Assembly (NCBI RefSeq): GCF_013407925.2
Contig: NZ_CP060201.1
Span: 248,001-312,000 of the forward strand
DNA length: 64,000 nt
Origin: Pseudomonas protegens
GTDB taxonomy: Bacteria > Pseudomonadota > Gammaproteobacteria > Pseudomonadales > Pseudomonadaceae
Direction of reading: 5' to 3'
Shown here: one piece after another, positions 1 through 64,000 of the stretch
Layout of the letters: each line of letters starts with the position of its first letter
Position numbering within the stretch: position 1 is the first letter of the stretch
Position numbers and translations under genes: made by a program
Notes under the pieces: generated by a model
Database searches by the model: none
What the model was told of the DNA's origin: nothing
Seen by the model: only the letters and a program-made list of their open reading frames with translations

Positions 1-17
1 ATAGTCAAGGGATATTT

Positions 18-437
18 GTGATCAATACATCACCATTTGTGCGTCTCAAAGAAGAGCGCAAACGCCTTAAGCTGACCCAGGCGGCCGCAGGTGCTGTAGC
101 GGGCGTTACAAGAGAAACGTGGAGTCGATATGAATCGGGCGCTCTATCCCCAGGAATGGAGGCGTTAGAAGCTTTTGCTTTGGCGGGTGCAGATGTTCAG
201 TTCGTTTTGACCGGGGTTCGCGGTTCAACCCCTCCCTCAACTAGGGAGAGACTTTTCCTCGATCAATTCCGGCGAAGCCCTGAAGATCGGCAAGATGAGG
301 CTCTTCGTGTTCTGCTGGGCGCGCAGTCTTCTGCTGCAGCACAACACACATTCCAAAGTGTCGGCCAGTACATCCATGGATCAGTCGATCAGTCCGGACT
401 GACGCTCAACGTTGGTGGTAGCAAAGGGAAGAAGTAA
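18..437 (+). CDS. XRE-family HTH protein with C-terminal Gly/Asn motif
   Basis: A 139-residue protein with a GTG start chosen because AAGGG lies six bases upstream. Residues 6-60 form a Cro/C1-type helix-turn-helix (RLKEERKRLKLTQ, then VTRETWSRYESG). It lacks a peptidase domain, so it is not a LexA/CI-type cleavable repressor. The tail, residues 116-133 (GQYIHGSVDQSGLTLNVG), is nearly the same as the N-terminus of the next protein, which begins two bases after this stop. It is the first gene of a three-gene cassette (18-1455) ahead of the prophage lysis genes. It could be a phage regulator or the sensor half of a two-component cargo system; the sequence does not decide. HTH assignment is firm, role unknown. 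Confidence 0.8.
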   Translation: MINTSPFVRLKEERKRLKLTQAAAGAVAGVTRETWSRYESGALSPGMEALEAFALAGADVQFVLTGVRGSTPPSTRERLFLDQFRRSPEDRQDEALRVLLGAQSSAAAQHTFQSVGQYIHGSVDQSGLTLNVGGSKGKK

Positions 438-439
438 CC

Positions 440-1030
440 ATGAGCCAGGACTTTCATGGCGGTGTAGGCCAGGTGGCCGAAGGCGACATCAACAACTACG
501 GGATCAGTATCAACCTGACTGACAAAGCTGAGGCCCGAGGCTTGGTTTCTGCTCAGAGGAAGGAGCTGCATGAGCTGCGCGCAAAGTGTGAAGAGCTAGG
601 TGATGACCCTCGTGATGTCTGGCGCACGGTCCATGCGCAGTTAGCAGTGACATCTATCTCTGAAATCACTGCAGAGCAATTTGTCGAAGCTCGCGATGTG
701 ATGCAAACAAGGTTGGAGCGCTTGCAGGAAGACGCTGATAAGCGTCGTTTGGTTGGTAAAGTCCTGCGTGCAGTAGCTGAAAAAGATGCTAAGACCGAGA
801 TGAACACTTTCTGCGAGTTAAATTTTGGTCGTACTCAACTGAATAAACTTCAAAAGCCTCAACTCCAAAAAACACTTGAGTTCGTACTGGACTTTAAACC
901 GAATATGCAAAGTGCGCCTTTAGTCCCTGAACTCGGCTCACTGACGTTCCGGGATTTTGTGATGTTGCATAGACAGAATGCTGCATGCTTGTTTTGCTTG
1001 GGCCTGCTTGTCGGCGGAATTTTGTTCTAG
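440..1030 (+). CDS. Hypothetical protein with N-terminal Gly/Asn motif and C-terminal membrane helix
   Basis: A 196-residue protein of no family I can name. Residues 10-26 (GQVAEGDINNYGISINL) repeat the C-terminal motif of the preceding HTH protein. The middle (about 30-130) is charged and helical, probably coiled-coil. The last 17 residues (NAACLFCLGLLVGGILF) form one hydrophobic helix, so the protein is probably tail-anchored in the inner membrane. It starts two bases after the HTH gene and is followed by a lipoprotein gene after 14 bases, so the three form one operon. A regulator or sensor partnered with a membrane protein through a shared motif is a possible reading, but it is inference. 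Confidence 0.7.
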   Translation: MSQDFHGGVGQVAEGDINNYGISINLTDKAEARGLVSAQRKELHELRAKCEELGDDPRDVWRTVHAQLAVTSISEITAEQFVEARDVMQTRLERLQEDADKRRLVGKVLRAVAEKDAKTEMNTFCELNFGRTQLNKLQKPQLQKTLEFVLDFKPNMQSAPLVPELGSLTFRDFVMLHRQNAACLFCLGLLVGGILF

Positions 1031-1044
1031 TTAAGGAGTAGAAA

Positions 1045-1455
1045 ATGAAATCAAGAATTTTGGGACTGTTAGGTTTTTCACTGTTGGTTTTGTCGGGTTG
1101 TGGGGAAAAGGCAACAATCTCCGAGTTCAAGGTTGTATCTGATAGCGCGCTGGTTGGTAAAGCGTTGCCAGCGATTCGCCAAGCATGTCCCGGTCTGGAT
1201 AAGTACTCTCAGGCACTAAAGAACATCCGCGTTCAAGATAATTTCCGCACCTCGATTCTCTTTGATGTCGCTGAATCAGCATCTATTCCCGATGCTTACA
1301 AGGTTGGTGGGCATACCTGTTATGTGGAGATCGACTCTACGGGAAAAAGCATATTTATCGAGAAACTAGGCTGTAAGTCCCTTTGCTTGGATCAACTGAA
1401 TACCCCGGACGGCCAGCTTAAAATTGACCTCGCCCAGGGTGCGACTGATAGCTGA
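1045..1455 (+). CDS. Putative lipoprotein
   Basis: A 136-residue protein with a good Shine-Dalgarno (AAGGAG) and a lipoprotein signal: positively charged start, hydrophobic core, then lipobox LSGC with the modified cysteine at residue 19. The mature part has several further cysteines (ACPG, HTCY, LGCKSLC), so disulfides in the periplasm are likely. No family recognised. Third gene of the 18-1455 cassette. Prophage lipoproteins are often superinfection-exclusion or surface-altering cargo; this role is inferred only from location. Confidence 0.7.
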   Translation: MKSRILGLLGFSLLVLSGCGEKATISEFKVVSDSALVGKALPAIRQACPGLDKYSQALKNIRVQDNFRTSILFDVAESASIPDAYKVGGHTCYVEIDSTGKSIFIEKLGCKSLCLDQLNTPDGQLKIDLAQGATDS

Positions 1456-1516
1456 TGGTGATCTAAAAATTATGGTTGAGATGACTTATTAAGTAGGCAC
1501 CAACTGCCCTAGCGTT

Positions 1517-1541
1517 CTCTTTAAACTCGATTAAAAGCCTT
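1517..1541 (+). promoter_or_regulatory. Putative phage late promoter, copy 1
   Basis: CTTTAAACTCGATTAAAAG occurs here, 80 bases before the endolysin start. The same string is found at two more places and a near copy at a fourth, each before the first gene of a late gene block. A nine-base-stem hairpin (1549-1572, CACGCCGCC / GGCGGCGTG) follows directly and would lie in the 5' leader. Assignment as promoter or activator site is by position and repetition. Confidence 0.7.
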
Positions 1542-1620
1542 CCTGTCCCACGCCGCCGATCATGGCGGCGTGTGTATTTCTGGCGTCCGAAAAGTACGGC
1601 GCCATTACAGGAGGCGTCCG

Positions 1621-2088
1621 ATGCGACCCGAAACCCCTCGCGGCATCCGCAACTTCAACCCCGGCAACATTCGCCATGTCAAAGGCACCCGCTGGCAAGG
1701 CATGTCGGCGAATCAGAACGACACCGCATTCGTCCAGTTCACCGGCCCTCAATGGGGCATCCGTGCCATTGCCCGCACCCTGATCACCTACCAGGACAAG
1801 CACGGCCTGCGCACCATCCGCCAAATCATTGGCCGTTGGGCCCCCCCCAACGAGAACAACACCGAGAGTTACATCCGTCAGGTCGCCACCCGTCTCGGTG
1901 TGTCGCCTGACGCCCGGATCGACGTGTACGACTACCGCACCATGCGGAGCCTGGTCGAAGCAATCATTCGCCATGAAAACGGCTCGGGTCCGCTTTCGCA
2001 GGGCAACTGGTACGGCGAGTCTCTGGTCAGCGAGGGCCTGCACCTGGCCGGAATCGTTCCCGACGCCTATCACGGGGAACAGGCATGA
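1621..2088 (+). CDS. Phage endolysin-type (P5-like) lysis protein
   Basis: A 155-residue protein starting after a perfect AGGAGG. It carries the features of a family common in Mu-like and other Pseudomonas phages: GIRNFNPGNIR near the start, the GIRA..R.L..Y segment, and WAPPNENNT. Members are annotated as structural/lytic proteins related to P5 and thought to cleave peptidoglycan. The position, directly before a holin and spanin pair, supports the endolysin role. The stop overlaps the holin start (ATGA). Exact bond cleaved cannot be told from sequence. First gene of the first late block. Confidence 0.75.
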   Translation: MRPETPRGIRNFNPGNIRHVKGTRWQGMSANQNDTAFVQFTGPQWGIRAIARTLITYQDKHGLRTIRQIIGRWAPPNENNTESYIRQVATRLGVSPDARIDVYDYRTMRSLVEAIIRHENGSGPLSQGNWYGESLVSEGLHLAGIVPDAYHGEQA

Positions 2089-2330
2089 AGCTGATCGACA
2101 ACTGCCATTGCTGCTGGAAGCTCCATAGCGTCCAGCTGGCTATCGTCATCGCGTTGCTGGGCCTCCTGCAGGTGACCGTCCTGCCCATGTGGGAAGCCCA
2201 GCTTTCCCCCTCGACCTACGCAATGGTCAACAGCGTGTTGGCCGTTCTGTTGTTCATCGCTCGCCTCGTCAGGCAAGGGCCAAACCAACCTGATCAGGGG
2301 GCCAGCCATGAGACTGAACCTCTTCAGTAG
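2085..2330 (+). CDS. Phage holin
   Basis: An 81-residue protein with two hydrophobic helices (about residues 15-37 and 42-63), a short loop, and a polar C-terminus, the layout of a class II holin. It overlaps the endolysin by four bases and precedes the spanin genes. Holins time lysis by permeabilising the inner membrane. N-terminal cysteines (NCHCCWK) are unusual but seen in related Pseudomonas phage proteins. Family call rests on size, topology and context. Confidence 0.75.
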   Translation: MKLIDNCHCCWKLHSVQLAIVIALLGLLQVTVLPMWEAQLSPSTYAMVNSVLAVLLFIARLVRQGPNQPDQGASHETEPLQ

Positions 2331-2520
2331 AGCTTTCGCGGCACTGCTAGCGGGCCTGGCGGGCATGTGTCGCTGGCCTTCTCCAGGCAGCGATGCCGGG
2401 ACCTGGAGCCGATCCAGTGCCATGCCCCCTTATCGTCACGGCAAGACCGGTATCGCAGCAGCCAAACGCCGTGCGCGGCAGTCCCGCAATCGTATGAGGC
2501 ACCGCCATGGTCGCGCTTGA
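2308..2520 (+). CDS. Small basic phage protein between holin and spanin
   Basis: A 70-residue protein overlapping the holin end by 23 bases and the Rz start by 14. The first 20 residues are hydrophobic with a basic start; the C-terminal half is strongly basic (AAAKRRARQSRNRMRHRHGR). Short basic proteins with an AAAKRAA-type segment are found beside lysis genes in other Pseudomonas phages. No function known. The overlaps on both sides favour a real gene, but this is less certain than its neighbours. Confidence 0.5.
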   Translation: MRLNLFSRAFAALLAGLAGMCRWPSPGSDAGTWSRSSAMPPYRHGKTGIAAAKRRARQSRNRMRHRHGRA

Positions 2521-3097
2521 TCGATTGCCAACAGGAGTGCTGGTTGCCGTGCTGGCGTGCGTGATCAGCGCAGCGGCTGCCGGTTCAATCGCCTACCGGT
2601 ACGCCGAGGCACAGGGCAAAACCAATCTGTCGAACCTTGCGGCTCAGCAGGCTGAACAGGCGTTAGCGGCTGAGCGGGCAAACCGATTGCAGCTGCTGCA
2701 GCAGGTCACTCGTGCCAACGAAGCCGAGGCCTTGCTGCTCACCACATTTGATCGACACGCAGAAGAGAAACGCCAGCTCCAGGAGCGAATCCCCCATGTC
2801 ACAACGAACTACATTCCGGCGCCTGGCGCTGTTGCTAAGTCTATTCCTCGTTGCGTGTTCACTGCTGGTTGGCTGCGCGACTTCAACACCGCCCTCGGTG
2901 TGCCCGCCCCAGGACCGGGCACCGCTGTCACCACTGCTGAAAAAGCGGCCTGGCCCACCCCCGGCACTGACACCGAGTTACTGGAAAGCGGCGTCACTCC
3001 CGCAGACATTCTTGCCCATGCCCAGGACTACGGCGTGTGGGCCAGAGCCAACCTTGCCCAGCTCAATGCCTTGCTTGATCTCCAGGAAAAGGACTGA
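2507..3097 (+). CDS. Rz-like inner-membrane spanin
   Basis: A 196-residue protein with an N-terminal signal anchor (about residues 9-30) followed by a long Ala/Gln/Glu-rich coiled coil (about 35-105), the form of an i-spanin. The C-terminal part is globular. It joins with an outer-membrane lipoprotein (Rz1) to fuse the membranes in the last step of lysis. An Rz1-type gene is fully nested in it in another frame for most of its length (2796-3113). Confidence 0.75.
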   Translation: MVALDRLPTGVLVAVLACVISAAAAGSIAYRYAEAQGKTNLSNLAAQQAEQALAAERANRLQLLQQVTRANEAEALLLTTFDRHAEEKRQLQERIPHVTTNYIPAPGAVAKSIPRCVFTAGWLRDFNTALGVPAPGPGTAVTTAEKAAWPTPGTDTELLESGVTPADILAHAQDYGVWARANLAQLNALLDLQEKD

Positions 3098-3113
3098 CGC
3101 CCTATGGATTTAG
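2796..3113 (+). CDS. Rz1-like outer-membrane spanin lipoprotein nested in Rz
   Basis: Read in a different frame inside Rz. ATG at 2796 has AGGAG ten bases upstream (2781-2785). The 105-residue product starts MSQRTTFRRLALLLSLFLV and has a lipoprotein signal with candidate lipoboxes LVAC (cysteine 21) and LVGC (cysteine 27). The mature part is proline-rich (STPPSVCPP, PGPPPALTP), as in Rz1 of lambda. It ends 16 bases past the Rz stop and overlaps the zinc-finger gene. Nested or overlapping Rz/Rz1 is the usual arrangement, and gene callers often miss the inner one. Confidence 0.8.
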   Translation: MSQRTTFRRLALLLSLFLVACSLLVGCATSTPPSVCPPQDRAPLSPLLKKRPGPPPALTPSYWKAASLPQTFLPMPRTTACGPEPTLPSSMPCLISRKRTDALWI

Positions 3114-3322
3114 CTGAACCCGCTACAGATGACGACATCAGCGATTCGGAGCTGCGAGTTCGCAACAGTAGTTTGCGACGTAGCTCCGGTCGTTCAGCTT
3201 ACCGCTGCGATGAATGCGGCGATGCAATTCCTGAAGATCAACGCCAGGAAAACCCTGGTATCGAACATTGCTTTGACTGCATAGACGCCTTGGAACATAT
3301 GGACACGGGGGGTTTTGAATGA
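3104..3322 (+). CDS. TraR/DksA-type zinc-finger protein
   Basis: A 72-residue protein with a four-cysteine zinc finger: CDEC at 35-38 and CFDC at 56-59, spaced as in DksA/TraR. It lacks the long DksA coiled coil. Small proteins of this kind are usual between lysis and head genes of Mu and P2 relatives and may act on RNA polymerase through the secondary channel. Overlaps the end of Rz1 and the start of the next gene. Confidence 0.8.
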   Translation: MDLAEPATDDDISDSELRVRNSSLRRSSGRSAYRCDECGDAIPEDQRQENPGIEHCFDCIDALEHMDTGGFE

Positions 3323-3624
3323 ACCTAGAACAACTCAATTTCAGCTTCACCGCCGTGCAATGGGTTGTTGTCACGGTGCTCGGAATTTACACCTGGTTCA
3401 CCAACCGCCAGGCCGCGAGTGCCCAGGAGCTGCTGGAGTTACGTACTCGCATTGTCGCTCTAGAAGAACATGTCCGGCATCTGCCAGATCAACAGGCCGT
3501 CACCGATCTGCTGGGCGATATGAAAGCGGTACGAGCCGAGCTGTCGGGGGTCAAGGACGCGCTTGGCCCTTTAGCCCGTTCGCTGGACCGGATCAATGAT
3601 TACTTGCTGCGAGAGAAGACATGA
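3319..3624 (+). CDS. DUF2730 phage protein (Mu gp25-like)
   Basis: A 101-residue protein with one N-terminal membrane helix (about residues 12-30, VQWVVVTVLGIYTWF) followed by a coiled coil (35-100). This matches DUF2730 proteins found at this place in Mu-like phages. Function unknown. Overlaps its neighbours on both sides by four bases (ATGA), so translation is coupled. Confidence 0.75.
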   Translation: MNLEQLNFSFTAVQWVVVTVLGIYTWFTNRQAASAQELLELRTRIVALEEHVRHLPDQQAVTDLLGDMKAVRAELSGVKDALGPLARSLDRINDYLLREKT

Positions 3625-3914
3625 CCCAATACGCCGAATTCCTACGCCAGGACTATCGCCTGGTGATTCTGCGCCTGCTGGTCGAGATGACTGGCTATCG
3701 TGCCAACAGTTCTGTGCTGACCATGGCCCTGGACAGCTATGGACACACCCTCAGCCGTGACCAGGTGAAAACCGAACTGCATTGGTTGGCTGAGCAAGGG
3801 GCTCTGACCATCGCAGATGTGGGCCCTGTGATCGTGGCAACTCTCACCGAGCGCGGCCAGGACATCGCTGCAGGGCGTGCGCGGGTGCCAGGCATCAAGC
3901 GGCCGGGGGCATAA
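3621..3914 (+). CDS. Mu gp26-like winged-helix phage protein
   Basis: A 97-residue protein with a winged-helix pattern (RLVILRLLVEMTGYRANSS, then HWLAEQGALTI and a VATLTERG wing). It occupies the gp26 place between DUF2730 and the small terminase. Family members are conserved in FluMu-type prophages without a proven role; DNA binding in packaging is possible. Confidence 0.7.
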   Translation: MTQYAEFLRQDYRLVILRLLVEMTGYRANSSVLTMALDSYGHTLSRDQVKTELHWLAEQGALTIADVGPVIVATLTERGQDIAAGRARVPGIKRPGA

Positions 3915-3916
3915 CC

Positions 3917-4465
3917 ATGGCGGGCAAGTCGTCTATCAATCGTCTGCCGCCAATAGTCAAGGCGTACATCCAGAAGCTGCTGCGTGAAGACCGCATGACG
4001 CTGGATGACATGCTGGCCGATATCCAGTCGCGCTTTCCCAACGAAAAAGCCCCCAGCCGCAGCGCGCTGGGGCGCTTCAAGCAAGGCTTTGATCTGCTGA
4101 CCGAAAAAGCCCGCCAGCACCGAGAGCAGGCGGAAGCTTTTGTGGGTGCGTTCGGTGAAGACGCATCTGACAAGACCGGCGCCTTGCTGGTCGAGGCCAT
4201 ATCGACGTTGGCTTACCAGGCCGCCATGGGCGCTCATGAGAAGGATGATGTCACCACCAAGGAAGTGGCCGAGTTGGCGCGGGCAGCCAAGAACACCATG
4301 CAGGCCCGGACCTTGAGCATCAAGGAACGCCAAGCAATCGAGAAAGCTGCGCGTGATCGGCTGCTCCAGGAGCAGGACGCCGAGCTGGCCAAGACCGTGC
4401 AGACCGGGGGGATCAGCGAAGAGCAGGCCCTGTTCTGGCGTCAGAAATTCCTGGGTGTCAAATGA
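3917..4465 (+). CDS. DUF3486 protein, Mu gp27-like small terminase
   Basis: A 182-residue helical protein that opens with KSSINRLPPIVKAYIQKLLRE, typical of DUF3486, which is gp27 of Mu. The N-terminal part should bind phage DNA and the rest should oligomerise to load the large subunit. It is directly followed by the large terminase with a four-base overlap. Length and order fit Mu. Confidence 0.85.
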   Translation: MAGKSSINRLPPIVKAYIQKLLREDRMTLDDMLADIQSRFPNEKAPSRSALGRFKQGFDLLTEKARQHREQAEAFVGAFGEDASDKTGALLVEAISTLAYQAAMGAHEKDDVTTKEVAELARAAKNTMQARTLSIKERQAIEKAARDRLLQEQDAELAKTVQTGGISEEQALFWRQKFLGVK

Positions 4466-6081
4466 GCGCCCCAGCGGTCAAGCCGTCATCGAGTACCTTG
4501 CGCGTTGTCGAATGGGACGATTTGCCGCCGAGCGTCAAACAGATCCCCAGCGACTACAACCCGATTGCCGAAGGCATCCTCATGGCTCACCAGGGCGAAT
4601 GGCTGAGCATTCAGGCCCAAATCAAACTCTGTGAAAAAGGCCGTCGGACCGGCATCACATTCGCCGAGGCCCTGGACTCGGTGATCACCGCAGCGTCACG
4701 CAAGGCCGCTGGCGGCATGGACGTGTTCTATGTCGGCGATACAAAGGAAAAAGGCCTGGAGTTCATCGGTTACTGTGCAAAGTTCAGCCGAGTGATGGCC
4801 GAGGCCCAGGCCTCGGGTGTCAGCGAAATTGAAGAGTTCTTGTTTGAGGACCAGGACGAGTCGGGTAACACCCGCCAGATCAACGCCTACCGTATTCGTT
4901 ACGCATCAGGCTTCAAGATCGTTGCCCTGTCCAGCAACCCGGCCAACCTGCGCGGCCTGCAAGGCAAGGTGATCATCGACGAGGCAGCCTTTCACCGTGA
5001 CGTGTCCGCCGTGCTCGATGCTGCCACGGCTCTGCTGATCTGGGGTGGTCGGATAGTCATCATCAGCAGTCATAACGGCAAGAGCAACCCGTTCAATCAA
5101 ATGGTCAGTGACATCCGTGAAGGCCGCTATGGCGATACGGCAGAGGTCTACAAGGCGACCTTTGACGATGCCGTTGCCAATGGTCTGTATGAGCGCAAGT
5201 GCATGATGACCGGGGAAGTCCCTACGGCTGAGGGCAAGGAGTCCTGGTACAAGCAGATCCGCAATGCCTATGGCCCACGTAAGGCACAGATGCATGAAGA
5301 GCTGGATGCGATCCCTCGCGATGGCAACGGCGTGTGTATTCCTGGTGTGTGGATCGAGGACGCCATGCGTGCGGGTCGCACGGTGTTGCGCCTGGCGCTG
5401 GATGATGATTTTACGCTGCAGACCCTTGCCCGCCGTGAAGCGTATGTCGAGGACTGGATCGAGCGCTATCTCGCACCCCTGGTGCAGGCACTGACGCCTG
5501 AGCTACGGCACTACCTGGGTATGGACTATGCCCGTCACCGTGACTTCTCGATCATTTGCCCGATGTCCGTAGACCAGGCACGGCATCGCGACGTGCCGTT
5601 TGTGGTGGAGATGCACAAAGTGCCGTACCGCCAACAGAAGCAGATCCTGTTCTACATCCTGCGCCTACTGCCACGCTTTGCCAGCGCGGCGCTGGATGCT
5701 ACCGGCAGTGGTGAAACCCTTGCCGAAGAAGCTGCCGATGAGTTCGGCCATGACCGCATCCTGCAGGTGAAACTCAGTCGCGCCTGGTACGGCGCCTGGA
5801 TGCCGAAGTTCATTCAGCTCTTTGAAGACACCACCATCACGATGCCCAAAGACGACTCTCTGCAGCAGGACGTGCGCTCGATTGAAACGGTTGAGGGCAT
5901 TCCGATGATCATGAAGGCTCGCTCGCAAGACCTTAAAGATCCCGAGCTTTACCGCCACGGTGACTTCGCAGGTGCCGGTGCGCTGGCCAACTTCGCGACA
6001 CTAGAGAGCGCTGCAGGGCCAGTCTCTGTTAAATCCCGCCGCCCGCGTCAGGGCACCCGCATCACCCAGGGGTACGCATGA
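4462..6081 (+). CDS. Terminase large subunit (Mu gp28-like)
   Basis: A 539-residue packaging motor. The ATPase half shows a Walker A-like GRRTGIT near residues 60-66 and Walker B VIIDEAA near 170. The C-terminal nuclease half has an RNase H-like acidic start (GMDYARHRDFS), a second acidic segment (ALDATGSGET) and a late aspartate (YRHGDFAGA). Lies between small terminase and portal and overlaps both by four bases. In Mu, packaging is headful and cuts into host DNA. Confidence 0.92.
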   Translation: MSAPAVKPSSSTLRVVEWDDLPPSVKQIPSDYNPIAEGILMAHQGEWLSIQAQIKLCEKGRRTGITFAEALDSVITAASRKAAGGMDVFYVGDTKEKGLEFIGYCAKFSRVMAEAQASGVSEIEEFLFEDQDESGNTRQINAYRIRYASGFKIVALSSNPANLRGLQGKVIIDEAAFHRDVSAVLDAATALLIWGGRIVIISSHNGKSNPFNQMVSDIREGRYGDTAEVYKATFDDAVANGLYERKCMMTGEVPTAEGKESWYKQIRNAYGPRKAQMHEELDAIPRDGNGVCIPGVWIEDAMRAGRTVLRLALDDDFTLQTLARREAYVEDWIERYLAPLVQALTPELRHYLGMDYARHRDFSIICPMSVDQARHRDVPFVVEMHKVPYRQQKQILFYILRLLPRFASAALDATGSGETLAEEAADEFGHDRILQVKLSRAWYGAWMPKFIQLFEDTTITMPKDDSLQQDVRSIETVEGIPMIMKARSQDLKDPELYRHGDFAGAGALANFATLESAAGPVSVKSRRPRQGTRITQGYA

Positions 6082-7571
6082 ACAAGAAAGGTGTGTGGGT
6101 GACCCCCACAGAATTCGTCAACTTCGCCGAACCGAAGCACAAAGGCCTGACCGAGCATATTGCCAGTCGGGCGCGCAGCTTCGATGCCCAGGCGCTGGGC
6201 ATGTACCTGCCCAATCCCGACCCGATCCTCAAGGCTCAGGGTAAGGACATCACGGTCTATCGGGATCTGCGCAGCTCGGCCCTGGTTGGCGGTAACATCC
6301 GCCGCCGAAAGTCGTCGGTGCTTGCCCTGGAACGCGACCTGAAACGCGGCAATGCCCCAGTACGGGTTGAGCGCTTTGTACGTGATTGGCTGGCTGACCT
6401 CGATCTCGACCGGATTATTCGCGAGATGCTGGACGCGCCGCTGTTCGGGTTTCAGCCTATCGAAGTGATGTGGCGTCCACTCGGGTTGAGCGTTGTCCCC
6501 GAGGATCTGCTGGGCAAGCCAGCCGAGTGGTTCCTCTACGACCAGGAAAACAATCTGCGTTTCCGGGCTCGCGATGCTGGGCTGACCGGCGAGCTATGCG
6601 ATCCGCAACGCTTTGTTGTTGCCCGCCAGGACGCGACCTACAACAACCCGTATGGCTTCGCTGACCTGTCCATGTGCTTCTGGCCGGTGATCTTCATGAA
6701 GGGCGGTCTGAAGTTCTGGGTCCAGTTCACAGAGAAGTACGGCTCGCCCTGGGTCATTGGCAAACACCCGCGAGGAGCAAGTACTGGCGAGACCGATCTG
6801 CTGCTCGACAGCCTGGAGGCGATGGTTCAGGACGCCGTTGCTGCCATCCCGAATGACTCAAGCGTCGACATCATTGAGGCCGCTGGTAAAGCTGGTAGCG
6901 CCGAGGTTTACCGCGAGCTACTGATCTACTGCCGTAGTGAGATCAACATCGGGCTGTTGGGGCAGAACCAAACTACCGAGGCAAACAGCAACCGGGCTAG
7001 CGCGACAGCAGGCCTTGAGGTGCTCAAAGACATCCGCGACGGAGACAAAGGCATTGTCGCGACGACCATGAACGCGGTCATTCGTCGAGTCGTCGATCTG
7101 AACTTCGGTGAGAACGTGGCCGCCCCGGTGTACGAGTTATGGGAACAGGAGGAGATCGACAAGACCCAGGCCGACCGCGACAAGTCGTTGACTGAAGCGG
7201 GTGTGAAATTCACACCGCAGTACTGGAAGCGCACCTACAACCTGCAGGATGGCGATCTGGACGAGACCCTGGCCCCAGCCGAGTCGCCAGAGTTTGCCGA
7301 GGCCTCCCTCAAGCCCATTCTCGACCAAGTAGCACTTGATCAAGCCATCAATAGCCTTCCCGCTGAGTTGCTCCAGGAGCAGAGCGAAAAGGCCGTTGCC
7401 TCTGTGATCGATGCGCTGTTACGCGCTCGCACTGATACCGAGGCGCTCGGCCTGCTCGCGGAAGCGTATCCGACGATGGATGACCAGGCGCTGCAAGAGA
7501 ACCTCACACGACTGCTGTTCATGGCTGACATTTGGGGCCGCTTGAGTGCAAGTGCGGATCGGGAAGACTGA
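6078..7571 (+). CDS. Portal protein, DUF935 (Mu gp29-like)
   Basis: A 497-residue protein of the DUF935 family, the Mu portal. Visible family features include IRRRKSSVLALER, the FGFQPIEVMWR segment and the EKYGSPWVIGKHPRG stretch. It forms the dodecameric ring at the head vertex through which DNA enters. The stop overlaps the next ATG (TGATG). Confidence 0.9.
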   Translation: MNKKGVWVTPTEFVNFAEPKHKGLTEHIASRARSFDAQALGMYLPNPDPILKAQGKDITVYRDLRSSALVGGNIRRRKSSVLALERDLKRGNAPVRVERFVRDWLADLDLDRIIREMLDAPLFGFQPIEVMWRPLGLSVVPEDLLGKPAEWFLYDQENNLRFRARDAGLTGELCDPQRFVVARQDATYNNPYGFADLSMCFWPVIFMKGGLKFWVQFTEKYGSPWVIGKHPRGASTGETDLLLDSLEAMVQDAVAAIPNDSSVDIIEAAGKAGSAEVYRELLIYCRSEINIGLLGQNQTTEANSNRASATAGLEVLKDIRDGDKGIVATTMNAVIRRVVDLNFGENVAAPVYELWEQEEIDKTQADRDKSLTEAGVKFTPQYWKRTYNLQDGDLDETLAPAESPEFAEASLKPILDQVALDQAINSLPAELLQEQSEKAVASVIDALLRARTDTEALGLLAEAYPTMDDQALQENLTRLLFMADIWGRLSASADRED

Positions 7572-8413
7572 TGGCAACCACAACGAAGAGTCCAACCCCG
7601 GCCGACCTGAAGGCCATCTTCGGCCTTGAACCAAGCAACGCTATTGCGTACTTGAAGAGTAAGGGCTACGCGGTCACCTGGGACTGGCGGGACATGCTCG
7701 ACCAGGCACATGAGCAAGCCTTCACCGTCGCTAAGGCGATGCGCCTCGATCTGTTGTCGGACATTCGCGGTGCGTTGGAGACTGCGCTCCAGGACGGCCA
7801 AACCCTCAAGCAATTTATCGCCGCTTTGCAACCAACGCTCGAAGCCCAGGGCTGGTGGGGCAAACAGGTGATTGTCGACAGCGACGGCGTCGGCGAGTTG
7901 GTGCAGTTGGGCAGCCCGCGCCGTCTCAAGACCATCTATCAAACCAACCTGCAGAGCGCCTATATGGCTGGTCGCAAGGCCGAGATGGAGCAAACCACCG
8001 AGACCCATCCGTACTGGATGTACGTGGCCATCCTGGACGGCAAGACCCGGCCCAGTCACCGTGCGTTGCAAGGCCAGGTGTTCCGCCACGATGACCCGAT
8101 CTGGTCCGCGATCTACCCGCCCAACGGCTTCAACTGCCGTTGCCGCGTGACGGCGTTGAGCGAGGCAGCGGCCAAGCGCCGGGGCCTGAAGGTCGAGTCG
8201 AGCGAGGGGCGTCTATTCACCGAGACTGTCGAAACAGGCATCGACAAGCGTACCGGCGAAGTCCGCACGGCGGCCGTGACCGGCATCCGTACCACCGATG
8301 CAGCGGGTAGGCCCATCACCTTCCGTACTGATCCGGGATTCAATCACGCACCAGGTACTGGCTTGGCGGATGTTCTAAAACAGAAACAAGCAGCTGCTGC
8401 TCGGGAGACTTGA
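7571..8413 (+). CDS. Mu gpF-like minor head protein
   Basis: A 280-residue protein with the phage Mu F (SPP1 gp7) domain: TNLQSAYMAGRK, DGKTRPSHRALQG, and a PPNGFNCRCRV segment with paired cysteines at about residues 175-200. Start at 7571 is taken because it overlaps the portal stop and gives the expected N-terminus. It is a minor head component needed for head assembly and probably ejected or located near the portal. Confidence 0.88.
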   Translation: MATTTKSPTPADLKAIFGLEPSNAIAYLKSKGYAVTWDWRDMLDQAHEQAFTVAKAMRLDLLSDIRGALETALQDGQTLKQFIAALQPTLEAQGWWGKQVIVDSDGVGELVQLGSPRRLKTIYQTNLQSAYMAGRKAEMEQTTETHPYWMYVAILDGKTRPSHRALQGQVFRHDDPIWSAIYPPNGFNCRCRVTALSEAAAKRRGLKVESSEGRLFTETVETGIDKRTGEVRTAAVTGIRTTDAAGRPITFRTDPGFNHAPGTGLADVLKQKQAAAARET

Positions 8414-8414
8414 G

Positions 8415-8891
8415 ATGTTCACTGTTGAGCTGGATCACCAACGTCTGCAGACGGCCTTGCGTCGCGTTGAGTGGGCCGTAGGGGATCTGGCGCCACTGAT
8501 GCGCGGCATTGCCGCCGAGCTGGCCAGCCAGACTGAGGAAAACTTCAGAGAAGAAGGTCGCCCCGACTGGGAAGACCTGTCAGACGTAACCACCGAACGC
8601 CGAGCCAAGCACGGCAACTGGCCTGGTCAGATGCTGCAGGTCAGCGCTGCAGGTTTGGCTGCGTCGGTCACTACTCGGGCGACCGATAGCTCTGCCCTGG
8701 TCGGCAGCAACAAACCCTATGCCGCCATGATGCAGTTCGGTGGGGACCAATCAGACTTCCCGCATCTCTGGGGTGACATTCCAGGCCGTCCTTTCCTGCC
8801 GATGGACGCTGAGGGCGAACTACAGCCCGAAACAGAGGAGGCAATCCTGGAACTCGCACTGAGTCACCTGGAAAAAGCCGCTCGCCTGTAA
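8415..8891 (+). CDS. Virion morphogenesis protein (Mu gpG-like)
   Basis: A 158-residue protein of the phage virion morphogenesis (Phage_tail_S) family, with TEENFREEGRPDWEDLS, the YAAMMQFGG segment and the IPGRPFLPMD end motif. In Mu, gpG acts in joining heads and tails. Last gene of the first late block; 234 bases follow before the next gene. Confidence 0.85.
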   Translation: MFTVELDHQRLQTALRRVEWAVGDLAPLMRGIAAELASQTEENFREEGRPDWEDLSDVTTERRAKHGNWPGQMLQVSAAGLAASVTTRATDSSALVGSNKPYAAMMQFGGDQSDFPHLWGDIPGRPFLPMDAEGELQPETEEAILELALSHLEKAARL

Positions 8892-9046
8892 GCTCCACAG
8901 AGGTACTTGCGCACGCATACAGCTCCGGTTCATCAAACCGTGTAGGTGAAGAACGCTGTAAACGCTTTATAAAGCTCTGATGCCTTATTCCCATCCTGCT
9001 GCCGGGGTGCCAACGGCGCCCTGATCTCATCAACACCGCCGCGACA

Positions 9047-9071
9047 CTCTTTAAACTCGATTAAAAGCCTT
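9047..9071 (+). promoter_or_regulatory. Putative phage late promoter, copy 2
   Basis: CTTTAAACTCGATTAAAAG again, identical to copy 1 over 25 bases (CTCT to CCTT), 55 bases before the protease gene. A seven-base-stem hairpin (TGGGCCA / TGGCCCA) follows at once, as after copy 1. The rest of the 234-base gap holds no gene I can see. Confidence 0.7.
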
Positions 9072-9125
9072 GGGCCATTCATTGGCCCAGTCTGTGCGCA
9101 TCACGTTCAATGAAGCGCACCGACC

Positions 9126-10232
9126 ATGAAGCCACTCCACATTTTCAAGCCGGGCAACCACATCACCATGAGTGGCGCCTGCATCTCCTTTGGCGAGTCC
9201 GATCTGGCCGCCACGGTACTCGCCTACGATCCAGCGTTGCACGAGGCCCCGCTGGTCATTGGCCATCCCAAGCACGATGCACCTGCAGCCGGTTGGGTCA
9301 AATCGCTGTCGACTGCCGCTGACGGCCTGATCGCAGTTCCACACGAGGTTGATGTGGCTTTCGCGGATCTGGTGGCGCAAAAGAAATTCAAGAAGATCTC
9401 TGCCTCCTTCTATCACCCCGACGCCGCCAACAACCCGGTTCCAGGCGTGTACTACCTGCGCCATGTCGGCTTTCTCGGCGCTCAACCGCCGTCAGTCAAA
9501 GGGCTTCGCCCCATCGAGCTGGCAGAGGACGAAGAAGGCGTCGTCGAGTTCGGCGACTTCGGCGATAGCGTTTCGGCCGGCGTCTTCCGCCGCCTGCGCG
9601 AGTGGCTCATCGACAAGTTCAGTCAGGAAGACGCTGACCGCGTTGTTCCTGGTTGGGACGTGGACAACTTGCTGGCGGAATCTCGCCGCGAAGTCGACAG
9701 CCCCGCGTTCACCGAACCCACTCCACCCAACAAACCCACCACCGAGGAACACCCCGTGAACCCAGCGGAAAAAGCCGCCCTGGAGGCGGAAAACACTCGC
9801 CTCAAAACTCAGTTGGCCGCACACCAGGAACGGGAGCAGAAGGAGCAGGCTGCCCAACGTCATACCAAGAATCTGGCTTTCGCTGAAGGCCTGGTCGGTG
9901 CAGGCAAGCTGCTGCCCAAACACACCGCCGCACTGATCGCCGCCCTGGACTTCGCCGAAGCAGGTGATGCACCGCTGGAGTTCGGTGAAGGTGATCAACG
10001 CAAGCCGGTTATCGAAGGCCTCAAGGCAATCTTCGACGACCTGCCGCAACAGATCGACTTCGCCGAACAGGCGAGCAAGGACCGCCAGGGCGATCTGCAT
10101 GTACCTACCGATCTGGAGTTCGCCGAGAAGAACACCGACCCCGATCGCCTCAGCTTGCACAACCGTGCAACTGCCCTGGCGGCTGACAAGAACATTCCCT
10201 ACGAGTCGGCAGTTCGCCAGCTCATCAAGTAA
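9126..10232 (+). CDS. Mu gpI-like prohead protease with scaffold domain
   Basis: A 368-residue protein. Residues 1 to about 165 are a Mu-type protease (LVIGHPKHDAPAAGWV near the start, then KKFKKISASFY, where the SAS serine is the probable nucleophile). Residues about 210-270 are a Glu/Lys/Gln-rich coiled coil typical of scaffold. As in Mu gpI/gpZ, the C-terminal part can be made separately from an internal start (see 9756). The protease removes scaffold during capsid maturation. First gene of the second late block. Confidence 0.87.
   Translation: MKPLHIFKPGNHITMSGACISFGESDLAATVLAYDPALHEAPLVIGHPKHDAPAAGWVKSLSTAADGLIAVPHEVDVAFADLVAQKKFKKISASFYHPDAANNPVPGVYYLRHVGFLGAQPPSVKGLRPIELAEDEEGVVEFGDFGDSVSAGVFRRLREWLIDKFSQEDADRVVPGWDVDNLLAESRREVDSPAFTEPTPPNKPTTEEHPVNPAEKAALEAENTRLKTQLAAHQEREQKEQAAQRHTKNLAFAEGLVGAGKLLPKHTAALIAALDFAEAGDAPLEFGEGDQRKPVIEGLKAIFDDLPQQIDFAEQASKDRQGDLHVPTDLEFAEKNTDPDRLSLHNRATALAADKNIPYESAVRQLIK
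9756..10232 (+). CDS. Nested scaffold protein (Mu gpZ-like), internal in-frame start
   Basis: GTG at 9756 is in frame at codon 211 of the protease gene and has its own Shine-Dalgarno GAGGA at 9744-9748, seven bases upstream. Product 158 residues, starting VNPAEKAALEAENTRLK, which is exactly the beginning of the coiled-coil scaffold domain. In Mu a separate scaffold is made from the end of the protease gene in this way. Support is the ribosome site and the domain boundary. Confidence 0.65.
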   Translation: MNPAEKAALEAENTRLKTQLAAHQEREQKEQAAQRHTKNLAFAEGLVGAGKLLPKHTAALIAALDFAEAGDAPLEFGEGDQRKPVIEGLKAIFDDLPQQIDFAEQASKDRQGDLHVPTDLEFAEKNTDPDRLSLHNRATALAADKNIPYESAVRQLIK

Positions 10233-10244
10233 CAAGGAGTCATC

Positions 10245-11168
10245 ATGGCTGATCGTTTGAGCAAACTGCGGATCGTTGACCCGGTCCTCACCAACCTAGC
10301 GCGGGGCTATCGCAACGCCCAATACATCGGCGAGGGCCTGTTCCCTATCGCGCTGATGGACAAGGAAGCCGGGGTCGTTCCGTTGTTCGGTAAGGAGGCT
10401 TTCGAGGTCTACGATACCGAGCGGGCAATCCGTGCCCAGTCCAACATCATGACCCCGGATGATGTGGACGGCCTCGACGTGGTGCTGCGCGAACATGACC
10501 TCGCTTATCCCGTGGACTACCGCGAGAAGAACGAGTCCATGTTCGACGCTGAGTCGCGGGCCTCCCGTCGTGTCGTCAACGCTATCGATCTGCGCCGCGA
10601 AGTGGCCTGCGCCAAGCTGGCGCAAAGCCCGAGCACTTTCCTTGCTGGTGCCAAGGTCACCTTGGCGGGCTCCAGCCAATGGAGCAACGGCGGTGGTGAC
10701 CCCATTGCAGTGGTCGAACAAGGCAAGGAAGTGATCCGCAGCCGAATCGGCATTCGCCCCAATACCATGACCATGGGCGCCTCGGTGTATCAGTCACTGA
10801 AGTTCCACCCAAAACTCCAGGAAGCCTTGGGCTCGACTGAGCGCAAGCTGATCACCGTTGAACACCTGAAAGCCCTGTTCGGTATCCAGGATGTCCTGAT
10901 CGGCGAATCCCTGGCGGGCTCGGTCAACACCTCCGATATCTGGAGCGACAACATCACGTTGGCCTACGTGGCCAAACCTGCAGCTGGCGCCCAGGCCGAC
11001 TACGACGAACCGAGCTTCGGCTACACCCTGCGCCGTAAAGGTATGCCCGAGATCGATACCTATGACGGTTCGGGCGGCAAAGTGCGCTTCGTTCGTAACA
11101 CTGACATCTACAAGCCCGTGGTCGTGGGCGCTGATGCCGGTTACCTGATTTCCGATATCAACGGCTGA
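10245..11168 (+). CDS. Major capsid protein
   Basis: A 307-residue protein in the place of the Mu major head gene T. The sequence (RIVDPVLTNLARGY, then EGLFP and PDDVDGLDV) resembles the major capsid proteins of Pseudomonas Mu-like phages with an HK97-type fold. Good Shine-Dalgarno AAGGAG. Followed by small head-accessory genes. It should be the most abundant virion protein. Confidence 0.85.
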   Translation: MADRLSKLRIVDPVLTNLARGYRNAQYIGEGLFPIALMDKEAGVVPLFGKEAFEVYDTERAIRAQSNIMTPDDVDGLDVVLREHDLAYPVDYREKNESMFDAESRASRRVVNAIDLRREVACAKLAQSPSTFLAGAKVTLAGSSQWSNGGGDPIAVVEQGKEVIRSRIGIRPNTMTMGASVYQSLKFHPKLQEALGSTERKLITVEHLKALFGIQDVLIGESLAGSVNTSDIWSDNITLAYVAKPAAGAQADYDEPSFGYTLRRKGMPEIDTYDGSGGKVRFVRNTDIYKPVVVGADAGYLISDING

Positions 11169-11175
11169 GGTTTCC

Positions 11176-11571
11176 ATGGCTGCTAAAAAGACAGGACAAG
11201 ATCAGGACAGTACTTCGGAAAAGGCTGTTGACGCGGCTCCGGGTGGTGTCAGCCAGGCCGCTGCAGTTCCCCCAGCTGCTGCAGCACTTTCGCAATCAGA
11301 CGCTGCGCCAGCGAACGAACAGCCCGGCGCTCCAGCTGCAAGTGCAGTTCCCACAGCCGCGGCTGCCCCAGCACCAAGCACGACGGCGGTTGACGCAACT
11401 GCTGCACCAGGTTCTGTCCAGGAACTGCCTGGCTACATGGTGACCGACGTGTCGTCCGTGCTGCATGACGGCACCTGGTATCACCAGGGCGATGACATTT
11501 TCCTGAACGACAAGGACGCGGCGCCGCTGTTGGACCGCCGAATTATCAAACCGTCCCGGAGCGAAAAATGA
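11176..11571 (+). CDS. Ala/Pro-rich head-region protein
   Basis: A 131-residue protein. Residues 15-80 are low-complexity Ala/Pro/Ser, probably disordered. Residues 84-131 form a small domain (GYMVTDVSSVLHDGTWYHQGDDI) found after major capsid genes in other phages. It overlaps the decoration protein gene by four bases. Function unknown; a head accessory or completion role is likely by position. Confidence 0.65.
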   Translation: MAAKKTGQDQDSTSEKAVDAAPGGVSQAAAVPPAAAALSQSDAAPANEQPGAPAASAVPTAAAAPAPSTTAVDATAAPGSVQELPGYMVTDVSSVLHDGTWYHQGDDIFLNDKDAAPLLDRRIIKPSRSEK

Positions 11572-11900
11572 AGACTCAACAACCTATTCTCATCACCTCG
11601 GTGGTCGCCCTGGTCGATCTTCCGCGCAACCGCTTTGCCAACTTCGCGGGTGGTTTGTGCGCGGCCGGTGCCAAGGCCCTGGGCACGGTTCAAGCCGATA
11701 CCGAAGCCGATAACGTGGCCCCCATCAGTGCCCTGGGTATCTGCCTGGTCGTGGCCGGTGCTGCAGTGGCGGCCGGTGCCGAGGTTGAGTCGGACGCCTC
11801 TGGGCGTGCGGTGACTCTCGCTACCGGTAAGTCCAACGGCTTCGCCATGGATGCCGCGACTGCTGCAGGCGATGTCATCCGTATCGTCCGGGGAATCTGA
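11568..11900 (+). CDS. DUF2190 capsid decoration protein
   Basis: A 110-residue, Gly/Ala/Val-rich beta protein of the DUF2190 type (ALGICLVVAGAAVAAGAEVE, ATGKSNGFAMDAATAAGD). Such proteins are head cement or decoration proteins following the major capsid gene. Overlaps the gene before by four bases and leads the gp36-like gene by six. Confidence 0.75.
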   Translation: MKTQQPILITSVVALVDLPRNRFANFAGGLCAAGAKALGTVQADTEADNVAPISALGICLVVAGAAVAAGAEVESDASGRAVTLATGKSNGFAMDAATAAGDVIRIVRGI

Positions 11901-11906
11901 CCAGTC

Positions 11907-12341
11907 ATGCGCTACTGCACCCGTGATGACATCGGGCGGGCCATTCCTGAGCTGACCCTGATTCAGCTCTCAAACGATGACCCCGCAGCCGAGCAGCCCA
12001 ACGAGAACGTGATCGAGGATGCCGTCCGCCAGGCAGAAGAGCTGGTCGATGGCTATCTACGAGGCCGCTACGACTTGCCGCTCAATCCGGTGCCCACCGT
12101 GTTGCGGGATGCAGTGGTGTACCTGGCTCGGCACTGGTTGTATCAGCGCCGTCCTGAAGGTGCTTTGCCTGATGCGGTGAAAGACAGCCGCAAGGACACC
12201 ATCAAGCTCCTGGAGAGCATCCGTGACGGTGTGGTCACCCTGGGCATGCCCAGCGGGCAAGCCACGCCAGAGCCTGGTGAGATCCATGTTCGCGCACGTC
12301 GCCAGCAGTTTGGTGGAGATCTCTGGGGGCGATACGAATGA
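11907..12341 (+). CDS. DUF1320 protein (Mu gp36-like)
   Basis: A 144-residue protein of the DUF1320 family: the start MRYCTRDDI, then QAEELVDGYLRGRYDLPL and YLARHWLY. In Mu this is gp36, a head-tail connector component. Overlaps the next gene by four bases. Confidence 0.85.
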   Translation: MRYCTRDDIGRAIPELTLIQLSNDDPAAEQPNENVIEDAVRQAEELVDGYLRGRYDLPLNPVPTVLRDAVVYLARHWLYQRRPEGALPDAVKDSRKDTIKLLESIRDGVVTLGMPSGQATPEPGEIHVRARRQQFGGDLWGRYE

Positions 12342-12820
12342 ACCAGCTCAAAACCCAAACCGAGCAGATGCTGGACGCCATGCGTATCCGCCTGCAGGAG
12401 GCCTTCGGCAAGGTACTGATGGTCGAGCTGTTTCCTGAAAACCCAGCGAGTTACCGCCTGAATCACCCTCGCGGCGCGATCTTGCTGGCCTACGGCAAGT
12501 CGACCTTTGGTGGTTCCGAGGCCGGTGACTCCATGTTCCAGGCTCGCAACATCGTCATCAGGCTGACCCTGGTGTTTCGCCAACTCAATGGCAAGGACGG
12601 AGTGGTCAGCTACCTGGACCAGATCCGCGCTTGCCTGACTGGCTGGTTCGCTCCGCACTGCGACCAGGCGTGTCGCCCGGTGGCCGAACAGTTTATCGGC
12701 CAGGTCAGCGGCCTCTGGCAATACGGACAGGACTTTGCAATGCGCGCCACTCAACTGCAGGCATTCGCCCCAAGCGATCCGCCTCCGTCGGTCAACCTCC
12801 AATTTGAGGAGAACCCATGA
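12338..12820 (+). CDS. Mu gp37-like phage protein
   Basis: A 160-residue protein in the gp37 place, with the family features PENPASYRLNHPRGAILL and a later FQARNIVIRLTLVFRQL. Probably a head-tail joining or neck protein. Coupled to neighbours by four-base overlaps. Confidence 0.75.
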   Translation: MNQLKTQTEQMLDAMRIRLQEAFGKVLMVELFPENPASYRLNHPRGAILLAYGKSTFGGSEAGDSMFQARNIVIRLTLVFRQLNGKDGVVSYLDQIRACLTGWFAPHCDQACRPVAEQFIGQVSGLWQYGQDFAMRATQLQAFAPSDPPPSVNLQFEENP

Positions 12821-13059
12821 ACCTTACCCGCTACATCTACACCGGCCCACAAAGCGCCGCCTCCCTGCGGGTAGACGACTCGCGTGAGCTGCTGGAAGTG
12901 CAACTGCATACCGGTGAAAGCGTTGAACTGCCTGCAGGACACGAATACACCCTCGCGCTCCTGGAGCTGAAGCACCTGGTGCTGGCACCGAAACCGACCG
13001 GCAAAACGTTGTCCGGCGCGTCTGAACCCAAGAAGGAGGCGAAGCCCAATGCCAGCTAA
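12817..13059 (+). CDS. Small phage protein (Mu gp38 position)
   Basis: An 80-residue protein between gp37 and sheath, the place of Mu gp38. A short beta-rich domain (YTGPQSAASLRVDDSRELLEVQLHTGE) with a Lys-rich tail. No known function. It overlaps the sheath gene by 11 bases. Confidence 0.65.
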   Translation: MNLTRYIYTGPQSAASLRVDDSRELLEVQLHTGESVELPAGHEYTLALLELKHLVLAPKPTGKTLSGASEPKKEAKPNAS

Positions 13060-14473
13060 CTATTTGCACGGTATTGAAACCACCGAGATCGAACGCGGCC
13101 CTCGGGCCATCAAAGTGGTCAAGTCCGCAGTCATTGCACTGGTGGGCACCGCCCCCATCGGGCCAGTCAATGCGCTGACCCTGTGCTTGAACGAAGGTGA
13201 TGCTGCGCAGTTCGGCACCCACCTCGCCGGGTTCAGCATTCCAGAAGCCCTGGACGGCATCTATGACTTCGGTGCCGGGACGGTGCTGGTGGTCAACGTG
13301 CTCGATCCTGCTATCCACCGCGCCAATGTCGCTGGCCAGGTAAAACAGTTCGGGGACAACGACCTGTTGCAACTGGGACACGGGGCCTTACAACTGCTGA
13401 CGCTGAAACCAGCGGAGGGCGACAGTGCCTATGTGCTGGGCACTGACTACACCGTTGACATGTTGATCGGCCGGGTGAAACGAGTGGCCACCGGCAGTAT
13501 TCCCGCCAATGCCCAGGTGAAGGCGGATTACACCCATGCTGACCCGTCCAAGGTCACGCCTGCCGAGATCATCGGCGCGGTAACCGTTGCAGGTCGACGC
13601 ACCGGCTTGAAGGCGTTCCAAGACAGCTACAACACCCTGGGTTTCTTTTCGAAGATATTCATCGCGCCAGGGTTCAGTACCCTGAATTCGGTGGGCGTCG
13701 AACTGGCCTCGGAAGCCATTAAAGTGGGCGGCGTCACCTACATCGATGCGCCTATCGGCACCACGGTGCAACAAGTGATTGCCGGTCGTGGTCCAGCGGG
13801 CGCCATCAACTTCAACACCAGCAGCGACCGGGTCCGTCTTTGCTACCCGCACGTCAAGGTGTACGACGCCGCCACCAATGGCGAGCGCCTGCAGCCGCTG
13901 TCGATCCGTGCGGCAGGCCTGCGGGCCAAGGTGGACAATGACAAGGGTTACTGGTGGAGCAGCTCCAACCAGGAGCTGCTCGGCGTCATTGGGCTGGAGC
14001 GGCCGTTGACGGCGCGAATCGATGATCCGAATAGCGAAGTCAACCTGCTGAACGAGGTGGGCATCACCACCGTCTTCAACTCATTTGGCACCGGTCTTCG
14101 TTTGTGGGGCAACCGCACAGCGGCTTGGCCGACCGTGACCCACATGCGCAACTTCGAAAACGTCCGGCGCACCAAGGACGTTGTCGACGAGTCGATCCGC
14201 TACAGCTCGCTGCAGTTCGTTGACATGCCGATCACCAACTCGCTCATCACCAGCATCACCGAGAGCGTCAACCTGTTCCTGCGCAAGCTGATCGGCGATG
14301 AAGCCCTGATCGGCGGTGAATGCTGGTATGACCCAGCGCGCAACCCTCAGACGGAGCTGGAACAAGGGCACGCATTGTTCAACTACAAACTGACTGTGCC
14401 GTTGCCATTTGAGCGTGGCACCTTTGAAACCGAAATCACCGGGGAATACCTGGTCAACCTGGGAGCCCAATAA
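13049..14473 (+). CDS. Contractile tail sheath protein
   Basis: A 474-residue sheath protein (Mu gpL type). It opens HGIETTEIERGPRAIKVVKSAVI and has the C-terminal core seen in sheath proteins (NLFLRKLIGDEALIGGECWYDPA). AAGGAGG lies upstream. It shows that the phage is a myovirus. Stop and the tube start overlap by one base. Confidence 0.92.
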   Translation: MPANYLHGIETTEIERGPRAIKVVKSAVIALVGTAPIGPVNALTLCLNEGDAAQFGTHLAGFSIPEALDGIYDFGAGTVLVVNVLDPAIHRANVAGQVKQFGDNDLLQLGHGALQLLTLKPAEGDSAYVLGTDYTVDMLIGRVKRVATGSIPANAQVKADYTHADPSKVTPAEIIGAVTVAGRRTGLKAFQDSYNTLGFFSKIFIAPGFSTLNSVGVELASEAIKVGGVTYIDAPIGTTVQQVIAGRGPAGAINFNTSSDRVRLCYPHVKVYDAATNGERLQPLSIRAAGLRAKVDNDKGYWWSSSNQELLGVIGLERPLTARIDDPNSEVNLLNEVGITTVFNSFGTGLRLWGNRTAAWPTVTHMRNFENVRRTKDVVDESIRYSSLQFVDMPITNSLITSITESVNLFLRKLIGDEALIGGECWYDPARNPQTELEQGHALFNYKLTVPLPFERGTFETEITGEYLVNLGAQ

Positions 14474-14997
14474 TGGCCGGTTTTAGTGCGCATCGTGTTT
14501 CTAACGCCGCTATCTACCTCGACGGCGCCAGCTTCTTTGGCCGCGCCGAAGAGATCGATCTGGGCTCGGTCAAGACCGTGACCAGCGACTTCCAGGGGCT
14601 GGGGATGGTTGGCCTGATCGAACTGCCAGACGGCATCGACAAACTGGAAGGCAAGATCGTCTGGAACAGCATGTACTACGACGCTGCAATCAAGTTGGTG
14701 ACGCCATTCAAGAGCGTGCAACTGCAGTGTCGCTCCAACGTCCAGGTCTTCAACAACGGCGGTTTGGTTCGCGAGGTGGCGCTAGTCACCATGATGACCA
14801 TCAGCGGCAAGGAGTTTCAGCTGGGGAGTCATAAGCCACGAGATCCGACGAAGTATGAAACGCCGTTTTCGGCGACCTATGTGCGGCAGGTGCTAGATGG
14901 ACAGGAGGTGGTGTTGCTCGACTACCTGGCCAACATCTTCCGAGTAGGCGGTCAGGATCAGTTTGCCAAGTACCGGCAGAACATCGGTCAGGCTTGA
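14473..14997 (+). CDS. Tail tube protein
   Basis: A 174-residue tail tube protein (Mu gpM / P2 FII type), directly after the sheath as in all such phages. Features include NAAIYLDGASFFGRAEEIDLG near the start and VALVTMMTISGKEF. Last gene of the second late block. Its stop codon abuts the stop of a convergent cargo gene with no base between. Confidence 0.9.
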   Translation: MAGFSAHRVSNAAIYLDGASFFGRAEEIDLGSVKTVTSDFQGLGMVGLIELPDGIDKLEGKIVWNSMYYDAAIKLVTPFKSVQLQCRSNVQVFNNGGLVREVALVTMMTISGKEFQLGSHKPRDPTKYETPFSATYVRQVLDGQEVVLLDYLANIFRVGGQDQFAKYRQNIGQA

Positions 14998-15441
14998 TTA
15001 GCCAGGTAACCCCAAGTGGTTGCTGGCGAATTTGACCCCAATGGACAGGGCCTGGCCAGCGATGTCGCCCAACAGGCTTTTGGCGCCACTCTTGGTGGCA
15101 TCAACCAGTTGATCACCTAGGGTTGGCCCGGTGCTGAGGCTATCAGGAATGGCCTTCAGCACTTCAAGCCCTTTGGCGGTAAGGACTGCATCTGCATAGC
15201 CAACGTTATGAACTCTGTCGTTGAAGCGCAAATACCCTGACTCGGCTAACCAATCGACACAGGCAAACAGAAAGTCCCCCTTCTCATTGGGAAGGTCTGC
15301 GCCATAGGACTCGTTGTAATAAGTGCCATCAGGAATAAGTTTCGACACGACCAGAGGGCGTCGAACTGGAAAGTTCTCATACAACGCACCGAGTATCAGG
15401 CCGGTGAACTCGTCAAATTGTTTGATATTGGAGATGGTCAT
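14998..15441 (-). CDS. Prophage cargo protein, winged-helix-like with hydrophobic tail
   Basis: A 147-residue protein transcribed against the late genes. Residues 1-95 look like a winged helix (FLFACVDWLAESGYLRFNDR, then DAVLTAKGLEVLKAIP). Residues 105-147 are Ala/Gly/Leu-rich and could form amphipathic or membrane helices. Shine-Dalgarno AGGA lies ahead of the start. No family named. Its start codon overlaps that of the divergent gene at 15440 within the four bases CATG. It is a moron-type insertion between two late blocks and is likely expressed in the lysogen. Confidence 0.65.
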   Translation of the reverse strand: MTISNIKQFDEFTGLILGALYENFPVRRPLVVSKLIPDGTYYNESYGADLPNEKGDFLFACVDWLAESGYLRFNDRVHNVGYADAVLTAKGLEVLKAIPDSLSTGPTLGDQLVDATKSGAKSLLGDIAGQALSIGVKFASNHLGLPG

Positions 15442-15673
15442 GTCCTTGACTCCTGGAGCGCAAGATTTAAAGCCTCAACGTCTTGATGAGGTGTTGAAGA
15501 GCATCGATTTGCAAGTGCGTCGAGATGTCGACTCAATGCGGGCGAAACATTACTGGGAGACCACGCTGTTAGGAACCCCAAATGATGTACTGGTTGAGGC
15601 GCTGACGATGGCATTAGCGTCTGGCCGCTATCAGATGACACCACGCGGCTGCCCATGCTGTCGAAACCGCTAA
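15440..15673 (+). CDS. Small cargo protein divergent from 14998-15441
   Basis: A 77-residue protein. ATG at 15440 is chosen for GGAG at 15430-15433. Start MSLTPGAQDLKPQRLDEVLK, helical middle, and a C-terminal CPCCRNR that could bind metal. No family recognised. The start codon shares two bases with the start codon of the opposite-strand gene, so each gene's ribosome site lies inside the other's coding sequence. A strong terminator follows. Confidence 0.55.
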   Translation: MSLTPGAQDLKPQRLDEVLKSIDLQVRRDVDSMRAKHYWETTLLGTPNDVLVEALTMALASGRYQMTPRGCPCCRNR

Positions 15674-15706
15674 CACCAGCCTACTGAGCTGCCACGACCA
15701 TTCCCC

Positions 15707-15739
15707 GAAGCCCCGCCAATTGTGCGGGGCTTCGTCTTT
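15707..15739 (+). terminator. Rho-independent terminator abutting late promoter copy 3
   Basis: Perfect ten-base stem GAAGCCCCGC (15707-15716) / GCGGGGCTTC (15724-15733), seven-base loop, then GTCTTT. The T-run is itself the start of late motif copy 3, so the terminator and the motif share bases. It insulates the third late block from cargo transcription. Confidence 0.85.
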
Positions 15740-15756
15740 AAACTCGATTAAAAGCC
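15734..15756 (+). promoter_or_regulatory. Putative phage late promoter, copy 3
   Basis: CTTTAAACTCGATTAAAAG, identical to copies 1 and 2 over the 19-bp core, 75 bases before the tail chaperone gene and directly behind a terminator stem. Confidence 0.72.
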
Positions 15757-15830
15757 AGTGCCACGACCAGGTGCGATGCTCAGGACTCATTTAGAGCAAC
15801 TGATCAATCGATCAACCTGGAGTAACGAAC

Positions 15831-16145
15831 GTGGCCGACAAGCTCAGCATCCCCCTCAAGTTTCCCTTCACCTCCGCAGCTGGCGTGAAAATCAGTTCGC
15901 TGCCCATCACTCGCCTCAAACGCAAAGACATCAGCGCTGCTCAGACACACACCAAAGACGAAGCGGCGATGGAGGACTTCCTGCTCGCCAAAATGACTGG
16001 CGTCACCATCGAAGACCTGATGGACCTGGACATCGCCGACTCCAAGACGGTCGTCGAGGTGTTTCGGGAAATGGCTGGCGGAGGAGACATTGCTGCAGTC
16101 CTGGGACGAAGCGCTGTTGTTGGTATTGAGGATGCAGCCATCTGA
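15831..16145 (+). CDS. Tail assembly chaperone (Mu gp41 / P2 gpE type)
   Basis: A 104-residue protein with a GTG start and GGAG upstream. It is of the phage tail assembly family (LSIPLKFPFTSAAGVKISSL, LKRKDISAAQ). Its end overlaps a second reading frame (16132-16242 and upstream) that encodes a GpE-type C-terminus. In tailed phages these two are joined by programmed frameshifting to make chaperones that load the tape measure, which follows here. Confidence 0.82.
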   Translation: MADKLSIPLKFPFTSAAGVKISSLPITRLKRKDISAAQTHTKDEAAMEDFLLAKMTGVTIEDLMDLDIADSKTVVEVFREMAGGGDIAAVLGRSAVVGIEDAAI

Positions 16146-16242
16146 GATCGATGAGCTGGATATGGAGCGGTACTGGTTTTGGGTCGACGTGTGTCGGCGA
16201 GAAATCGACCGCCGCAACGAGATAGCCGAGGCACAGCGCTAA
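16132..16242 (+). CDS. GpE-type frameshift extension of the tail chaperone
   Basis: A short frame ending at 16242 that encodes QPSEIDELDMERYWFWVDV, the conserved PSEID...W pattern of GpE tail proteins. An ATG exists at 16132, but the frame is open leftwards well into the gp41-like gene (WLAEETLLQSWDEALLLVLRM), so it is most likely reached by frameshift. The frame relation is +1, equal to -2, to the upstream gene. Mu itself is reported to use a -2 shift. GGGACGA at 16103-16109 is a candidate slip site. Confidence 0.65.
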   Translation: MQPSEIDELDMERYWFWVDVCRREIDRRNEIAEAQR

Positions 16243-16328
16243 CCATTCCGCTCACATCTAGAGCCTGTACCGTCCGGCGCCCCTGACCTTGGGGCGCTCC
16301 CTCAATCAGATAGCCTGCAGAGTACTCC

Positions 16329-18920
16329 ATGGCGAATGAAGTCTTAGTCGGACTGCGAATAGGCGCCGCTGTATCGGGCTCCTTGAGTGCCGCGTTTGGT
16401 TCTGCCAAGTCAACGGTGCAGCAGCTCGGGCGTGCGACTGATGGTCTGACGGCCAAGCAAAAACTCATCGGGACCGAACTGGCCGCATCCATCGCTCGCG
16501 GCGGCTCGGGCATCGAACGTATGCGCCGTCAGTATGACCAGGTCGGCCGCACCATTGATCAGCTCAAGATTAAGCAGGAGCGTCTCAATACAAGTATTGC
16601 CAGAGGGGAAACACTGAAGTCGAAACGTGGAGAACTTCGCGGCCAAGCAGTGGAAACAGCAGGTACAGCCGTTGCATTTGGCGCTCCTGTCGTTCAGTCA
16701 ATACGTACTGCAATCGAGTTTCAAGACCAGACCCGCGATATCGCAATCACTGGGGGGTTCGACGAGGCAGAGGAAAAACGCCTTAGCGATGTGATGCGCG
16801 GAGCCGCACTAAGATGGAATCAGACCCAAACTGAAGTTGCCAAGGGCACCGCCGTGCTGATCGCGGGTGGCATCTCCAGTGCAAAGGAGCTGGCTGCCTA
16901 CGCTCCAGTAATGGCTAAGAGCGCTACCGCGACTCGTGCAAGCATGGACGATCTTGGCTCAGTCGCTATCGCTTTGAATGACAACCTCGGAATTGGCGCG
17001 GCGGGCCTGGAGCGGTCAATGAACATGCTGGCTTACGCTGGCAAACGCGGTCAGTTTGAACTTGCGGATATGGCCAAGTGGTTGCCCCAACTAACCCCGC
17101 AATTTGCGGCACTTGGTATCACTGGAGAGCGTGCTGTCGCCGAGATCGGCGCCTCTCTGCAAATCGCTCGCAAGGGCGCAGGTAGCAATGACGAAGCCGC
17201 TAATAACTTCAAAAATTTCCTTTCAAAGATTACAGCCCCCGACACTTTGAAAGCATTTGAAGATGCTGGAATCGATTTAAAAGTAAGTATGAAGAACCTG
17301 GTCAGCAACGGTTTGACACCGATGCAAGCCATGCTTGAAATCATCACAAAATACACAGGTACTAAAGGCCCAGCAGCGGCCGCAGAATTCCAGAAGGCGA
17401 TCGCTCTTAAGGATGACACAGAGCGTGAAAGTGCCCTCAATCGGCTCAACGAAGCTTACAAACTGGGAGAGTTGTTCCGGGATCAACAAGTTCTATCGTT
17501 CATTCGCCCAGCAATCGCTAACAGAGCTGAGCAAGCAAGTATTCAAAAGGGAAGCATGGATGCTGCGGACAAAGGAGTCCTGGATGAGGACTGGAAAAAG
17601 CGTATGGGTAGCCCCAAAGAGGAGCTAAAACAGTTAGGTGCAAACTTGGCCGATATTGGAATTTCTGTCGGTAGCGCATTAATTCCGGCTCTAGTTGATG
17701 CAACTGCTGCGCTTATTCCGCTGATGCAATCATTTTCAACGTGGGCAGGTGAAAACCCCGCCATCATCAAAGGTGTTGTCGGTCTAGTTGGCGGTCTGCT
17801 ACTGGGTAAAATGGCCTTTATCGGCATTGCCTATGGCGCGAACCTGGTGATGTCGCCTTTCGTGGCGTTAACCACTTCTGTCAGGACGCTATCTGCAAAA
17901 TGGACGTTACTCCGTGCCCTATGGCAAATGGGCAAGTTCACCCCATTGATTACCGGCCTCAGCCGCGTCGGTGGCGGGCTGGCGACAGTTGCAAGGTACA
18001 GTGGCCTGTTCTTACGTGGCGTCGGGATGGCCTTGGGCGCTCCGCTCGCCATGATCGCTCGTGGCGCGCTCGGTCTGGGCAAGGTCCTGGGTGGCACTTT
18101 GTTGTTCGGCCTTAAGTTGGCTGGCCAGGCTGTGCTGTGGTTGGGCCGTGCTCTGATGATGAACCCTATCGGGCTGGCGATCACTGGCATCGCCTTGGCT
18201 GCTTACCTGATTTACCGCTATTGGGAACCCATCAAGACCTTCTTCACTGGCCTGTGGGCCGAGGTCAAGGAAGGCTTCAATGGTGGTCTGACGGGCATCA
18301 TCGGTTTGCTGATCAACTTCTCGCCCATCGGCTGGTTCTACCGGGCCTTTGCGGCCGTGATGGACTACTTCGGCATTGAGTTGCCTGGGAAATTTACCGA
18401 GTTCGGCAGCATGCTGATAACGGGCCTGGTCAATGGCATCACCAACATGGCCGGATCTCTCAAAGACAGCGTCATTGGCGTTGGCTCATCGGTCAAAGGC
18501 TGGTTCACCGAGACTCTCGGTATTCAGTCGCCGAGCCGCGTGTTCATGGGGTACGGCGCAAACATCAGTGAAGGCGCCGCCATTGGGATCAGCTCTCAGG
18601 CTGGCCTGGTACGCAACGCCGCATTGGGCATGGCCACGCAATCGAAAGTCGATTTGCTGCCGCCCGATCCTGCAGCCGTCTCCAGAGCCAGCATGATGGG
18701 CAATGGAGGAGGCGCCACTCCTGGTGCGGTGCCAGCTGCTGGCGGTCAGCCCGTCTTCAACTTCTCGCCTCAGATCACGGTGCCAGGTGGCCCTGGCGTG
18801 CGTGACCAGGTCGGTCAGGCGCTGCAGGCCGGTTATGCCGAGTTTGTGCGGTTCATGGAGCGCTACGAGTACGACAAGCAACGCCGCAGCTATGGGCCTG
18901 CAGGCGGAGGTTCTGCCTGA
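16329..18920 (+). CDS. Tail tape measure protein
   Basis: An 863-residue protein, the longest in the prophage, in the gp42 place. It has an N-terminal coiled coil (about residues 35-110), a phage tail tape measure domain (about 110-330) and two or three hydrophobic stretches (about 475-520 and 580-640) that may cross the inner membrane during DNA entry. The length sets the tail length. Partly lower GC than the neighbours around 17.2-17.7 kb. Confidence 0.9.
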   Translation: MANEVLVGLRIGAAVSGSLSAAFGSAKSTVQQLGRATDGLTAKQKLIGTELAASIARGGSGIERMRRQYDQVGRTIDQLKIKQERLNTSIARGETLKSKRGELRGQAVETAGTAVAFGAPVVQSIRTAIEFQDQTRDIAITGGFDEAEEKRLSDVMRGAALRWNQTQTEVAKGTAVLIAGGISSAKELAAYAPVMAKSATATRASMDDLGSVAIALNDNLGIGAAGLERSMNMLAYAGKRGQFELADMAKWLPQLTPQFAALGITGERAVAEIGASLQIARKGAGSNDEAANNFKNFLSKITAPDTLKAFEDAGIDLKVSMKNLVSNGLTPMQAMLEIITKYTGTKGPAAAAEFQKAIALKDDTERESALNRLNEAYKLGELFRDQQVLSFIRPAIANRAEQASIQKGSMDAADKGVLDEDWKKRMGSPKEELKQLGANLADIGISVGSALIPALVDATAALIPLMQSFSTWAGENPAIIKGVVGLVGGLLLGKMAFIGIAYGANLVMSPFVALTTSVRTLSAKWTLLRALWQMGKFTPLITGLSRVGGGLATVARYSGLFLRGVGMALGAPLAMIARGALGLGKVLGGTLLFGLKLAGQAVLWLGRALMMNPIGLAITGIALAAYLIYRYWEPIKTFFTGLWAEVKEGFNGGLTGIIGLLINFSPIGWFYRAFAAVMDYFGIELPGKFTEFGSMLITGLVNGITNMAGSLKDSVIGVGSSVKGWFTETLGIQSPSRVFMGYGANISEGAAIGISSQAGLVRNAALGMATQSKVDLLPPDPAAVSRASMMGNGGGATPGAVPAAGGQPVFNFSPQITVPGGPGVRDQVGQALQAGYAEFVRFMERYEYDKQRRSYGPAGGGSA

Positions 18921-19801
18921 TGTTCGCGATCCTGGGCGAGATTGAATTTACCGTTGCCGGTGGTATCAGCGGCATGGAGCAACGCGGATCGGCTGATTGG
19001 GCGGAACACTCGCGCATCCAGGGCAAGCCCTTGTTGGAGTGGATCGGTGAAGGGTTGGAAGAGTGCAACCTGACCATCGAGCTGCATCCTGTTCTGGGCG
19101 ATCCCGAGGCGCGGCTCCGGGCTTTGCGTCTGGCCAAGAAAAAGCATGAGCCCCTGGCGCTCGTGATGGGGAGCGGCGAATACCTCGGCCCGTATGTCAT
19201 CGTCGACCTCAACAACGTTATCCGCCGCGCTACGGCCGTAGGCCAGATCAAGTCGGCATCGGTCCAAGTGAGCCTGAAGGAGTACACCGGGGCATTTACT
19301 CGGAAGGCTCTTCGTCCTGGTCTGCTCGATCCGGCAGTCAGTGGAACTTCTGCAGCAGTGACAGGCTCCCCTGGGCTCATCTCACGGATGCTGCCATCAC
19401 CCAGCACAACCCAACTGGTGATCGGGCACGCAAAAACTGCCGGTAACGTGCTGAAGGCTGGCCAGAACCTTTATGAGACGGTCAAAAGCGGCAACGCCTC
19501 GATGATTCTTGGCCAAGTCCCCCAGTTGCTGGGAGTGACCGCTCGGGCAATCGAGCCACTGCAGGGACTCAAGGATGCGGCTGGCCTGCTCGATGACGGC
19601 TCCGACTTGTCGCGGCTGGGCGAAGATGTGCTCTCCAGCGTCATGGGCGCTCGCTCCAGCCTGGACCCGGTAGACCTGGGCAACATCGTTGATCGGTTCG
19701 CCACATCGAGAGAGTCACTTGGCCAGGCCCTGACCAAGATGGATGGCGCCAGTACTCGACTGTCCGGCCTGGCGGCGCAAGTCCTCACGAGGAAGGCATG
19801 A
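18920..19801 (+). CDS. DNA circularisation protein (Mu gpN-like)
   Basis: A 293-residue protein of the gpN family: ILGEIEFTVAGGISGMEQR, with EHSRIQGKPLLEW near residue 35. In Mu, gpN is a virion tail protein ejected with DNA and holding the infecting ends as a circle. Starts one base inside the tape-measure stop and overlaps the tail X gene by four bases. Confidence 0.85.
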   Translation: MFAILGEIEFTVAGGISGMEQRGSADWAEHSRIQGKPLLEWIGEGLEECNLTIELHPVLGDPEARLRALRLAKKKHEPLALVMGSGEYLGPYVIVDLNNVIRRATAVGQIKSASVQVSLKEYTGAFTRKALRPGLLDPAVSGTSAAVTGSPGLISRMLPSPSTTQLVIGHAKTAGNVLKAGQNLYETVKSGNASMILGQVPQLLGVTARAIEPLQGLKDAAGLLDDGSDLSRLGEDVLSSVMGARSSLDPVDLGNIVDRFATSRESLGQALTKMDGASTRLSGLAAQVLTRKA

Positions 19802-20007
19802 TGTTTCTTGTCCATGTCACCACTGAGGGCGAGCGCTGGGATCAACTGGCTTGGCGCTACTACGGCGATGCTCACCGGTATTTGCCGATCGTTGAAGCCA
19901 ACCCCCATGTGCCGATCACAGCTGCTTTACCTGCAGGCTTGACCTTGGCCATCCCCATCCTTGAACCCGAACCAGCAGCGGAGGATCTGCCGCCATGGAT
20001 GCGATAA
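19798..20007 (+). CDS. Tail protein X, LysM-like
   Basis: A 69-residue protein of the P2 gpX type, a LysM-like fold: TTEGERWDQLAWRYYGD, then IVEANPHVP and LPAGLTLAIP. It is a hub/baseplate protein in contractile tails. Overlaps both neighbours. Confidence 0.88.
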   Translation: MMFLVHVTTEGERWDQLAWRYYGDAHRYLPIVEANPHVPITAALPAGLTLAIPILEPEPAAEDLPPWMR

Positions 20008-21107
20008 CACCTGCACAGGTGCCCGAGGCGCGCTTCGTGCTGACGTACCAACAGCGCAATATCACGCGGAACATCAGCGACCACCTTTTATCACTGACTT
20101 ACCAGGACTTCCTGACTGGTGAAGCCGACAACCTGGATGTCGAGCTTGAAGACTCCGAAGGCAAGTGGCGGGATGCTTGGTATCCGGGACACGGCGATAC
20201 CTTGGCGCTGTCCATCGGATGGGCTGGGGAGCCTCTACGAGCAGTAGGCCGGTTTGAGATCGACGGTATCGAGCTGCGTTGCCCGCCCTCGACGATCACC
20301 ATTCGCGCGTTGGGCACTGGCATCAACAGCCCATTGCGCACGCCGGAACATAAGGCCTACGAAAACACCACTTTGGATGCAGTGGCTAAGCAGGTCGCTA
20401 CACGCCAGGGGCTGGTCTTGGTGGGCAGCATCGAGCCGATCAAACTTGACCGACTGACGCAGCAAGAGTCGGACCTGGTCTTTCTGCGCCAGCTGGCCGA
20501 GGAATATGACTATGCCTTCAAGGTCACCGGCAACAAGATGGTGTTTCACGCCATCAGTGAACTGGCCAGAGGTGCGCCAGTGGCCACTCAAGTCCTCGGC
20601 GACCTGGCGAACGTCAACCTACGGGACCAGATCCGCGACATCCCCAAAGCCGTGAAGGTCAAACACAAAGACCCCGCGCAAAAAAAACTGGTCGCCTACG
20701 ACATCGTCAACGGCGAGACCGTCGCGGTCCCCAGCAGCGCGAGCAAGACCACGACCAGCGGCGACACAAAGAAGAAGCGTAAGCGCACCGCCTCGGCCGA
20801 AGAGGCCAAGGCAAAGGCCAAAGCTGAACTGGCCAAGGCCAACCGGGAGCGTACAAAGGGCAGCTGGACCGCGATGGGCCGCCCCAACCTGGTTAGCGGC
20901 AATATCGTCACCCTGGCGGCCGCTGGCAAGCTCGGAGGCAACTACCTGATCACCTCCGCTCGCCATGAAATGACCCGCAGCGGCGGCTACATCGTTGACA
21001 TGGAGTCGTGCCGGATCTCGGCGCCCTCGATCTCCATGACACTGGAAAACACCAAGCCTGATCTGGCTCTGTCGACCTACGGCATCGAGCGCGAGGTGAT
21101 CGCCTGA
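19995..21107 (+). CDS. Baseplate hub / late control D protein (Mu gpP)
   Basis: A 370-residue protein of the phage late control D family, the hub of the baseplate (T4 gp27 type fold). An N-terminal NISDHLLSLTYQDFLTGEAD segment and a central EYDYAFKVTGNKMVFH segment fit the family. A Lys-rich linker (about residues 255-290) separates the two hub domains. Overlaps gpX by 13 bases. Confidence 0.88.
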   Translation: MDAITPAQVPEARFVLTYQQRNITRNISDHLLSLTYQDFLTGEADNLDVELEDSEGKWRDAWYPGHGDTLALSIGWAGEPLRAVGRFEIDGIELRCPPSTITIRALGTGINSPLRTPEHKAYENTTLDAVAKQVATRQGLVLVGSIEPIKLDRLTQQESDLVFLRQLAEEYDYAFKVTGNKMVFHAISELARGAPVATQVLGDLANVNLRDQIRDIPKAVKVKHKDPAQKKLVAYDIVNGETVAVPSSASKTTTSGDTKKKRKRTASAEEAKAKAKAELAKANRERTKGSWTAMGRPNLVSGNIVTLAAAGKLGGNYLITSARHEMTRSGGYIVDMESCRISAPSISMTLENTKPDLALSTYGIEREVIA

Positions 21108-21658
21108 TGGGCGTTGAACTGGAATACGGCGAAGTCAGTGCCGTGGACTATGTGACCTGCCGTATCCGGGTGCGCCTTGATGAGCGTGATGGTGTCGAGA
21201 GCTACTGGCTCAACGTGCCCCAGCGCAACACGCAGGGCACAAAGCGTCGCCCGTTGATGCCCGAGCTGGGTGAACAGGTGGCGGTGCTGCTCGATGCTGA
21301 TGGCGTGGGTGGTGTGTACCTGGGCGGGGTCTATTCAACGGCAGAACCGCCGCCCGTGGTCGATGAGGACACGGACTATGTACGCTTCAGCGATGGGACT
21401 GTCTCGACCTACGACCGTGCGGCCGGGGTCATGACGTTGGACTGTGTGGGGGCTTTGCTTGTGAAGTGCGGGCGGAACATCACGGTTGAAGCTGGGGAGC
21501 CGGTGGTGGTTAAGGCGCCCTCAGCGATCTTAGATATCCCGCAGGTCACACTGAATGGAAACCTGCAGATGAAGGGCGATCTGCAGGTCAATGGCAACGT
21601 CACCGCCAGTGGAGTGGTCATGGACGCAGGTGGAAACTCGAACCACCATAGTCACTAA
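21107..21658 (+). CDS. Baseplate assembly protein V (Mu gp45 spike)
   Basis: A 183-residue spike protein: an OB-fold domain (residues 1-90, GEVSAVDYVTCRIRVRLDE, MPELGEQVAVLLD), then a beta-helix of hydrophobic repeats, ending NSNHHSH, probably an iron- or metal-binding tip as in Mu gp45. Last gene of the third late block. Its stop overlaps the stop of the convergent DUF4145 gene by three bases. Confidence 0.88.
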   Translation: MGVELEYGEVSAVDYVTCRIRVRLDERDGVESYWLNVPQRNTQGTKRRPLMPELGEQVAVLLDADGVGGVYLGGVYSTAEPPPVVDEDTDYVRFSDGTVSTYDRAAGVMTLDCVGALLVKCGRNITVEAGEPVVVKAPSAILDIPQVTLNGNLQMKGDLQVNGNVTASGVVMDAGGNSNHHSH

Positions 21659-22308
21659 ACAATATTTCGGCGCTTTGTTGCTGGTGTTAAAGCCCTAACT
21701 GCTTCCAGTTCTTTTTCTTCAGTGATGCAATAACGAACAGTCATATTCAATAGTGTAAAAAGCGCCAGCGCGACCTCAGGGGTGTCATTAAGATTCACGG
21801 TTCCCGGATGCACGGACTCATTCCCGAAGATTCTAATGGTGTCAAACGCCTTTAGAACTCGACTCGGAAGTCCTTTTTCTACGAGTTCACCAATTTGCGT
21901 GTGGATGTCTCCTTTCTTACCTAGAAGCTGCTGACAGAGCTTTTGTACGCATAACCTGAGCAACGCCGCAGAAGCACGTGGTGAGTGGTTAAAAATCAAC
22001 CTAGCCTCTTCGAAGTCTATTTTTATGTCGTCAGGCATATCCTCCTCTGCAGCTGGAGCGGTAGAGGCACTCGGATAAATTAGGTAGCCCGTACCTCCGA
22101 TTAGTACTGATAGTGGATTCGTGGCAGATTTGTCATCACCAATCCACACACCAGGCCGACTGCAAGCACTGCAGAACGACATTGATACCGGTGAGTATTC
22201 ATCAGGGTTCACCAGTAGATGCCTCCATTGCATCGCGGAAAAAGCACCGCAATGAGGGCATCTGAAGCTCTGTTTTTTATAGCCGGGGGTTGTATCACTC
22301 TGTTTCAT
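21655..22308 (-). CDS. Zinc-ribbon DUF4145 protein, prophage cargo
   Basis: A 217-residue protein on the strand opposite the late genes, with lower GC. Residues 17-50 hold a zinc ribbon (CPHC ... CSAC). Residues about 95-200 are a DUF4145 domain (EEARLIFNHSPRASAALLRLC, then the end motif GNESVHPG). DUF4145 is related to HEPN-type helical domains and is common in defence genes and fused to nuclease subunits. An RNase role is not proven, as the R...H spacing here (RIFGNESVH) is longer than the usual R-x4-6-H. Placed between two late blocks, so a moron, possibly excluding other phages. Confidence 0.75.
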   Translation of the reverse strand: MKQSDTTPGYKKQSFRCPHCGAFSAMQWRHLLVNPDEYSPVSMSFCSACSRPGVWIGDDKSATNPLSVLIGGTGYLIYPSASTAPAAEEDMPDDIKIDFEEARLIFNHSPRASAALLRLCVQKLCQQLLGKKGDIHTQIGELVEKGLPSRVLKAFDTIRIFGNESVHPGTVNLNDTPEVALALFTLLNMTVRYCITEEKELEAVRALTPATKRRNIV

Positions 22309-22356
22309 ACGATCCTTCGAAATAGTTGAACATCAGTCTTATTTAACCTGAATGCA

Positions 22357-22379
22357 TCTTTAATCTCGATCAAAAGCTT
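22357..22379 (+). promoter_or_regulatory. Putative phage late promoter, copy 4 (variant)
   Basis: CTTTAATCTCGATCAAAAG, two changes from the other three copies. It ends only 30 bases before the gp46 start, so transcription must begin within or just after the motif. This spacing argues that the motif is part of the promoter itself and not a distant enhancer. Confidence 0.68.
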
Positions 22380-22408
22380 ACTGCCTCCGATCTCTCCAAC
22401 ATGGGGGC

Positions 22409-22786
22409 ATGACCACGCCAATTCCTTATACCAGCATCACCGCCGCCCACTGGCAACCCGTCCTCGGTACTTCCGGCGAGGTTGTCGAGGGCCTGCGTGA
22501 CATCGACCAGGCGATCCGCATCATCCTGACCACCCCCAAGGGCAGTGATGCACACCGGCCAGAGTTCGGCAGCAACATCCATCTGTACATCGACTGGCCT
22601 GTCAATCGCGTGACTCCGCACCTGGTGCGTGAGGCGGTTGATTCGATTCGCCAGTGGGAGCCACGGGTTTCCGTAGTCCAGGTACAGGTGAGCATTGAGG
22701 GCTCGCAGGTGAGTCTGCGGGTTCAATGGCGTGTTGCGGATGGTGTCACCCAGTTGACCGAGGTGTCCTATGCGCGAGCTGCCTAA
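22409..22786 (+). CDS. Baseplate wedge protein, Mu gp46 / GPW-gp25 type
   Basis: A 125-residue protein of the gp25-like lysozyme-fold family (GLRDIDQAIRIILTTPKGSDAHRPEFG, with the WEPR motif near residue 88). It forms the inner baseplate wedge. GGGGG ribosome site three to eight bases upstream. First gene of the fourth late block. Overlaps gp47 by 17 bases. Confidence 0.88.
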   Translation: MTTPIPYTSITAAHWQPVLGTSGEVVEGLRDIDQAIRIILTTPKGSDAHRPEFGSNIHLYIDWPVNRVTPHLVREAVDSIRQWEPRVSVVQVQVSIEGSQVSLRVQWRVADGVTQLTEVSYARAA

Positions 22787-23891
22787 ACCAGTGTTCGTCG
22801 AGATCAATCCGGCCGCCAACGAAGCGGACTTGATTGCCCGATACGAGAGCAAGACAGGAAAGACCCTGTATCCCGCGCAAGTGGAACGACTGTTTATAGA
22901 CCAGGTCGCATATGCCCAGACGCGCCTGCAGTTGGCTATTCAGAGCGCTGGCGAGCAGCTCCTGGTGCGTTATGCCAAGGCTCCGATACTCGATTATCTG
23001 GGCGAATTGGTGGCGACCCCAAGGCTGTTGGCCGTTCCCGCCCGCTGCCCCCTGAAGTTCCGCATGCCGACTGCCGTGCAGCAGCCCCTGCTGATACCTG
23101 CAGGCACCCGCGTCAGCACTCAGGACGCCAAGCTTTCGTTCCTGACAGACCAGGACGCGCTCATTCCGGCCGGACAAACGCAGATCAGCGTGACGGCAAC
23201 CTGTTTGACTGCCGGTGTCCTGGGCAACGGGTGGGCTGTCGGCCAGATCAGCAGCATTGCCAACCCACCTGCAGTTGGTCTGATCGCCACAAACACCAGC
23301 ATCACTGCAGACGGCGCAGAGGACGAGGACGATGACCGCTATCGCGAGCGGATCATTCTTGCACCGGAGGCATTCAGCAATGCGGGCAGCCGTGGCGCGT
23401 ATCGCTACCACGCGCTGGCAGTGCATCAGTCCATCATCGATGTGGCCGTGCATGGGCCAGACGAAGGCCAGCCGGATGGGCACGTGGCCTTGTTTCCTCT
23501 GACCAATACCGGCTTGCCCTCAGCTGACCTGCTTCAGCGCGTCAAGAGCCAGGTGAGTGGCGAGAAAGTACGTCCGCTGTGCGACACCGTGCATACCTAC
23601 GCACCCACCGAGGTCGCCTACGAGATTAAGGCGCGCATCACCTTCTATGATTCTGCAAGTCGTGAAGGCGCTATGAAGATGGCTCAGGCTGCAGCGCAAG
23701 CCTACGCCGTTGAACGACGTGCAGGCCTTGGACGTGATCTTGTTCAGGAGCAACTAACCGCGCTGCTGCAGGTGAGTGGTGTGTACCGAGCAGACGTTGA
23801 GCTTCCGAGCGCTGTACGCGAACTGCAGGGGCACGAGTGGGCAAACTGCACCTCTATCCAGTTGGTGGATGCAGGGTTCGTCTATGGCTAA
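22770..23891 (+). CDS. Baseplate J-like protein (Mu gp47)
   Basis: A 373-residue baseplate J family protein: the start ELPKPVFVEINPA, the AGTRVSTQDAKLSF segment, the DDRYRERIILAPEAFSNAGSRGAY motif and the central SIIDVAVHGPD. It builds the wedge that opens on contraction. Overlaps gp46 and gp48. Confidence 0.9.
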   Translation: MRELPKPVFVEINPAANEADLIARYESKTGKTLYPAQVERLFIDQVAYAQTRLQLAIQSAGEQLLVRYAKAPILDYLGELVATPRLLAVPARCPLKFRMPTAVQQPLLIPAGTRVSTQDAKLSFLTDQDALIPAGQTQISVTATCLTAGVLGNGWAVGQISSIANPPAVGLIATNTSITADGAEDEDDDRYRERIILAPEAFSNAGSRGAYRYHALAVHQSIIDVAVHGPDEGQPDGHVALFPLTNTGLPSADLLQRVKSQVSGEKVRPLCDTVHTYAPTEVAYEIKARITFYDSASREGAMKMAQAAAQAYAVERRAGLGRDLVQEQLTALLQVSGVYRADVELPSAVRELQGHEWANCTSIQLVDAGFVYG

Positions 23892-24465
23892 CCATCAACT
23901 GCCACCGGCGCTGGCCGGTGATGAGCGTTTTGCAGTGCTCTGCGAATTGCTCGACGAAACGCTGGAGGGCCTCGACCTCAATGCCGTGTTGGTTTACCTG
24001 GTCGACTTGGTGAAACCCGCATTGCTGCCAAATCTGGCGGATCAGTTTTCCCTGCTCGATGAGGCGGCCTGGCAACTGGCAGAGTCCGACGAGGCCAAGC
24101 GCAACCTGGTCAAGAACGCCGCCCAGCTGCATCGATACAAGGGCACCCCCTGGGCTGTGCGAGAGGTCATCCGCTTGCTTGGCTTCGGCGAGGTGATGCT
24201 CCAGGAGGGCATGAACAACCGCCTGCGTGATGGATCGATCACCCGAAATGGCGGCTATGTCCATGGCGATCCTTCAGCCTGGGCCCTTTATCGCGTTGTG
24301 CTTCAACGCGCCATAACAAACGACCAGGCCGCGCTTCTGCGCCGCCTCCTTCTTTCAGTAGCGCCCGCACGCTGCCGTTTGGTGACCCTCGACTATCAGT
24401 CTGTCGCGATCCGGCACAACGGCGTTGCGCGTCGCGATGGCCAATACAACCATGGGAGCAGCTAA
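23884..24465 (+). CDS. Tail protein I (Mu gp48-like)
   Basis: A 193-residue protein; ATG at 23884 overlaps the gp47 end by eight bases. Family features: LPPALAGDERF near the start, LVDLVKPALLPNLADQF, and KGTPWAVREVIRLLGFGE. It links wedge and tail fibre. Directly followed by the fibre gene (one-base overlap). Confidence 0.85.
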   Translation: MANHQLPPALAGDERFAVLCELLDETLEGLDLNAVLVYLVDLVKPALLPNLADQFSLLDEAAWQLAESDEAKRNLVKNAAQLHRYKGTPWAVREVIRLLGFGEVMLQEGMNNRLRDGSITRNGGYVHGDPSAWALYRVVLQRAITNDQAALLRRLLLSVAPARCRLVTLDYQSVAIRHNGVARRDGQYNHGSS

Positions 24466-25916
24466 TGGCCGATCTACCCGAGTCCAATGAGTGGACAACT
24501 GGCATTTATCAACTCGAAACCTCAGACCCTGTCCTCGGTGGCCCTGAAGGCATCGACAACCTGCAGGCCAAACAGCTTGCGAACCGCACGCGGTGGCTGA
24601 AGGACAGGATCGACACGCTGGGTGTTTCCCTTGCTGGGAAAGCCGGGAAAGCAACTACCCTTGGCGGCTACGGCATCACTGATGCGTTCACCAAGCCCGA
24701 GGCCACTTCGGCTATTCAGCAAGCAATAGCGAGTCTGGTGGCATCGTCACCTGCATCACTCGACACGCTGAAGAAGCTGGCGGACGCGTTGGGTAATGAC
24801 CCGAACTTTGCCACCTCGATGACCAATGCCCTTGCAGGCAAGGCAGGAAAGGCAACCACTCTCGGTGGGTATGGCATTACCGATGCTTTCACCAAGCCAG
24901 AAACCACTTCGGCTATTCAGCAAGCAATAGCGAGTCTGGTGGCATCGTCACCTGCATCACTCGACACGCTGAAGAAGCTGGCGGACGCGTTGGGTAATGA
25001 CCCGAACTTTGCCACCTCGATGACCAGCGCCCTGGCGGGAAAGGCTAACAAGGCGACCACCCTCAGCGGCTATGGCATCACGGATGCGTATCCTAAGACC
25101 GGGACCTATTCCAGGGCGGAAGTCGATGCAGCACTTGCTGCCCAGGTGGCCAACGCGGTCCCGAAGGGGTATTGCGTGGGCTTTGTCATGTCGATGAATG
25201 CAGGGGCGCCAGCCATGGCTGTGGACGTTTTACCAGGTACTGCATGTGGCGCCGGAAATCCGGTGTTCTCGGCGGCAACCATTACCGGCGCTCTGCAGGC
25301 GGCAGGTAGCTGGACCGCAGGGACCGGCGGTAACAAGCTTGATGCGGGCACCCGAGCGGCGAACAGCTGGTATCACGTTTTCTTGATCCGCAGGAATGAA
25401 GGCGGGGAGGCGGATCTGCTGTTCTCTATGAGCAGTTCGGCCCCTGCTGTTCCTGCTGGTTATGAGTTGGTAATGCGCCTCAAGGGGCGCGCACTGCGAA
25501 CTGATGGGGCTGCGAACATCGCTCCATTCATCAACTACGGTAACAGCACGGACTGGAAGATTCTGCCCTTCGATATGACCCTGGCGGCAGTACCAACAAG
25601 CAGTCACACGGTCACTATCAGTGTTCCCCCCGGCGTCAGAGTTCGGGCGTGCTTCTACGTCTCGGCTATTGGAGAAGGGCCGCTGATCTATGTTCGTTCC
25701 CCCGATGCTGCTGCAGCTGTGCTCGGTGTCACTTCGGGCGGTGCGTACGCGGGCGGGGTTGGTCTGGACAGTACTTCTTATCTGAACGAGAACTTTGCGA
25801 GCTATTGCGAAGCGTCCACAAATCAAAGTGCCCAGGTGGTTGTACAGGTCTTTGCCTGGCCAAACTATCTAGTTCAATCGGCCCGGCTTTTAACAGCCGG
25901 CTGGCGGGAGGATTAA
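24465..25916 (+). CDS. Tail fibre protein with duplicated shaft repeat
   Basis: A 483-residue fibre. Residues 1-60 are an attachment domain (ASNRTRWLKDRI-like, here QLANRTRWLKDRID). Residues about 58-205 are two nearly identical 67-residue shaft units and a partial third, each with the KATTLGGYGITDAF motif. The rest (about 240-483) is a receptor-binding tip rich in Gly/Ala. The repeat is also nearly identical at DNA level, so recently copied. The tip should set host range. Confidence 0.85.
   Translation: MADLPESNEWTTGIYQLETSDPVLGGPEGIDNLQAKQLANRTRWLKDRIDTLGVSLAGKAGKATTLGGYGITDAFTKPEATSAIQQAIASLVASSPASLDTLKKLADALGNDPNFATSMTNALAGKAGKATTLGGYGITDAFTKPETTSAIQQAIASLVASSPASLDTLKKLADALGNDPNFATSMTSALAGKANKATTLSGYGITDAYPKTGTYSRAEVDAALAAQVANAVPKGYCVGFVMSMNAGAPAMAVDVLPGTACGAGNPVFSAATITGALQAAGSWTAGTGGNKLDAGTRAANSWYHVFLIRRNEGGEADLLFSMSSSAPAVPAGYELVMRLKGRALRTDGAANIAPFINYGNSTDWKILPFDMTLAAVPTSSHTVTISVPPGVRVRACFYVSAIGEGPLIYVRSPDAAAAVLGVTSGGAYAGGVGLDSTSYLNENFASYCEASTNQSAQVVVQVFAWPNYLVQSARLLTAGWRED
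24703..25026 (+). repeat. 201-bp tandem duplication in the tail fibre gene
   Basis: Bases 24703-24825 recur without change at 24904-25026, a shift of 201 bases (67 codons, in frame). Flanking parts of the unit (KATTLGGYGITDAF) are conserved in protein but differ at synonymous sites, so the identical 123 bases point to gene conversion or a fresh duplication. Confidence 0.85.
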
Positions 25917-25919
25917 GCA

Positions 25920-26279
25920 ATGCCGTATGTACAGCGCACCGAGAGCGGCCGAATTTTCGGTCAGTTCGCAAACCTGCAGCCTGGTTTCGCGGAAGAGTGG
26001 ATAGAAGAGGGTTCGCCGGAGTTGTCGCCGATTGATCCCGACCAGCTCGCGCTTGCCGAGCGTGTTTGGCGTGACGGCGAGTTAGTTGCGGTCATGTGGC
26101 TGCGCGAGCGGCACCGCGATCAGCTTGAAATTGAAGCCCCTACAACGTTGACGGGGGAACAGTTCAAGGAGCTGCTTGTGTACATGCAAGCTCTGCGCGA
26201 CTGGCCACAGTCACCGGACTTTCCTGCTAGTCAGCACCGCCCAATATCTCCGACTTGGTTAGCAGGGCAGATCGAGTAA
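25920..26279 (+). CDS. Tail fibre assembly / phage tail protein
   Basis: A 119-residue protein directly after the fibre. It contains WIEEGSPELSP, then WLRERHRDQLEI and GEQFKELLVYMQALRDWPQSPDFP; the last segment is typical of fibre assembly chaperones. It likely helps the fibre trimerise. Last gene of the prophage seen here. Confidence 0.75.
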   Translation: MPYVQRTESGRIFGQFANLQPGFAEEWIEEGSPELSPIDPDQLALAERVWRDGELVAVMWLRERHRDQLEIEAPTTLTGEQFKELLVYMQALRDWPQSPDFPASQHRPISPTWLAGQIE

Positions 26280-26404
26280 TGTTCTGCTTGGCTTGCTCAC
26301 CTCAGCAATTCAATTGCAGCAGATGCAATAACTTCTGAGGTGATTTATCTCAATTCAGGTTTTAGATTTTTCGCACGCGGCATCATCTGAGGCCCCGACC
26401 TTTT
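26280..26404. other. Probable prophage right end
   Basis: AT-richer sequence between the last phage gene and chromosomal repeats. It holds a nine-base inverted repeat (TCACCTCAG at about 26298 and CTGAGGTGA at about 26335) with a 29-base loop. No second copy of an end sequence is in the window, so the exact junction is not fixed. The host side begins by 26405, where the BIME next to the quinone reductase starts. Confidence 0.45.
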
Positions 26405-26519
26405 CCAATCCCCACCCTCCCTCACCGTAGGAGCTGGCTTGCCAGCGAAGACGTCCGCCCAGGCGGTGCAAGACTTGCGGGCCTCTTCGCCGGCAAGCCG
26501 GCTCCTACAAGGGGATTGG
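26405..26519. repeat. Paired inverted REP elements (BIME)
   Basis: Outer arms CCAATCCCC (26405-26413) and GGGGATTGG (26511-26519) enclose two inverted REP units, GTAGGAGCTGGCTTGCCAGC at 26427 and its complement-type GCCGGCAAGCCGGCTCCTAC ending at 26508. This is the common Pseudomonas REP family. It lies past the stop of the quinone reductase and can act as its 3' end. Confidence 0.85.
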
Positions 26520-26546
26520 CGGTAGGTGGGGCACCGTTGGGTCCGC

Positions 26547-27251
26547 TCAGGCTGGGAGGGGGTGCAGGGCTTCGTCGAATTGGTCCAGACGGGGGAAAAC
26601 CAGCGGTTGCTCGTCTGCAAGATGCTCCAGGCGCTGCCGGTAGCGGTGCAGGAATTCTTCTCGGGCTTCCTGGCTGATGTAGGGCACGTGCCAGGCCACA
26701 AAGGGCTCCAGCACATCACAGCCGACATAGGCCAACGTACCCCGCAGCAACGGACGCAGCATGTCCTCCAGCGGGCCATGGATCGCGCCTTCGCCAAACA
26801 TGTGCTCGCGCCCGCCCAGGGTCAGGGTCACCAGGGCTTTCTTGCCCACCAGCCCGCCCTGGTCATAGAAACGCTTGCCGCCATAACACACCCCCGACAC
26901 CAGCACCCGGTCGATCCAGCCCTTGAGCATGGCCGGCACCGAGAACCAGAACACCGGGAAGTTGAGGATCAACAGGTCAGCCCACAGCAGCTTGTCCAGC
27001 TCTGCCTGGATGTCGGCGGCGATGCTCTGGTTCTTCACCCCCAGGCGCTGCTCCAGGGCGTACACCAGGTAATCCGGGTTGTCCCGGGCGGCAAAGTCGG
27101 CGGCGCTGGCCACCGGGTTCCAGTTCATTGCGTATAAATCGCTGACCTGCACCTGGTGCCCCTGGGCCTCCAGGGTGCTGCGGGCCTGGTCGCGCAAGGC
27201 GGCGGTGAAGGATTGCGGTTCGGGGTGGGCGTGGACGATCAGTACCTTCAT
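26547..27251 (-). CDS. NAD(P)H quinone reductase-like flavoprotein
   Basis: A 234-residue protein of the NQO1/MdaB/KefF flavodoxin-like family: start MKVLIVHAHPEPQSF for flavin phosphate binding, LLILNFPVFWFSVPAMLKGW in the middle, and a GGREHMFGEGAIHG stretch. It reduces quinones or similar electrophiles with two electrons. Start codon lies nine bases after the aruH stop, with GAGGAG ribosome site, so it is the last gene of the operon. PA4975 has the same place next to aruH in P. aeruginosa. Confidence 0.82.
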   Translation of the reverse strand: MKVLIVHAHPEPQSFTAALRDQARSTLEAQGHQVQVSDLYAMNWNPVASAADFAARDNPDYLVYALEQRLGVKNQSIAADIQAELDKLLWADLLILNFPVFWFSVPAMLKGWIDRVLVSGVCYGGKRFYDQGGLVGKKALVTLTLGGREHMFGEGAIHGPLEDMLRPLLRGTLAYVGCDVLEPFVAWHVPYISQEAREEFLHRYRQRLEHLADEQPLVFPRLDQFDEALHPLPA

Positions 27252-27260
27252 GAAGACTCC

Positions 27261-28469
27261 TCAAGCAGTAGGCAAAGTGGCGGGGGCAACGCGGCGACTC
27301 AGGCAGTGCTCGGCGCACTGGGCAATCCGCCGGCAGGCTTCGCGCAAGTCCTCCGGCTGCAGCACCAGCCCCAGGCGGATATGCCCGGCGGCGCTGGGGC
27401 CGAAGGCTTCGCCGGCCAGCACCGAGACGCCCTGCTCGTCCAGCAGGCGCTGGCTGAAGGCCTGGGCGCTGAGCCCGGTGGCGCGGATGTCGACCATGAC
27501 GAACATGCCGCCGTCGGGCTTCAGCGGCCGCGCGCCGGGGCAATCGGCCAGGCAGTCGCAGACCAGATCCCGCCGCTGGCGATAGGCCTCGGCCATCTGC
27601 CGCAGCTGCGGCAAGGGTTGCTCCAGGGCCACGATGGCCGCGTCCTGGATGAATTCCGGCGAGCCGTAGAGCATGCACAGGGCGAGGTTTTCCAGGTGCG
27701 CGGCCAGGGACGACGGCGCCACCACCCAGCCCAGGCGCCAGCCGGTCATGGCGTGGGACTTGGACAGGCTGTTGAGGGTCGCAGTGCGCTCGGCCATGCC
27801 CGGCAGGCTGGCCGGGCTGACATGCTCGCCCTCGTACAGCAGCTCGCTGTAGACCTCGTCGCAGATCAGCCACAGGTCATGTTCGATGCACAGTGCCGCC
27901 AGGGCCTCCCAGGTGGCCCGGGGAATGCTCGCGCCCGTGGGGTTGTGCGGGCTGTTGAGCACCAGGGCCCGAGTCTTGCCGGTGATGCGCGCGGCCACCG
28001 CTGCGGGCTGCACCCGAAAGCCGTCCTCGGCCCGCACCGGCAGCGGCACCACCTGGGCATTGCAGGCGCCGAATACCGCTTCATAGGTGACGTACATCGG
28101 CTCGGCCACGATCACCTCATCGCCCGGGTCCAGCAGGCACTGGGCCACGCTGTACAGCGCGCACTGGGCACCGGCCAGCACCACCACTTGCTCGGCATCC
28201 ACCACTTGCCCGCTGCGCTGCTGATGGCGCCGGGCAATGGCCTCGCGCAAGGCGCGCTTGCCGCGCACATCGGCGTAATGGGTGTGGCCGGCCTGCAGGC
28301 TGTCGATGGCCGCCTGGACGATGGGTTGCGGAGTGTCGAAATCCGGGTCGCCCACCGACAGCAACCAGACTTCCTCGCCACGTTCGCGTTTGGCCAGGGC
28401 CCGGTAATGAATGTCCCAGGCGGCGGCGCCGTCTCCGGCAATACGTTGGGTCAGTTGAGAAAAGCGCAT
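27261..28469 (-). CDS. aruH: Arginine:pyruvate transaminase
   Basis: A 402-residue fold-type I PLP aminotransferase: AGAQCALYSVAQ for the cofactor phosphate, NSPHNPTGASIP, and the Schiff-base lysine in SLSKSHAMTGWRLGW (about residue 235). Adjacent aruI makes the arginine:pyruvate transaminase AruH the best call, giving 2-ketoarginine and alanine. The cluster order agrees with P. aeruginosa PA4976. Start has GGAG eight bases upstream. Substrate assignment rests on context. Confidence 0.8.
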   Translation of the reverse strand: MRFSQLTQRIAGDGAAAWDIHYRALAKRERGEEVWLLSVGDPDFDTPQPIVQAAIDSLQAGHTHYADVRGKRALREAIARRHQQRSGQVVDAEQVVVLAGAQCALYSVAQCLLDPGDEVIVAEPMYVTYEAVFGACNAQVVPLPVRAEDGFRVQPAAVAARITGKTRALVLNSPHNPTGASIPRATWEALAALCIEHDLWLICDEVYSELLYEGEHVSPASLPGMAERTATLNSLSKSHAMTGWRLGWVVAPSSLAAHLENLALCMLYGSPEFIQDAAIVALEQPLPQLRQMAEAYRQRRDLVCDCLADCPGARPLKPDGGMFVMVDIRATGLSAQAFSQRLLDEQGVSVLAGEAFGPSAAGHIRLGLVLQPEDLREACRRIAQCAEHCLSRRVAPATLPTA

Positions 28470-28496
28470 GCTCAGGCTCCAGACAAAAAGGGATGG

Positions 28497-30104
28497 TCAG
28501 CGCGCGCAGGCGTGCTTGAGTTCGATCAGGGTCAGGCCATTGCGGGCAAAGCCGCTGCGCAGCTCCTGCTGCAACCCATCGAGGCTGGCGGGCTGGCTGA
28601 CGCTGCAACCAAAGGCCCGGGCCAGGGCGGCAAAATCCGGATTGCGCGGCAGCACGCCAATGGGCTCGATGTTCAGATCCAGCATGTCATCGCGGATCTG
28701 CCCCAGGGCGTCGTTGTTCCACAGCAAGACCACCAGCGGGCCGTCCAGCTCCTCCACCGCCGTGGCCAGCTCCTGCACGGTGTAGAGAAAACCGCCATCG
28801 CCCACCAGCACCAGCCCGGGACGCTCGGGGGCACCGAGCTTGGCGCCGATGCCGGCCGGCAAGCCGTAGCCGAGGGTGCCGTAGCCGGTGGGATGCAGCC
28901 AGCTGCGGGTGGCCCGGCTCGGGTACAGGTAGTTGCCGCTGTAGGCCAGCTGGGTCATGTCGCTGGCGATAAAGCCGTGCTCTGGCAACTCGGCGGCAAT
29001 CCGTTGCAGGATCGAGCGGTGAATCTGTTGCAAAGGCCCCTGCCCGCTCTGCAGCGCCTGGCGCAGATCGGCCACCGCGTGAATCGCCGCCCCCGCTTCG
29101 GCCGGTGTGGGTGGCAAGGCCTGGAGCAAGGCGTCCAGGGTGGCGCGGGCATCGCCGTGCAAAGCCACCGCACACGGGTAGAAGTCATTGAACTTGCGCG
29201 GGTCGATATCCAGGCGCAGCAGCTCGCCGTTCAGCGGCAGGCGCTCGCGCCAATAGTCGGTGTCGGCCATCTCGGTGCCCACCGCCAGCACCACGTCGGC
29301 CTGAGCGATCAACTGCCAGCCGGGCTCGACACACAAGGTCGCCCCGGCGTTCAGCGGCGCCTCCTCCGGCAGCAGGCCCTTGCCGGCGACGCTGCTGAAA
29401 AACACTGCGCCCAACCGGGTGCTCAAGGCGCGCAGTTGCTCGGCGGCGTGCAGCGCGCCACCGCCGGCAATGATCATCGGCCGCTTGGCCTTGCGCAGTG
29501 TGTCCGCCGCCTGCTGGATATCCGCCGCCGCAGCCGGGCCGCGAGCCGGGCGCCGCCGCACTTCGCCGGTCCAGTCCCGAGCGACCCTGGCCGCCAGCAC
29601 ATCCAGGGGCACGCTGATGTGCACCGGGCGCGGGCGCTGGCTGTCGAACACGGCAAAAGCCCGGGCGATCAGCTCGGGCAAGTCCTCCGGGCTCAGGGCC
29701 AGGGCCGAGAACGCGGTGATCGGCGCGGTAATCGCCCGCTGGTCCTGGGTTTCATGCAGCGAGCCCCAGCCCTTGCCCAGGCTGGCGCTGTGGTTGACGC
29801 TGGAAATCACCAGCAGCGGAATCGAGTCGGCATAAGCCTGGCCAATCGGCGTGGCGACGTTGGTCACCCCCGGGCCGCTGATAACGAAACACACCCCGGG
29901 CTTGCCACTGACCCGGGCGTAACCGTCGGCCATGAAGCCCGCGCCCTGCTCGTGGCGGGTCAGCACATGGCGAATGCCGCTGCCGGGCAGGCCGCGATAC
30001 AGCTCCAGGGTGTGCACCCCGGGAATGCCGAACACCGTGTCCACGCCGTAGTTGGCCAGCAGGCGCACCAGGGCCTGGCCACCGGTCAAGGTCTGATCGT
30101 GCAT
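28497..30104 (-). CDS. aruI: 2-Ketoarginine (5-guanidino-2-oxopentanoate) decarboxylase
   Basis: A 535-residue thiamine-diphosphate enzyme of the acetolactate synthase/decarboxylase family. ATG at 30104 is chosen for AGGAG nine bases upstream; a longer start at 30128 would run into the gene before. The N-terminal pyrimidine domain holds catalytic Glu in TRHEQGAGFMADGYAR; the C-terminal domain has the ThDP motif GDGGFLYTV...WNN. With AruH beside it the likely reaction is decarboxylation of 2-ketoarginine to 4-guanidinobutyraldehyde. Matches PA4977 in order. Confidence 0.82.
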   Translation of the reverse strand: MHDQTLTGGQALVRLLANYGVDTVFGIPGVHTLELYRGLPGSGIRHVLTRHEQGAGFMADGYARVSGKPGVCFVISGPGVTNVATPIGQAYADSIPLLVISSVNHSASLGKGWGSLHETQDQRAITAPITAFSALALSPEDLPELIARAFAVFDSQRPRPVHISVPLDVLAARVARDWTGEVRRRPARGPAAAADIQQAADTLRKAKRPMIIAGGGALHAAEQLRALSTRLGAVFFSSVAGKGLLPEEAPLNAGATLCVEPGWQLIAQADVVLAVGTEMADTDYWRERLPLNGELLRLDIDPRKFNDFYPCAVALHGDARATLDALLQALPPTPAEAGAAIHAVADLRQALQSGQGPLQQIHRSILQRIAAELPEHGFIASDMTQLAYSGNYLYPSRATRSWLHPTGYGTLGYGLPAGIGAKLGAPERPGLVLVGDGGFLYTVQELATAVEELDGPLVVLLWNNDALGQIRDDMLDLNIEPIGVLPRNPDFAALARAFGCSVSQPASLDGLQQELRSGFARNGLTLIELKHACAR

Positions 30105-30114
30105 GTCTCTCTCC

Positions 30115-32214
30115 TCAAGCCTGGCCAAGGCGAATCAACGCATCGACCGCGACGGTGCCCTGGGCACCGACCAACAATGGGTTCACATCCAGTTCCAGCA
30201 GTTGCCCGGCGTGTTCGCAGGCGTAGTCCGCCACCGCGCCGATGGCCGCCACCAGGGCGTCAAGGTCAGCCGTCGGGCGCCCGCGAAAGCCTTGCAGCAA
30301 GGCGGCGCTGCGCAGGCTGAGCAGGGCCTGGCGGATCGCCCCTTCGGTGGTCGGCAGCAGCAGGCTGCGACTGTCCTTGAGCAGTTCCACCAGTACCCCA
30401 CCGGCACCGATCACCAGGGCCAGGGCGAAGTCGTTCTCGCGCTTGATGCCGACAATCAACTCCGCCAGGGGCGGCGCGGCCATGGGTTCCAGCAACACCC
30501 GCTCAAAAGCCACGCCGGGGGCATGCTCGACGATCCGCGTGCGCATCAGGCGCAGGGCCGCGCTCAGCGCTTCAGGGTCCTTGAGATTCAGGGCCACCGC
30601 CCCGGCCTCGGTCTTGTGCGGCAACTGTGCGCTGACCGCCTTGAGCACCAGCGGGTAACCGACCGCAGCCGCCGCGCTCAGGGCCTGCTCGGGGGTGCTC
30701 AATACACCGTCAGGGATGCTCAGGCCGAAGCCGCGCAAGGCCTGCTTGGACTGCCACTCGTCCAGCAGCACGCTCGCGCCATGCAGGGCCTGCGGACACA
30801 GCAGCACCAGGGCCGATTCCCCCAGGGCCAGCAGTGCCGGACGTCGCTGTTGATAGGCGACGATCCGGCCCCAGGCCGCCAGGCCATCCTCCACCCCTTG
30901 CAAGGCGGGAATGCCGTGGCCGTGCAAACGCTCACGGGCGCTGGCGGGCAGCAGTTCGGGAAAGGCCGAAGTGACAAAACCGCGCTTGCCGTGGCGTTGC
31001 AGCGCCGCGCAGAACAGCTCCAGCAGCAGGTCGCATTCCTTGCGCTCGCCGGTGAACTCGGCCGGGTAATCCAGCACCAGCATGGCGCTGTCGGCCTCGG
31101 TACGCAGCGCCGTGTCGAGCATGGCTTGCAAGGCCTGGGCATCACCCCAGATCGCGGTGGTGAAATCCAGCGGGTTGACCAGATTGGCGTAGCCCGGCAG
31201 CACCCGGGACAGCTCGGCACATTGCCCGGCATCCAGCTTGGGCAGCATCAGGCCGTTGCGCTCGGCGTAGTCGGCGATCAGCCCGGCGTCGCCGCCGGAA
31301 CAGGCCAGGGCCATCAGGTGCGGGCCGGCCGGCAACTGCCCGCAAGAGGCGGCCTTCAAGGTCTCGACAAAACTCACCGGGCCGCTGACCCGGATCACCC
31401 CCAGACGCTGGAACAACGCGTCGTACAGCGCGTCCGATCCCGACAGTGAACTGGTGTGACTCAAGGCCAGTTCGGCGCCGATCTGCGACACCCCGGTCTT
31501 CAGGGCGATGATCGGAATGCCCTTCTCCAGGGCCTTGTGCGCCGCCCGGGCAAAACCCGGCACGTTCTTCAGGCCTTCCAGGTGCAGGCCGATGGCCGTG
31601 ACCCGTGGTTCGTCCAGCAGCACGTCCATCAGCTCGGCAATGCCCAACTGCGCCTGATTGCCCACCGACGCCATGTAGGCCACCGGCAGCGAGCGATCGC
31701 TCATGGACAGGTTGTAGGCAAAGTTGCCGCTCTGGGTCAGCACCGCCACACCGCGTTCCACGGGTTGACCGCCATGGGCCACCGGCCACAGCGCGGCGCT
31801 GTGCAGGTAGTCCAGCAGGCCGTAGCAGTTGGGGCCCAACAGCGCCATGTCGCCTGCGGCCTGGAGCAGTTGCTGCTGCAGGGCCTGGCCCTCGGCGCCG
31901 GTTTCGGCAAAGCCCGAGGCGTAGCAGATCGCCCCGCCCGCGCCCTTGGCCGCCAGTTCCCCGACGCAAGTCAGGGTCAGCTCGCGGTTGGTGGCGACGA
32001 ACACCGCATCCGGACCGCAGGGCAGTTGTTCGATGCTGGCCACGCAGGGCACGCCATCGAGCTCGGCATGCTGCGGGTTGACCAGCCACATGGGCCCGGC
32101 AAAACCGCCTTCGGCGCAGCGCTTGAGGGCCCGGGCCATGCTGCGCCCACCGACGAAAGCCAGGTGCCGGGGCGCCAGCAGGCGTTTGAGATTGTCACGC
32201 AAGGTCTGGGACAT
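30115..32214 (-). CDS. ADP-forming acyl-CoA synthetase (fused alpha-beta)
   Basis: A 699-residue protein: CoA-binding domain (residues 1-130), succinyl-CoA-ligase-like domain with the probable phospho-histidine in LALSHTSSLSGSDALYDALF (about residue 258), and a C-terminal ATP-grasp domain (about 480-699). Such fused enzymes convert a carboxylic acid, ATP and CoA to acyl-CoA, ADP and phosphate. It lies 10 bases before aruI and 21 after the acyl-CoA dehydrogenase, in one operon. The acid is unknown; 4-guanidinobutyrate or a downstream acid is an inference from context. Confidence 0.85.
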   Translation of the reverse strand: MSQTLRDNLKRLLAPRHLAFVGGRSMARALKRCAEGGFAGPMWLVNPQHAELDGVPCVASIEQLPCGPDAVFVATNRELTLTCVGELAAKGAGGAICYASGFAETGAEGQALQQQLLQAAGDMALLGPNCYGLLDYLHSAALWPVAHGGQPVERGVAVLTQSGNFAYNLSMSDRSLPVAYMASVGNQAQLGIAELMDVLLDEPRVTAIGLHLEGLKNVPGFARAAHKALEKGIPIIALKTGVSQIGAELALSHTSSLSGSDALYDALFQRLGVIRVSGPVSFVETLKAASCGQLPAGPHLMALACSGGDAGLIADYAERNGLMLPKLDAGQCAELSRVLPGYANLVNPLDFTTAIWGDAQALQAMLDTALRTEADSAMLVLDYPAEFTGERKECDLLLELFCAALQRHGKRGFVTSAFPELLPASARERLHGHGIPALQGVEDGLAAWGRIVAYQQRRPALLALGESALVLLCPQALHGASVLLDEWQSKQALRGFGLSIPDGVLSTPEQALSAAAAVGYPLVLKAVSAQLPHKTEAGAVALNLKDPEALSAALRLMRTRIVEHAPGVAFERVLLEPMAAPPLAELIVGIKRENDFALALVIGAGGVLVELLKDSRSLLLPTTEGAIRQALLSLRSAALLQGFRGRPTADLDALVAAIGAVADYACEHAGQLLELDVNPLLVGAQGTVAVDALIRLGQA

Positions 32215-32235
32215 GACGGCAATTCTCCAGGGCGC

Positions 32236-33396
32236 TCAGCGCATCAGCGGCCGCAGCAGTTCACGGGAAATGATGTGGCGCTGGATCTCCGAAGTGCCTT
32301 CCCAGATGCGCTCGATCCGCGCATTACGCCAGATGCGTTCCACCGGGCCTTCGTCCATCAGGCCCATGCCGCCGTAGATCTGCACCGCCTCGTCGGCCAC
32401 CCGGCCCAGCACTTCACTGGCGAACAGCTTGGCCATGCCGGCCTCGCCGTCGGTCATGCTGCCCTGGTCCATCTTCCACGCGGTGTGCAGGGTCAACAGC
32501 TCGGCGGCGCGGATCTGCGTGGCCATGTCCGCCAGCTTGAACGACACCCCCTGGTAACTGCCGATGGCCTGGCCGAACTGCTTGCGATCCGCCGCCCATT
32601 GCAGGGAGGCATCCAGGGCGCGCTGGGCCTGCCCGACGCAGTTGGCCGCCACCATCACTCGCCCGGCGGTGAGCCAGGCGTTGGCCACTTCCCAACCCTT
32701 GCCCACCTCCCCCAGCACCTTGTTGGCCGGTACCCGGCAGTCGTCAAAGAACATCTCGAAGGTGTGGTAGCCACGGTTGCTCACGCACTTGGGGCCACGG
32801 CGGATGGTCAGGCCCGGGGTGTCGCGGTCCACCAGGAACGCGGTCACCGCGTTGCGCTGGCGGCCGTTGTGCTCATAGGTGCCGGTGACCGCGAAAACGA
32901 TGGCGAAATCCGCATGCCCGGCGTGGCTGATGAAATGCTTGCTGCCGTTGAGCACGAAGTCGCCGCCATCGCGCACGGCGCGGGTCTTGATCGCATTGGC
33001 ATCGGAACCGGCGCCGGGCTCGGTCAGGGCGAAACAGTCGACCTTGCGCCCTTGCACACAGGGCAGCAGGTAGTCGCCGATCTGCGAGCCGGTACAGGCC
33101 ATGAGGATTTTCGAAGGCCGGGCCACGAACACATGCAAGGCCCAGGAACACTTGGCCAGCTCACGCTCGATCAGCGCCTGGGACAGGTAGTCCAGGCCGC
33201 CGCCGCCCACCTCCTCGGGCATGTTGAAAGCATAGAAACCGGCGGCGATGGCTTTGCTGCGGATCTCCCCGGCAAGGTCGGCGCTGACCTCATCGGCGCG
33301 GTCCACCGCCTCTTCGTGGGGCAGCAACTCCTTGCTGACAAAACTGCGAACCGCGTCCACCAGCATTTCTTGTTCTTGGCTGAGTTGGAAATTCAT
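32236..33396 (-). CDS. Acyl-CoA dehydrogenase
   Basis: A 386-residue flavoprotein. ATG at 33396 is chosen because MNFQLSQEQEML is the normal start of the family and upstream sequence is a REP element. Family signatures: FALTEPGAGSDA (about residue 128), NGSKHFISHAGHAD, and near the end YGGMGLMDEGPVERIWRNARIERIWEG. It introduces an alpha-beta double bond into an acyl-CoA and passes electrons to ETF. Substrate not readable; with its neighbours it forms a short beta-oxidation set. Confidence 0.9.
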   Translation of the reverse strand: MNFQLSQEQEMLVDAVRSFVSKELLPHEEAVDRADEVSADLAGEIRSKAIAAGFYAFNMPEEVGGGGLDYLSQALIERELAKCSWALHVFVARPSKILMACTGSQIGDYLLPCVQGRKVDCFALTEPGAGSDANAIKTRAVRDGGDFVLNGSKHFISHAGHADFAIVFAVTGTYEHNGRQRNAVTAFLVDRDTPGLTIRRGPKCVSNRGYHTFEMFFDDCRVPANKVLGEVGKGWEVANAWLTAGRVMVAANCVGQAQRALDASLQWAADRKQFGQAIGSYQGVSFKLADMATQIRAAELLTLHTAWKMDQGSMTDGEAGMAKLFASEVLGRVADEAVQIYGGMGLMDEGPVERIWRNARIERIWEGTSEIQRHIISRELLRPLMR

Positions 33397-33470
33397 GGCG
33401 CTACCTGTGAGTGAGTGACGGTGCAAAAAAACAGTGATCTGACAGTACGATCTGGCGAAAAAACCTTCCC

Positions 33471-33620
33471 GTAGGAGCCAGCTTGCTGGCGAACAGGCCC
33501 TTGAATAAGGCGCTGTTCTTGCGGGCGCCTTCGCCGGCAAGCCGGCTCCTACAAAAGGGGCGCATGGCCCAGGGGCCCTTTCGCCGGCAAACCGAGCGCC
33601 GCCCGGCCGCTCCTACACCC
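33471..33620. repeat. REP elements between operon genes
   Basis: GTAGGAGCCAGCTTGCTGGCG at 33471 pairs with GCCGGCAAGCCGGCTCCTAC ending 33552, a BIME like that at 26405. A third, more worn REP unit (TTTCGCCGGCAAACCGAG ... CGGCCGCTCCTACA) follows to about 33618. These fill the 216-base gap between enoyl-CoA hydratase and acyl-CoA dehydrogenase and may attenuate or process the operon mRNA. Confidence 0.8.
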
Positions 33621-34404
33621 CTTGGAAACGTGGCGGGCGTTTTTCCGTGGCGGCGCGCAGGGCTTCGGCGCCATCGGCACTGCGCCCGCACAGCAGGCCG
33701 GCGGCCAGCTCGGCCGCCAACTGCTGCGGCAAACTGCGCTCGGCCCCCTGGCGGATCAGCTTCTTGGTCTGGACAAAGGCAAAGGTCGGGCCCGCCGCCA
33801 AGCGCGCGGCCAGCTCGCTGACGCTGGCGATCAGCTGTTCATCGGCGCACACCTCACCGACCAACCCGGCGGCCAGGGCCCGTTCGGCGCTCCACAACTC
33901 ATCGAGAAACAGCAGGCGCTTGGCCTGTTCGCTGCCGATCAAACGCGGCAGGTGCCAACTGGCGCCGGCGTCCGGCGAGTAGGCCATGCTGGTGTAGCCG
34001 GCCTTGAACCGCGCCGACTGCGCCGCCACCCGCAGGTCGCAGCACAGAGTCAGGTCCATGCCCGCGCCCACGGCGGTGCCGTTGATGGCGGCGATGGTGG
34101 GTTTGTCCAGGCTGTGCAGGCGGGTCATCAGGGCGTGGGCGGTTTCGGTCCAGCCGTAGCTTTCCAGAGCGCCGCGGGCTTCGGCTTCGGCCCACTCCGC
34201 CAGATCGGCACCGGCGCAGAAGCTGCGGCCGCTGCCGGTGAGGACCACGGCTCGGACGCTGGGGTCGCTGTTGCAGGTGTCTAGCAGGCTGTGCAGCGCC
34301 TTAAGGGTCGGGATGTCCAGGGCGTTGCGTTGCGCCGGGCGGTTGAGGGTGATCCAGGCTACGCCGGCTTCGAGCCGGCTGAGCAGCGACGATGAAGGGG
34401 TCAT
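33613..34404 (-). CDS. Enoyl-CoA hydratase/isomerase family protein
   Basis: A 263-residue crotonase. Oxyanion-hole segments SGRSFCAGADLAEW (about residue 57-70) and INGTAVGAGMDLTLCCD (about 107-123) are clear. It would hydrate the product of the adjacent dehydrogenase. First gene of the six-gene minus-strand operon ending at 26547. A TetR-type dyad lies 54 bases upstream of its start. Confidence 0.88.
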   Translation of the reverse strand: MTPSSSLLSRLEAGVAWITLNRPAQRNALDIPTLKALHSLLDTCNSDPSVRAVVLTGSGRSFCAGADLAEWAEAEARGALESYGWTETAHALMTRLHSLDKPTIAAINGTAVGAGMDLTLCCDLRVAAQSARFKAGYTSMAYSPDAGASWHLPRLIGSEQAKRLLFLDELWSAERALAAGLVGEVCADEQLIASVSELAARLAAGPTFAFVQTKKLIRQGAERSLPQQLAAELAAGLLCGRSADGAEALRAATEKRPPRFQGV

Positions 34405-34457
34405 GGGCGTCCTCGAATTATTGTGGTTGGCGTGAGGGGGTGACTTGAGGGTGATAC

Positions 34458-34471
34458 TAAACGAGCGTTCA
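34458..34471. promoter_or_regulatory. Candidate TetR-family operator upstream of the acyl-CoA/aru operon
   Basis: TAAACGAGCGTTCA, a dyad (AACG-AG-CGTT core) of the size bound by TetR proteins. A related dyad with the same flanking CAACA (TGAACGACTGTACA, 41783-41796) lies before the tetR gene, so both may be bound by that regulator. Confidence 0.5.
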
Positions 34472-34623
34472 ACAAGGCGGCAATTGGGGGGCCAGGGGAG
34501 CTTTTTGGTTGAATTCTTGAGGTATCCCTTTGTTTTTATTAGGTAAAAATCTGGGTGCCGGGGGTTGTTGGGTGGGGGTTGTTACAACTTCGAACAAGCC
34601 TCGACAAAAGTGTGGGTGGGGGA

Positions 34624-35600
34624 GTTTTTTTGTGGCGAGGGAGCTTGCTCCCGCTCGGGCGCGTAGCGGCCGTAAAGCCTGAGGGTGCGGTCTTCTTGGG
34701 GTACATATCCGTTGCTGCGGGTGCGGCGGCTTATGGTTCCGCTTTTACAGCGGGGGTTGGGTACATATCCATTCCTGCGGGTGCGGCCGCTGGCGGTTCC
34801 GCTCTTACAGCGGCTCACTTTTGAAGAGCGCAAAAGTAAGCAAAACGCTCTGCCCCTCCACTCGGTGCCTCGCCTAGGCTCGGCATGCCCTCACTCCGGC
34901 ATTGATCCGTGGGCCGCCGCAATGGGCCATCCCTGGCCCAGTGCGGCTAACCCGGCGTCCTGCCGGGTTACCCACGGCTCAATGCCTGCGTTCGGCCATC
35001 GTGTCTAAAGGGGCAGGAAGATCAAAAACAAGATCAAAAGCAAAGGCAAAATCTGACGGCGGCCTGCCGGCCGACCTGTTTCATTGCCGTTAGCGTTACA
35101 TGTAGCCGCTGCCGCAGGCTGCGAACGCTCTGGGCGGCACTCCGTCGCAGGAGACGCTAAACCTGCCTCCCCCAATGCTCCTGACCCACCGCGCTGCCTG
35201 GTTTCGCGAGCGCTGGCGCTCGTTCGCAGCCTTCGGCAGCGGCTACAAAGAGCCGGCCTGCGCAGCTTGGCTTTGGCTTTTGATCTTGCTCTTGATCTTC
35301 AGGCCCCTTCCCAGCAGGCCGAGCGCAGGCGTTGCGTAGGGGGCAGCTCGGCATGGATGCCGAGCTAGCCGCCACCCGGCCATGGATGGCCGGTTGGCGG
35401 CGGGCCCCCGGAGCAATGCCGGAGCTCGGGCACCCCGAGCCTCAGCGAGGGGCCCATGGAGGGGCAAGCCCTTTTGGTTACTTTTACGGCGTTTGGTAAA
35501 AGTGACTCGCCGTAAGGGCGAAACCCTAAGTGGCCGTGACCGCAGCAACGGATATGTACCCCGCCCCGCTGGCCGCAAACGCCAGCAAAGGCATCCACCC
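34624..35600. repeat. Long inverted repeat of Pseudomonas intergenic elements
   Basis: The 1.24-kb gap between the crotonase and permease genes has no convincing gene. Two diverged copies of one element face each other: left arm about 34713-35042, right arm about 35250-35580. Both contain GGGTACATATCC..TTGC at the outer end, a CTCTGCCCCTCCA / CTTGCCCCTCCA block, a CTCCGGCATTG block and AAGATCAA.A.CAAGATCAAAAGC at the inner end. The centre holds an inverted pair of TGTAGCCGCTGCCGCAGGCT-type repeats (35101, 35222-35249). The left arm also has a duplicated GGTACATATCC unit (34699, 34759). No transposase is present. Confidence 0.7.
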
Positions 35601-35644
35601 AGACGCTGCACGCCTCCCGGCCCCCTTCGCCGACAATCCGGCTC

Positions 35645-37048
35645 CTACACCGCCGCTAAAGGTTGCAATTGACGCTTGCGCTGCATCAGGTAATAGGCGC
35701 CATAGCACAGAACGATAAAACCCGAACCCCAATACAACGACGGCCGCTGAGTTTCATCCAGCGCCAGAAACACAAACAACGAGCTGCACAGCACGATGCA
35801 CAGCAATGGCACCAAAGGAAACCACGGCGCACGGTACTTGAGCTGCTCCAGTTGCCCACCCTCGCGCAGGAACTGGCGACGGAAGCGGTACTGCGCCAGG
35901 GCGATGACGATCCAGGTCACGGTGCCAGCCATGCCGCTCACAGCCATCAGCACCATGAACAGGGTGTCAGCGGCGATAAAGCTGGTCATCAGCGAGATCA
36001 GGGCAAAGCACAGAGTGATGAACAGGGCCCGCAGGGGCACGCCTTGTTTGCTCAGGGGCGACAGGGCCTTGGGTGCCATGCCGGATTTGGACATGGCCCA
36101 GAGGATGCGCGTAGAGGCATACAGCCCGGAGTTGCCCACCGAAAGAATCGCCGTGAGGATCACGAAGTTCATCAGGTCAGCAGCGTAGGGAATGCCCACC
36201 ATGTCGAACACCTGGACGAAGGGGCTTTCCACCAGTCCGGCTTGCTGCCAGGGAATAATCGCCGCCAGCACCATCACCGCCAGGACGTAGAAGATCAGCA
36301 CGCGGAACACCACGTTGCGCACGGCCCGCGGAATGCTTTTTTCCGGCTGGTCGGTTTCGCCGGCGGCCACGCCCATGATCTCGCAGCCCTGGAAGGCGTA
36401 GACCACGGTCATCATTACCGCGAACACCGCCGGCAGGCCGTTGGGAAACACTGAGTCGCCCTTGAGGTTGTCGAACATCGGCGCCGGGGCGCCGCTGGGC
36501 AGGTCGATGACGCCGAAGATCACCAGCGCGCCGACCACGATAAAGCTCAGGATCGCCAGCACCTTGACCCCGGCGAACCAGTATTCGGCCTCGCCAAAGG
36601 CCCGGGTGGCCAGGGCGTTGATGCCGAACAGCAAGGCCACGAACAGCGCCGACCAGTACCAGATCGGCACGCCAGGGAACCAGCGCTGCATCAGCATGCC
36701 GGCGGCGGTGAATTCCAGGCCCACGGTGGTGGCCCAGCTCATCCAGTAGACCCAGCCGATCATGAAGCCGGTGGCCGGGCCGATGTATTTGCTGGCGTGG
36801 GCCTGGAACGAGCCGGACACCGGCATCTGCACCGACAGTTCGCCGAGGCAGACCATCACCAGGTACATCAGGAACCCGGCCACCAGGTAAGAGAGGATCG
36901 CCCCCCAGGGGCCGCCCTGGTTGATGGTGACCCCGGAGCCCATGAACAGCCCGGTGCCGATCACCCCGCCCAGGGACAGCATGAAAATGTGCCGGCTCTT
37001 CAAGGAGCGGGTCAGGTGGATGCCTTTACGTTCTGTGGTGGTTGTCAT
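35645..37048 (-). CDS. APC-family amino-acid permease
   Basis: A 467-residue transporter with 12 hydrophobic helices. The start of helix 1, LGGVIGTGLFMGSGVTINQGGPWGA, is the AAT-subfamily (GabP/AnsP-like) signature. It lies between the aru operon and aruS and matches the place of PA4981. Likely imports arginine or a related compound, by context. A 208-base leader rich in ATTATTATT lies upstream, so it may have its own promoter. Confidence 0.87.
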   Translation of the reverse strand: MTTTTERKGIHLTRSLKSRHIFMLSLGGVIGTGLFMGSGVTINQGGPWGAILSYLVAGFLMYLVMVCLGELSVQMPVSGSFQAHASKYIGPATGFMIGWVYWMSWATTVGLEFTAAGMLMQRWFPGVPIWYWSALFVALLFGINALATRAFGEAEYWFAGVKVLAILSFIVVGALVIFGVIDLPSGAPAPMFDNLKGDSVFPNGLPAVFAVMMTVVYAFQGCEIMGVAAGETDQPEKSIPRAVRNVVFRVLIFYVLAVMVLAAIIPWQQAGLVESPFVQVFDMVGIPYAADLMNFVILTAILSVGNSGLYASTRILWAMSKSGMAPKALSPLSKQGVPLRALFITLCFALISLMTSFIAADTLFMVLMAVSGMAGTVTWIVIALAQYRFRRQFLREGGQLEQLKYRAPWFPLVPLLCIVLCSSLFVFLALDETQRPSLYWGSGFIVLCYGAYYLMQRKRQLQPLAAV

Positions 37049-37256
37049 GGCGCACCTCAGCAGTCAGTGAGGCGCAGGGCGCGGGGCGAAGGGGTGTGGC
37101 GGAGGGCGGAAGCAGCTTGCAGGCAGTTCATTATTATTATCTCCAATAAGCTTCGAAGGCCGCGGCGGGCGCGGCTCAAGCGATTATTGGAAAGCCATGT
37201 AAGTTCGGATTGAACGCCAGGATCGAAGATGTAAAAAGTCGTAAGGTTTTTGTACG

Positions 37257-39512
37257 TCAGGCCGCCAACAGCTGTTGCAGCAAGGCCCGAGACTGCTGCC
37301 AGGACGAATGCAGGCTCGCCGCCAGGGCCATTAGCGCCGGGCGATCCGTCTGCTGCGCCGCCTCCTCTACTTCCCGCAGCACCCGGGCCAGGGCGCAGAA
37401 GCCCAGGGAATCGGCGCTGCCCGCCAGGCGATGGGCCAGGTGCAGGACTTCGGTGCAGTCCTCGGCGGCCAGGGCATCGCTCAACAGGGGCCGTTGCTGA
37501 TCCAGGGCGTCGGCCAGCACCTGGAGCAAGCCCTGCAACTTCTGTTCGCCCAGCAGGCTGCGATGGGTATCCAGCAAACCCTGGTCGAGCAAACCCTCCT
37601 CAGTGTCGGCCTGCGGCATCTGCACCTGCCCGGCCAGCACCTGACGCAGGCTCTCCAGCTGCAACGGCTTGCCAAGAATGCCCTGCATCCCGGCCTGCAG
37701 ATAACCGCGCACCACGGACGGCTGGACGCTGGCGGTCAGGGCGACAATGCGTACCTGCCGGTTGGGCCCGGGACGCTGGCGGATCTCGCGGCACAGCTCG
37801 ACTCCGCTGATGCCCGGCAAGTGCACATCCAGCAGCAACAGGTCGAAGGCTTGCTGCTGACACAGGGCCAGGGCGCTTTCACCGTCTTGCGCCAGCCACA
37901 CCTGATGGCCGTCACGCTCAAGCAGTCCGCTGGCCACTTCGCGATTCAGGGCCACGTCTTCCACCACCAGGATTTTCAAAGCCTGCGTCGGCAACTCAAG
38001 CGCGGCCACCGACAAGGGCTCCTGGCCGATGCCCAACGCCAGCTCGAACCAGAAACAACTGCCCTGCCCCAGCTCGCTGTCCACACCGATGCGTCCGTCC
38101 AGTTGCTGCAGCAGGTGCTTGCAGATGGCCAAGCCCAGGCCGGTGCCGCCATAGCGCCGGGTCACCTCGTCACTGGCCTGGACGAAACGCTCGAAGATCT
38201 TCTCGCGCATCGACGCGGCAATGCCGATGCCGTTGTCGCGCACGCAGCAGCGCAGGCGCTGGCGCTCGGCAGTGCTGTGCAGCACTTGCACTTCGACCCG
38301 CACCCAGCCGTCTTCGGTAAAACGAATGGCGTTGGCCAGCAGGTTGCTCAGCACCTGGCGCAAGTACTGCTCGGCGCCCTGCTGACGCGGCGCCAGTTGT
38401 TCGTCGATGTGCAACTCCAGGCGGGTGCGATTGCCCTCGGCCCGGGGCTGCAACAGGGTGGTGACTTCTTCCAGCAACTGACGCAGGGAGAAGTCGCGCA
38501 GTTCCGGGCGGCTTTCGCCCTCCTCCAGGCGAGCAAAGGACAGCACTTCGTTGAGGATGCTCAGCAAGCCCTCCCCGGCTTGATGCAAGGCCTGCAAACG
38601 CTGGCGGTCCTGCTGCTCCAGGGGCGCCTGGCGCAGCAGTTCGGCCATGCCGAGGATGCCGTTCAACGGGGTGCGCAGTTCGTGGCTCATGGTCGCCAGA
38701 AAGCGCGACTTGGCCAGGTTGGCGGCTTCGGCCTCGTCCTTGGCGTGCATCAGGCTGGCGGTGCGGCGCTGGACCATTTTCTGCAATTCGTCGCGCTTGT
38801 CCTGCAAGGCCAAGCGGTCGGCTTCGCGGCGCTGCACATCGTCGAGCACTGCCCGGCGCATGTCGTCCAGGGCCCGGGCCACGGTGTCGATCTCGTCGCC
38901 GCCGGGGCGCTGGCGCTTGTCCAGGCGCAGGGGCTCGCGCAGCTCGCCGGCCGCCACGCGCCGGGCAAAGTCGGCCATCACTTGCAGGTGCCGGGTCACC
39001 AGCCGGTAGAACAGCCCGGACAAGGCCACCGCCAACCCGCAGAGAAATACGCTCATCCACAACAGGCTGGCCAGCCCGGTGGCGTACAGGCGCCGGTACA
39101 CCGCCCCCAGATCGGTGCTGACCTGCAACTCGCCCAACTGCCGCAGGGGCCCGGATGGCGGTTGATAGCTCAAGGGAAAACGCTCCACCCGCAACGGCCC
39201 GATCAACTCGGCGCTGCCCTGCTGCAAGTCGAAGTCATTGCTGATCAAGTGCACCCGGGCCACGTCGGAAAAGTCCACCAGCCCCTGCAACTGCACGGTC
39301 AGTTGCTCCTGGTTGAGGTCCCACAGGTTGCGTTCCAGGCTGCCCAGGTAACCGGCGCGGATCAGCTCCATGCGGCTGTCGATGTCGCGCATTTCCCGGC
39401 GGTATTCGAAGTACAGCTGCACGCTGCTGGCGAGCACGGTGAAGCACAGGCTGAACAGCAGGATAAACAGCAGCAGGCGGCGCAACAGGCCGGCGGAACG
39501 CAGGGGGATCAT
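37257..39512 (-). CDS. aruS: Hybrid sensor histidine kinase, AruS-like
   Basis: A 751-residue hybrid kinase: two membrane helices (about 10-30 and 135-160) around a periplasmic loop, HAMP, coiled coil, HisKA with [19 protein letters not shown] (about residue 275), HATPase with [13 protein letters not shown], a receiver domain with phospho-Asp in [11 protein letters not shown] (about 560), and a C-terminal Hpt domain with the histidine of [15 protein letters not shown]. Next to AruR and the aru operon, so the call is AruS, which senses arginine in P. aeruginosa. Overlaps the upstream binding-protein gene by four bases. Confidence 0.8.
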
Positions 39513-40345
39513 GGCGCCGTCTCCCGTTGCGCCTTGAGCATGGCGCGGTAGTCGTCCTGGCTTTGCACCAGCCAGCGCTGCACCGCGCCGCTGTCCACCT
39601 GCTGCTGCAACCGCGCGTCGATCTCGGCCATGCGCGGCGCCAGGGGCGAGTGGCGCGACACCGCCAGGCGCAGGTAGTCGACGCTCACCGCCTGGGGCAA
39701 GGCGATGATGTCTTCGGCCCCCGGCAACTGCTCGATATACAGCTGCCCGGTGCGGCGTTCATGGGGGATGAAATCGATGCGCTGGCGGATCAGCTTGCCG
39801 AAGTTCTGCTGGCTGCTGGAGACCCACTCGATGTTGCCGTGCTGCACCACTTCGCGGTCGAAATCCTGGCCGTAGCTCTCGCCGAACAGCAGGCCGCCGC
39901 GGTAGGCCCGCAAGTCCTGCAAGTGCGTAAAACGCGGCAGATGGCGACGGTTGACGAACAGCGCGACTTCTTCGCGCAGCACCGGCACCCGGGAAAACAG
40001 CAGGTCCTGCTGGCGCTGGCTGGTGCTGTAGGCCAGCACCACATCCACCCGGCCCGCGGCGGCGTCCAGCAGGCAGCGCTTCCAGTTGCCCAGCACCACC
40101 ACCTGCACCTGATAACCCAGCTCCCCCAGCACCTGGCGCACCAGGGTCGGCGCCAGCCCGCGCACCTGCTGGCCGTCGCTCCAGGAAATCGGTGGGTACA
40201 CCGGGTAGTCGCAATAACGCAGCACGGGCCGGGGTTCAGCGAACGTCGGGCCGGCCAGCAGGATCAGGCACAGGCTCAGGCACAGCACCCCTGCGCGACG
40301 CAGCAATTCAGGCGGCCACGCTGGCGGTGAACAGGTAACCGGCAC
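39509..40345 (-). CDS. Periplasmic solute-binding protein linked to AruS
   Basis: A 278-residue SBP_bac_3-type protein: signal peptide (about residues 15-36, LCLSLCLILLAGPTFA) then LRYCDYPVYPPISWSDG and LVRQVLGELGYQVQVVVLGNWKRCLLDAAAGRVDVVLAYS. It sits between aruR and aruS, overlapping the former by 38 bases and the latter by four. No ABC permease genes are near, so it is probably the external sensor part of the kinase and not a transport protein. Ligand probably arginine; inference. Confidence 0.78.
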   Translation of the reverse strand: MPVTCSPPAWPPELLRRAGVLCLSLCLILLAGPTFAEPRPVLRYCDYPVYPPISWSDGQQVRGLAPTLVRQVLGELGYQVQVVVLGNWKRCLLDAAAGRVDVVLAYSTSQRQQDLLFSRVPVLREEVALFVNRRHLPRFTHLQDLRAYRGGLLFGESYGQDFDREVVQHGNIEWVSSSQQNFGKLIRQRIDFIPHERRTGQLYIEQLPGAEDIIALPQAVSVDYLRLAVSRHSPLAPRMAEIDARLQQQVDSGAVQRWLVQSQDDYRAMLKAQRETAP

Positions 40346-41024
40346 CGTGAATGGTGATGATCAGCTCCGGCTCGGCCGGGTCGTCGTGCAGCTTGCGCCG
40401 CAGGCGGCCCACCAGCACGTCGATGGAACGGTCGCTGGGCACCCATTCGCGGTTGCGGATCTGGTCCATCAACTGGTCGCGGCTCAGGGTGTGGCCGCTG
40501 TTGCGCAGGAACACGCTGAGCAGTTGGTACTCGCCGTGGGTCAGCAGGGTTTCGCCGCCCTGAGGGTCGATAAGGCGACGGCGGTCAGTGTCCAGAGCCC
40601 AGTCGGCGAACTGCTTGACCGGGCTCGGGCTCGACGCCCGGGGTTGCGGCTGGTAGGCCTGACGCACCCGGCGCACCAGGTTCTTGGCCCGGGACACCAG
40701 CTCGCGCGGGTTGAGGGGTTTGATCACGTAGTCGTCGGCGCCGCATTCCAGGCCGACGATGCGGTCGATGTCGTCGTTGCGCCCGGTGATCAGGATGATC
40801 CCCACTTCCGAGCGCACCCGCAGTTCCCGGGTCAGGGTCAGGCCGTCCTTGCCCGGCAGGCGGATGTCCAGCATCAGCAGGTCCACCGTGTGCTGGCCGA
40901 GAAAGCTCTCCGCCTGCTCTGCGGTGGCGGCGCAGTGCACGTCGTAGCCTTCCTGAGAGAGATAAGCCTGAAGCAGTTCGCGAATCAGCGGATCGTCGTC
41001 GACGATCAAAACCCGAGGAGTCAT
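40308..41024 (-). CDS. aruR: OmpR-family response regulator, AruR-like
   Basis: A 238-residue regulator: receiver domain with VDDDP, phospho-Asp in LLMLDIRLPGKDGL (about residue 53) and K in VIKPLNP; OmpR winged helix at about 140-232 (GGETLLTHGEYQLLSVFLRN, RSIDVLVGRLRRKL, VHGAGYLF-like end IHGAGYLF). First gene of the aruR-binding protein-aruS operon. Should activate the aru operon in response to arginine. Confidence 0.82.
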   Translation of the reverse strand: MTPRVLIVDDDPLIRELLQAYLSQEGYDVHCAATAEQAESFLGQHTVDLLMLDIRLPGKDGLTLTRELRVRSEVGIILITGRNDDIDRIVGLECGADDYVIKPLNPRELVSRAKNLVRRVRQAYQPQPRASSPSPVKQFADWALDTDRRRLIDPQGGETLLTHGEYQLLSVFLRNSGHTLSRDQLMDQIRNREWVPSDRSIDVLVGRLRRKLHDDPAEPELIITIHGAGYLFTASVAA

Positions 41025-41106
41025 CGCCTGTTTCCTGATTATTTTTATTAGAAAAGGAACCTTGTGCGCAGCAGCCTAGCCATTACTGAACAACCGATCA
41101 ACAGCC

Positions 41107-41745
41107 CTATGTCGGCCTGACGAAACCGCGCCCGCCGCTGGCCAGCAAGCCCTCGACCCAGGCTTCGCAGATCTGCACGCCCTGCTGCGGGCTGAAGGTG
41201 CCGGGGTTGAGCCCGGACTCCAGCCACAGGCCGTCGAGCAAGGCGCTGAGGCTGATGGCCGCCAGATCGGCGTCGAACTGTGCCCAGCCCTGCTCCCCGG
41301 CCAAGCGGGTCAGCAGGCTGGCCAGCTCGTTGCGGTATTCACCGTAGGAATGTTCATGGGCCAGGTTGATCGCCTCGGCGGTCTTCACCGCGCCCCAGAA
41401 CGCCAGCCAGGCGTCCAGCAGCTTGGGGTCCAGCAGTTCGGCGCAGAACGAGGCGCGGAAGAACGCCGACAGCCGTTGCCGAGGAGTGGGTGCGGCCTGC
41501 TCCATGGCTTCGCGCAGCAGGCTCATGACCCGCCCGGTGACCGCCCGATACGCCTGGGCCACCAACTCGTCCTTGCCGGCGTAGTGATGGCTGATCAGCC
41601 CCACCGAGACCCCGGCCTCGGCGGAGATCTTGCGGATCGACGCCCCCTGAAAGCCGTGACGCTTGAGGCAGGTCAGGGTCGCCTCGATCAGCTCGGCCTT
41701 GCGCAGGTCGGGTTCCAGACGGGAAAAGCGCGCTTCCTGGCTCAT
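41107..41745 (-). CDS. TetR-family transcriptional regulator
   Basis: A 212-residue TetR protein. The N-terminal HTH is clear (LRKAELIEATLTCLKRHGFQGASIRKIS, GVSVGLISHHYAGKDELV), of the BetI-like subgroup. The C-terminal half binds ligand. It occupies the place of PA4984. GGAG eight bases upstream. Its own upstream region carries a dyad related to one before the crotonase gene, suggesting that it controls itself and the acyl-CoA/aru operon, perhaps with an acyl-CoA as ligand. Confidence 0.85.
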   Translation of the reverse strand: MSQEARFSRLEPDLRKAELIEATLTCLKRHGFQGASIRKISAEAGVSVGLISHHYAGKDELVAQAYRAVTGRVMSLLREAMEQAAPTPRQRLSAFFRASFCAELLDPKLLDAWLAFWGAVKTAEAINLAHEHSYGEYRNELASLLTRLAGEQGWAQFDADLAAISLSALLDGLWLESGLNPGTFSPQQGVQICEAWVEGLLASGGRGFVRPT

Positions 41746-41782
41746 GGGTCAAACTCCTTGGACGGTGACGGGAAGGTGCAGC

Positions 41783-41796
41783 TGAACGACTGTACA
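41783..41796. promoter_or_regulatory. Candidate TetR operator upstream of tetR
   Basis: TGAACGACTGTACA followed by ACA, an imperfect dyad 38 bases before the tetR start. It shares AACGA..GT.CAACA with the site at 34458-34474. Confidence 0.45.
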
Positions 41797-41848
41797 ACAG
41801 GCTTTCCGGGGCGATCCAGCGATTGCGCGACCGTCCTTCCTGCCGCCG

Positions 41849-41997
41849 CTGCCGCAGGCTGCGCACGGGCTGGGCGGCATTCCGTCGTAGGGACGCCACG
41901 ATCTTGAAGGCGACACCGGTTCGGCTGGAGATCGTCAAGCAAGGCCCTGCGGGCCTTTTCGCAGCCTCGCCGAGGCTCAGCAGCGGCTACAGGCAGA
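41849..41997. repeat. Inverted Pseudomonas repeat (CCGCTGCCGCAGGCTGCG family)
   Basis: GCCGCTGCCGCAGGCTGCGC at 41849 and the complementary-type end TTTCGCAGCCTCGCCGAGGC ... AGCAGCGGCTACAG to about 41994 enclose a spacer of about 100 bases. Same family as units at about 35101, 35222 and 63895-63990. Fills the gap between the tetR promoter and the aldolase gene. Confidence 0.75.
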
Positions 41998-42013
41998 TAT
42001 GAACCCACAGGGG

Positions 42014-42808
42014 TCAGGCGCGGTAGTCGGGGGCGATGCGCTCCAGCAGGCGCAACAGCGCCGCCCAGGCCAGCTGCATGGCATCCGGATCGTTGAGTTC
42101 GCCTTCCTGCAGTGGCCGGCCCGGGTCGTTGAATTGGCGTTCGGTGTGGGCACAGACCGCGTCCGGCGGTAGCACGATCTCCCCCGCCGCCTGGGCCGCC
42201 AGTTGGATCTCGCAGGCCTTCTCCAGGTAGTACATGCGCAAAAACGCCTGGCTCACGGTTTCACCCACGGTGAGCAAGCCATGGTTGCGCAGCATCAGCA
42301 CGCTCTTGTCGCCCAGGTCGGCCACCAGCCGTTGCTGCTCGCCCAGGTCCAGGGCCACGCCTTCGTAGTCGTGGTAGGCCACGCGGCCATAGAACTCCAT
42401 GGAAATCTGGTTCACCGGCAGCAAGCCGCATTTGAGCGCCGCCACCGCGCAACCGGCCTTGGTGTGGGTGTGCAGCACGCACTGGGCATCTTCCCGGGCG
42501 CCATGAATCGCGCTGTGAATCACAAAACCCGCCGGGTTCACCGGGTACGGCGACGGCTCCACGGCTTCGCCATTGAGGTCGATCTTCACCAGGTTGGAGG
42601 CGGTGATTTCATCGAACATCAGGCCGTAGGGGTTGATCAGGAAATGATGCTCGGGCCCGGGCAGGCGCACCGAGATATGGGTGAAGATCAGGTCGGTCAT
42701 GCGAAAGTGCGCGATCAGCCGGTAGCAGGCCGCCAGCTCTTCGCGCAGGCGCTGTTCAGTGGCGCTGCGCTCGGTCAGGGCGTGGGGGCTGGGAGCGATA
42801 TTGTTCAT
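42014..42808 (-). CDS. Class II aldolase/adducin-family protein
   Basis: A 264-residue protein with the class II aldolase fold: HISVRLPG, zinc ligands in HTHTKAGCAV (about residue 122-124), and a third histidine in RNHGLLTVG (about 178). The family includes sugar-phosphate aldolases and decarboxylating enzymes; this subgroup (with LINPYGLMFDEITASNLVKID) is widespread but substrate unknown. Follows the binding protein gene in a probable two-gene unit. Confidence 0.82.
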   Translation of the reverse strand: MNNIAPSPHALTERSATEQRLREELAACYRLIAHFRMTDLIFTHISVRLPGPEHHFLINPYGLMFDEITASNLVKIDLNGEAVEPSPYPVNPAGFVIHSAIHGAREDAQCVLHTHTKAGCAVAALKCGLLPVNQISMEFYGRVAYHDYEGVALDLGEQQRLVADLGDKSVLMLRNHGLLTVGETVSQAFLRMYYLEKACEIQLAAQAAGEIVLPPDAVCAHTERQFNDPGRPLQEGELNDPDAMQLAWAALLRLLERIAPDYRA

Positions 42809-42907
42809 TGTTGGAGTCCTCCAGGCGGGTGGGCGGGCAAACAGGGTCGGTAAAAAGAGCCGGCAAACAATAGGACCGGACGCCCGCAGGCGTCCAGCCC
42901 GTTGCGC

Positions 42908-43981
42908 TTACTTGCTGGCCCAGGCGTTGAAGCGCTCTTCCAGCTCTTCGCCATGATCGACCCAGAACTCCACGTTCATCGCCAGGGCGTCCTTGAGGTT
43001 CTGTTCCGAGGTCGGCACCCACTGCGCCAGGGCCGGGTCGAGCTTGGCCGCGGCCTGGGTGTTGGTCGGGCCATAGGGGATCTGCTTGACGTAGTCGACC
43101 TGGACCTCGGGTCGGTTGGCGAAGGCGATGAAACGCTTGGCCTGATCCACGTGTTTCGAGCCCTTGATGATCGCCCAGTAATCCATGCCATACAGGCTGC
43201 CGGGCCAGACCACCGCCTGGGAGGCGCCGCCCTGGGCCGCCACGGCGATACGCCCGCTGTAGCTGGAGGTCATCACCACATCACCGGCGGCCAGCCACTG
43301 CCCCGGCTGGGCTCCGGCTTCCCACCACTGGATGTACGGCTTGAGCTCGGTCAGCTTGGCGAAGGCCCGTTCCACCCCTTGCGGAGTGGCCAGGACCTTG
43401 TACACGTCCTCGACCTTGACCCCGTCGGCCATCAAGGCGAATTCCAAGTTGTACACCGCGCGCTTGCGCAGGCCGCGCTTGCCGGGGAACTGTTTGACGT
43501 CCCAGAAATCCGCCCAGGATGTCGGGGCCTTGGCCAGCTTGTTGCGGTCGTAGGCAATGGCCACGCTCCACACCAGCACCGCCGAGCCGCAGGGCTGGGC
43601 GGCATCAGGAATCAGCTGCTCGGCACGGCCCAGGGCCTTCCAGTCCAGGGGTTCGTACATGCCTTCGTCGCAGCCGCGCATCAGGTCCGGGCCTTCGATC
43701 TGCACCAGGTCCCAATCGACGTTGCCGGTGTCGACCATGACCTTGATCCGGGCCATTTCGCCGTTGTATTCGCTCTGGATCAGCTTGCTGCCATCGGCCT
43801 TGCTGAAGGGTTGGAACAACGCCACGTCCTGGGCTTTTTGTCCGGCTCCGCCGTACGCCACGACCACCATGTCGGGGGCTGCCTGGGCCTTGTTGTGAAT
43901 CAGCGGCTGGCCCAGGGTCAGACCCAAGGCCAGGCTCAGGGCCAGGAAAGAACAACCGTGCTTGCGGGTGAGCGCTTTCAT
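42908..43981 (-). CDS. ABC-type periplasmic binding protein (spermidine/putrescine type)
   Basis: A 357-residue SBP_bac_1/8-type protein. ATG at 43981 is chosen as it begins a clear signal peptide (basic start, CSFLALSLALGLTLG, cleavage after KAQA). Mature features: VVVAYGGAGQKAQDVALFQPFSK and DWDLVQIEGPDLMRGC. Related proteins bind polyamines or other cations. No ABC permease or ATPase genes are adjacent, so the transporter is elsewhere or upstream genes were lost. Divergent from the oxidoreductase at 44197. Confidence 0.82.
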   Translation of the reverse strand: MKALTRKHGCSFLALSLALGLTLGQPLIHNKAQAAPDMVVVAYGGAGQKAQDVALFQPFSKADGSKLIQSEYNGEMARIKVMVDTGNVDWDLVQIEGPDLMRGCDEGMYEPLDWKALGRAEQLIPDAAQPCGSAVLVWSVAIAYDRNKLAKAPTSWADFWDVKQFPGKRGLRKRAVYNLEFALMADGVKVEDVYKVLATPQGVERAFAKLTELKPYIQWWEAGAQPGQWLAAGDVVMTSSYSGRIAVAAQGGASQAVVWPGSLYGMDYWAIIKGSKHVDQAKRFIAFANRPEVQVDYVKQIPYGPTNTQAAAKLDPALAQWVPTSEQNLKDALAMNVEFWVDHGEELEERFNAWASK

Positions 43982-44196
43982 CTGTGAATCCTCGTCGCGG
44001 TGCCACACCGGCAGGCGCCGGCACGGCCCTTTTTTATTGTTGTGAGGTTCGCGCCAAAAGCGGGCGCAGGTCGAAGCTACTGCAAGCCTTAGTAAAAAAA
44101 CAAGTTGATTTTTTACTGGCGGTAAATTTTGATAGGCCAACAATAACAACGCCAAGGCTGTGCTCCCCTGCCCTTGGCCCGCCTGGAGTCACCGCA

Positions 44197-46149
44197 ATGA
44201 CCAGCGCCTTCCCGCACCTGTTCGCACCCTTGCAGATCCGTGGCAAACGCCTGAAGAACCGCATCATGTCCAGCGGCCACGACACCTCGATGCCCACCGA
44301 TAACCTGGTCAACGAACAGCTGATTGCCTACCACCGCGCCCGGGCCGAAGGCGGCGTCGGCCTGATCGTGCTGCAGGTGGCCGGGGTCCACGACAGTGCG
44401 CGCTACACCAGCCACGTGCTGATGGCCACCGACGACGCCTGCATCGACGGCTACCGGCGCCTGGCCGAAACCTGCCACGCCCACGGCACCGTGGTGCTGT
44501 CGCAGATCTTCCACCCGGGGCGGGAAATCATGGAGTCCGCCGATGGCCTGCTGGCGGTGGCCTACGCCCCTTCGGCGGTGCCCAACGAACGCTTCCGGGT
44601 CATGCCCCGGGCCCTGGACCAGGACATGATCGACGAGATCATCCAGGGCTACGCCGACGCCGCCCGGCGCCTGCATCAGGCCGGGCTGGACGGCGTGGAA
44701 CTGGTGGCCAGCCACGGCTACCTGCCGGCGCAGTTCATCAACCCGCGGGTCAACCGCCGCACCGACGGCTACAACGGCGAACTGGAACAGCGCCTGCGCT
44801 TTATCCGGGAAATCCTCGGCGCCATGCGCGCCAGCACCGATGCCGACTTCATCATCGGCCTGCGGATTTCCGCCGATGAACGCGACCCCGAAGGCCTTAC
44901 CGAAGACGAATCCCTGGCCGCCGTGCAATTGCTGCAAGGGCAACTGGACTACGTGCACATAGTCGCCGGCACCTCCGCCTCCCTCGGCGGCGCGGTGCAC
45001 ATAGTCCCCCCCATGGCGGTGGAAGCGGCCTATCTCGCCCGGGAAGCCGGCACCTTCAAGGCCGGGCTGTCGATCCCGCTGTTCGTCACCGGGCGCATCA
45101 ACCAGCCCCAGGAAGCCGAGGCGATCATCGCCAAGGGCCAGGCCGACGTGTGCGGCATGACCCGCGCGCTGATCTGCGACCCGCAAATGCCCAACAAGAG
45201 CGACAGCGGCCGAGCCGAGGACGTGCGCGCCTGCATCGCCTGCAACCAGGCGTGCATCGGCCACTTCCACAAGGGCCTGCCGATCTCCTGCATCCAGCAC
45301 CCGGAAACCGGCCGCGAACTGCTCTACGGCCAACCCAAGCCCAGCGCCCGCGGCAAACGCATCCTGGTGGTGGGCGGCGGCCCGGCCGGGATGAAAGCCG
45401 CTACGGTGGCCGCCCAACGCGGCCACCGCGTGACCCTCTACGAAGCCAGCGCGCAACTGGGCGGCCAGATTCAACTGGCGCAACTGCTGCCCCGGCGCAG
45501 CGAATTCGGCGGCGCCAGCACCAACCTGCAACGGGAAATGCAACTGGCCGGTGTCGAAGTGGTGCGCAACACCCGGGTCGACCGCGCCCTGATCGAGCGG
45601 GAAAACCCCGACCACGTGATCATCGCCACCGGCGCCCAGCCCTACTGGCCGAACTTCGAACGCGGCGGCGACCTGCAAGTGGTGGACGCCTGGCAAGTAC
45701 TGCGGGACGAAGTGCAACTGGGCCGCAGCGTAGTGGTGGCCGACTGGCGCTGCGACTGGATCGGCCCCGGCATCGCCGAACGCCTGGTACGCGCCGGGCA
45801 CCAGGTGCAACTGGCGGTCAACGGCACCCACTGCGGCGAAAACCTGCCGCTGTACGTGCGCGACCAACTGGCCGGCGAACTGCACAAACTGGCGGTCCCA
45901 ATCATTCCCTACGCCCGCCTCTACGGCTGCGACGACAGCACCGTCTACCTGCAACACACCGCCAGCGGCGAACCCATGCTGCTGGAAAACGTCGACAGCC
46001 TGGTGCTGTGCCAAGGCCACCAATCCGTGGACGACCTCGGCCAGCAGCTCAAAGGCCTGGTGCCCTTCCAACGCATCGGCGACTGCCTGGCACCGCGCAC
46101 CGTGGAAGAAGCCATCCACGAAGGCTTGAAAGTCGCCTGGGCGCTTTGA
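44197..46149 (+). CDS. Old-yellow-enzyme-type FMN/FAD/Fe-S oxidoreductase
   Basis: A 650-residue enzyme of the 2,4-dienoyl-CoA reductase / trimethylamine dehydrogenase family. N-terminal TIM barrel (FAPLQIRGKRLKNRIMSSGHDT, ASHGYLPAQFINPRVNRRTDGY), a 4Fe-4S ligand set CIACNQAC..11..C (about residues 346-365), and FAD/NADH domains starting ILVVGGGPAGMKAA. Start at 44197 gives the normal family N-terminus. Likely removes N-methyl groups or reduces a double bond; PA4986 is similar in place. Substrate unknown. Confidence 0.85.
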   Translation: MTSAFPHLFAPLQIRGKRLKNRIMSSGHDTSMPTDNLVNEQLIAYHRARAEGGVGLIVLQVAGVHDSARYTSHVLMATDDACIDGYRRLAETCHAHGTVVLSQIFHPGREIMESADGLLAVAYAPSAVPNERFRVMPRALDQDMIDEIIQGYADAARRLHQAGLDGVELVASHGYLPAQFINPRVNRRTDGYNGELEQRLRFIREILGAMRASTDADFIIGLRISADERDPEGLTEDESLAAVQLLQGQLDYVHIVAGTSASLGGAVHIVPPMAVEAAYLAREAGTFKAGLSIPLFVTGRINQPQEAEAIIAKGQADVCGMTRALICDPQMPNKSDSGRAEDVRACIACNQACIGHFHKGLPISCIQHPETGRELLYGQPKPSARGKRILVVGGGPAGMKAATVAAQRGHRVTLYEASAQLGGQIQLAQLLPRRSEFGGASTNLQREMQLAGVEVVRNTRVDRALIERENPDHVIIATGAQPYWPNFERGGDLQVVDAWQVLRDEVQLGRSVVVADWRCDWIGPGIAERLVRAGHQVQLAVNGTHCGENLPLYVRDQLAGELHKLAVPIIPYARLYGCDDSTVYLQHTASGEPMLLENVDSLVLCQGHQSVDDLGQQLKGLVPFQRIGDCLAPRTVEEAIHEGLKVAWAL

Positions 46150-46222
46150 GGCTGCTTTATACTCCAGGGCTTTTGCAGGACGGGTGCCCGGACGCGCCCG
46201 CCTTCCAGGCCTGGAGCCCGCC

Positions 46223-46849
46223 ATGAACCCAAGCAGCAAGACGCCGCCCGCGAGCACCGCGCCCGAGCCCGGCAGCGACAACCAGGCCCCTGGCGGCCCG
46301 CAGTTTCTTGGCACCCGCATCCGCGGCCTGCGCAAACGCCGCGGCCTGACCCTGAGCGAACTGGCGCAACAGAGCGAACTCACCGCCGGCTACATCAGCC
46401 AACTGGAACGCAACCTCGCCTACCCCTCCATCCCCGCCCTGTTCAACATCGCCCGCAGCCTGGGCGTGACCATCCAATGGTTCTTCGCCAGCGAAACCCA
46501 GACCGCGCCCGAGGATCAGGGCTATGTAGTGCGCAAGAAACAGCGGCTGCAGGTGAATTATGAGAACGGGATTATCGATCAACTGCTGACCCCGCAACCG
46601 ACCCGGCAGTTGGAGTTTTTGCACTCGCGGTTTCCACCGGGGACCTACAGCAAGGAGAGTTACAGCCATGAGGGCGAGGAAGCCGGTTATGTGCTGTCGG
46701 GGAGCTTTGAGCTGTGGGTGGGGGAACGGTATTTTCAGCTGAGTGAGGGGGATAGCTTTAGTTTCTCCAGTCAGGAACCGCATAAGTATGGGAATCCTGG
46801 GGAGGAGGATGCGGTGGTGTTGTGGGTGATTACGCCGCCGACGTTTTGA
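46223..46849 (+). CDS. XRE-cupin transcriptional regulator
   Basis: A 208-residue regulator. HTH at about residues 30-85 (GTRIRGLRKRRGLTLSELAQQSELTAGYISQLERN), and a C-terminal cupin at about 130-205 (GEEAGYVLSGSFELWVGERYFQLSEGDSFSFSSQEPHKYGNPG). PuuR-like family; the cupin should sense a small ligand from the neighbouring amine/amino-acid pathway. GGAG lies upstream of 46223. The 3' end is repeated three times downstream (47.35, 50.34, 52.26 kb), marking an insertion hotspot. Confidence 0.87.
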   Translation: MNPSSKTPPASTAPEPGSDNQAPGGPQFLGTRIRGLRKRRGLTLSELAQQSELTAGYISQLERNLAYPSIPALFNIARSLGVTIQWFFASETQTAPEDQGYVVRKKQRLQVNYENGIIDQLLTPQPTRQLEFLHSRFPPGTYSKESYSHEGEEAGYVLSGSFELWVGERYFQLSEGDSFSFSSQEPHKYGNPGEEDAVVLWVITPPTF

Positions 46850-47037
46850 GGGTTGGGGGACAAGCTACTTTCGACCTCGCAGACTGGAGGTCTGTCTCTA
46901 CTAGAGACTAGGATCGAGTAGTCAATATCTGATGAATAAGGTCGAAATTGATCTACCAAGGCACTGCTTGAATCGAGGTGCCACCGAACGACAGCCGTCT
47001 ACCACAAGACGACGTTTGACGAGGATACATAGCGACT

Positions 47038-47328
47038 ATGGAAGGCACTGCGCTCTGGCTTTTTGATGCTCCACCGAATGTTGCCTGCCTCACTGTGCGG
47101 TCAATTCTTGATGGTCATAAACCTATTCTTGCTGTTGTCCGAGACTTCGAAGACGGAGCATGGTCATTTCTAACAGGCGAAGACATCGAGATGGCTGACG
47201 CTCTTCTCGTATCCTTAAAGTCTATAGTCGAACTTGATCCCAGTATCATTGACCTGGCTGACCTTCAACCTGGCTGGACTGCAGTTCGCAGCCACCGCGA
47301 TATGCCATGGCAGAGAGCAATCAAATAG
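47038..47328 (+). CDS. Imm33/DUF2185-like immunity protein
   Basis: A 96-residue protein. Its middle and end (GAWSFLTGEDIEMADALLVSLKSIVELDPS and LADLQPGWTAVR ... PWQR) follow the pattern of DUF2185/Imm33-type immunity proteins, in which a W.FL.G motif is followed by SL...DPS...LADLPPGW. No toxin gene lies beside it, so it is an orphan. Lower GC than the chromosome. It lies between the intact cupin gene and the first partial copy of its 3' end. Confidence 0.65.
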   Translation: MEGTALWLFDAPPNVACLTVRSILDGHKPILAVVRDFEDGAWSFLTGEDIEMADALLVSLKSIVELDPSIIDLADLQPGWTAVRSHRDMPWQRAIK

Positions 47329-47350
47329 TCTGCTGCGAATATCGTTAGCC

Positions 47351-47600
47351 GATCCGCCAGTTGGTGTTTCTGCACTCGCGTTTTCTGCTGGGGACGTACA
47401 GCAAGGAGAGTTATAGCCATGAGGGCGAGGAAGCCGGGTATGTTCTGTCGGGGAGTTTTGAGCTGTGGGTGGGGGAACGGTATTTTCAGCTGAGTGAGGG
47501 GGATAGCTTTAGTTTCTCCAGCCAGGAACCGCATAAGTATGGGAATCCTGGGGAGGAGGATGCGGTGGTGTTGTGGGTGATTACGCCGCCGACGTTTTGA
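47351..47600 (+). pseudogene. Partial copy B of the XRE-cupin gene 3' end
   Basis: From about 47356 to the stop at 47600 the sequence matches the last 245 or so bases of the cupin gene, in frame to the end (VFLHSRFLLGTYSKESYSHEG ... VLWVITPPTF), with a few changes. No HTH part and no start of its own. Marks the end of the first inserted module. Confidence 0.85.
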
Positions 47601-47651
47601 GGCGAGCTACTGAGCGGAAGCGCAATGCACCGCTCTTTCGTTTACTGAAAA

Positions 47652-47933
47652 CTAGCTGTCACGGACTGGGAAGTAGAACTGCTGCCGCAACCACTCGCTG
47701 AACTGGGCCTCGGTCAGCGGAGCGCGTTGCTCGCCCATTTCATCCCACGCGCGATTAATCATGTGTTCCCAGTTTCGGGCGACTTCCATGAGTGGCGCTG
47801 CTGCTCCCCAAAAATGTCCGGCCTCAAGTGTTGCCCTGACTCGACCGTTTAGCTCAGCGAGGGTGGCGGTGCCTTCCAGATAGCGCCGCCCGGCTTCTAG
47901 CAATTTTCTGAATTCGGTGATTTCAACGGTCAT
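47652..47933 (-). CDS. Hypothetical protein, possible orphan immunity protein
   Basis: A 93-residue helical protein (EFRKLLEAGRRYLEGTATLAELNGRVRATLEAGHFWG, NWEHMINRAWDEMGE, AQFSEWLRQQFYF). No family I can name. Size, isolation and the repeated partial copy of its 3' half at 50549-50690 fit an immunity gene passed between modules, but there is no toxin beside it. Read towards the partial cupin copy, 51 bases away. Confidence 0.6.
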   Translation of the reverse strand: MTVEITEFRKLLEAGRRYLEGTATLAELNGRVRATLEAGHFWGAAAPLMEVARNWEHMINRAWDEMGEQRAPLTEAQFSEWLRQQFYFPVRDS

Positions 47934-48659
47934 GTCTGGTCCCTTAAACAGAGCGTTTGGATAAGCAGCCTTTAGATTGATGCGGAGGATATCTACTCTT
48001 CTGTTATCACTTCACCCGGGGCTAGCATAGTTGTGTGCAGCACCATCTCTACTTGCGACTAAAAGCGGTCATCTCTTTTGAGCAATTAAGGTCAATTCAG
48101 CCAGCACCTGAGTCCTCATGTGGGCTCAGAGCTCCAAAGCCAACGGCTAAGGAAGACAGGGAGACGTAACAGCCACCCTAAGTCCATGGAATACTTTGAA
48201 ACGCTGAATCAATTCAAATATCCAGATGACCACTGTGCTGGGAATACCGATCGATGGGAAAATAGTAGGTAGCACAACCCTTCATGGGTAGACACCATAG
48301 CTATTCGCAACTCTAGCCCCCTCCCCCAGCGCTTCAGTTGCCGGCTTTGGACCCAGCGGCATGTTCAAAATTTAATATGGAACTGTCAGCGAACTCGCTT
48401 AGCAGTTCCTTAACACCATACAGGCCATCTGGATCAGTTCCATGCGCCGTAGCTCAATAACCTCCGAAATACGAGTAAGTCGCCCGAACATCCTCTGTTC
48501 GAAGTCGATCAAGCATTGCCATAACCTCCCAAGGAAACAGCATGCCTATTCAAACTTGGCCGCTGAGCTGACCAGAAGCGTAGCGGATGTCCATCCGATG
48601 TCAGTGTCCACTGAGATCGGGACAGACCATATCTGTAACCCGAGATTGAAGCTCGCTGA
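47934..48659. other. Gene-poor stretch in the island
   Basis: 726 bases without a gene I can support. A 28-codon frame (48185-48271) begins MEYFETLNQFKYPDDH and looks like the worn start of a lost gene. No repeat or strong hairpin seen. Confidence 0.5.
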
Positions 48660-50111
48660 TTAATAGACCGAAGCGCTGGCCACTTTCATCCCAATATTTG
48701 ATTTACGCGAGTCAATGCATGCAGCTATGCCGGATGCAGTGTTGTACTCATAGGGTGCGGCGCTATCAACTGACAAAGAATTAATTATGGATAGCATTCC
48801 GCCCTCATACTCTTCCGCACTGTACTCCTTATCTATGACGGCTTCAAAGTACAGCGTCTTATTCGACACCCGATCAAACATAATAAAATTAACTTTATTC
48901 TTCTCAAGAAACTGATAACAGAAAGGACCCACTATATTAGGAAGCGCTACAAGTTGACCGACAGACCTCACCGGCAACAGTGCGCCCTTGTCGAAATACA
49001 AGGTTGATTCCGTTGTAATTTTAGAATAACCCGACTGATTGAGATTTGAAAGGAAACTTGGATCACGACGAAAATCAGGTCTTGGAGCATCATTAAACAC
49101 TACATACTCCTTAAGCTCGAAAGTCACAACCTTACTTATATCAGAATCATTAAAACAACTGAGCAAATGAAGCCTCGTTTGTTTTGGCGAGTAATTGTGC
49201 AACAAGTGGCTTTCGAGTAGGGCTCTCATGTCCTTTTCGTTTAGGGCCAGAGAGAAATTGCTGCGCAGCTCATTACACTCGATGCGCAGTCTGTCAAACA
49301 CATCGCCAACCGCTGCGCCTGGACCAGCCCTATAGTTTTCAATCACGCTTTGTGCCGAAGTTCCATCAGCCCTGTATGTTGTTGTCATCACAGAGCTTGG
49401 TCTTTTCCCATACAGTCGACTAGGTTGTTTGACAACCGTCATATTAAGTAAGTCGTAGTGCTTGCTTGCAATCTTTGCACTTAGCTGAAATCGAGTAGCT
49501 CCCGCTTCGTTAGGAAGCCTGATTTCAACTTGATGCAAGTCTTTCGAGCTAAGCGAAGCCTGAACAACTTTATCGAACTTTTTAGCAAGCATATCCACTA
49601 AGGCAGAGGTGGCACCAGACAAAACAGGGGCAGTGCCTAGGGCACTAACACTCTTGCCTATATCACTTAAATCTTGTAGCGCACCAATTTCAGCCTCGTC
49701 ATTATACAGCAACGTCACTATAAATTTCCTATTCGTCTTTCGCGCAAGCTCTAGACCGGATAGTTCGCTTTCAATAGAGTATGTTTTGTTGCATGCTTTA
49801 TTTTTCTGGTCGTACGTGTACGAGACGTAAGGAATTTTATTAATCGTTATCGTTAAAATTGATTTCTTGCTAGACGAGAAAAAATTCCGAACGAATGCCC
49901 GACTAAAACTATCTCGACAAAAACCTTCTCCATTGAAAACAGAGCTAATGATAACCTTTTGATACTCCTCATCATCTAAAGGCTTCTCATCCAACAGGGC
50001 GAGATTCAGCTCTACTTTCTCCTTCAGGCTATATGATCCCGTATCGGAATATACTTGGGTGCTCGATAGAGATATTAGTAAGCAAATAATTGCTGCGCAT
50101 ACTTTTCTCAT
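48660..50111 (-). CDS. Unknown exported protein
   Basis: A 483-residue protein. ATG at 50111 is taken for GGAGG five bases upstream and because it begins a signal peptide (MRKVCAAIICLLISLSSTQVYS, cut after YS or so). The mature part has no motif I recognise; it is rich in Ser, Lys and Asn, with a few cysteines (EGFCRDS, NKACNKT, IECNELR, GPFCYQF, AACIDS). GC is well below the chromosome, so recently acquired. No partner genes in an operon. A periplasmic or surface role is all that can be said. Confidence 0.7.
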   Translation of the reverse strand: MRKVCAAIICLLISLSSTQVYSDTGSYSLKEKVELNLALLDEKPLDDEEYQKVIISSVFNGEGFCRDSFSRAFVRNFFSSSKKSILTITINKIPYVSYTYDQKNKACNKTYSIESELSGLELARKTNRKFIVTLLYNDEAEIGALQDLSDIGKSVSALGTAPVLSGATSALVDMLAKKFDKVVQASLSSKDLHQVEIRLPNEAGATRFQLSAKIASKHYDLLNMTVVKQPSRLYGKRPSSVMTTTYRADGTSAQSVIENYRAGPGAAVGDVFDRLRIECNELRSNFSLALNEKDMRALLESHLLHNYSPKQTRLHLLSCFNDSDISKVVTFELKEYVVFNDAPRPDFRRDPSFLSNLNQSGYSKITTESTLYFDKGALLPVRSVGQLVALPNIVGPFCYQFLEKNKVNFIMFDRVSNKTLYFEAVIDKEYSAEEYEGGMLSIINSLSVDSAAPYEYNTASGIAACIDSRKSNIGMKVASASVY

Positions 50112-50335
50112 AGATCCCTCCATGATGACTTTGATAGGTAAATCCAAGTTTACGAAGCAGAGGTCGACGGTCGAATCTAACGATAGAGCAGATGTGCCAT
50201 AGCCGCATGCGATCATGCGCTTTTTTTAATGGGCCGCCCGTAGGTGAAGTAGCGTAGAGGGCAGAGCACTAGTCCTCGCCCCGATGGAGTGCCAAGTCAC
50301 GCAGGCTTTTTCAGCCCGGTGAGCCTCAAACGCAG

Positions 50336-50498
50336 AGTTATGCTGTCGGGGAGCTTTGAGCTATGGGTGCGGGAACGTTATTTTCAGCTGAGTCAGGGGG
50401 ATAGCTTCAGTTTTTCCAGCCAGGAATCGCATAAGTATGGGAATCCTGGGGAGGAGGATGCGGTGGTGTTGTGGGTGATAACGCCGCCGACGTTTTGA
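50336..50498 (+). pseudogene. Partial copy C of the XRE-cupin gene 3' end
   Basis: Matches the last 160 or so bases of the cupin gene (LSGSFELWVRERYFQLSQGDS to the stop at 50498), with changes such as G to R and E to Q. The homology to copy B continues past the stop for about 200 bases into a worn copy of the 47652-47933 gene. Confidence 0.85.
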
Positions 50499-50548
50499 GC
50501 GAGCGACTGAGCGGAAGCGCAATACACCGCTCTTTCGTTTACTGAAAA

Positions 50549-50690
50549 CTAGCTGTCACGGACTGGGAAGTAGAACTGCTGCCGCAACCACTCGCTGAAC
50601 TGGGCCTCGATCAGCGGAGTGTGTTGCTCGCCCATTTCATCCCACGTGCGATTAATCATGTGCTCCCAGTTACGGGTGAGCTCCATTAGT
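50549..50690 (-). pseudogene. Truncated copy of the 47652-47933 gene
   Basis: Encodes the last 46 or so residues of that protein (NWEHMINRTWDEMGEQHTPLIEAQFSEWLRQQF ...), then breaks off at about 50703. The overlapping gene 50670-51428 reads its own C-terminus through this remnant in another frame. Confidence 0.75.
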
Positions 50691-51428
50691 AGCGCTGCTG
50701 AGCTTTAGCCTTTCTATTGCCCTGGTGCATCCATGCTCGGCGGCTTTATTGAGACACCGCACCTGCTCTTGTTTAAGGTTTTGCGTCAACATTTGAGTCG
50801 CCATACTCATATAAAGGTTGGCGCGAAAACTTTTTTCGTCGAGTAACACGATTGGATTGCTGTCAGAGCGGCTATTTCTATCGCAACTCGGCATCATCGT
50901 TGGCTGGGGGTAGTACCTGCCATAGAGGGTTTCATCATTAGGCAACGCGTCGACAAGTGACCGATACCGAGGTGTTTTAACCTCATCGAAGCAGTAGAAA
51001 AGCATCTGCAAACCCGCTGGAGTAAATCCGTTACTGAAACTAGACTTTAGGAGAGTGCAGACTTTTTCGGCGACTTGATCGCGAGATTCAAAAGTCGACA
51101 ACATCAACGCTAGACGGTACTGCGCTGCTGGGTTGCCTTCCTCAGCTGAACGCTTGAGCAAAGGCATTCCTTCTTTTATAAGCCGAAGCATTTCGTCTCT
51201 ATATTGTTCTTTTTTTTGGTCGGGAACCTTTTCGTTGACTGCTAACTGCTTCCGAAACGTGAACATATCGTTTTGTGCTTCATCGATTTTTTCTAGGTAA
51301 GGCAGCGCTTTGAAGTACAGCTCTTCGCTTTCTGCGGACACTTTTAAATTATTTTCATTCGCGCTTGCGAATGTGGCTAAAAAAACAGAAACAACAGCCA
51401 AAAAACTCTTAAGAGAAGCTTTTTCCAC
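50670..51428 (-). CDS. Sel1-like periplasmic protein with chimeric C-terminus
   Basis: A 252-residue protein. GTG at 51428 is preferred over upstream ATGs as it begins a signal peptide (VEKASLKSFLAVVSVFLATFASA) and has AAGGA eight bases upstream. Residues about 75-110 contain a Sel1-like unit (MPLLKRSAEEGNPAAQYRLALML), and a second worn one lies near the end (NKAAEHGCTRAIERLK). The last few residues (NGAHP) are read from the repeat remnant at 50549-50690, so the native end is lost. Role unknown. Confidence 0.6.
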   Translation of the reverse strand: MEKASLKSFLAVVSVFLATFASANENNLKVSAESEELYFKALPYLEKIDEAQNDMFTFRKQLAVNEKVPDQKKEQYRDEMLRLIKEGMPLLKRSAEEGNPAAQYRLALMLSTFESRDQVAEKVCTLLKSSFSNGFTPAGLQMLFYCFDEVKTPRYRSLVDALPNDETLYGRYYPQPTMMPSCDRNSRSDSNPIVLLDEKSFRANLYMSMATQMLTQNLKQEQVRCLNKAAEHGCTRAIERLKLSSATNGAHP

Positions 51429-51620
51429 TGGGAACGTCCTTTGTATCTTCGTTGTGATTACGATTGCGGCTGAATCGTCCATACATTGGTAGAGAACAGA
51501 ATGAGTGCTTCCAACGGCCCTGCTGCCTTTCATCACAGCGACTATAAGCAGCCGAATACTGCATCATCTGAATGGGTCTCGGTGCGAACCAGAGGGTTAA
51601 TATTTTCATTGATTATTCTT

Positions 51621-52076
51621 TTAGATTTCTTCCTTTAACATAGAAAGCAAATCTGAAAATGAGTCGGCCACATAAAATATCCCTTCTTGTACTTCCAACT
51701 CATGAAAATAGAAAACCACTTTTGGAAATAGAGGACTTTCAGAGTAATCAAAGCACAGATAATCACCGCCACCACCCACGACAATAGGCAGATAGTAATT
51801 TGGTAGCTGATGGTGATTTCGCAACGAAAATAGAGCTGTAACGATATTCTCGGCGCTGTGTAAAGGGTCAAGAGTCAAAAGCATGCCGAAGCCGATATCC
51901 CATGTTTTACCACCAACCTCAATGGACAGGCTTCGGTCTTTCGGCTGTCCACCATGAAAGCGTTTTACGCATTCAACGTAATCTTTCGGCAGCGTGAAAC
52001 GGATAACTTTTTCGATGCCAGCAATCAAATCATCGGACAACGGCTCATGCGCATCTGAATAGACATCCCACTCCAT
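51621..52076 (-). CDS. SMI1/KNR4-family (SUKH) immunity protein
   Basis: A 151-residue protein with the SUKH pattern: IEKVIRFTLPKDYVECVKRFHGGQP near the start, then FGMLLTLDPLHSAENIV, LPIVVGGGGDYLCFDYS and FYFHELEVQEGIFYVADSFSDLL at the end. The family neutralises many polymorphic toxins by direct binding. GGAGG seven bases upstream. No toxin gene near, so an orphan immunity gene. Lower GC. Confidence 0.85.
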   Translation of the reverse strand: MEWDVYSDAHEPLSDDLIAGIEKVIRFTLPKDYVECVKRFHGGQPKDRSLSIEVGGKTWDIGFGMLLTLDPLHSAENIVTALFSLRNHHQLPNYYLPIVVGGGGDYLCFDYSESPLFPKVVFYFHELEVQEGIFYVADSFSDLLSMLKEEI

Positions 52077-52258
52077 CAGCGAACCTCCATTTAACTATTA
52101 TCAGGCGACATTGCCAGTGCAGCATATTACCAATATTCTCATACTCACATTAAGCATATCTTTTGTTGCATAACATCCAAAGCGATGTTCAATCACTTCT
52201 GAATGTCCTTTATTGGCAGAAAGCAGCCTCAGCAACCAAAAAATTCCTCCTACCATCT

Positions 52259-52699
52259 AACTGGAACGCAACCTCCCCCCACACCGAACTATTTAACTTC
52301 GCCTGCAGCCTGGGCGTGAACATCCAATGGTTCTTCGCCAGCGAAACCCAGACCGCGCCCGAGGATCAGGGCTATGTGGTGCGCAAGAAACAGCGGCTGC
52401 AGGTGAATTATGAGAACGGGATTATCGATCAACTGCTGACCCCGCAACCGACCCGGCAGCTGGAGTTTTTGCACTCACGCTTTCCGCCGGGGACGTACAG
52501 CAAGGAGAGTTACAGCCATGAGGGGGAAGAAGCCGGGTATGTGCTGTCGGGGAGTTTTGAGCTGTGGGTGGGGGAACGGTATTTTCAGCTGAGTGAGGGG
52601 GATAGCTTTAGCTTCTCCAGCCAGGAACCGCATAAGTATGGGAATCCTGGGGAGGAGGATGCGGTGGTGTTGTGGGTGATAACGCCGCCGACGTTTTGA
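52259..52699 (+). pseudogene. Partial copy D of the XRE-cupin gene
   Basis: The longest of the three extra copies. From about 52305 to the stop at 52699 it is almost identical to the intact gene (SLGVNIQWFFASETQTAPEDQGY to VITPPTF). From 52259 to 52305 the match is worn and out of frame (AACTGGAACGCAACCTC is kept). The HTH region is lacking, so it cannot be a working regulator. Confidence 0.85.
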
Positions 52700-52790
52700 G
52701 GGGGATGTTGAGTGGGGTTAACCGAACGGCTGCTACCGGCCAGCAGCGGATTTACTGCCAATCGATTTTTCGAGCTTTGCGCTAAAAAGC

Positions 52791-54332
52791 TTAAGGCAAC
52801 ATGCGTGATATCTTATTTTTTAAGTCGTCAAACTCTTCAGGAAAATTTTTATAAACAATACCGCAGACCAGTATTAAACAACGTTCAGGATCTAGATTTA
52901 CTTGCTCACCCACTTCGACAAATTCTTCATGCTTACCTGCCTGTAATGCGTATTCGACGATTTCGGTAGCGCGCTGAGGTTCAACGCCTAGCTCAACTCC
53001 TAGTTCGTGCGGGATTTCGCTACACTTTTGCAAAAGCCAGGCTTCTGGCCATGTGTCGCCAGGAAGATAACCTGTGCGCGCAAGCAACCAATTATTAATA
53101 TCAACATCTTTCCTCTCTGCCATGTTTTTGGCGTGCTCGATATTCTTCGCCTGCAATTTTTTCTGATCAGCATCATATATAGCCAATATATTTGCACTCT
53201 CATCTCTCAAAAAATTTGCTGCTAACTGGCGAGCTACTGCAGCGGCGGAGCCTATCCGAGTGATATTTATTCGACTGCGTACGCCTCCATTTAAAATTGT
53301 TTCAATTATAACTTTTGCAACTGGATCCTCAACAAATATCTCAAGTTCTTTCTCACCAATAGCTCCCATTTTTGAGAACGCAAATTCCGCTGATATACCG
53401 GGAGTTATTTTTGTCTTAAGCCCGGCTCTTTCAATAAAAAACCTGGCATCATCAGGCAAACATTGAAATATTTGCTTTGAGTGCGTGGTGCATATAACTT
53501 GAGTCCCCGTACTCATACATACTTCTTTAAGACGCTCCATAAACAACCTTTGAGCTCTTGCATGTAGACCAAGCTCAATTTCATCAAGAACCAACAAAGC
53601 TCCCTCGCCAGAAGCATATATGGTAGAAAAAATATAAAAAAGCGCGTTTTCACCTGCGCCCATATTGAAGCCAGAGTAAACTACATCACCAACCTTAACA
53701 ATCGGAAGACCGTATTTTCTGTACTCTAACTGTCGATAATCATCGTAACGTTTACCAAGGATATAACCAACAGCGTCTTTAACCTGCTGCTCCCAGCCGT
53801 GAACTCTCAAATCTTTAAAGGCTCGCGAATAAGATCTTGATTGACTACGTTCAGCGTGAGGGACAATTCGTTCAATACCCAAAAAAACTACCGTCCGTTT
53901 TACTCTGATGTCATAGTCGTTCCATTTCCCACCTGCCTTTTTCTTTCTTACTTGGGACGCGATCCCATCAGGCGCACTTTTCCAATTATTGTGAGCAAAG
54001 CTATACCAGATCTCTACTCCAGGAGGAGCAATTTCCTCCGAGTGCTGCACAAAAAAATCAGAAAAAGTGTAATAGCTCCTACTTCGCTTTGGAAGTTTAA
54101 AACCATCCAGCTTGTTATGATAAGCACAAGCGGCGAGCGCCAGCATAGTTGACTTCCCGGACCCATTAACTCCGGCAAACGCAGTTATCGGGTAGTCGAA
54201 ATTCACCTTGAATGACGTCAGCCCGCGAATGCCGCCCGTTGAGATTTGAATACTCCGAAGTAAGGCTTTGGTATTATCCTTGCAGAACCAATTTCGTAAT
54301 TTCTTATCTAAATTACTTTCCCTGTACTTCAT
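52791..54332 (-). CDS. OLD-like ATPase with TOPRIM domain, putative defence protein
   Basis: A 513-residue protein. ATG at 54332 is taken for GGGGAGA five bases upstream. N-terminal ABC-type ATPase: Walker A GVNGSGKST (about residue 50-58), an ABC-like MGAGENALFYIFS signature, and Walker B LLVLDEIELGLHARAQ. From about residue 335 a TOPRIM-like domain follows: EIFVEDPVAKVIIE and ILAIYDADQKK. This is the architecture of OLD nucleases and of fused PARIS-type proteins, which act against phages. It stands alone, AT-rich, in the island. Which subtype cannot be told here. Confidence 0.8.
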   Translation of the reverse strand: MKYRESNLDKKLRNWFCKDNTKALLRSIQISTGGIRGLTSFKVNFDYPITAFAGVNGSGKSTMLALAACAYHNKLDGFKLPKRSRSYYTFSDFFVQHSEEIAPPGVEIWYSFAHNNWKSAPDGIASQVRKKKAGGKWNDYDIRVKRTVVFLGIERIVPHAERSQSRSYSRAFKDLRVHGWEQQVKDAVGYILGKRYDDYRQLEYRKYGLPIVKVGDVVYSGFNMGAGENALFYIFSTIYASGEGALLVLDEIELGLHARAQRLFMERLKEVCMSTGTQVICTTHSKQIFQCLPDDARFFIERAGLKTKITPGISAEFAFSKMGAIGEKELEIFVEDPVAKVIIETILNGGVRSRINITRIGSAAAVARQLAANFLRDESANILAIYDADQKKLQAKNIEHAKNMAERKDVDINNWLLARTGYLPGDTWPEAWLLQKCSEIPHELGVELGVEPQRATEIVEYALQAGKHEEFVEVGEQVNLDPERCLILVCGIVYKNFPEEFDDLKNKISRMLP

Positions 54333-54744
54333 TGGTTCTCCCCACAATTAATTAACACCGACTGAAGGACTGCATGGCCATTTGCTATTCCTAGCACAAT
54401 TTTTGGAGACTATCGAGCCGGCTATGAAACTTTTCCATGACGTAAATGGGGAGGCTATGGTAACTCCCCTGTTCAAGACAGCCGACGGGCGGCGCCAGCC
54501 ACTCCTTACCATCAACAGGTTGAACTAATAGGTGAACGGAGCCCCGGCGCTGAGTCAATTTAATGCTAGATACGCCTTAAATTTGTCTGTAGAAACGACA
54601 AAGGCTAGGATCTTCCCTTGCGATCGGCCACGCACAGTTCTTTGCAGAAAACTTGAGGACAAGCTTTAACCGGTTTGTCCCCTCGTCCCTCGACCATCCA
54701 CCGCCCACTAATGGCAGGCTAGCGACGGCCGGCCTCGACCGTCG
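54333..54744. other. Gene-poor stretch between ATPase and recombinase remnant
   Basis: 412 bases with no gene I can support. A 34-codon frame (54424-54528, MKLFHDVNGEAMVTPLF ...) reads like a protein start and may be a remnant. Confidence 0.4.
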
Positions 54745-55193
54745 CTATACATATTCAAACCTCAGTCGTTCCGCCATCTCCAGGGCGTCATCAACTTTAA
54801 TTCCCAGATATCGAACGGTGCTCTCCAGCTTCTTATGGCCAATAGCACTTGAACTGCTCGCAGATTCTGCCTCCTGCGATAGATCAGCAATGCCTTCGTA
54901 CACCTCATTGTGTGAGTGCCATACATAGCTAGATCTAGGCCAACGGCCTCCACCCAGCCTTTGACAATCCGAGCATATTGACGTGTGGATAGATGGTCTG
55001 AGGTATGCAGTTGGCTCGAAAAAAGGCAGTCCTCGCTGCGGACTTGGGCCTGACATATCCAGGCCGCGATAGCAAACCGTGTTTGTTCGGTGATCTCAAA
55101 CTGCACTGGCCGCTGCGTCTTCTGACGCATCACCAATACTCTTGGTGATTCGTGCTCGCCATGGGCGAGGTCACACACGCACGGCCAACTCAA
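54745..55193 (-). pseudogene. Broken tyrosine recombinase
   Basis: Two overlapping minus-strand frames together give a tyrosine recombinase end. Frame 1 (54762-55193) has QKTQRPVQFEITEQTR, LSTRQYARIVKGWVEAVGLD and YGTHTMRCTKALLIYRR; the catalytic HxxR box reads HTMRCT. Frame 2 continues with IGHKKLESTVRYLGIKVDDALEMAE, which holds the second histidine and the tyrosine. A frameshift of unclear position joins them, and the N-terminal part is missing. It probably moved part of this island. Confidence 0.8.
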
Positions 55194-55241
55194 AATACCT
55201 GAGCAGCAGAAGGCTGTTTTATAGATAGATGCAAGTCACCT

Positions 55242-56786
55242 TTACCAACCCCACTTGAGGCGATCATATAATGAAACTAATTTTTTAAAATATGAGGCAT
55301 AGGGGTGGCTTTCAAATTTATCTTCGTTGGCGACCAAAAAATCTCTGAGTTGATCTAGGTTGATCTGATCCTCAGGCAGGAAGGGGATTAATGTTGCAGC
55401 ACTTTCAGGCGGGCAGCCTTTGATTATTTCTTCCATGGTCTGCCCTTGGCGTTTAGTGAAGGCAGACTTGAAGGTTTTTAGACGTAAATTTTCACGATTA
55501 TATTTGGCCCACTTGTTTAGCCTGAGCTCACTAGCTTTATAGCTCTCCTCATTAGTGATCCCTATTTCTCTCAGATACTTGTAAACAGGAACATAAGGAG
55601 TGTTCCGCCCAGCCCGCGGAATTGTTGAATGGAGAATCTGTGCAGGGTCATAGTTACGATCTTCGAATAGTGCATCATGGATCAAATCCCGCACTTCAGG
55701 TGCATCATAGCCAACCTTGGCGATTTCGCTTGGTTCGCCTGCGGCTAGCCCGACACCAACGATAAACTCAACATCTTCTTTGTTCTCAATTTCATCTATA
55801 CCTACAACGCATAGCTTCTTTTCTGGCTCAAGAGAGCGAACCAATTCGTAGAGTTGCTCTTTGCAGTAGCGGAGAACTCGTGCGGGGATCTTTCTTCGAG
55901 TTGCTGAAAGTGCTTTATAAACTTCGGTAAAATCGTCTGTCTTGACAAGAATCAGAGGAATTTGAACTTTATCTATTGTGAGGTACGTATCCGATACACC
56001 AGGGCTCTCGCCGTTTTTAGGGCGTTGGACGAAAATTAAATTGCTACGTAGTTGCTCAATTTGGTCCTCGCCGATACAAAGAGAAATAGCACGTAACAAG
56101 CCTGTTATATTAGGGTCGGATAGTGAGTAGCCCAAGAAAATTACAGGATGCTCCACAAATACGGTGATCAGTTTAGCGGCAAGGTAAGCGTTGCGTTCAT
56201 TAAAGGTGGTGTAATCGTCAGACGTAAGTACGAGTGATTGTGGCTCAGTGGCACACCCATGAATCTTATAGATTTCGCATATTTCCTGGGGATTGGAGAA
56301 CAGCAATTCATTTTGCCCAATAAAAACCTTGTAGTCTGGAAAGAGCTCCTCTAAAAAAAGATCCCAATTCGTGGTTATGATACCGTCGACATTTAGGCTT
56401 GATAATAGTTCTACCTCCTCCCTGTAGCCGTCATTGAGTGCTGCGCTAGGGTCTAGCTTAGCTAGGTAGTTACAGATTTCAATTCGCAGTGCAGAACTAC
56501 TGTCTTTTATCTTGTCTTTATTCAGGCTGACACTTTCTGAATAAGTTGGCGAACCCCACCAGTAATTATGAAAATCGTTTGCTAGAATTTTGGCAGCGAC
56601 AGGCGTATTGCCATCGGCACTTCCTCGATAAAATTCATATGGTTTCCCCATTTCACAAAATCGGGATAGAAGGCCTTCCCAGCTTTCCAGTCCAATATAC
56701 CGGCGAGAAAAACCTGAGCCGATGAAAAGAAATGCTCCAGCAGCTCGGTCTTTTAGAATTTGGGTAAGATGGTGCTCGATCGTCAT
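55242..56786 (-). CDS. Stand-alone SIR2-family protein, putative defence NADase
   Basis: A 514-residue protein. N-terminal SIR2 domain (about 1-260): FLFIGSGFSRRY for NAD binding, GIITTNWDLFLEELF, the catalytic-His type YKIHGCATEPQS, and PVIFLGYSLSDPNITGLL. The C-terminal half (about 290-514) has no motif I recognise. SIR2 proteins of this form act in phage defence by depleting NAD. There is no HerA, Argonaute or other partner beside it. Start has a weak ribosome site. AT-rich relative to the chromosome. Confidence 0.82.
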   Translation of the reverse strand: MTIEHHLTQILKDRAAGAFLFIGSGFSRRYIGLESWEGLLSRFCEMGKPYEFYRGSADGNTPVAAKILANDFHNYWWGSPTYSESVSLNKDKIKDSSSALRIEICNYLAKLDPSAALNDGYREEVELLSSLNVDGIITTNWDLFLEELFPDYKVFIGQNELLFSNPQEICEIYKIHGCATEPQSLVLTSDDYTTFNERNAYLAAKLITVFVEHPVIFLGYSLSDPNITGLLRAISLCIGEDQIEQLRSNLIFVQRPKNGESPGVSDTYLTIDKVQIPLILVKTDDFTEVYKALSATRRKIPARVLRYCKEQLYELVRSLEPEKKLCVVGIDEIENKEDVEFIVGVGLAAGEPSEIAKVGYDAPEVRDLIHDALFEDRNYDPAQILHSTIPRAGRNTPYVPVYKYLREIGITNEESYKASELRLNKWAKYNRENLRLKTFKSAFTKRQGQTMEEIIKGCPPESAATLIPFLPEDQINLDQLRDFLVANEDKFESHPYASYFKKLVSLYDRLKWGW

Positions 56787-56975
56787 GTGGGGTTAGCCTC
56801 GTATCCTTTAACGGATGTAGTCCATTTCTACCGAAAGCGTATCAATAGGAGAATTTAATCCGAAATGAGCTTCGCTGGATATGCCCTAGCGTGCTTCGAT
56901 TACCGCAATGTGTAGCTGTAGCTAGCGGCTCGTGGCGAAGGGCAGCTTTGGATCGAAAACACCCTCTCAAGTAAC

Positions 56976-57014
56976 AGAGACACCGCTTATCAAGCAGCGA
57001 TAAGCGGTGTCTCT
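56976..57014. terminator. Strong hairpin at the island's right side
   Basis: Perfect 16-base stem AGAGACACCGCTTATC / GATAAGCGGTGTCTCT with a seven-base loop. It lies 22 bases past the stop of the DUF3077 gene on the minus strand and is probably its terminator. T-runs on both sides are weak. Confidence 0.65.
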
Positions 57015-57036
57015 CTCAACTTCATGCGATGCTGCC

Positions 57037-57330
57037 CTAACTCAGAGCCCCTCCCTCAGCCCCTCTTCCCCCCAACCCCAAACACACATCATCAATCACC
57101 GCCTTACCCATCTCCGCCAAAAAGTGCGAGGCCCAAGCATAGCGTTCCCCCTGCTCTTCCATAGCGGCATCAAGTGCAAGTTTCTTGGCGTAGTACAGCA
57201 AAGTAGAGGCGTACTCCAACGCAAGCTCCAAAGGCACGTCAGCATTCACGCGAAACAGCTCTAGTTCAGGATCGGCACAACTGCCAAAGGTGACGAAACC
57301 CAGTGTCTTGACTGAAGCTGAAGTGCTCAT
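57037..57330 (-). CDS. DUF3077-family protein
   Basis: A 97-residue protein of the Pseudomonas DUF3077/DUF6124 type: LELFRVNADVPLELALEYASTLLYYAKKLALDAA and YAWASHFLAEMGKAVIDD. These are small helical proteins in several copies per genome, without known function. Its start overlaps the stop of a 90-codon frame in the structured leader region (ATGA). Confidence 0.8.
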   Translation of the reverse strand: MSTSASVKTLGFVTFGSCADPELELFRVNADVPLELALEYASTLLYYAKKLALDAAMEEQGERYAWASHFLAEMGKAVIDDVCLGLGGRGAEGGALS

Positions 57331-57641
57331 CGGACACCTCCTACAACAGCCAGGAGACGGGTGTTACGAAGGGAAGATCCACACAGATTACGGGCGTACA
57401 TGATTGAAACTCCCATATCGGTAATGAGAGCTGCCACCTTCGTTCTCAGGCGAGTGGGTGGCAGCTGTGCGCGGGCTGAGAAACCGGAGATACAGGAACC
57501 CGGCAGACCCGAAGGTCTCCCACGCACAGCCGCCATAACACGAACAGACGGGCACAAAAATGCGCCTGCATTCATGGGCGGGCGCTTGTGCGCCTGCATC
57601 TTACCGGGTTCTCAGGCCCGGTCGCTGATTTTGCAGCGACC
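57331..57641 (-). promoter_or_regulatory. Structured leader upstream of the DUF3077 gene
   Basis: Read on the minus strand the region holds GGTCGCTG-CAAAAT-CAGCGACC (57620-57641), two direct ATGCAGGCGCA units, an AGACC-TTCG-GGTCT hairpin (57505-57518) and a long pairing AGCTGCCACC / GGTGGCAGCT (57429-57466). A 90-codon frame (57327-57599) crosses it and overlaps the gene start. Similar sequence recurs before related genes in other Pseudomonas, as I recall. A cis-acting RNA or leader peptide is possible. Confidence 0.5.
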
Positions 57642-57721
57642 GCAGCAGACTAGGCGCTCTGCTCAGGGTCCGGCAACCGCTAAACCGTAGCCGGTTATGT
57701 CGCTCGGATTAGCGAGCCGTT

Positions 57722-58429
57722 ATGCTCTCCCCCACCCCGGATAAGGACATCTGCCCCCTCATGATCGACCGCGAACACCTCCATCAAAACGGTTACCTGT
57801 TGCTGCGTCAGGCGGTGCCCGCCGACTGGCTGGATGAGCTGCAGGCCACTTTCGAGGCAGGGGTGATTGCGCCCGAGCAATGGCCGGTGCCTCGGGGCCA
57901 CGATTGGCGTCATGCGCTGGTGGATCTGGGTGCACGGGTGCAGGCGGTGTGTCGCTTGCCGGCGCTGTTGGCGGTGGCCGGGGAGTTGATCGGGGAAGGC
58001 TTTTTTCTGGCTCAGGTGGAGGGCCGCGAGCCGTTGGCGGGGGGCGGTCATCAGGTATTGCACCGGGATCTGTCGGAGCAGCGTCTCGGTGACCGGGTCA
58101 CGGCGCTGGTCTATCTCGATGACTATGGGCCGGCCAATGGCGCGACGCGCATCGTGCCCGGCAGTCATCGCCCCGGGGAGCGGTTGGCACCCTTTGATTT
58201 CAGTGATGAATCCCGGGTGGTGCAACTGGCGGGCAATGCGGGGGACGTACTGCTGTTCGATGCCGATCTGGTGCATGGGGCCAGTCTGAACCCCAGTGGT
58301 GCGCGCCGTCGCAGCTTGCTGATCAGTTATTGCGCCCTGGGGCTGTATGAGCCCCATCTGCAGACGCTGGGCCTGCGTGCTATCCGCATGGACACCAGCG
58401 AGCGCTTCGAACCCGCGGATTTTGTCTGA
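57722..58429 (+). CDS. PhyH-family Fe(II)/2-oxoglutarate dioxygenase
   Basis: A 235-residue phytanoyl-CoA dioxygenase-type enzyme. Iron ligands are visible: HRD (after HQV, about residue 122-124) and the distal histidine in LVHGASLNPSG (about 192), with the oxoglutarate arginine in SGARRRSLL. DRVTALVYLDDY and IVPGSH are typical. Start could be 57722 or the ATG at 57761; neither has a good ribosome site. Substrate unknown. Confidence 0.82.
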   Translation: MLSPTPDKDICPLMIDREHLHQNGYLLLRQAVPADWLDELQATFEAGVIAPEQWPVPRGHDWRHALVDLGARVQAVCRLPALLAVAGELIGEGFFLAQVEGREPLAGGGHQVLHRDLSEQRLGDRVTALVYLDDYGPANGATRIVPGSHRPGERLAPFDFSDESRVVQLAGNAGDVLLFDADLVHGASLNPSGARRRSLLISYCALGLYEPHLQTLGLRAIRMDTSERFEPADFV

Positions 58430-58475
58430 GTGGGCTCGGGCGCGAGGGGTGCGTCAGCCAAAGCGTGGCGCTCAT

Positions 58476-58670
58476 TCAGTCGGCCAGGCGGCTGGCCAGA
58501 CGTTGCAGTGCCTGGGCCAGTTCCAGGGCCTGTTCTGCCGTCAGTTCCACCGGGTCGTTGTGCGGGCTGATGGCCTTGAGATGAATGGCACTGTCCTGCT
58601 CTATCCATAGGCGCACGGCGCCTTCGCTGCTCTCGAAATAATCCGTTGTGCGGTCAATCGGCATGTTCAT
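58476..58670 (-). CDS. Small hypothetical protein
   Basis: A 64-residue protein (DYFESSEGAVRLWIEQDSAIHLKAIS, then ELTAEQALELAQALQRLA). Beta hairpin followed by one helix. No family named. Start overlaps the stop of the next gene upstream by four bases, so the two are co-translated. Confidence 0.65.
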   Translation of the reverse strand: MNMPIDRTTDYFESSEGAVRLWIEQDSAIHLKAISPHNDPVELTAEQALELAQALQRLASRLAD

Positions 58671-58942
58671 TCACCTTGTGCGTGGGCGCTGGCCAGTTCC
58701 AGCAGGCGGGTGAAGTCGGCTATGGTGAAATACAGGTCATCGCGGGTGTCGCCGTCCCAGTCTTCGACGGCTTCCCTGTCTGCCTTGAGTGAGGCGATGC
58801 GGGTTTTGATCTCGGCGATTTCCGCCGCACCGCACTGGGTGGCGATGGCCTCCCAGCGTTCCTGGGGAATGTTTTGCTGGACCGACAGCCCGGCTCGGGC
58901 TTGGGCGATCAGTGCGGTGAGTTGGCTCATAGGGGTATTCAT
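58667..58942 (-). CDS. Small helical hypothetical protein
   Basis: About 91 residues from ATG 58942, or 87 from 58930, which has a better-spaced AGGA. Almost wholly helical (QLTALIAQARAGLSVQQNIPQERWEAIATQCG, EIAEIKTRIASLKADREAVEDWDG). Unknown. Pairs with the 64-residue gene downstream; both may form one complex. Confidence 0.65.
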   Translation of the reverse strand: MNTPMSQLTALIAQARAGLSVQQNIPQERWEAIATQCGAAEIAEIKTRIASLKADREAVEDWDGDTRDDLYFTIADFTRLLELASAHAQGE

Positions 58943-59250
58943 CCTGAAAATGCAGCCTTTGAATCGGGGCGCGGCTTGTGCGTTAGGCGCTTTGAGGCGG
59001 GTCACTTTATCGGGTTTAAGCCCAAACAACGACCTCAAGAGTGCAGCCAGCCCCATGTCCTCCACACCACTGGAGAACTCGTTGCCGGCGTCTCCCCCAG
59101 GGTGCCGACAAGGTCACATGTCGCTAAGCGTTCCGTGAATGCAGCGTGCGGTTCTCAACGACAAGGGCAAGGGTGTCCGAGCAACTGCCATGACAATCTT
59201 TGGCGTCCATAGCCGGGCAGTGCTGACCGGCTATGGGCGGATAGCGAACC

Positions 59251-60165
59251 TCAACGGCTCGCTTTCAGCGTTTCAAGCATCGCCTCGGCGGCCAGGCTGT
59301 GGACTTTGCGGGTCGGGTGCCATTCATCCCAGTAGTAATGGCTATCCGGATCCGCACACACGGGTTTGACGTCCGGGTAGGTGGCTTGGCACGGGGTATC
59401 CAGGTCCTTCAGGCCCGCCACCTCGGGGGCCGCGCGAAGCGTGTTGCTGAAGGCCAGATGGTCGAAGTAGCCAATACTCACGTGATGGGCGTTAGCCAGT
59501 GTTGTCAGCACGGCGGGCAGTTTTTGTTCGAGTATCTGCTGGTAGTGCGTTGCGTTCTTGACTTGATTGCCCTGCACCACAGCCGGTACATGGCTCAAAT
59601 CCGTGGTCCCCACCACCATCAGGTGCTTCGCCCCTGCGGCGATCAGCGTCTCGGTGCTCTTCTGTATGTTCGCCACGCTGTTCTGGCCAAGCACGTCGAT
59701 CGTTTCTGGGTGCGCGAAGTCGGCCCATTCAAAAAAGTCGTTGGCTGAGATGAAAATGAAATACAGCGCATCCGGATCCGCCTTGTGTGTTTTAGCGGCT
59801 TTCAGGTGATCGGCGATTTGCCCGAAAACCCCAGTGTCGCGAGAGGGCTGCATCCAGGCGTAGTAGTTGCCGTTGCCGCTTTTGGCGCCGCCAATGGCGT
59901 AGTCGGTCAAGGGGATTTTCAAGGCCTGCGCCAAGTGCTCGACCGCGGTGGGACCATTGCTCCAGCGTCCCTGCCAATACAACGAACCGGGCAGCTCCTG
60001 TGCATCTTTGACCTTCTGCGCGGCCATGGTTCGGGTGAAGGTTTCACCCGCGCCATTGTCAGAGTAGCTGTCACCGAACGCATAGAGATGATCGTAGCCA
60101 GGGCCGCCAAAGGCGGTTGCGGCAGTCATGGTCAATAGAGCGGCCAAGCACGCGCGTCGAATCAT
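59251..60165 (-). CDS. Exported SGNH/GDSL hydrolase
   Basis: A 304-residue secreted lipase/esterase. ATG at 60165 is taken for GGGAGA seven bases upstream and because it begins a signal peptide (IRRACLAALLTMTAATAFG). Blocks: FGDSYSDNG (serine), IGGAKSGN, ISANDFF, and the Asp-His pair in DEWHPTRK near the end. Plasmid-type fungal-lipase-like GDSL subgroup. Substrate unknown. Confidence 0.87.
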   Translation of the reverse strand: MIRRACLAALLTMTAATAFGGPGYDHLYAFGDSYSDNGAGETFTRTMAAQKVKDAQELPGSLYWQGRWSNGPTAVEHLAQALKIPLTDYAIGGAKSGNGNYYAWMQPSRDTGVFGQIADHLKAAKTHKADPDALYFIFISANDFFEWADFAHPETIDVLGQNSVANIQKSTETLIAAGAKHLMVVGTTDLSHVPAVVQGNQVKNATHYQQILEQKLPAVLTTLANAHHVSIGYFDHLAFSNTLRAAPEVAGLKDLDTPCQATYPDVKPVCADPDSHYYWDEWHPTRKVHSLAAEAMLETLKASR

Positions 60166-60400
60166 TGAAAGTCTCCCGGGTGGTGGTCCTAGACTACCGG
60201 TGGCGACGTTTTGCCTTGCCACGCTTGCGACCTGTATTTAGCCGAGGGCGCAAAGAGTGTGCTGTTCGCGACAGGTCGGTGGCGGGTGAGTCCAGCGTGT
60301 GCGCCGGTTTTTTTTATCCCGCCTGTTGCCTTGGGTGCTTGGCAGCGCCGCACGGGTCGGCTTCAATAACCGCCCTTTTTCATATTCAGGAGCTAGAAGG

Positions 60401-60829
60401 ATGCAGCTTTATTACCGTTGGGCGGCCGCGTGGGTCATGGCGTGGGTACTGGGAGTCGGGCTGGCCCAGGCCGAGGAACGGCCACAGGTGGCGGACAAGA
60501 TCCTGGCCTACACCGGGCCGCACGGGGTGAAGGTCTGGACCTTGCGCATCGGTGAGCGCAGCGCCAATCAGGCGTTGGTGCAGGTGGAAGACGCCGACCA
60601 TGACTGGAACATGCGCATTCAGAAAATGAACGTGGAGCAAACCGACCGCGACACCCGTTACTTCACTCAGGTGGACGGGCAGAAGTTCGTGGTGCTGCTG
60701 CTTCAGGAAGGCTATGGCGAGCTGCATCTGCCGGGTGAGGCCAAGCCGCTGAAGGTGGGTTATGACAGCAACCTGTCCAGCTATGGCGATGCCCAGGCGT
60801 TTCTCAATGACTACCTCAAGGCCCAGTAA
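60401..60829 (+). CDS. Small exported protein of unknown function
   Basis: A 142-residue protein with signal peptide (residues 1-24, ending GLAQA) and a beta-rich mature part (ILAYTGPHGVKVWTLRIGE, DHDWNMRIQKMNVEQTDRDTRYF, KFVVLLLQEGYGELHLPGE). AGAAGG ribosome site. Unknown periplasmic role. A perfect ten-base-stem hairpin follows the stop. Confidence 0.75.
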   Translation: MQLYYRWAAAWVMAWVLGVGLAQAEERPQVADKILAYTGPHGVKVWTLRIGERSANQALVQVEDADHDWNMRIQKMNVEQTDRDTRYFTQVDGQKFVVLLLQEGYGELHLPGEAKPLKVGYDSNLSSYGDAQAFLNDYLKAQ

Positions 60830-60837
60830 GGGGTTGG

Positions 60838-60863
60838 GCGGGCGCTGAGGGTACAGCGCCCGC
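60838..60863 (+). terminator. Terminator-like hairpin
   Basis: GCGGGCGCTG (60838-60847) / CAGCGCCCGC (60854-60863), perfect ten-base stem and six-base loop, nine bases past the stop of the exported-protein gene. No T-run follows, so termination is uncertain. Confidence 0.5.
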
Positions 60864-61036
60864 TGATTCAAGGGCGGTCGCGGCCAGATGGCGGCGACCG
60901 CGTTGCTGGGAATGCTTCACTTGGGAGGTGGCGTTTTTGGGGCTGCTTCGCAGCCCAGCGGGAGCAAGCTCCCTCGCCACAACATCCGCTTGAGTCCCTT
61001 GTGAGGCGTTGCGGTTTTATCCGCTGTGCAAACCTC

Positions 61037-63220
<2,184 letters not shown>

Positions 63221-63466
63221 TCACTCCTTCGATCATCCCTGCCCGGCCGCTCGACTGGGGCCCTGGGCGAGATGTGCGTTTGAAAAGCGTAGTGAAGGGC
63301 AAGCGAAGGTAAAAATAGCTTCGCTTGATGACCCTGGCAGGAAAAATCCATGACCGTTGCAGGTTTTTACCCAGGGAGCGCTAGCCGGACCCTGGGCGGA
63401 CAATAGGCTCGACATTGCTTGAAAAGCCGCCGAGACTCTGCGGCTTTTGCCAAGGAGTTCGGCGCC

Positions 63467-63808
63467 ATGCTCAATGTCTTGTTTGTCTGCAGCCAGAACA
63501 AGCTGCGCAGCCCCACCGCCGAGCAGGTGTTTGCCGACTGGCCGGGGATCGAAACCGCTTCGGCGGGGCTCAATCACGATGCCGAAGTGCCCCTGGGCCC
63601 GGAGCTGGTGCAATGGGCCGGGCTGATTGTGGTGATGGAAACCCGCCACCGAGAGAAACTGCGCAAGCGCTTCAAGGCGCAGTTGAACAGCCAGCAGATT
63701 GTCTGCCTGAACATTGCCGATGATTACGACTTCATGGACCCGGAGCTGATCCAGTTGTTGCGGCAGAAGGTGCCGCCGTTTCTTCCCGATGGCGGCGAGG
63801 ATCGCTGA
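63467..63808 (+). CDS. Low-molecular-weight protein-tyrosine-phosphatase-like protein
   Basis: A 113-residue protein with AAGGAG upstream of ATG 63467. The N-terminus VLFVCSQNKLRSPTAE is the CX5R phosphatase loop of the LMW-PTP family (C8 and R14), and ETASAGL follows. It is shorter than classical LMW-PTPs (about 150 residues); DDYDFMDPELIQLL may hold the acid. Small single-domain members are widespread in proteobacteria. Confidence 0.8.
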   Translation: MLNVLFVCSQNKLRSPTAEQVFADWPGIETASAGLNHDAEVPLGPELVQWAGLIVVMETRHREKLRKRFKAQLNSQQIVCLNIADDYDFMDPELIQLLRQKVPPFLPDGGEDR

Positions 63809-63879
63809 TATGCCTTTGGCATTCAGGGCCCCGCCTGAGCTGCGGGTGAAGCTGCGCAAGACCCCATCGGTTTGCGAGA

Positions 63880-64000
63880 TCGCTGGCGAGCCTGCGGCTC
63901 GTTCGCAGCCTTCGGCAGCGGCTACACGAAGCGAATGCAGGCGCTAGCGGCACGGGCACTTCTGTAGCCGCTGCCGCAGGCTGCGCAAGGCACCGAAGGG
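63880..64000. repeat. Inverted Pseudomonas intergenic repeats at the window end
   Basis: GTTCGCAGCCTTCGGCAGCGGCTACA (about 63901-63926) faces TGTAGCCGCTGCCGCAGGCTGCG (about 63964-63986). Same family as at 35101, 35222 and 41849. Confidence 0.75.

Follow-up and report, generated by a model that had tools for sequence, protein, structure and literature searches.

The 3' end of an XRE-cupin regulator gene as a likely anchor for repeated capture of defence and immunity cargo in Pseudomonas protegens

Introduction

How does the 3' end of a single regulator gene come to lie, several times over, among immunity and defence genes? The question is raised by a 64,000-nucleotide stretch of the Pseudomonas protegens genome (the window), in which an intact XRE-cupin gene is followed by partial copies of its own end. 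A first-pass annotation, made from this sequence alone, had placed such copies at ends 47600, 50498 and 52699, all on one strand and open in frame to the stop, and had offered two origins for them: genomic islands that enter site-specifically and restore the gene, or recombination of incoming DNA through the shared gene end. The copies are real, as a repeat search and the open reading frames agree, and we examine here which origin their structure and their counterparts in related genomes favour.

Anatomy of the locus

Repeat search and alignment of the window define one repeat family, D1, with four copies of 254 nt each. The true alignment of the third copy is limited to its last ~160 nt, and the fourth copy (displaced end c4) reaches leftward to 52254, beyond the D1 bounds. 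The features of the locus are as follows.

46223..46849, + strand: intact XRE-cupin regulator gene, c1 (HTH_3 3.6e-11, Cupin_2 6.2e-21)
46598-46851, 47349-47602, 50247-50500 and 52448-52701, + strand: D1 repeat copies (repeat search)
46850..46993, + strand: flank type alpha, downstream of c1; also found in PH1b and P. piscis, directly after the cupin gene, and in G429, behind c4
47038..47328, + strand: small Imm33/DUF2185-like gene (weak; Imm33 E 0.0078)
47349..47600, + strand: displaced end c2, decayed left arm and fresh right ~211 bp
47652..47933, - strand: gene A, 93 aa, flank type A; homologous DNA directly after the cupin gene in LD120, G061 and Au-Pse12
48660..50216, - strand: 518-aa protein, predicted by eye to be exported; a 25%-identical relative lies behind gene A in LD120
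50341..50498, + strand: displaced end c3, fresh right ~71 bp
50499..50700, - strand: A', a truncated gene A fused to the Sel1-like gene; same junction directly after the cupin gene in 14B2
50670..51536, - strand: Sel1/TPR-like gene (weak); also in 14B2, G429 and P. piscis
51621..52076, - strand: SUKH immunity gene (SMI1_KNR4 1.3e-20); also in 14B2 and G429
52254..52320, + strand: left arm of displaced end c4, old and decayed; also present in G429 and LD120
52321..52699, + strand: fresh 3' part of c4, with 1 private substitution in 379 sites
52700..52750, + strand: flank type beta; also behind c4 of LD120 and after the cupin gene of P. morbosilactucae (L071)
52791..54347, - strand: AAA ATPase, PADLOC HEC-04 (1.5e-47)
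54745..55193, - strand: broken tyrosine integrase, split over two frames (Phage_integrase 1.8e-07)
55242..56786, - strand: SIR2 protein, PADLOC PDC-S25 (8.9e-188)
57040..57330, - strand: DUF3077 gene, right border of the hotspot (8.3e-34)

The intact gene end is matched at 94% identity by c2, 94% by c3 (159 nt) and 95% by c4, and across the whole genome (1 contig, 6.82 Mb; 14/14 candidates scored) a search found exactly four gene-end places at E <= 0.001. The intact gene itself has an FMN-oxidoreductase gene in front of it in 77 of 80 named loci; of the other three, two have <100 bp of upstream DNA and the third (L120) is a paralogue. The frames of c2, c3 and c4 run uninterrupted to the stop (79, 69 and 178 aa), as would be expected if truncated copies were retained because they have a role, such as that of cupin-only modulators, with the cargo incidental. 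However, c3 is down to about 160 bp of the gene, c4 of G429 has a 1-bp insertion, and c2 of P. piscis has both a 1-bp insertion and an in-frame TAG, and we regard a retained function as highly improbable.

The cargo was described correctly as mostly reversed and AT-rich: the Imm33-like gene alone of the five between c1 and c4 is forward, with the remaining four reversed, and GC, taken in 500-base windows, ranges over 0.40-0.58 in the island versus 0.59-0.70 upstream. The proposed identities held in part, since the SUKH assignment is solid, whereas the Imm33 match is sub-threshold (16.5 bits against a Pfam cut-off of 25.4) and the Sel1-like protein has a weak TPR match only. Gene A has zero Pfam, NCBIfam or PADLOC matches, and family searches gave no match for the 518-aa protein. 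Two features had been overlooked at first: the variable region to the right of c4, and a repeat of 47602-47803 at 50499-50700 (94%), by which the downstream flank is duplicated along with the gene end.

A defence hotspot with changing cargo

In the P. protegens/chlororaphis subgroup the variable region between the cupin gene and the DUF3077 gene is a defence hotspot; in the window it spans 46850 to about 56940, where homology to relatives resumes. The XRE-cupin gene c1 is its left border and landing site. In a comparison of 10 subgroup loci, window genome included and species representatives only, the cupin gene is the left border in 10/10 (the loci were found by that gene) and a DUF3077-type gene the right border in 9/10, the DNA of LD120 stopping inside the island (Pfam was run on the window genome and G061). 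The cargo of the ten genomes is largely different and includes retrons, Olokun, McrBC-like and SIR2 systems, among others. PADLOC matches at E <= 1e-8 occur in 8/10 loci, with systems differing from locus to locus, and 14B2 and 14D6 have zero matches at this threshold and only sub-threshold CHAT/TPR and AAA_16 Pfam hits. Thus, the earlier term 'immunity cassettes' proves too narrow for an anti-phage defence hotspot whose immunity-like genes lie only between c1 and c4.

Extra gene ends are found in just four of the ten loci, and six hold cargo with no extra end, which means that a displaced end may fail to be left behind or may be lost afterwards. Since copies and cargo vary between relatives, the array is not a fixed ancient tandem duplication, the outcome that the first-pass annotation had set against its own proposal, and its idea of a gene end acting as a repeated landing site is upheld. 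Moreover, all four 'gene end plus flank' types of the window occur directly after the cupin gene in some relative, the beta flank matching the L071 cupin flank at 23 identical positions over 27 bp. In 14B2 the cupin gene is followed, uninterrupted, by the segment of A', Sel1 and SUKH that stands behind c3 in the window genome (94.9% over 1196 bp, 93.5% over 696 bp). P. piscis and G429 carry other inserts at this same joint of gene end and A', whose right joints come ~20-27 bp behind the stop and lack a gene-end copy; altogether, three different inserts are found at the joint.

Mosaic structure of the displaced copies

Each displaced copy is a two-part mosaic of a decayed left arm and a nearly pristine 3' end. 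In all six displaced copies, which come from 4 genomes, private substitutions are concentrated in the left arm (P by permutation 0.0168, 0.0135 and 0.0002, and 0.00005 for the other three), and the 41 private substitutions of the intact genes are spread along the sequence (mean position 209 of 450; 17 with mean 224 without P. piscis). The left arm of c4 is common to the window genome, G429 and LD120, with 12 derived bases in at least two of the three and 9 in all three, whereas the right 379 bp of the same genomes hold 1 shared derived base. In the last 60 bp, five copies of these three genomes have 0 or 1 private substitution and c2 of P. piscis has 4, the right part of the P. piscis copy being diverged as well (6 private in 146 sites). 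The intact gene of the same genome is never the nearest to a displaced copy (6/6, by a margin of just 1-2 bases for c2 and c3), which argues against recent within-genome copying.

The distance from the switch between decayed and fresh sequence to the stop is about 211 bp in c2, 71 bp in c3 and 379 bp in c4 of the window, and 211, 71, 379, 392, 385 and 146 bp over all six displaced copies. The common crossover point that alignment of the copies had been expected to reveal is therefore not a single one, and nothing resembling one att-like point emerges. A PHI-like test on the gene end, run with our own script, gave P 0.0025 with the c4 copies and 0.0005 for the nine intact genes without P. piscis. 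For all 10 intact genes P was 0.052, and the upstream gene gave 0.047, so the recombination signal is not special to the gene end.

These patterns bear on a history in which a multi-end array was already present in the subgroup ancestor and the present loci arose mainly by deletion between direct repeats. A deletion between c1 and c3 in a window-like array would yield the 14B2 arrangement, and the Sel1 segment is at core-like divergence in the window genome, 14B2, G429 and P. piscis. In particular, Sel1-SUKH-c4 matches at 94% between the window genome and G429, close to nearby core DNA at 91-95%; hence some of the array may date back to the ancestor and have been lost from single-copy relatives by repeat-repeat deletion. 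As an account of the whole locus, however, we consider it improbable, given the three inserts at one joint, the near absence of shared derived bases in the right parts of c4, and the largely different defence-type cargo of ten genomes, which would be much for one array to have held.

Search for integrases and carriers

Prophages and islands at gene 3' ends, such as e14 at icd, duplicate the gene end with its reading frame kept, and they do so with an integrase and a fixed core. By the site-specific route, integrative elements would have entered an att site in the cupin 3' end, restored the gene and left the old end behind, their integrases being lost later. Frame-preserving insertion at a gene 3' end is the classic mark of such elements, the last 60 bp are nearly invariant in five copies (P. 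piscis c2 excepted), and the island does hold one broken tyrosine integrase. Nevertheless, we judge this route unlikely because, unlike in e14-type islands, the switch points vary between 71 and 392 bp before the stop (~300 bp apart) where a fixed crossover core would be expected, no intact integrase was recognised in the window island or among 32 island ORFs of nine relatives (ORFs of at least 70 aa), and those relatives of the broken integrase whose loci were compared are not next to the cupin gene. Such relatives were found in 25 of 143 other genomes searched, and in the 11 of their loci compared, as in the own locus, a cupin gene is absent within 1.5 kb of the integrase. The inserts of P. 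piscis and G429, with their bare right joints, also speak against it. The only two transposases among the relatives' island ORFs are DDE types, in G429 and LD120.

A phage or plasmid carrier of the cupin end was considered and dropped: at the sensitivity used, no viral contig matched the gene end, gene A or the cupin protein and no phage record with the cupin gene was found, which also counts against site-specific elements, and a plasmid search returned only 66-67% identical stretches in 5 Shinella/Sinorhizobium plasmid records. A tRNA as right border was likewise discarded, none being found in 44000-64000.

A model of homology-based capture

Of the two origins first offered, recombination through the shared gene end is thus favoured by the scattered switch points and by the failure to recognise an intact integrase. 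We propose that the cupin gene 3' end probably acts as the anchor for repeated, integrase-free, homology-based capture of defence and immunity cargo, with variable joints on the far side. The observations to be accommodated are the layered anatomy, the mosaic copies, the shared c4 arm, the uninterrupted relative and the cargo turnover in ten genomes. DNA from a related Pseudomonas would bring in a cupin 3' end together with whatever follows it, and homologous recombination within the last few hundred bp would join the front of the recipient gene to the donor end and cargo. The far side may join at a variable place, by homology-facilitated illegitimate recombination or by recombination with an already displaced arm, and the recipient's old 3' end and old cargo would be shoved downstream. 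Every displaced end would then be a further landing site, leading to a stack of layers, each a gene end plus cargo, between the regulator and the DUF3077 gene. Such capture would presumably depend on RecA, its far joint would be illegitimate, and both a delivery route for the DNA and a benefit from the cargo would be part of it.

Relation to known systems

The closest precedent is the type VI secretion system (T6SS) of Vibrio cholerae, whose effector-immunity modules are displaced sequentially by an incoming module that is homology-anchored at one end, so that old immunity genes and the effector 3' end are shifted downstream into orphan immunity arrays (PMC5361080). Simpler intermediates occur in other strains, there is no evidence of an integrase, and the authors suggest that something close to homology-facilitated illegitimate recombination is at work (PMC5361080). 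Our locus likewise has displaced same-orientation 3' ends downstream of an intact gene and simpler states in relatives. Unlike in the T6SS account (PMC5361080), in which the displaced gene is the cargo's own toxin gene, with cognate immunity, the gene here is an unrelated XRE-cupin regulator whose protein stays whole, and the cargo extends to anti-phage systems. Rhs C-terminal displacement similarly leaves an intact gene with displaced 3' ends strung out behind it (as cited in PMC5361080), but those ends are toxin tips, in contrast to copies of one constant regulator end. Our best reading is that the homology-anchored gene-end insertion already proposed for T6SS and Rhs here takes place at a housekeeping regulator.

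In integron cassette arrays the newest layer adjoins a fixed border and older ones are pushed away. The parallel has been drawn for T6SS displacement (PMC5361080); here, unlike in an integron, no intact integron integrase (IntI) was recognised in the window or in the relatives' island ORFs, and the joining sequence is a protein-gene end. Somewhat speculatively, a housekeeping gene end could be an integrase-free counterpart of the integron insertion site, a RecA-operated cassette stacker, and core defence hotspots without mobile-element genes could in general be built in this way. If so, each captured defence package would supply a fresh anchor copy, and arrays would offer several equivalent landing sites at which cassettes are added, shuffled and dropped between species.

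The hotspots cDHS1 and cDHS2 of P. aeruginosa also have conserved flanking genes, lower GC and very variable defence systems, with no single mobile-element family (PMC10250203). Their authors already suggest transduction and homologous recombination in the conserved flanks, leaving to future work how hotspots are built and whether they move by flank recombination (PMC10250203). As there, the same two flanking genes enclose many different defence systems across genomes; the flanks there, however, are MerR/DUF4011 and the tmRNA region, and the portion of the paper considered here does not describe displaced border-gene ends (PMC10250203). A general survey found that about 10% of small variable segments of bacterial genomes have flanking direct repeats and that repeat-repeat deletion is one source of variation; its relevant part contains no account of a single gene end displaced again and again with defence cargo (PMC2884548). 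One mechanism would connect the study of displacement at toxin loci with that of defence hotspots. The present locus is a readable record of it, with four layers, their join points and relatives with single layers, and two-part mosaic ends with shifting switch points provide a test applicable at any hotspot.

Additional observations

A 70-bp 'relic' in 14D6 was dropped as a displaced end, because the sequence after its stop matches that behind L120, a full-length but divergent paralogue of the cupin gene in P. morbosilactucae. The 3' end of the cupin gene is G-rich (skew +0.28 to +0.44 in the subgroup), which is not sufficient as a cause of breakage because it is also seen in L074, L075 and L095, where displaced ends were not found. 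Finally, the palindrome CTNYYGGCCRANAG lies near several module joints (PH1b, P. piscis, G429 and 14D6); it was picked after viewing the same joints and is a lead only, unused above. With 0 mismatches it occurs 6 times in 64 kb of island sequence (plus 120 bp each) versus 0 in 128 kb rightward, and with up to 1 mismatch 14 versus 1. Its 16-mer form, with up to 2 mismatches, has 14 matches in the window versus 6.2 expected (1/100 shuffles gave as many), and for a related 16-mer 8 genomes gave 29-46 forward hits each, versus 6-13 for the reversed control.

The locus and its gene ends

The 3' end of the intact XRE-cupin regulator gene recurs downstream in three partial copies, all on the same strand, and the end points proposed for them in the first-pass annotation (47600, 50498 and 52699) were borne out by repeat search and alignment.

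c1, 46223-46849, intact XRE-cupin gene
c2, ending at 47600, same strand as the cupin gene, partial 3' end
c3, ending at 50498, same strand as the cupin gene, partial 3' end
c4, ending at 52699, same strand as the cupin gene, partial 3' end

A search of the single contig of this genome (6.82 Mb) found the gene end in exactly these four places. The first 202 bp past the stop are also common to c2 and c3 (47602-47803 and 50499-50700, 94% in the repeat search), a repeat that the first-pass annotation had not noted, and the repeating unit is therefore a gene end plus flank rather than a gene end alone. Over its final 210 bp (46640-46849) the cupin gene is strongly G-rich on the coding strand in the subgroup defined below (skew about +0.4) and in about a dozen other named loci, whereas most of the 80 named loci have a skew near 0, giving a bimodal distribution. 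Long antisense ORFs (up to 756 aa) over GC-rich core genes at 44113-46383 and in neighbouring frames are probably an annotation trap, not genes.

A search for cupin loci matched 300 stretches, of which 261 were confirmed and the best 80 kept; among these best 80 of 261 the closest come from P. chlororaphis 14D6, P. protegens FD6 and 14B2, and relatives, and the genome of the window (W) was thus assigned to this subgroup. Ten subgroup loci were compared: W, G061, G429, 14D6, FD6, 14B2, PH1b, LD120, Au-Pse12 and P. piscis. The available DNA of LD120 stops inside the island; in the other eight relatives, homology to W returns close to a DUF3077 gene, at about 56940-57010. The cupin gene and this border lie 3.2 to 12.2 kb apart. 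For seven named loci of the subgroup, the 3-5 kb that come first past the cupin gene are shared with no more than one further named locus; later kilobases are common again in six of the seven. Many other named loci have a first kilobase common to up to 14 others; for some outside the subgroup (e.g. L110, L116, L134, L135 and L141) it is common to no other locus, and the measure by itself therefore does not distinguish the subgroup. L071 (1 kb downstream) and the less similar L072 (0.3 kb) were excluded from counts because of contig ends.

A C4 antisense RNA and its a1/b1 target adjoin the right border gene (57454-57540 and 57601-57653, minus strand); among seven relatives searched, a1b1 is found in seven and C4 in four, a phage-type antisense regulator retained next to a defence hotspot. 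The right flank of P. morbosilactucae holds a second full-length cupin gene (L120:5006-5605, 81% protein identity), placed between PhyH and the DUF3077 side.

Defence cargo

Cargo was typed with PADLOC (20 proteins from nine relatives, nine from W) and Pfam (32 island ORFs from nine relatives, ten proteins of W), while relatives' copies of gene A, Sel1 and SUKH were identified by alignment.

Cargo between the cupin and DUF3077 genes
W: HEC-04 ATPase, SIR2 PDC-S25, SUKH, weak Imm33-like gene (PADLOC and Pfam)
PH1b: type III-A retron
FD6: Olokun OloA/OloB
G061: PDC-M26A AAA protein and DUF2357/PDDEXK protein (McrBC-like by our own reading)
P. piscis: putAbiC and LmuB-like ATPase
14B2: CHAT/TPR protein, below cut-off
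14D6: AAA_16 protein, below cut-off
Au-Pse12: type XI retron
G429: AriA/GajA-like ATPase, Cap4-nuclease/pentapeptide protein, DUF6119
LD120: Ppl-like ATPase and part of PDC-S06

Contents differ between loci, and PADLOC matches at E <= 1e-8 occur in eight of the ten, with none in 14B2 or 14D6. The cupin-to-DUF3077 locus is a core-type defence hotspot. The island of orphan immunity genes first described here does hold immunity-like genes, but it is only the left part of this wider hotspot.

Layers and their single-layer counterparts

W reads cupin-alpha-Imm33-like gene, c2-A-exported protein, c3-A'-Sel1-like-SUKH, c4-beta-HEC-04-SIR2, where alpha, A, A' (truncated gene A) and beta are flank types. 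For every end-plus-flank type there is a relative in which it lies directly 3' of the intact cupin gene.

Flank types directly 3' of an intact cupin gene
alpha: PH1b, P. piscis
A: Au-Pse12, G061, LD120
A'-Sel1-SUKH: 14B2
beta: P. morbosilactucae (short match)

The beta match (27 bp, 23 identical, score 19) was equalled by 0 of 300 shuffles, as was LD120 beta (0/300; FD6 flank, 5/300), and is short because the cupin gene has lost its last codons and a DDE transposase gene lies next (L071:10600-11663), an altered regulator tail seen in this one species. The c3 layer is uninterrupted in 14B2. In W, P. piscis and G429 the gene end and A' are separated by inserts that differ among the three; the right joint falls within the gene in W, some 160 bp short of the stop, and past the stop in the other two, by about 20 and 27 bp.

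Extra gene ends occur in four of the ten subgroup loci (three in W, one each in G429, LD120 and P. piscis). A 70-bp match in 14D6 (L064:17033-17102) was dropped, being left over from a different cupin paralogue, the one present in P. morbosilactucae as its second full-length gene. In 71 named loci (L073-L143, 1.2 to 10 kb downstream each) there was no second match above 42 nt besides pieces of the same gene. Among 14 candidate short proteins, 13 resemble the c2 frame at E <= 1e-10, including P0001 (79 aa, 95%), which carries the FLLG change of c2 and differs further right, and P0002 (107 aa, 96%, 17 member sequences); they are no more than a hint that such ends recur, and contig edges could also yield short proteins.

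Mosaic ends and mechanism

Private substitutions were scored against the ten intact genes after removing 12 edge bases. In displaced copies they are concentrated in the left part (permutation P 0.00005 to 0.017), to the left of a switch between a decayed arm and a fresh 3' part.

Private substitutions per site, left and right of the switch
c2 (W): 5/29, 1/211
c3 (W): 5/75, 0/71
c4 (W): 11/58, 1/379
c4 (G429): 13/44, 5/392
c4 (LD120): 14/53, 13/385
c2 (P. piscis): 8/34, 6/146

The c4 arms of W, G429 and LD120 have 12 derived bases in common, nine of them in all three, whereas their right 379 bp have one; thus, one old arm is joined to different, recently functional ends in three genomes. None of the six displaced copies has the intact gene of its own genome as nearest relative, which makes copying within one genome an unlikely source; for c2 and c3, where only one or two bases make the difference, this argument is weak.

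Islands landing site-specifically at the gene's 3' end, as initially proposed, would be expected to use one crossover core. Alignment of the copies revealed no common crossover point: the switches span 71 to 392 bp before the stop, which counts against a site-specific recombinase, and the sole integrase seen, right of c4, is broken. Relatives of this integrase occur in 25 of 143 other genomes, and no cupin gene lies within 1.5 kb in 11 fetched loci of these relatives or in its own locus. The variable crossover points fit the other original proposal, homologous recombination through the shared gene end; for the far joints, which also vary, homology-facilitated illegitimate recombination fits. 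The hotspot would thereby have been built up by homology-driven accretion at the end of a regulator gene. A PHI-like test (own script) gave P 0.052 for all ten intact genes (borderline), 0.047 for the upstream gene, 0.0005 for nine genes without P. piscis and 0.0025 for ten genes plus c4 copies; these results do not help in deciding the mechanism. One part of the array, the Sel1-SUKH-c4 arm, shows about the divergence of core DNA and is therefore probably old. Layers are probably also lost through deletion between repeats.

Palindromes like GCTATCGGCCAAAAGC stand near many module joints (52732-52747 and joints in L146, L148, L149 and L151) and are rare elsewhere in these loci; they are possible short-repeat recombination points, the motif having been picked after the joints were inspected.

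Relation to known systems

The structure at the cupin locus is real and informative: a defence hotspot that probably grew by homology-based accretion at the end of a regulator gene. It is the same kind of locus as the core defence hotspots of P. aeruginosa, for which the authors suggest homologous recombination in conserved flanks and leave assembly to future work (PMC10250203). A search of open-licence literature, judged mostly by titles and the openings of abstracts, brought up no defence hotspot with displaced ends of its border gene. The T6SS arrays of Vibrio follow the same logic with the same proposed mechanism, but the displaced gene there is a toxin gene, whereas here it is the end of a regulator gene (PMC5361080).
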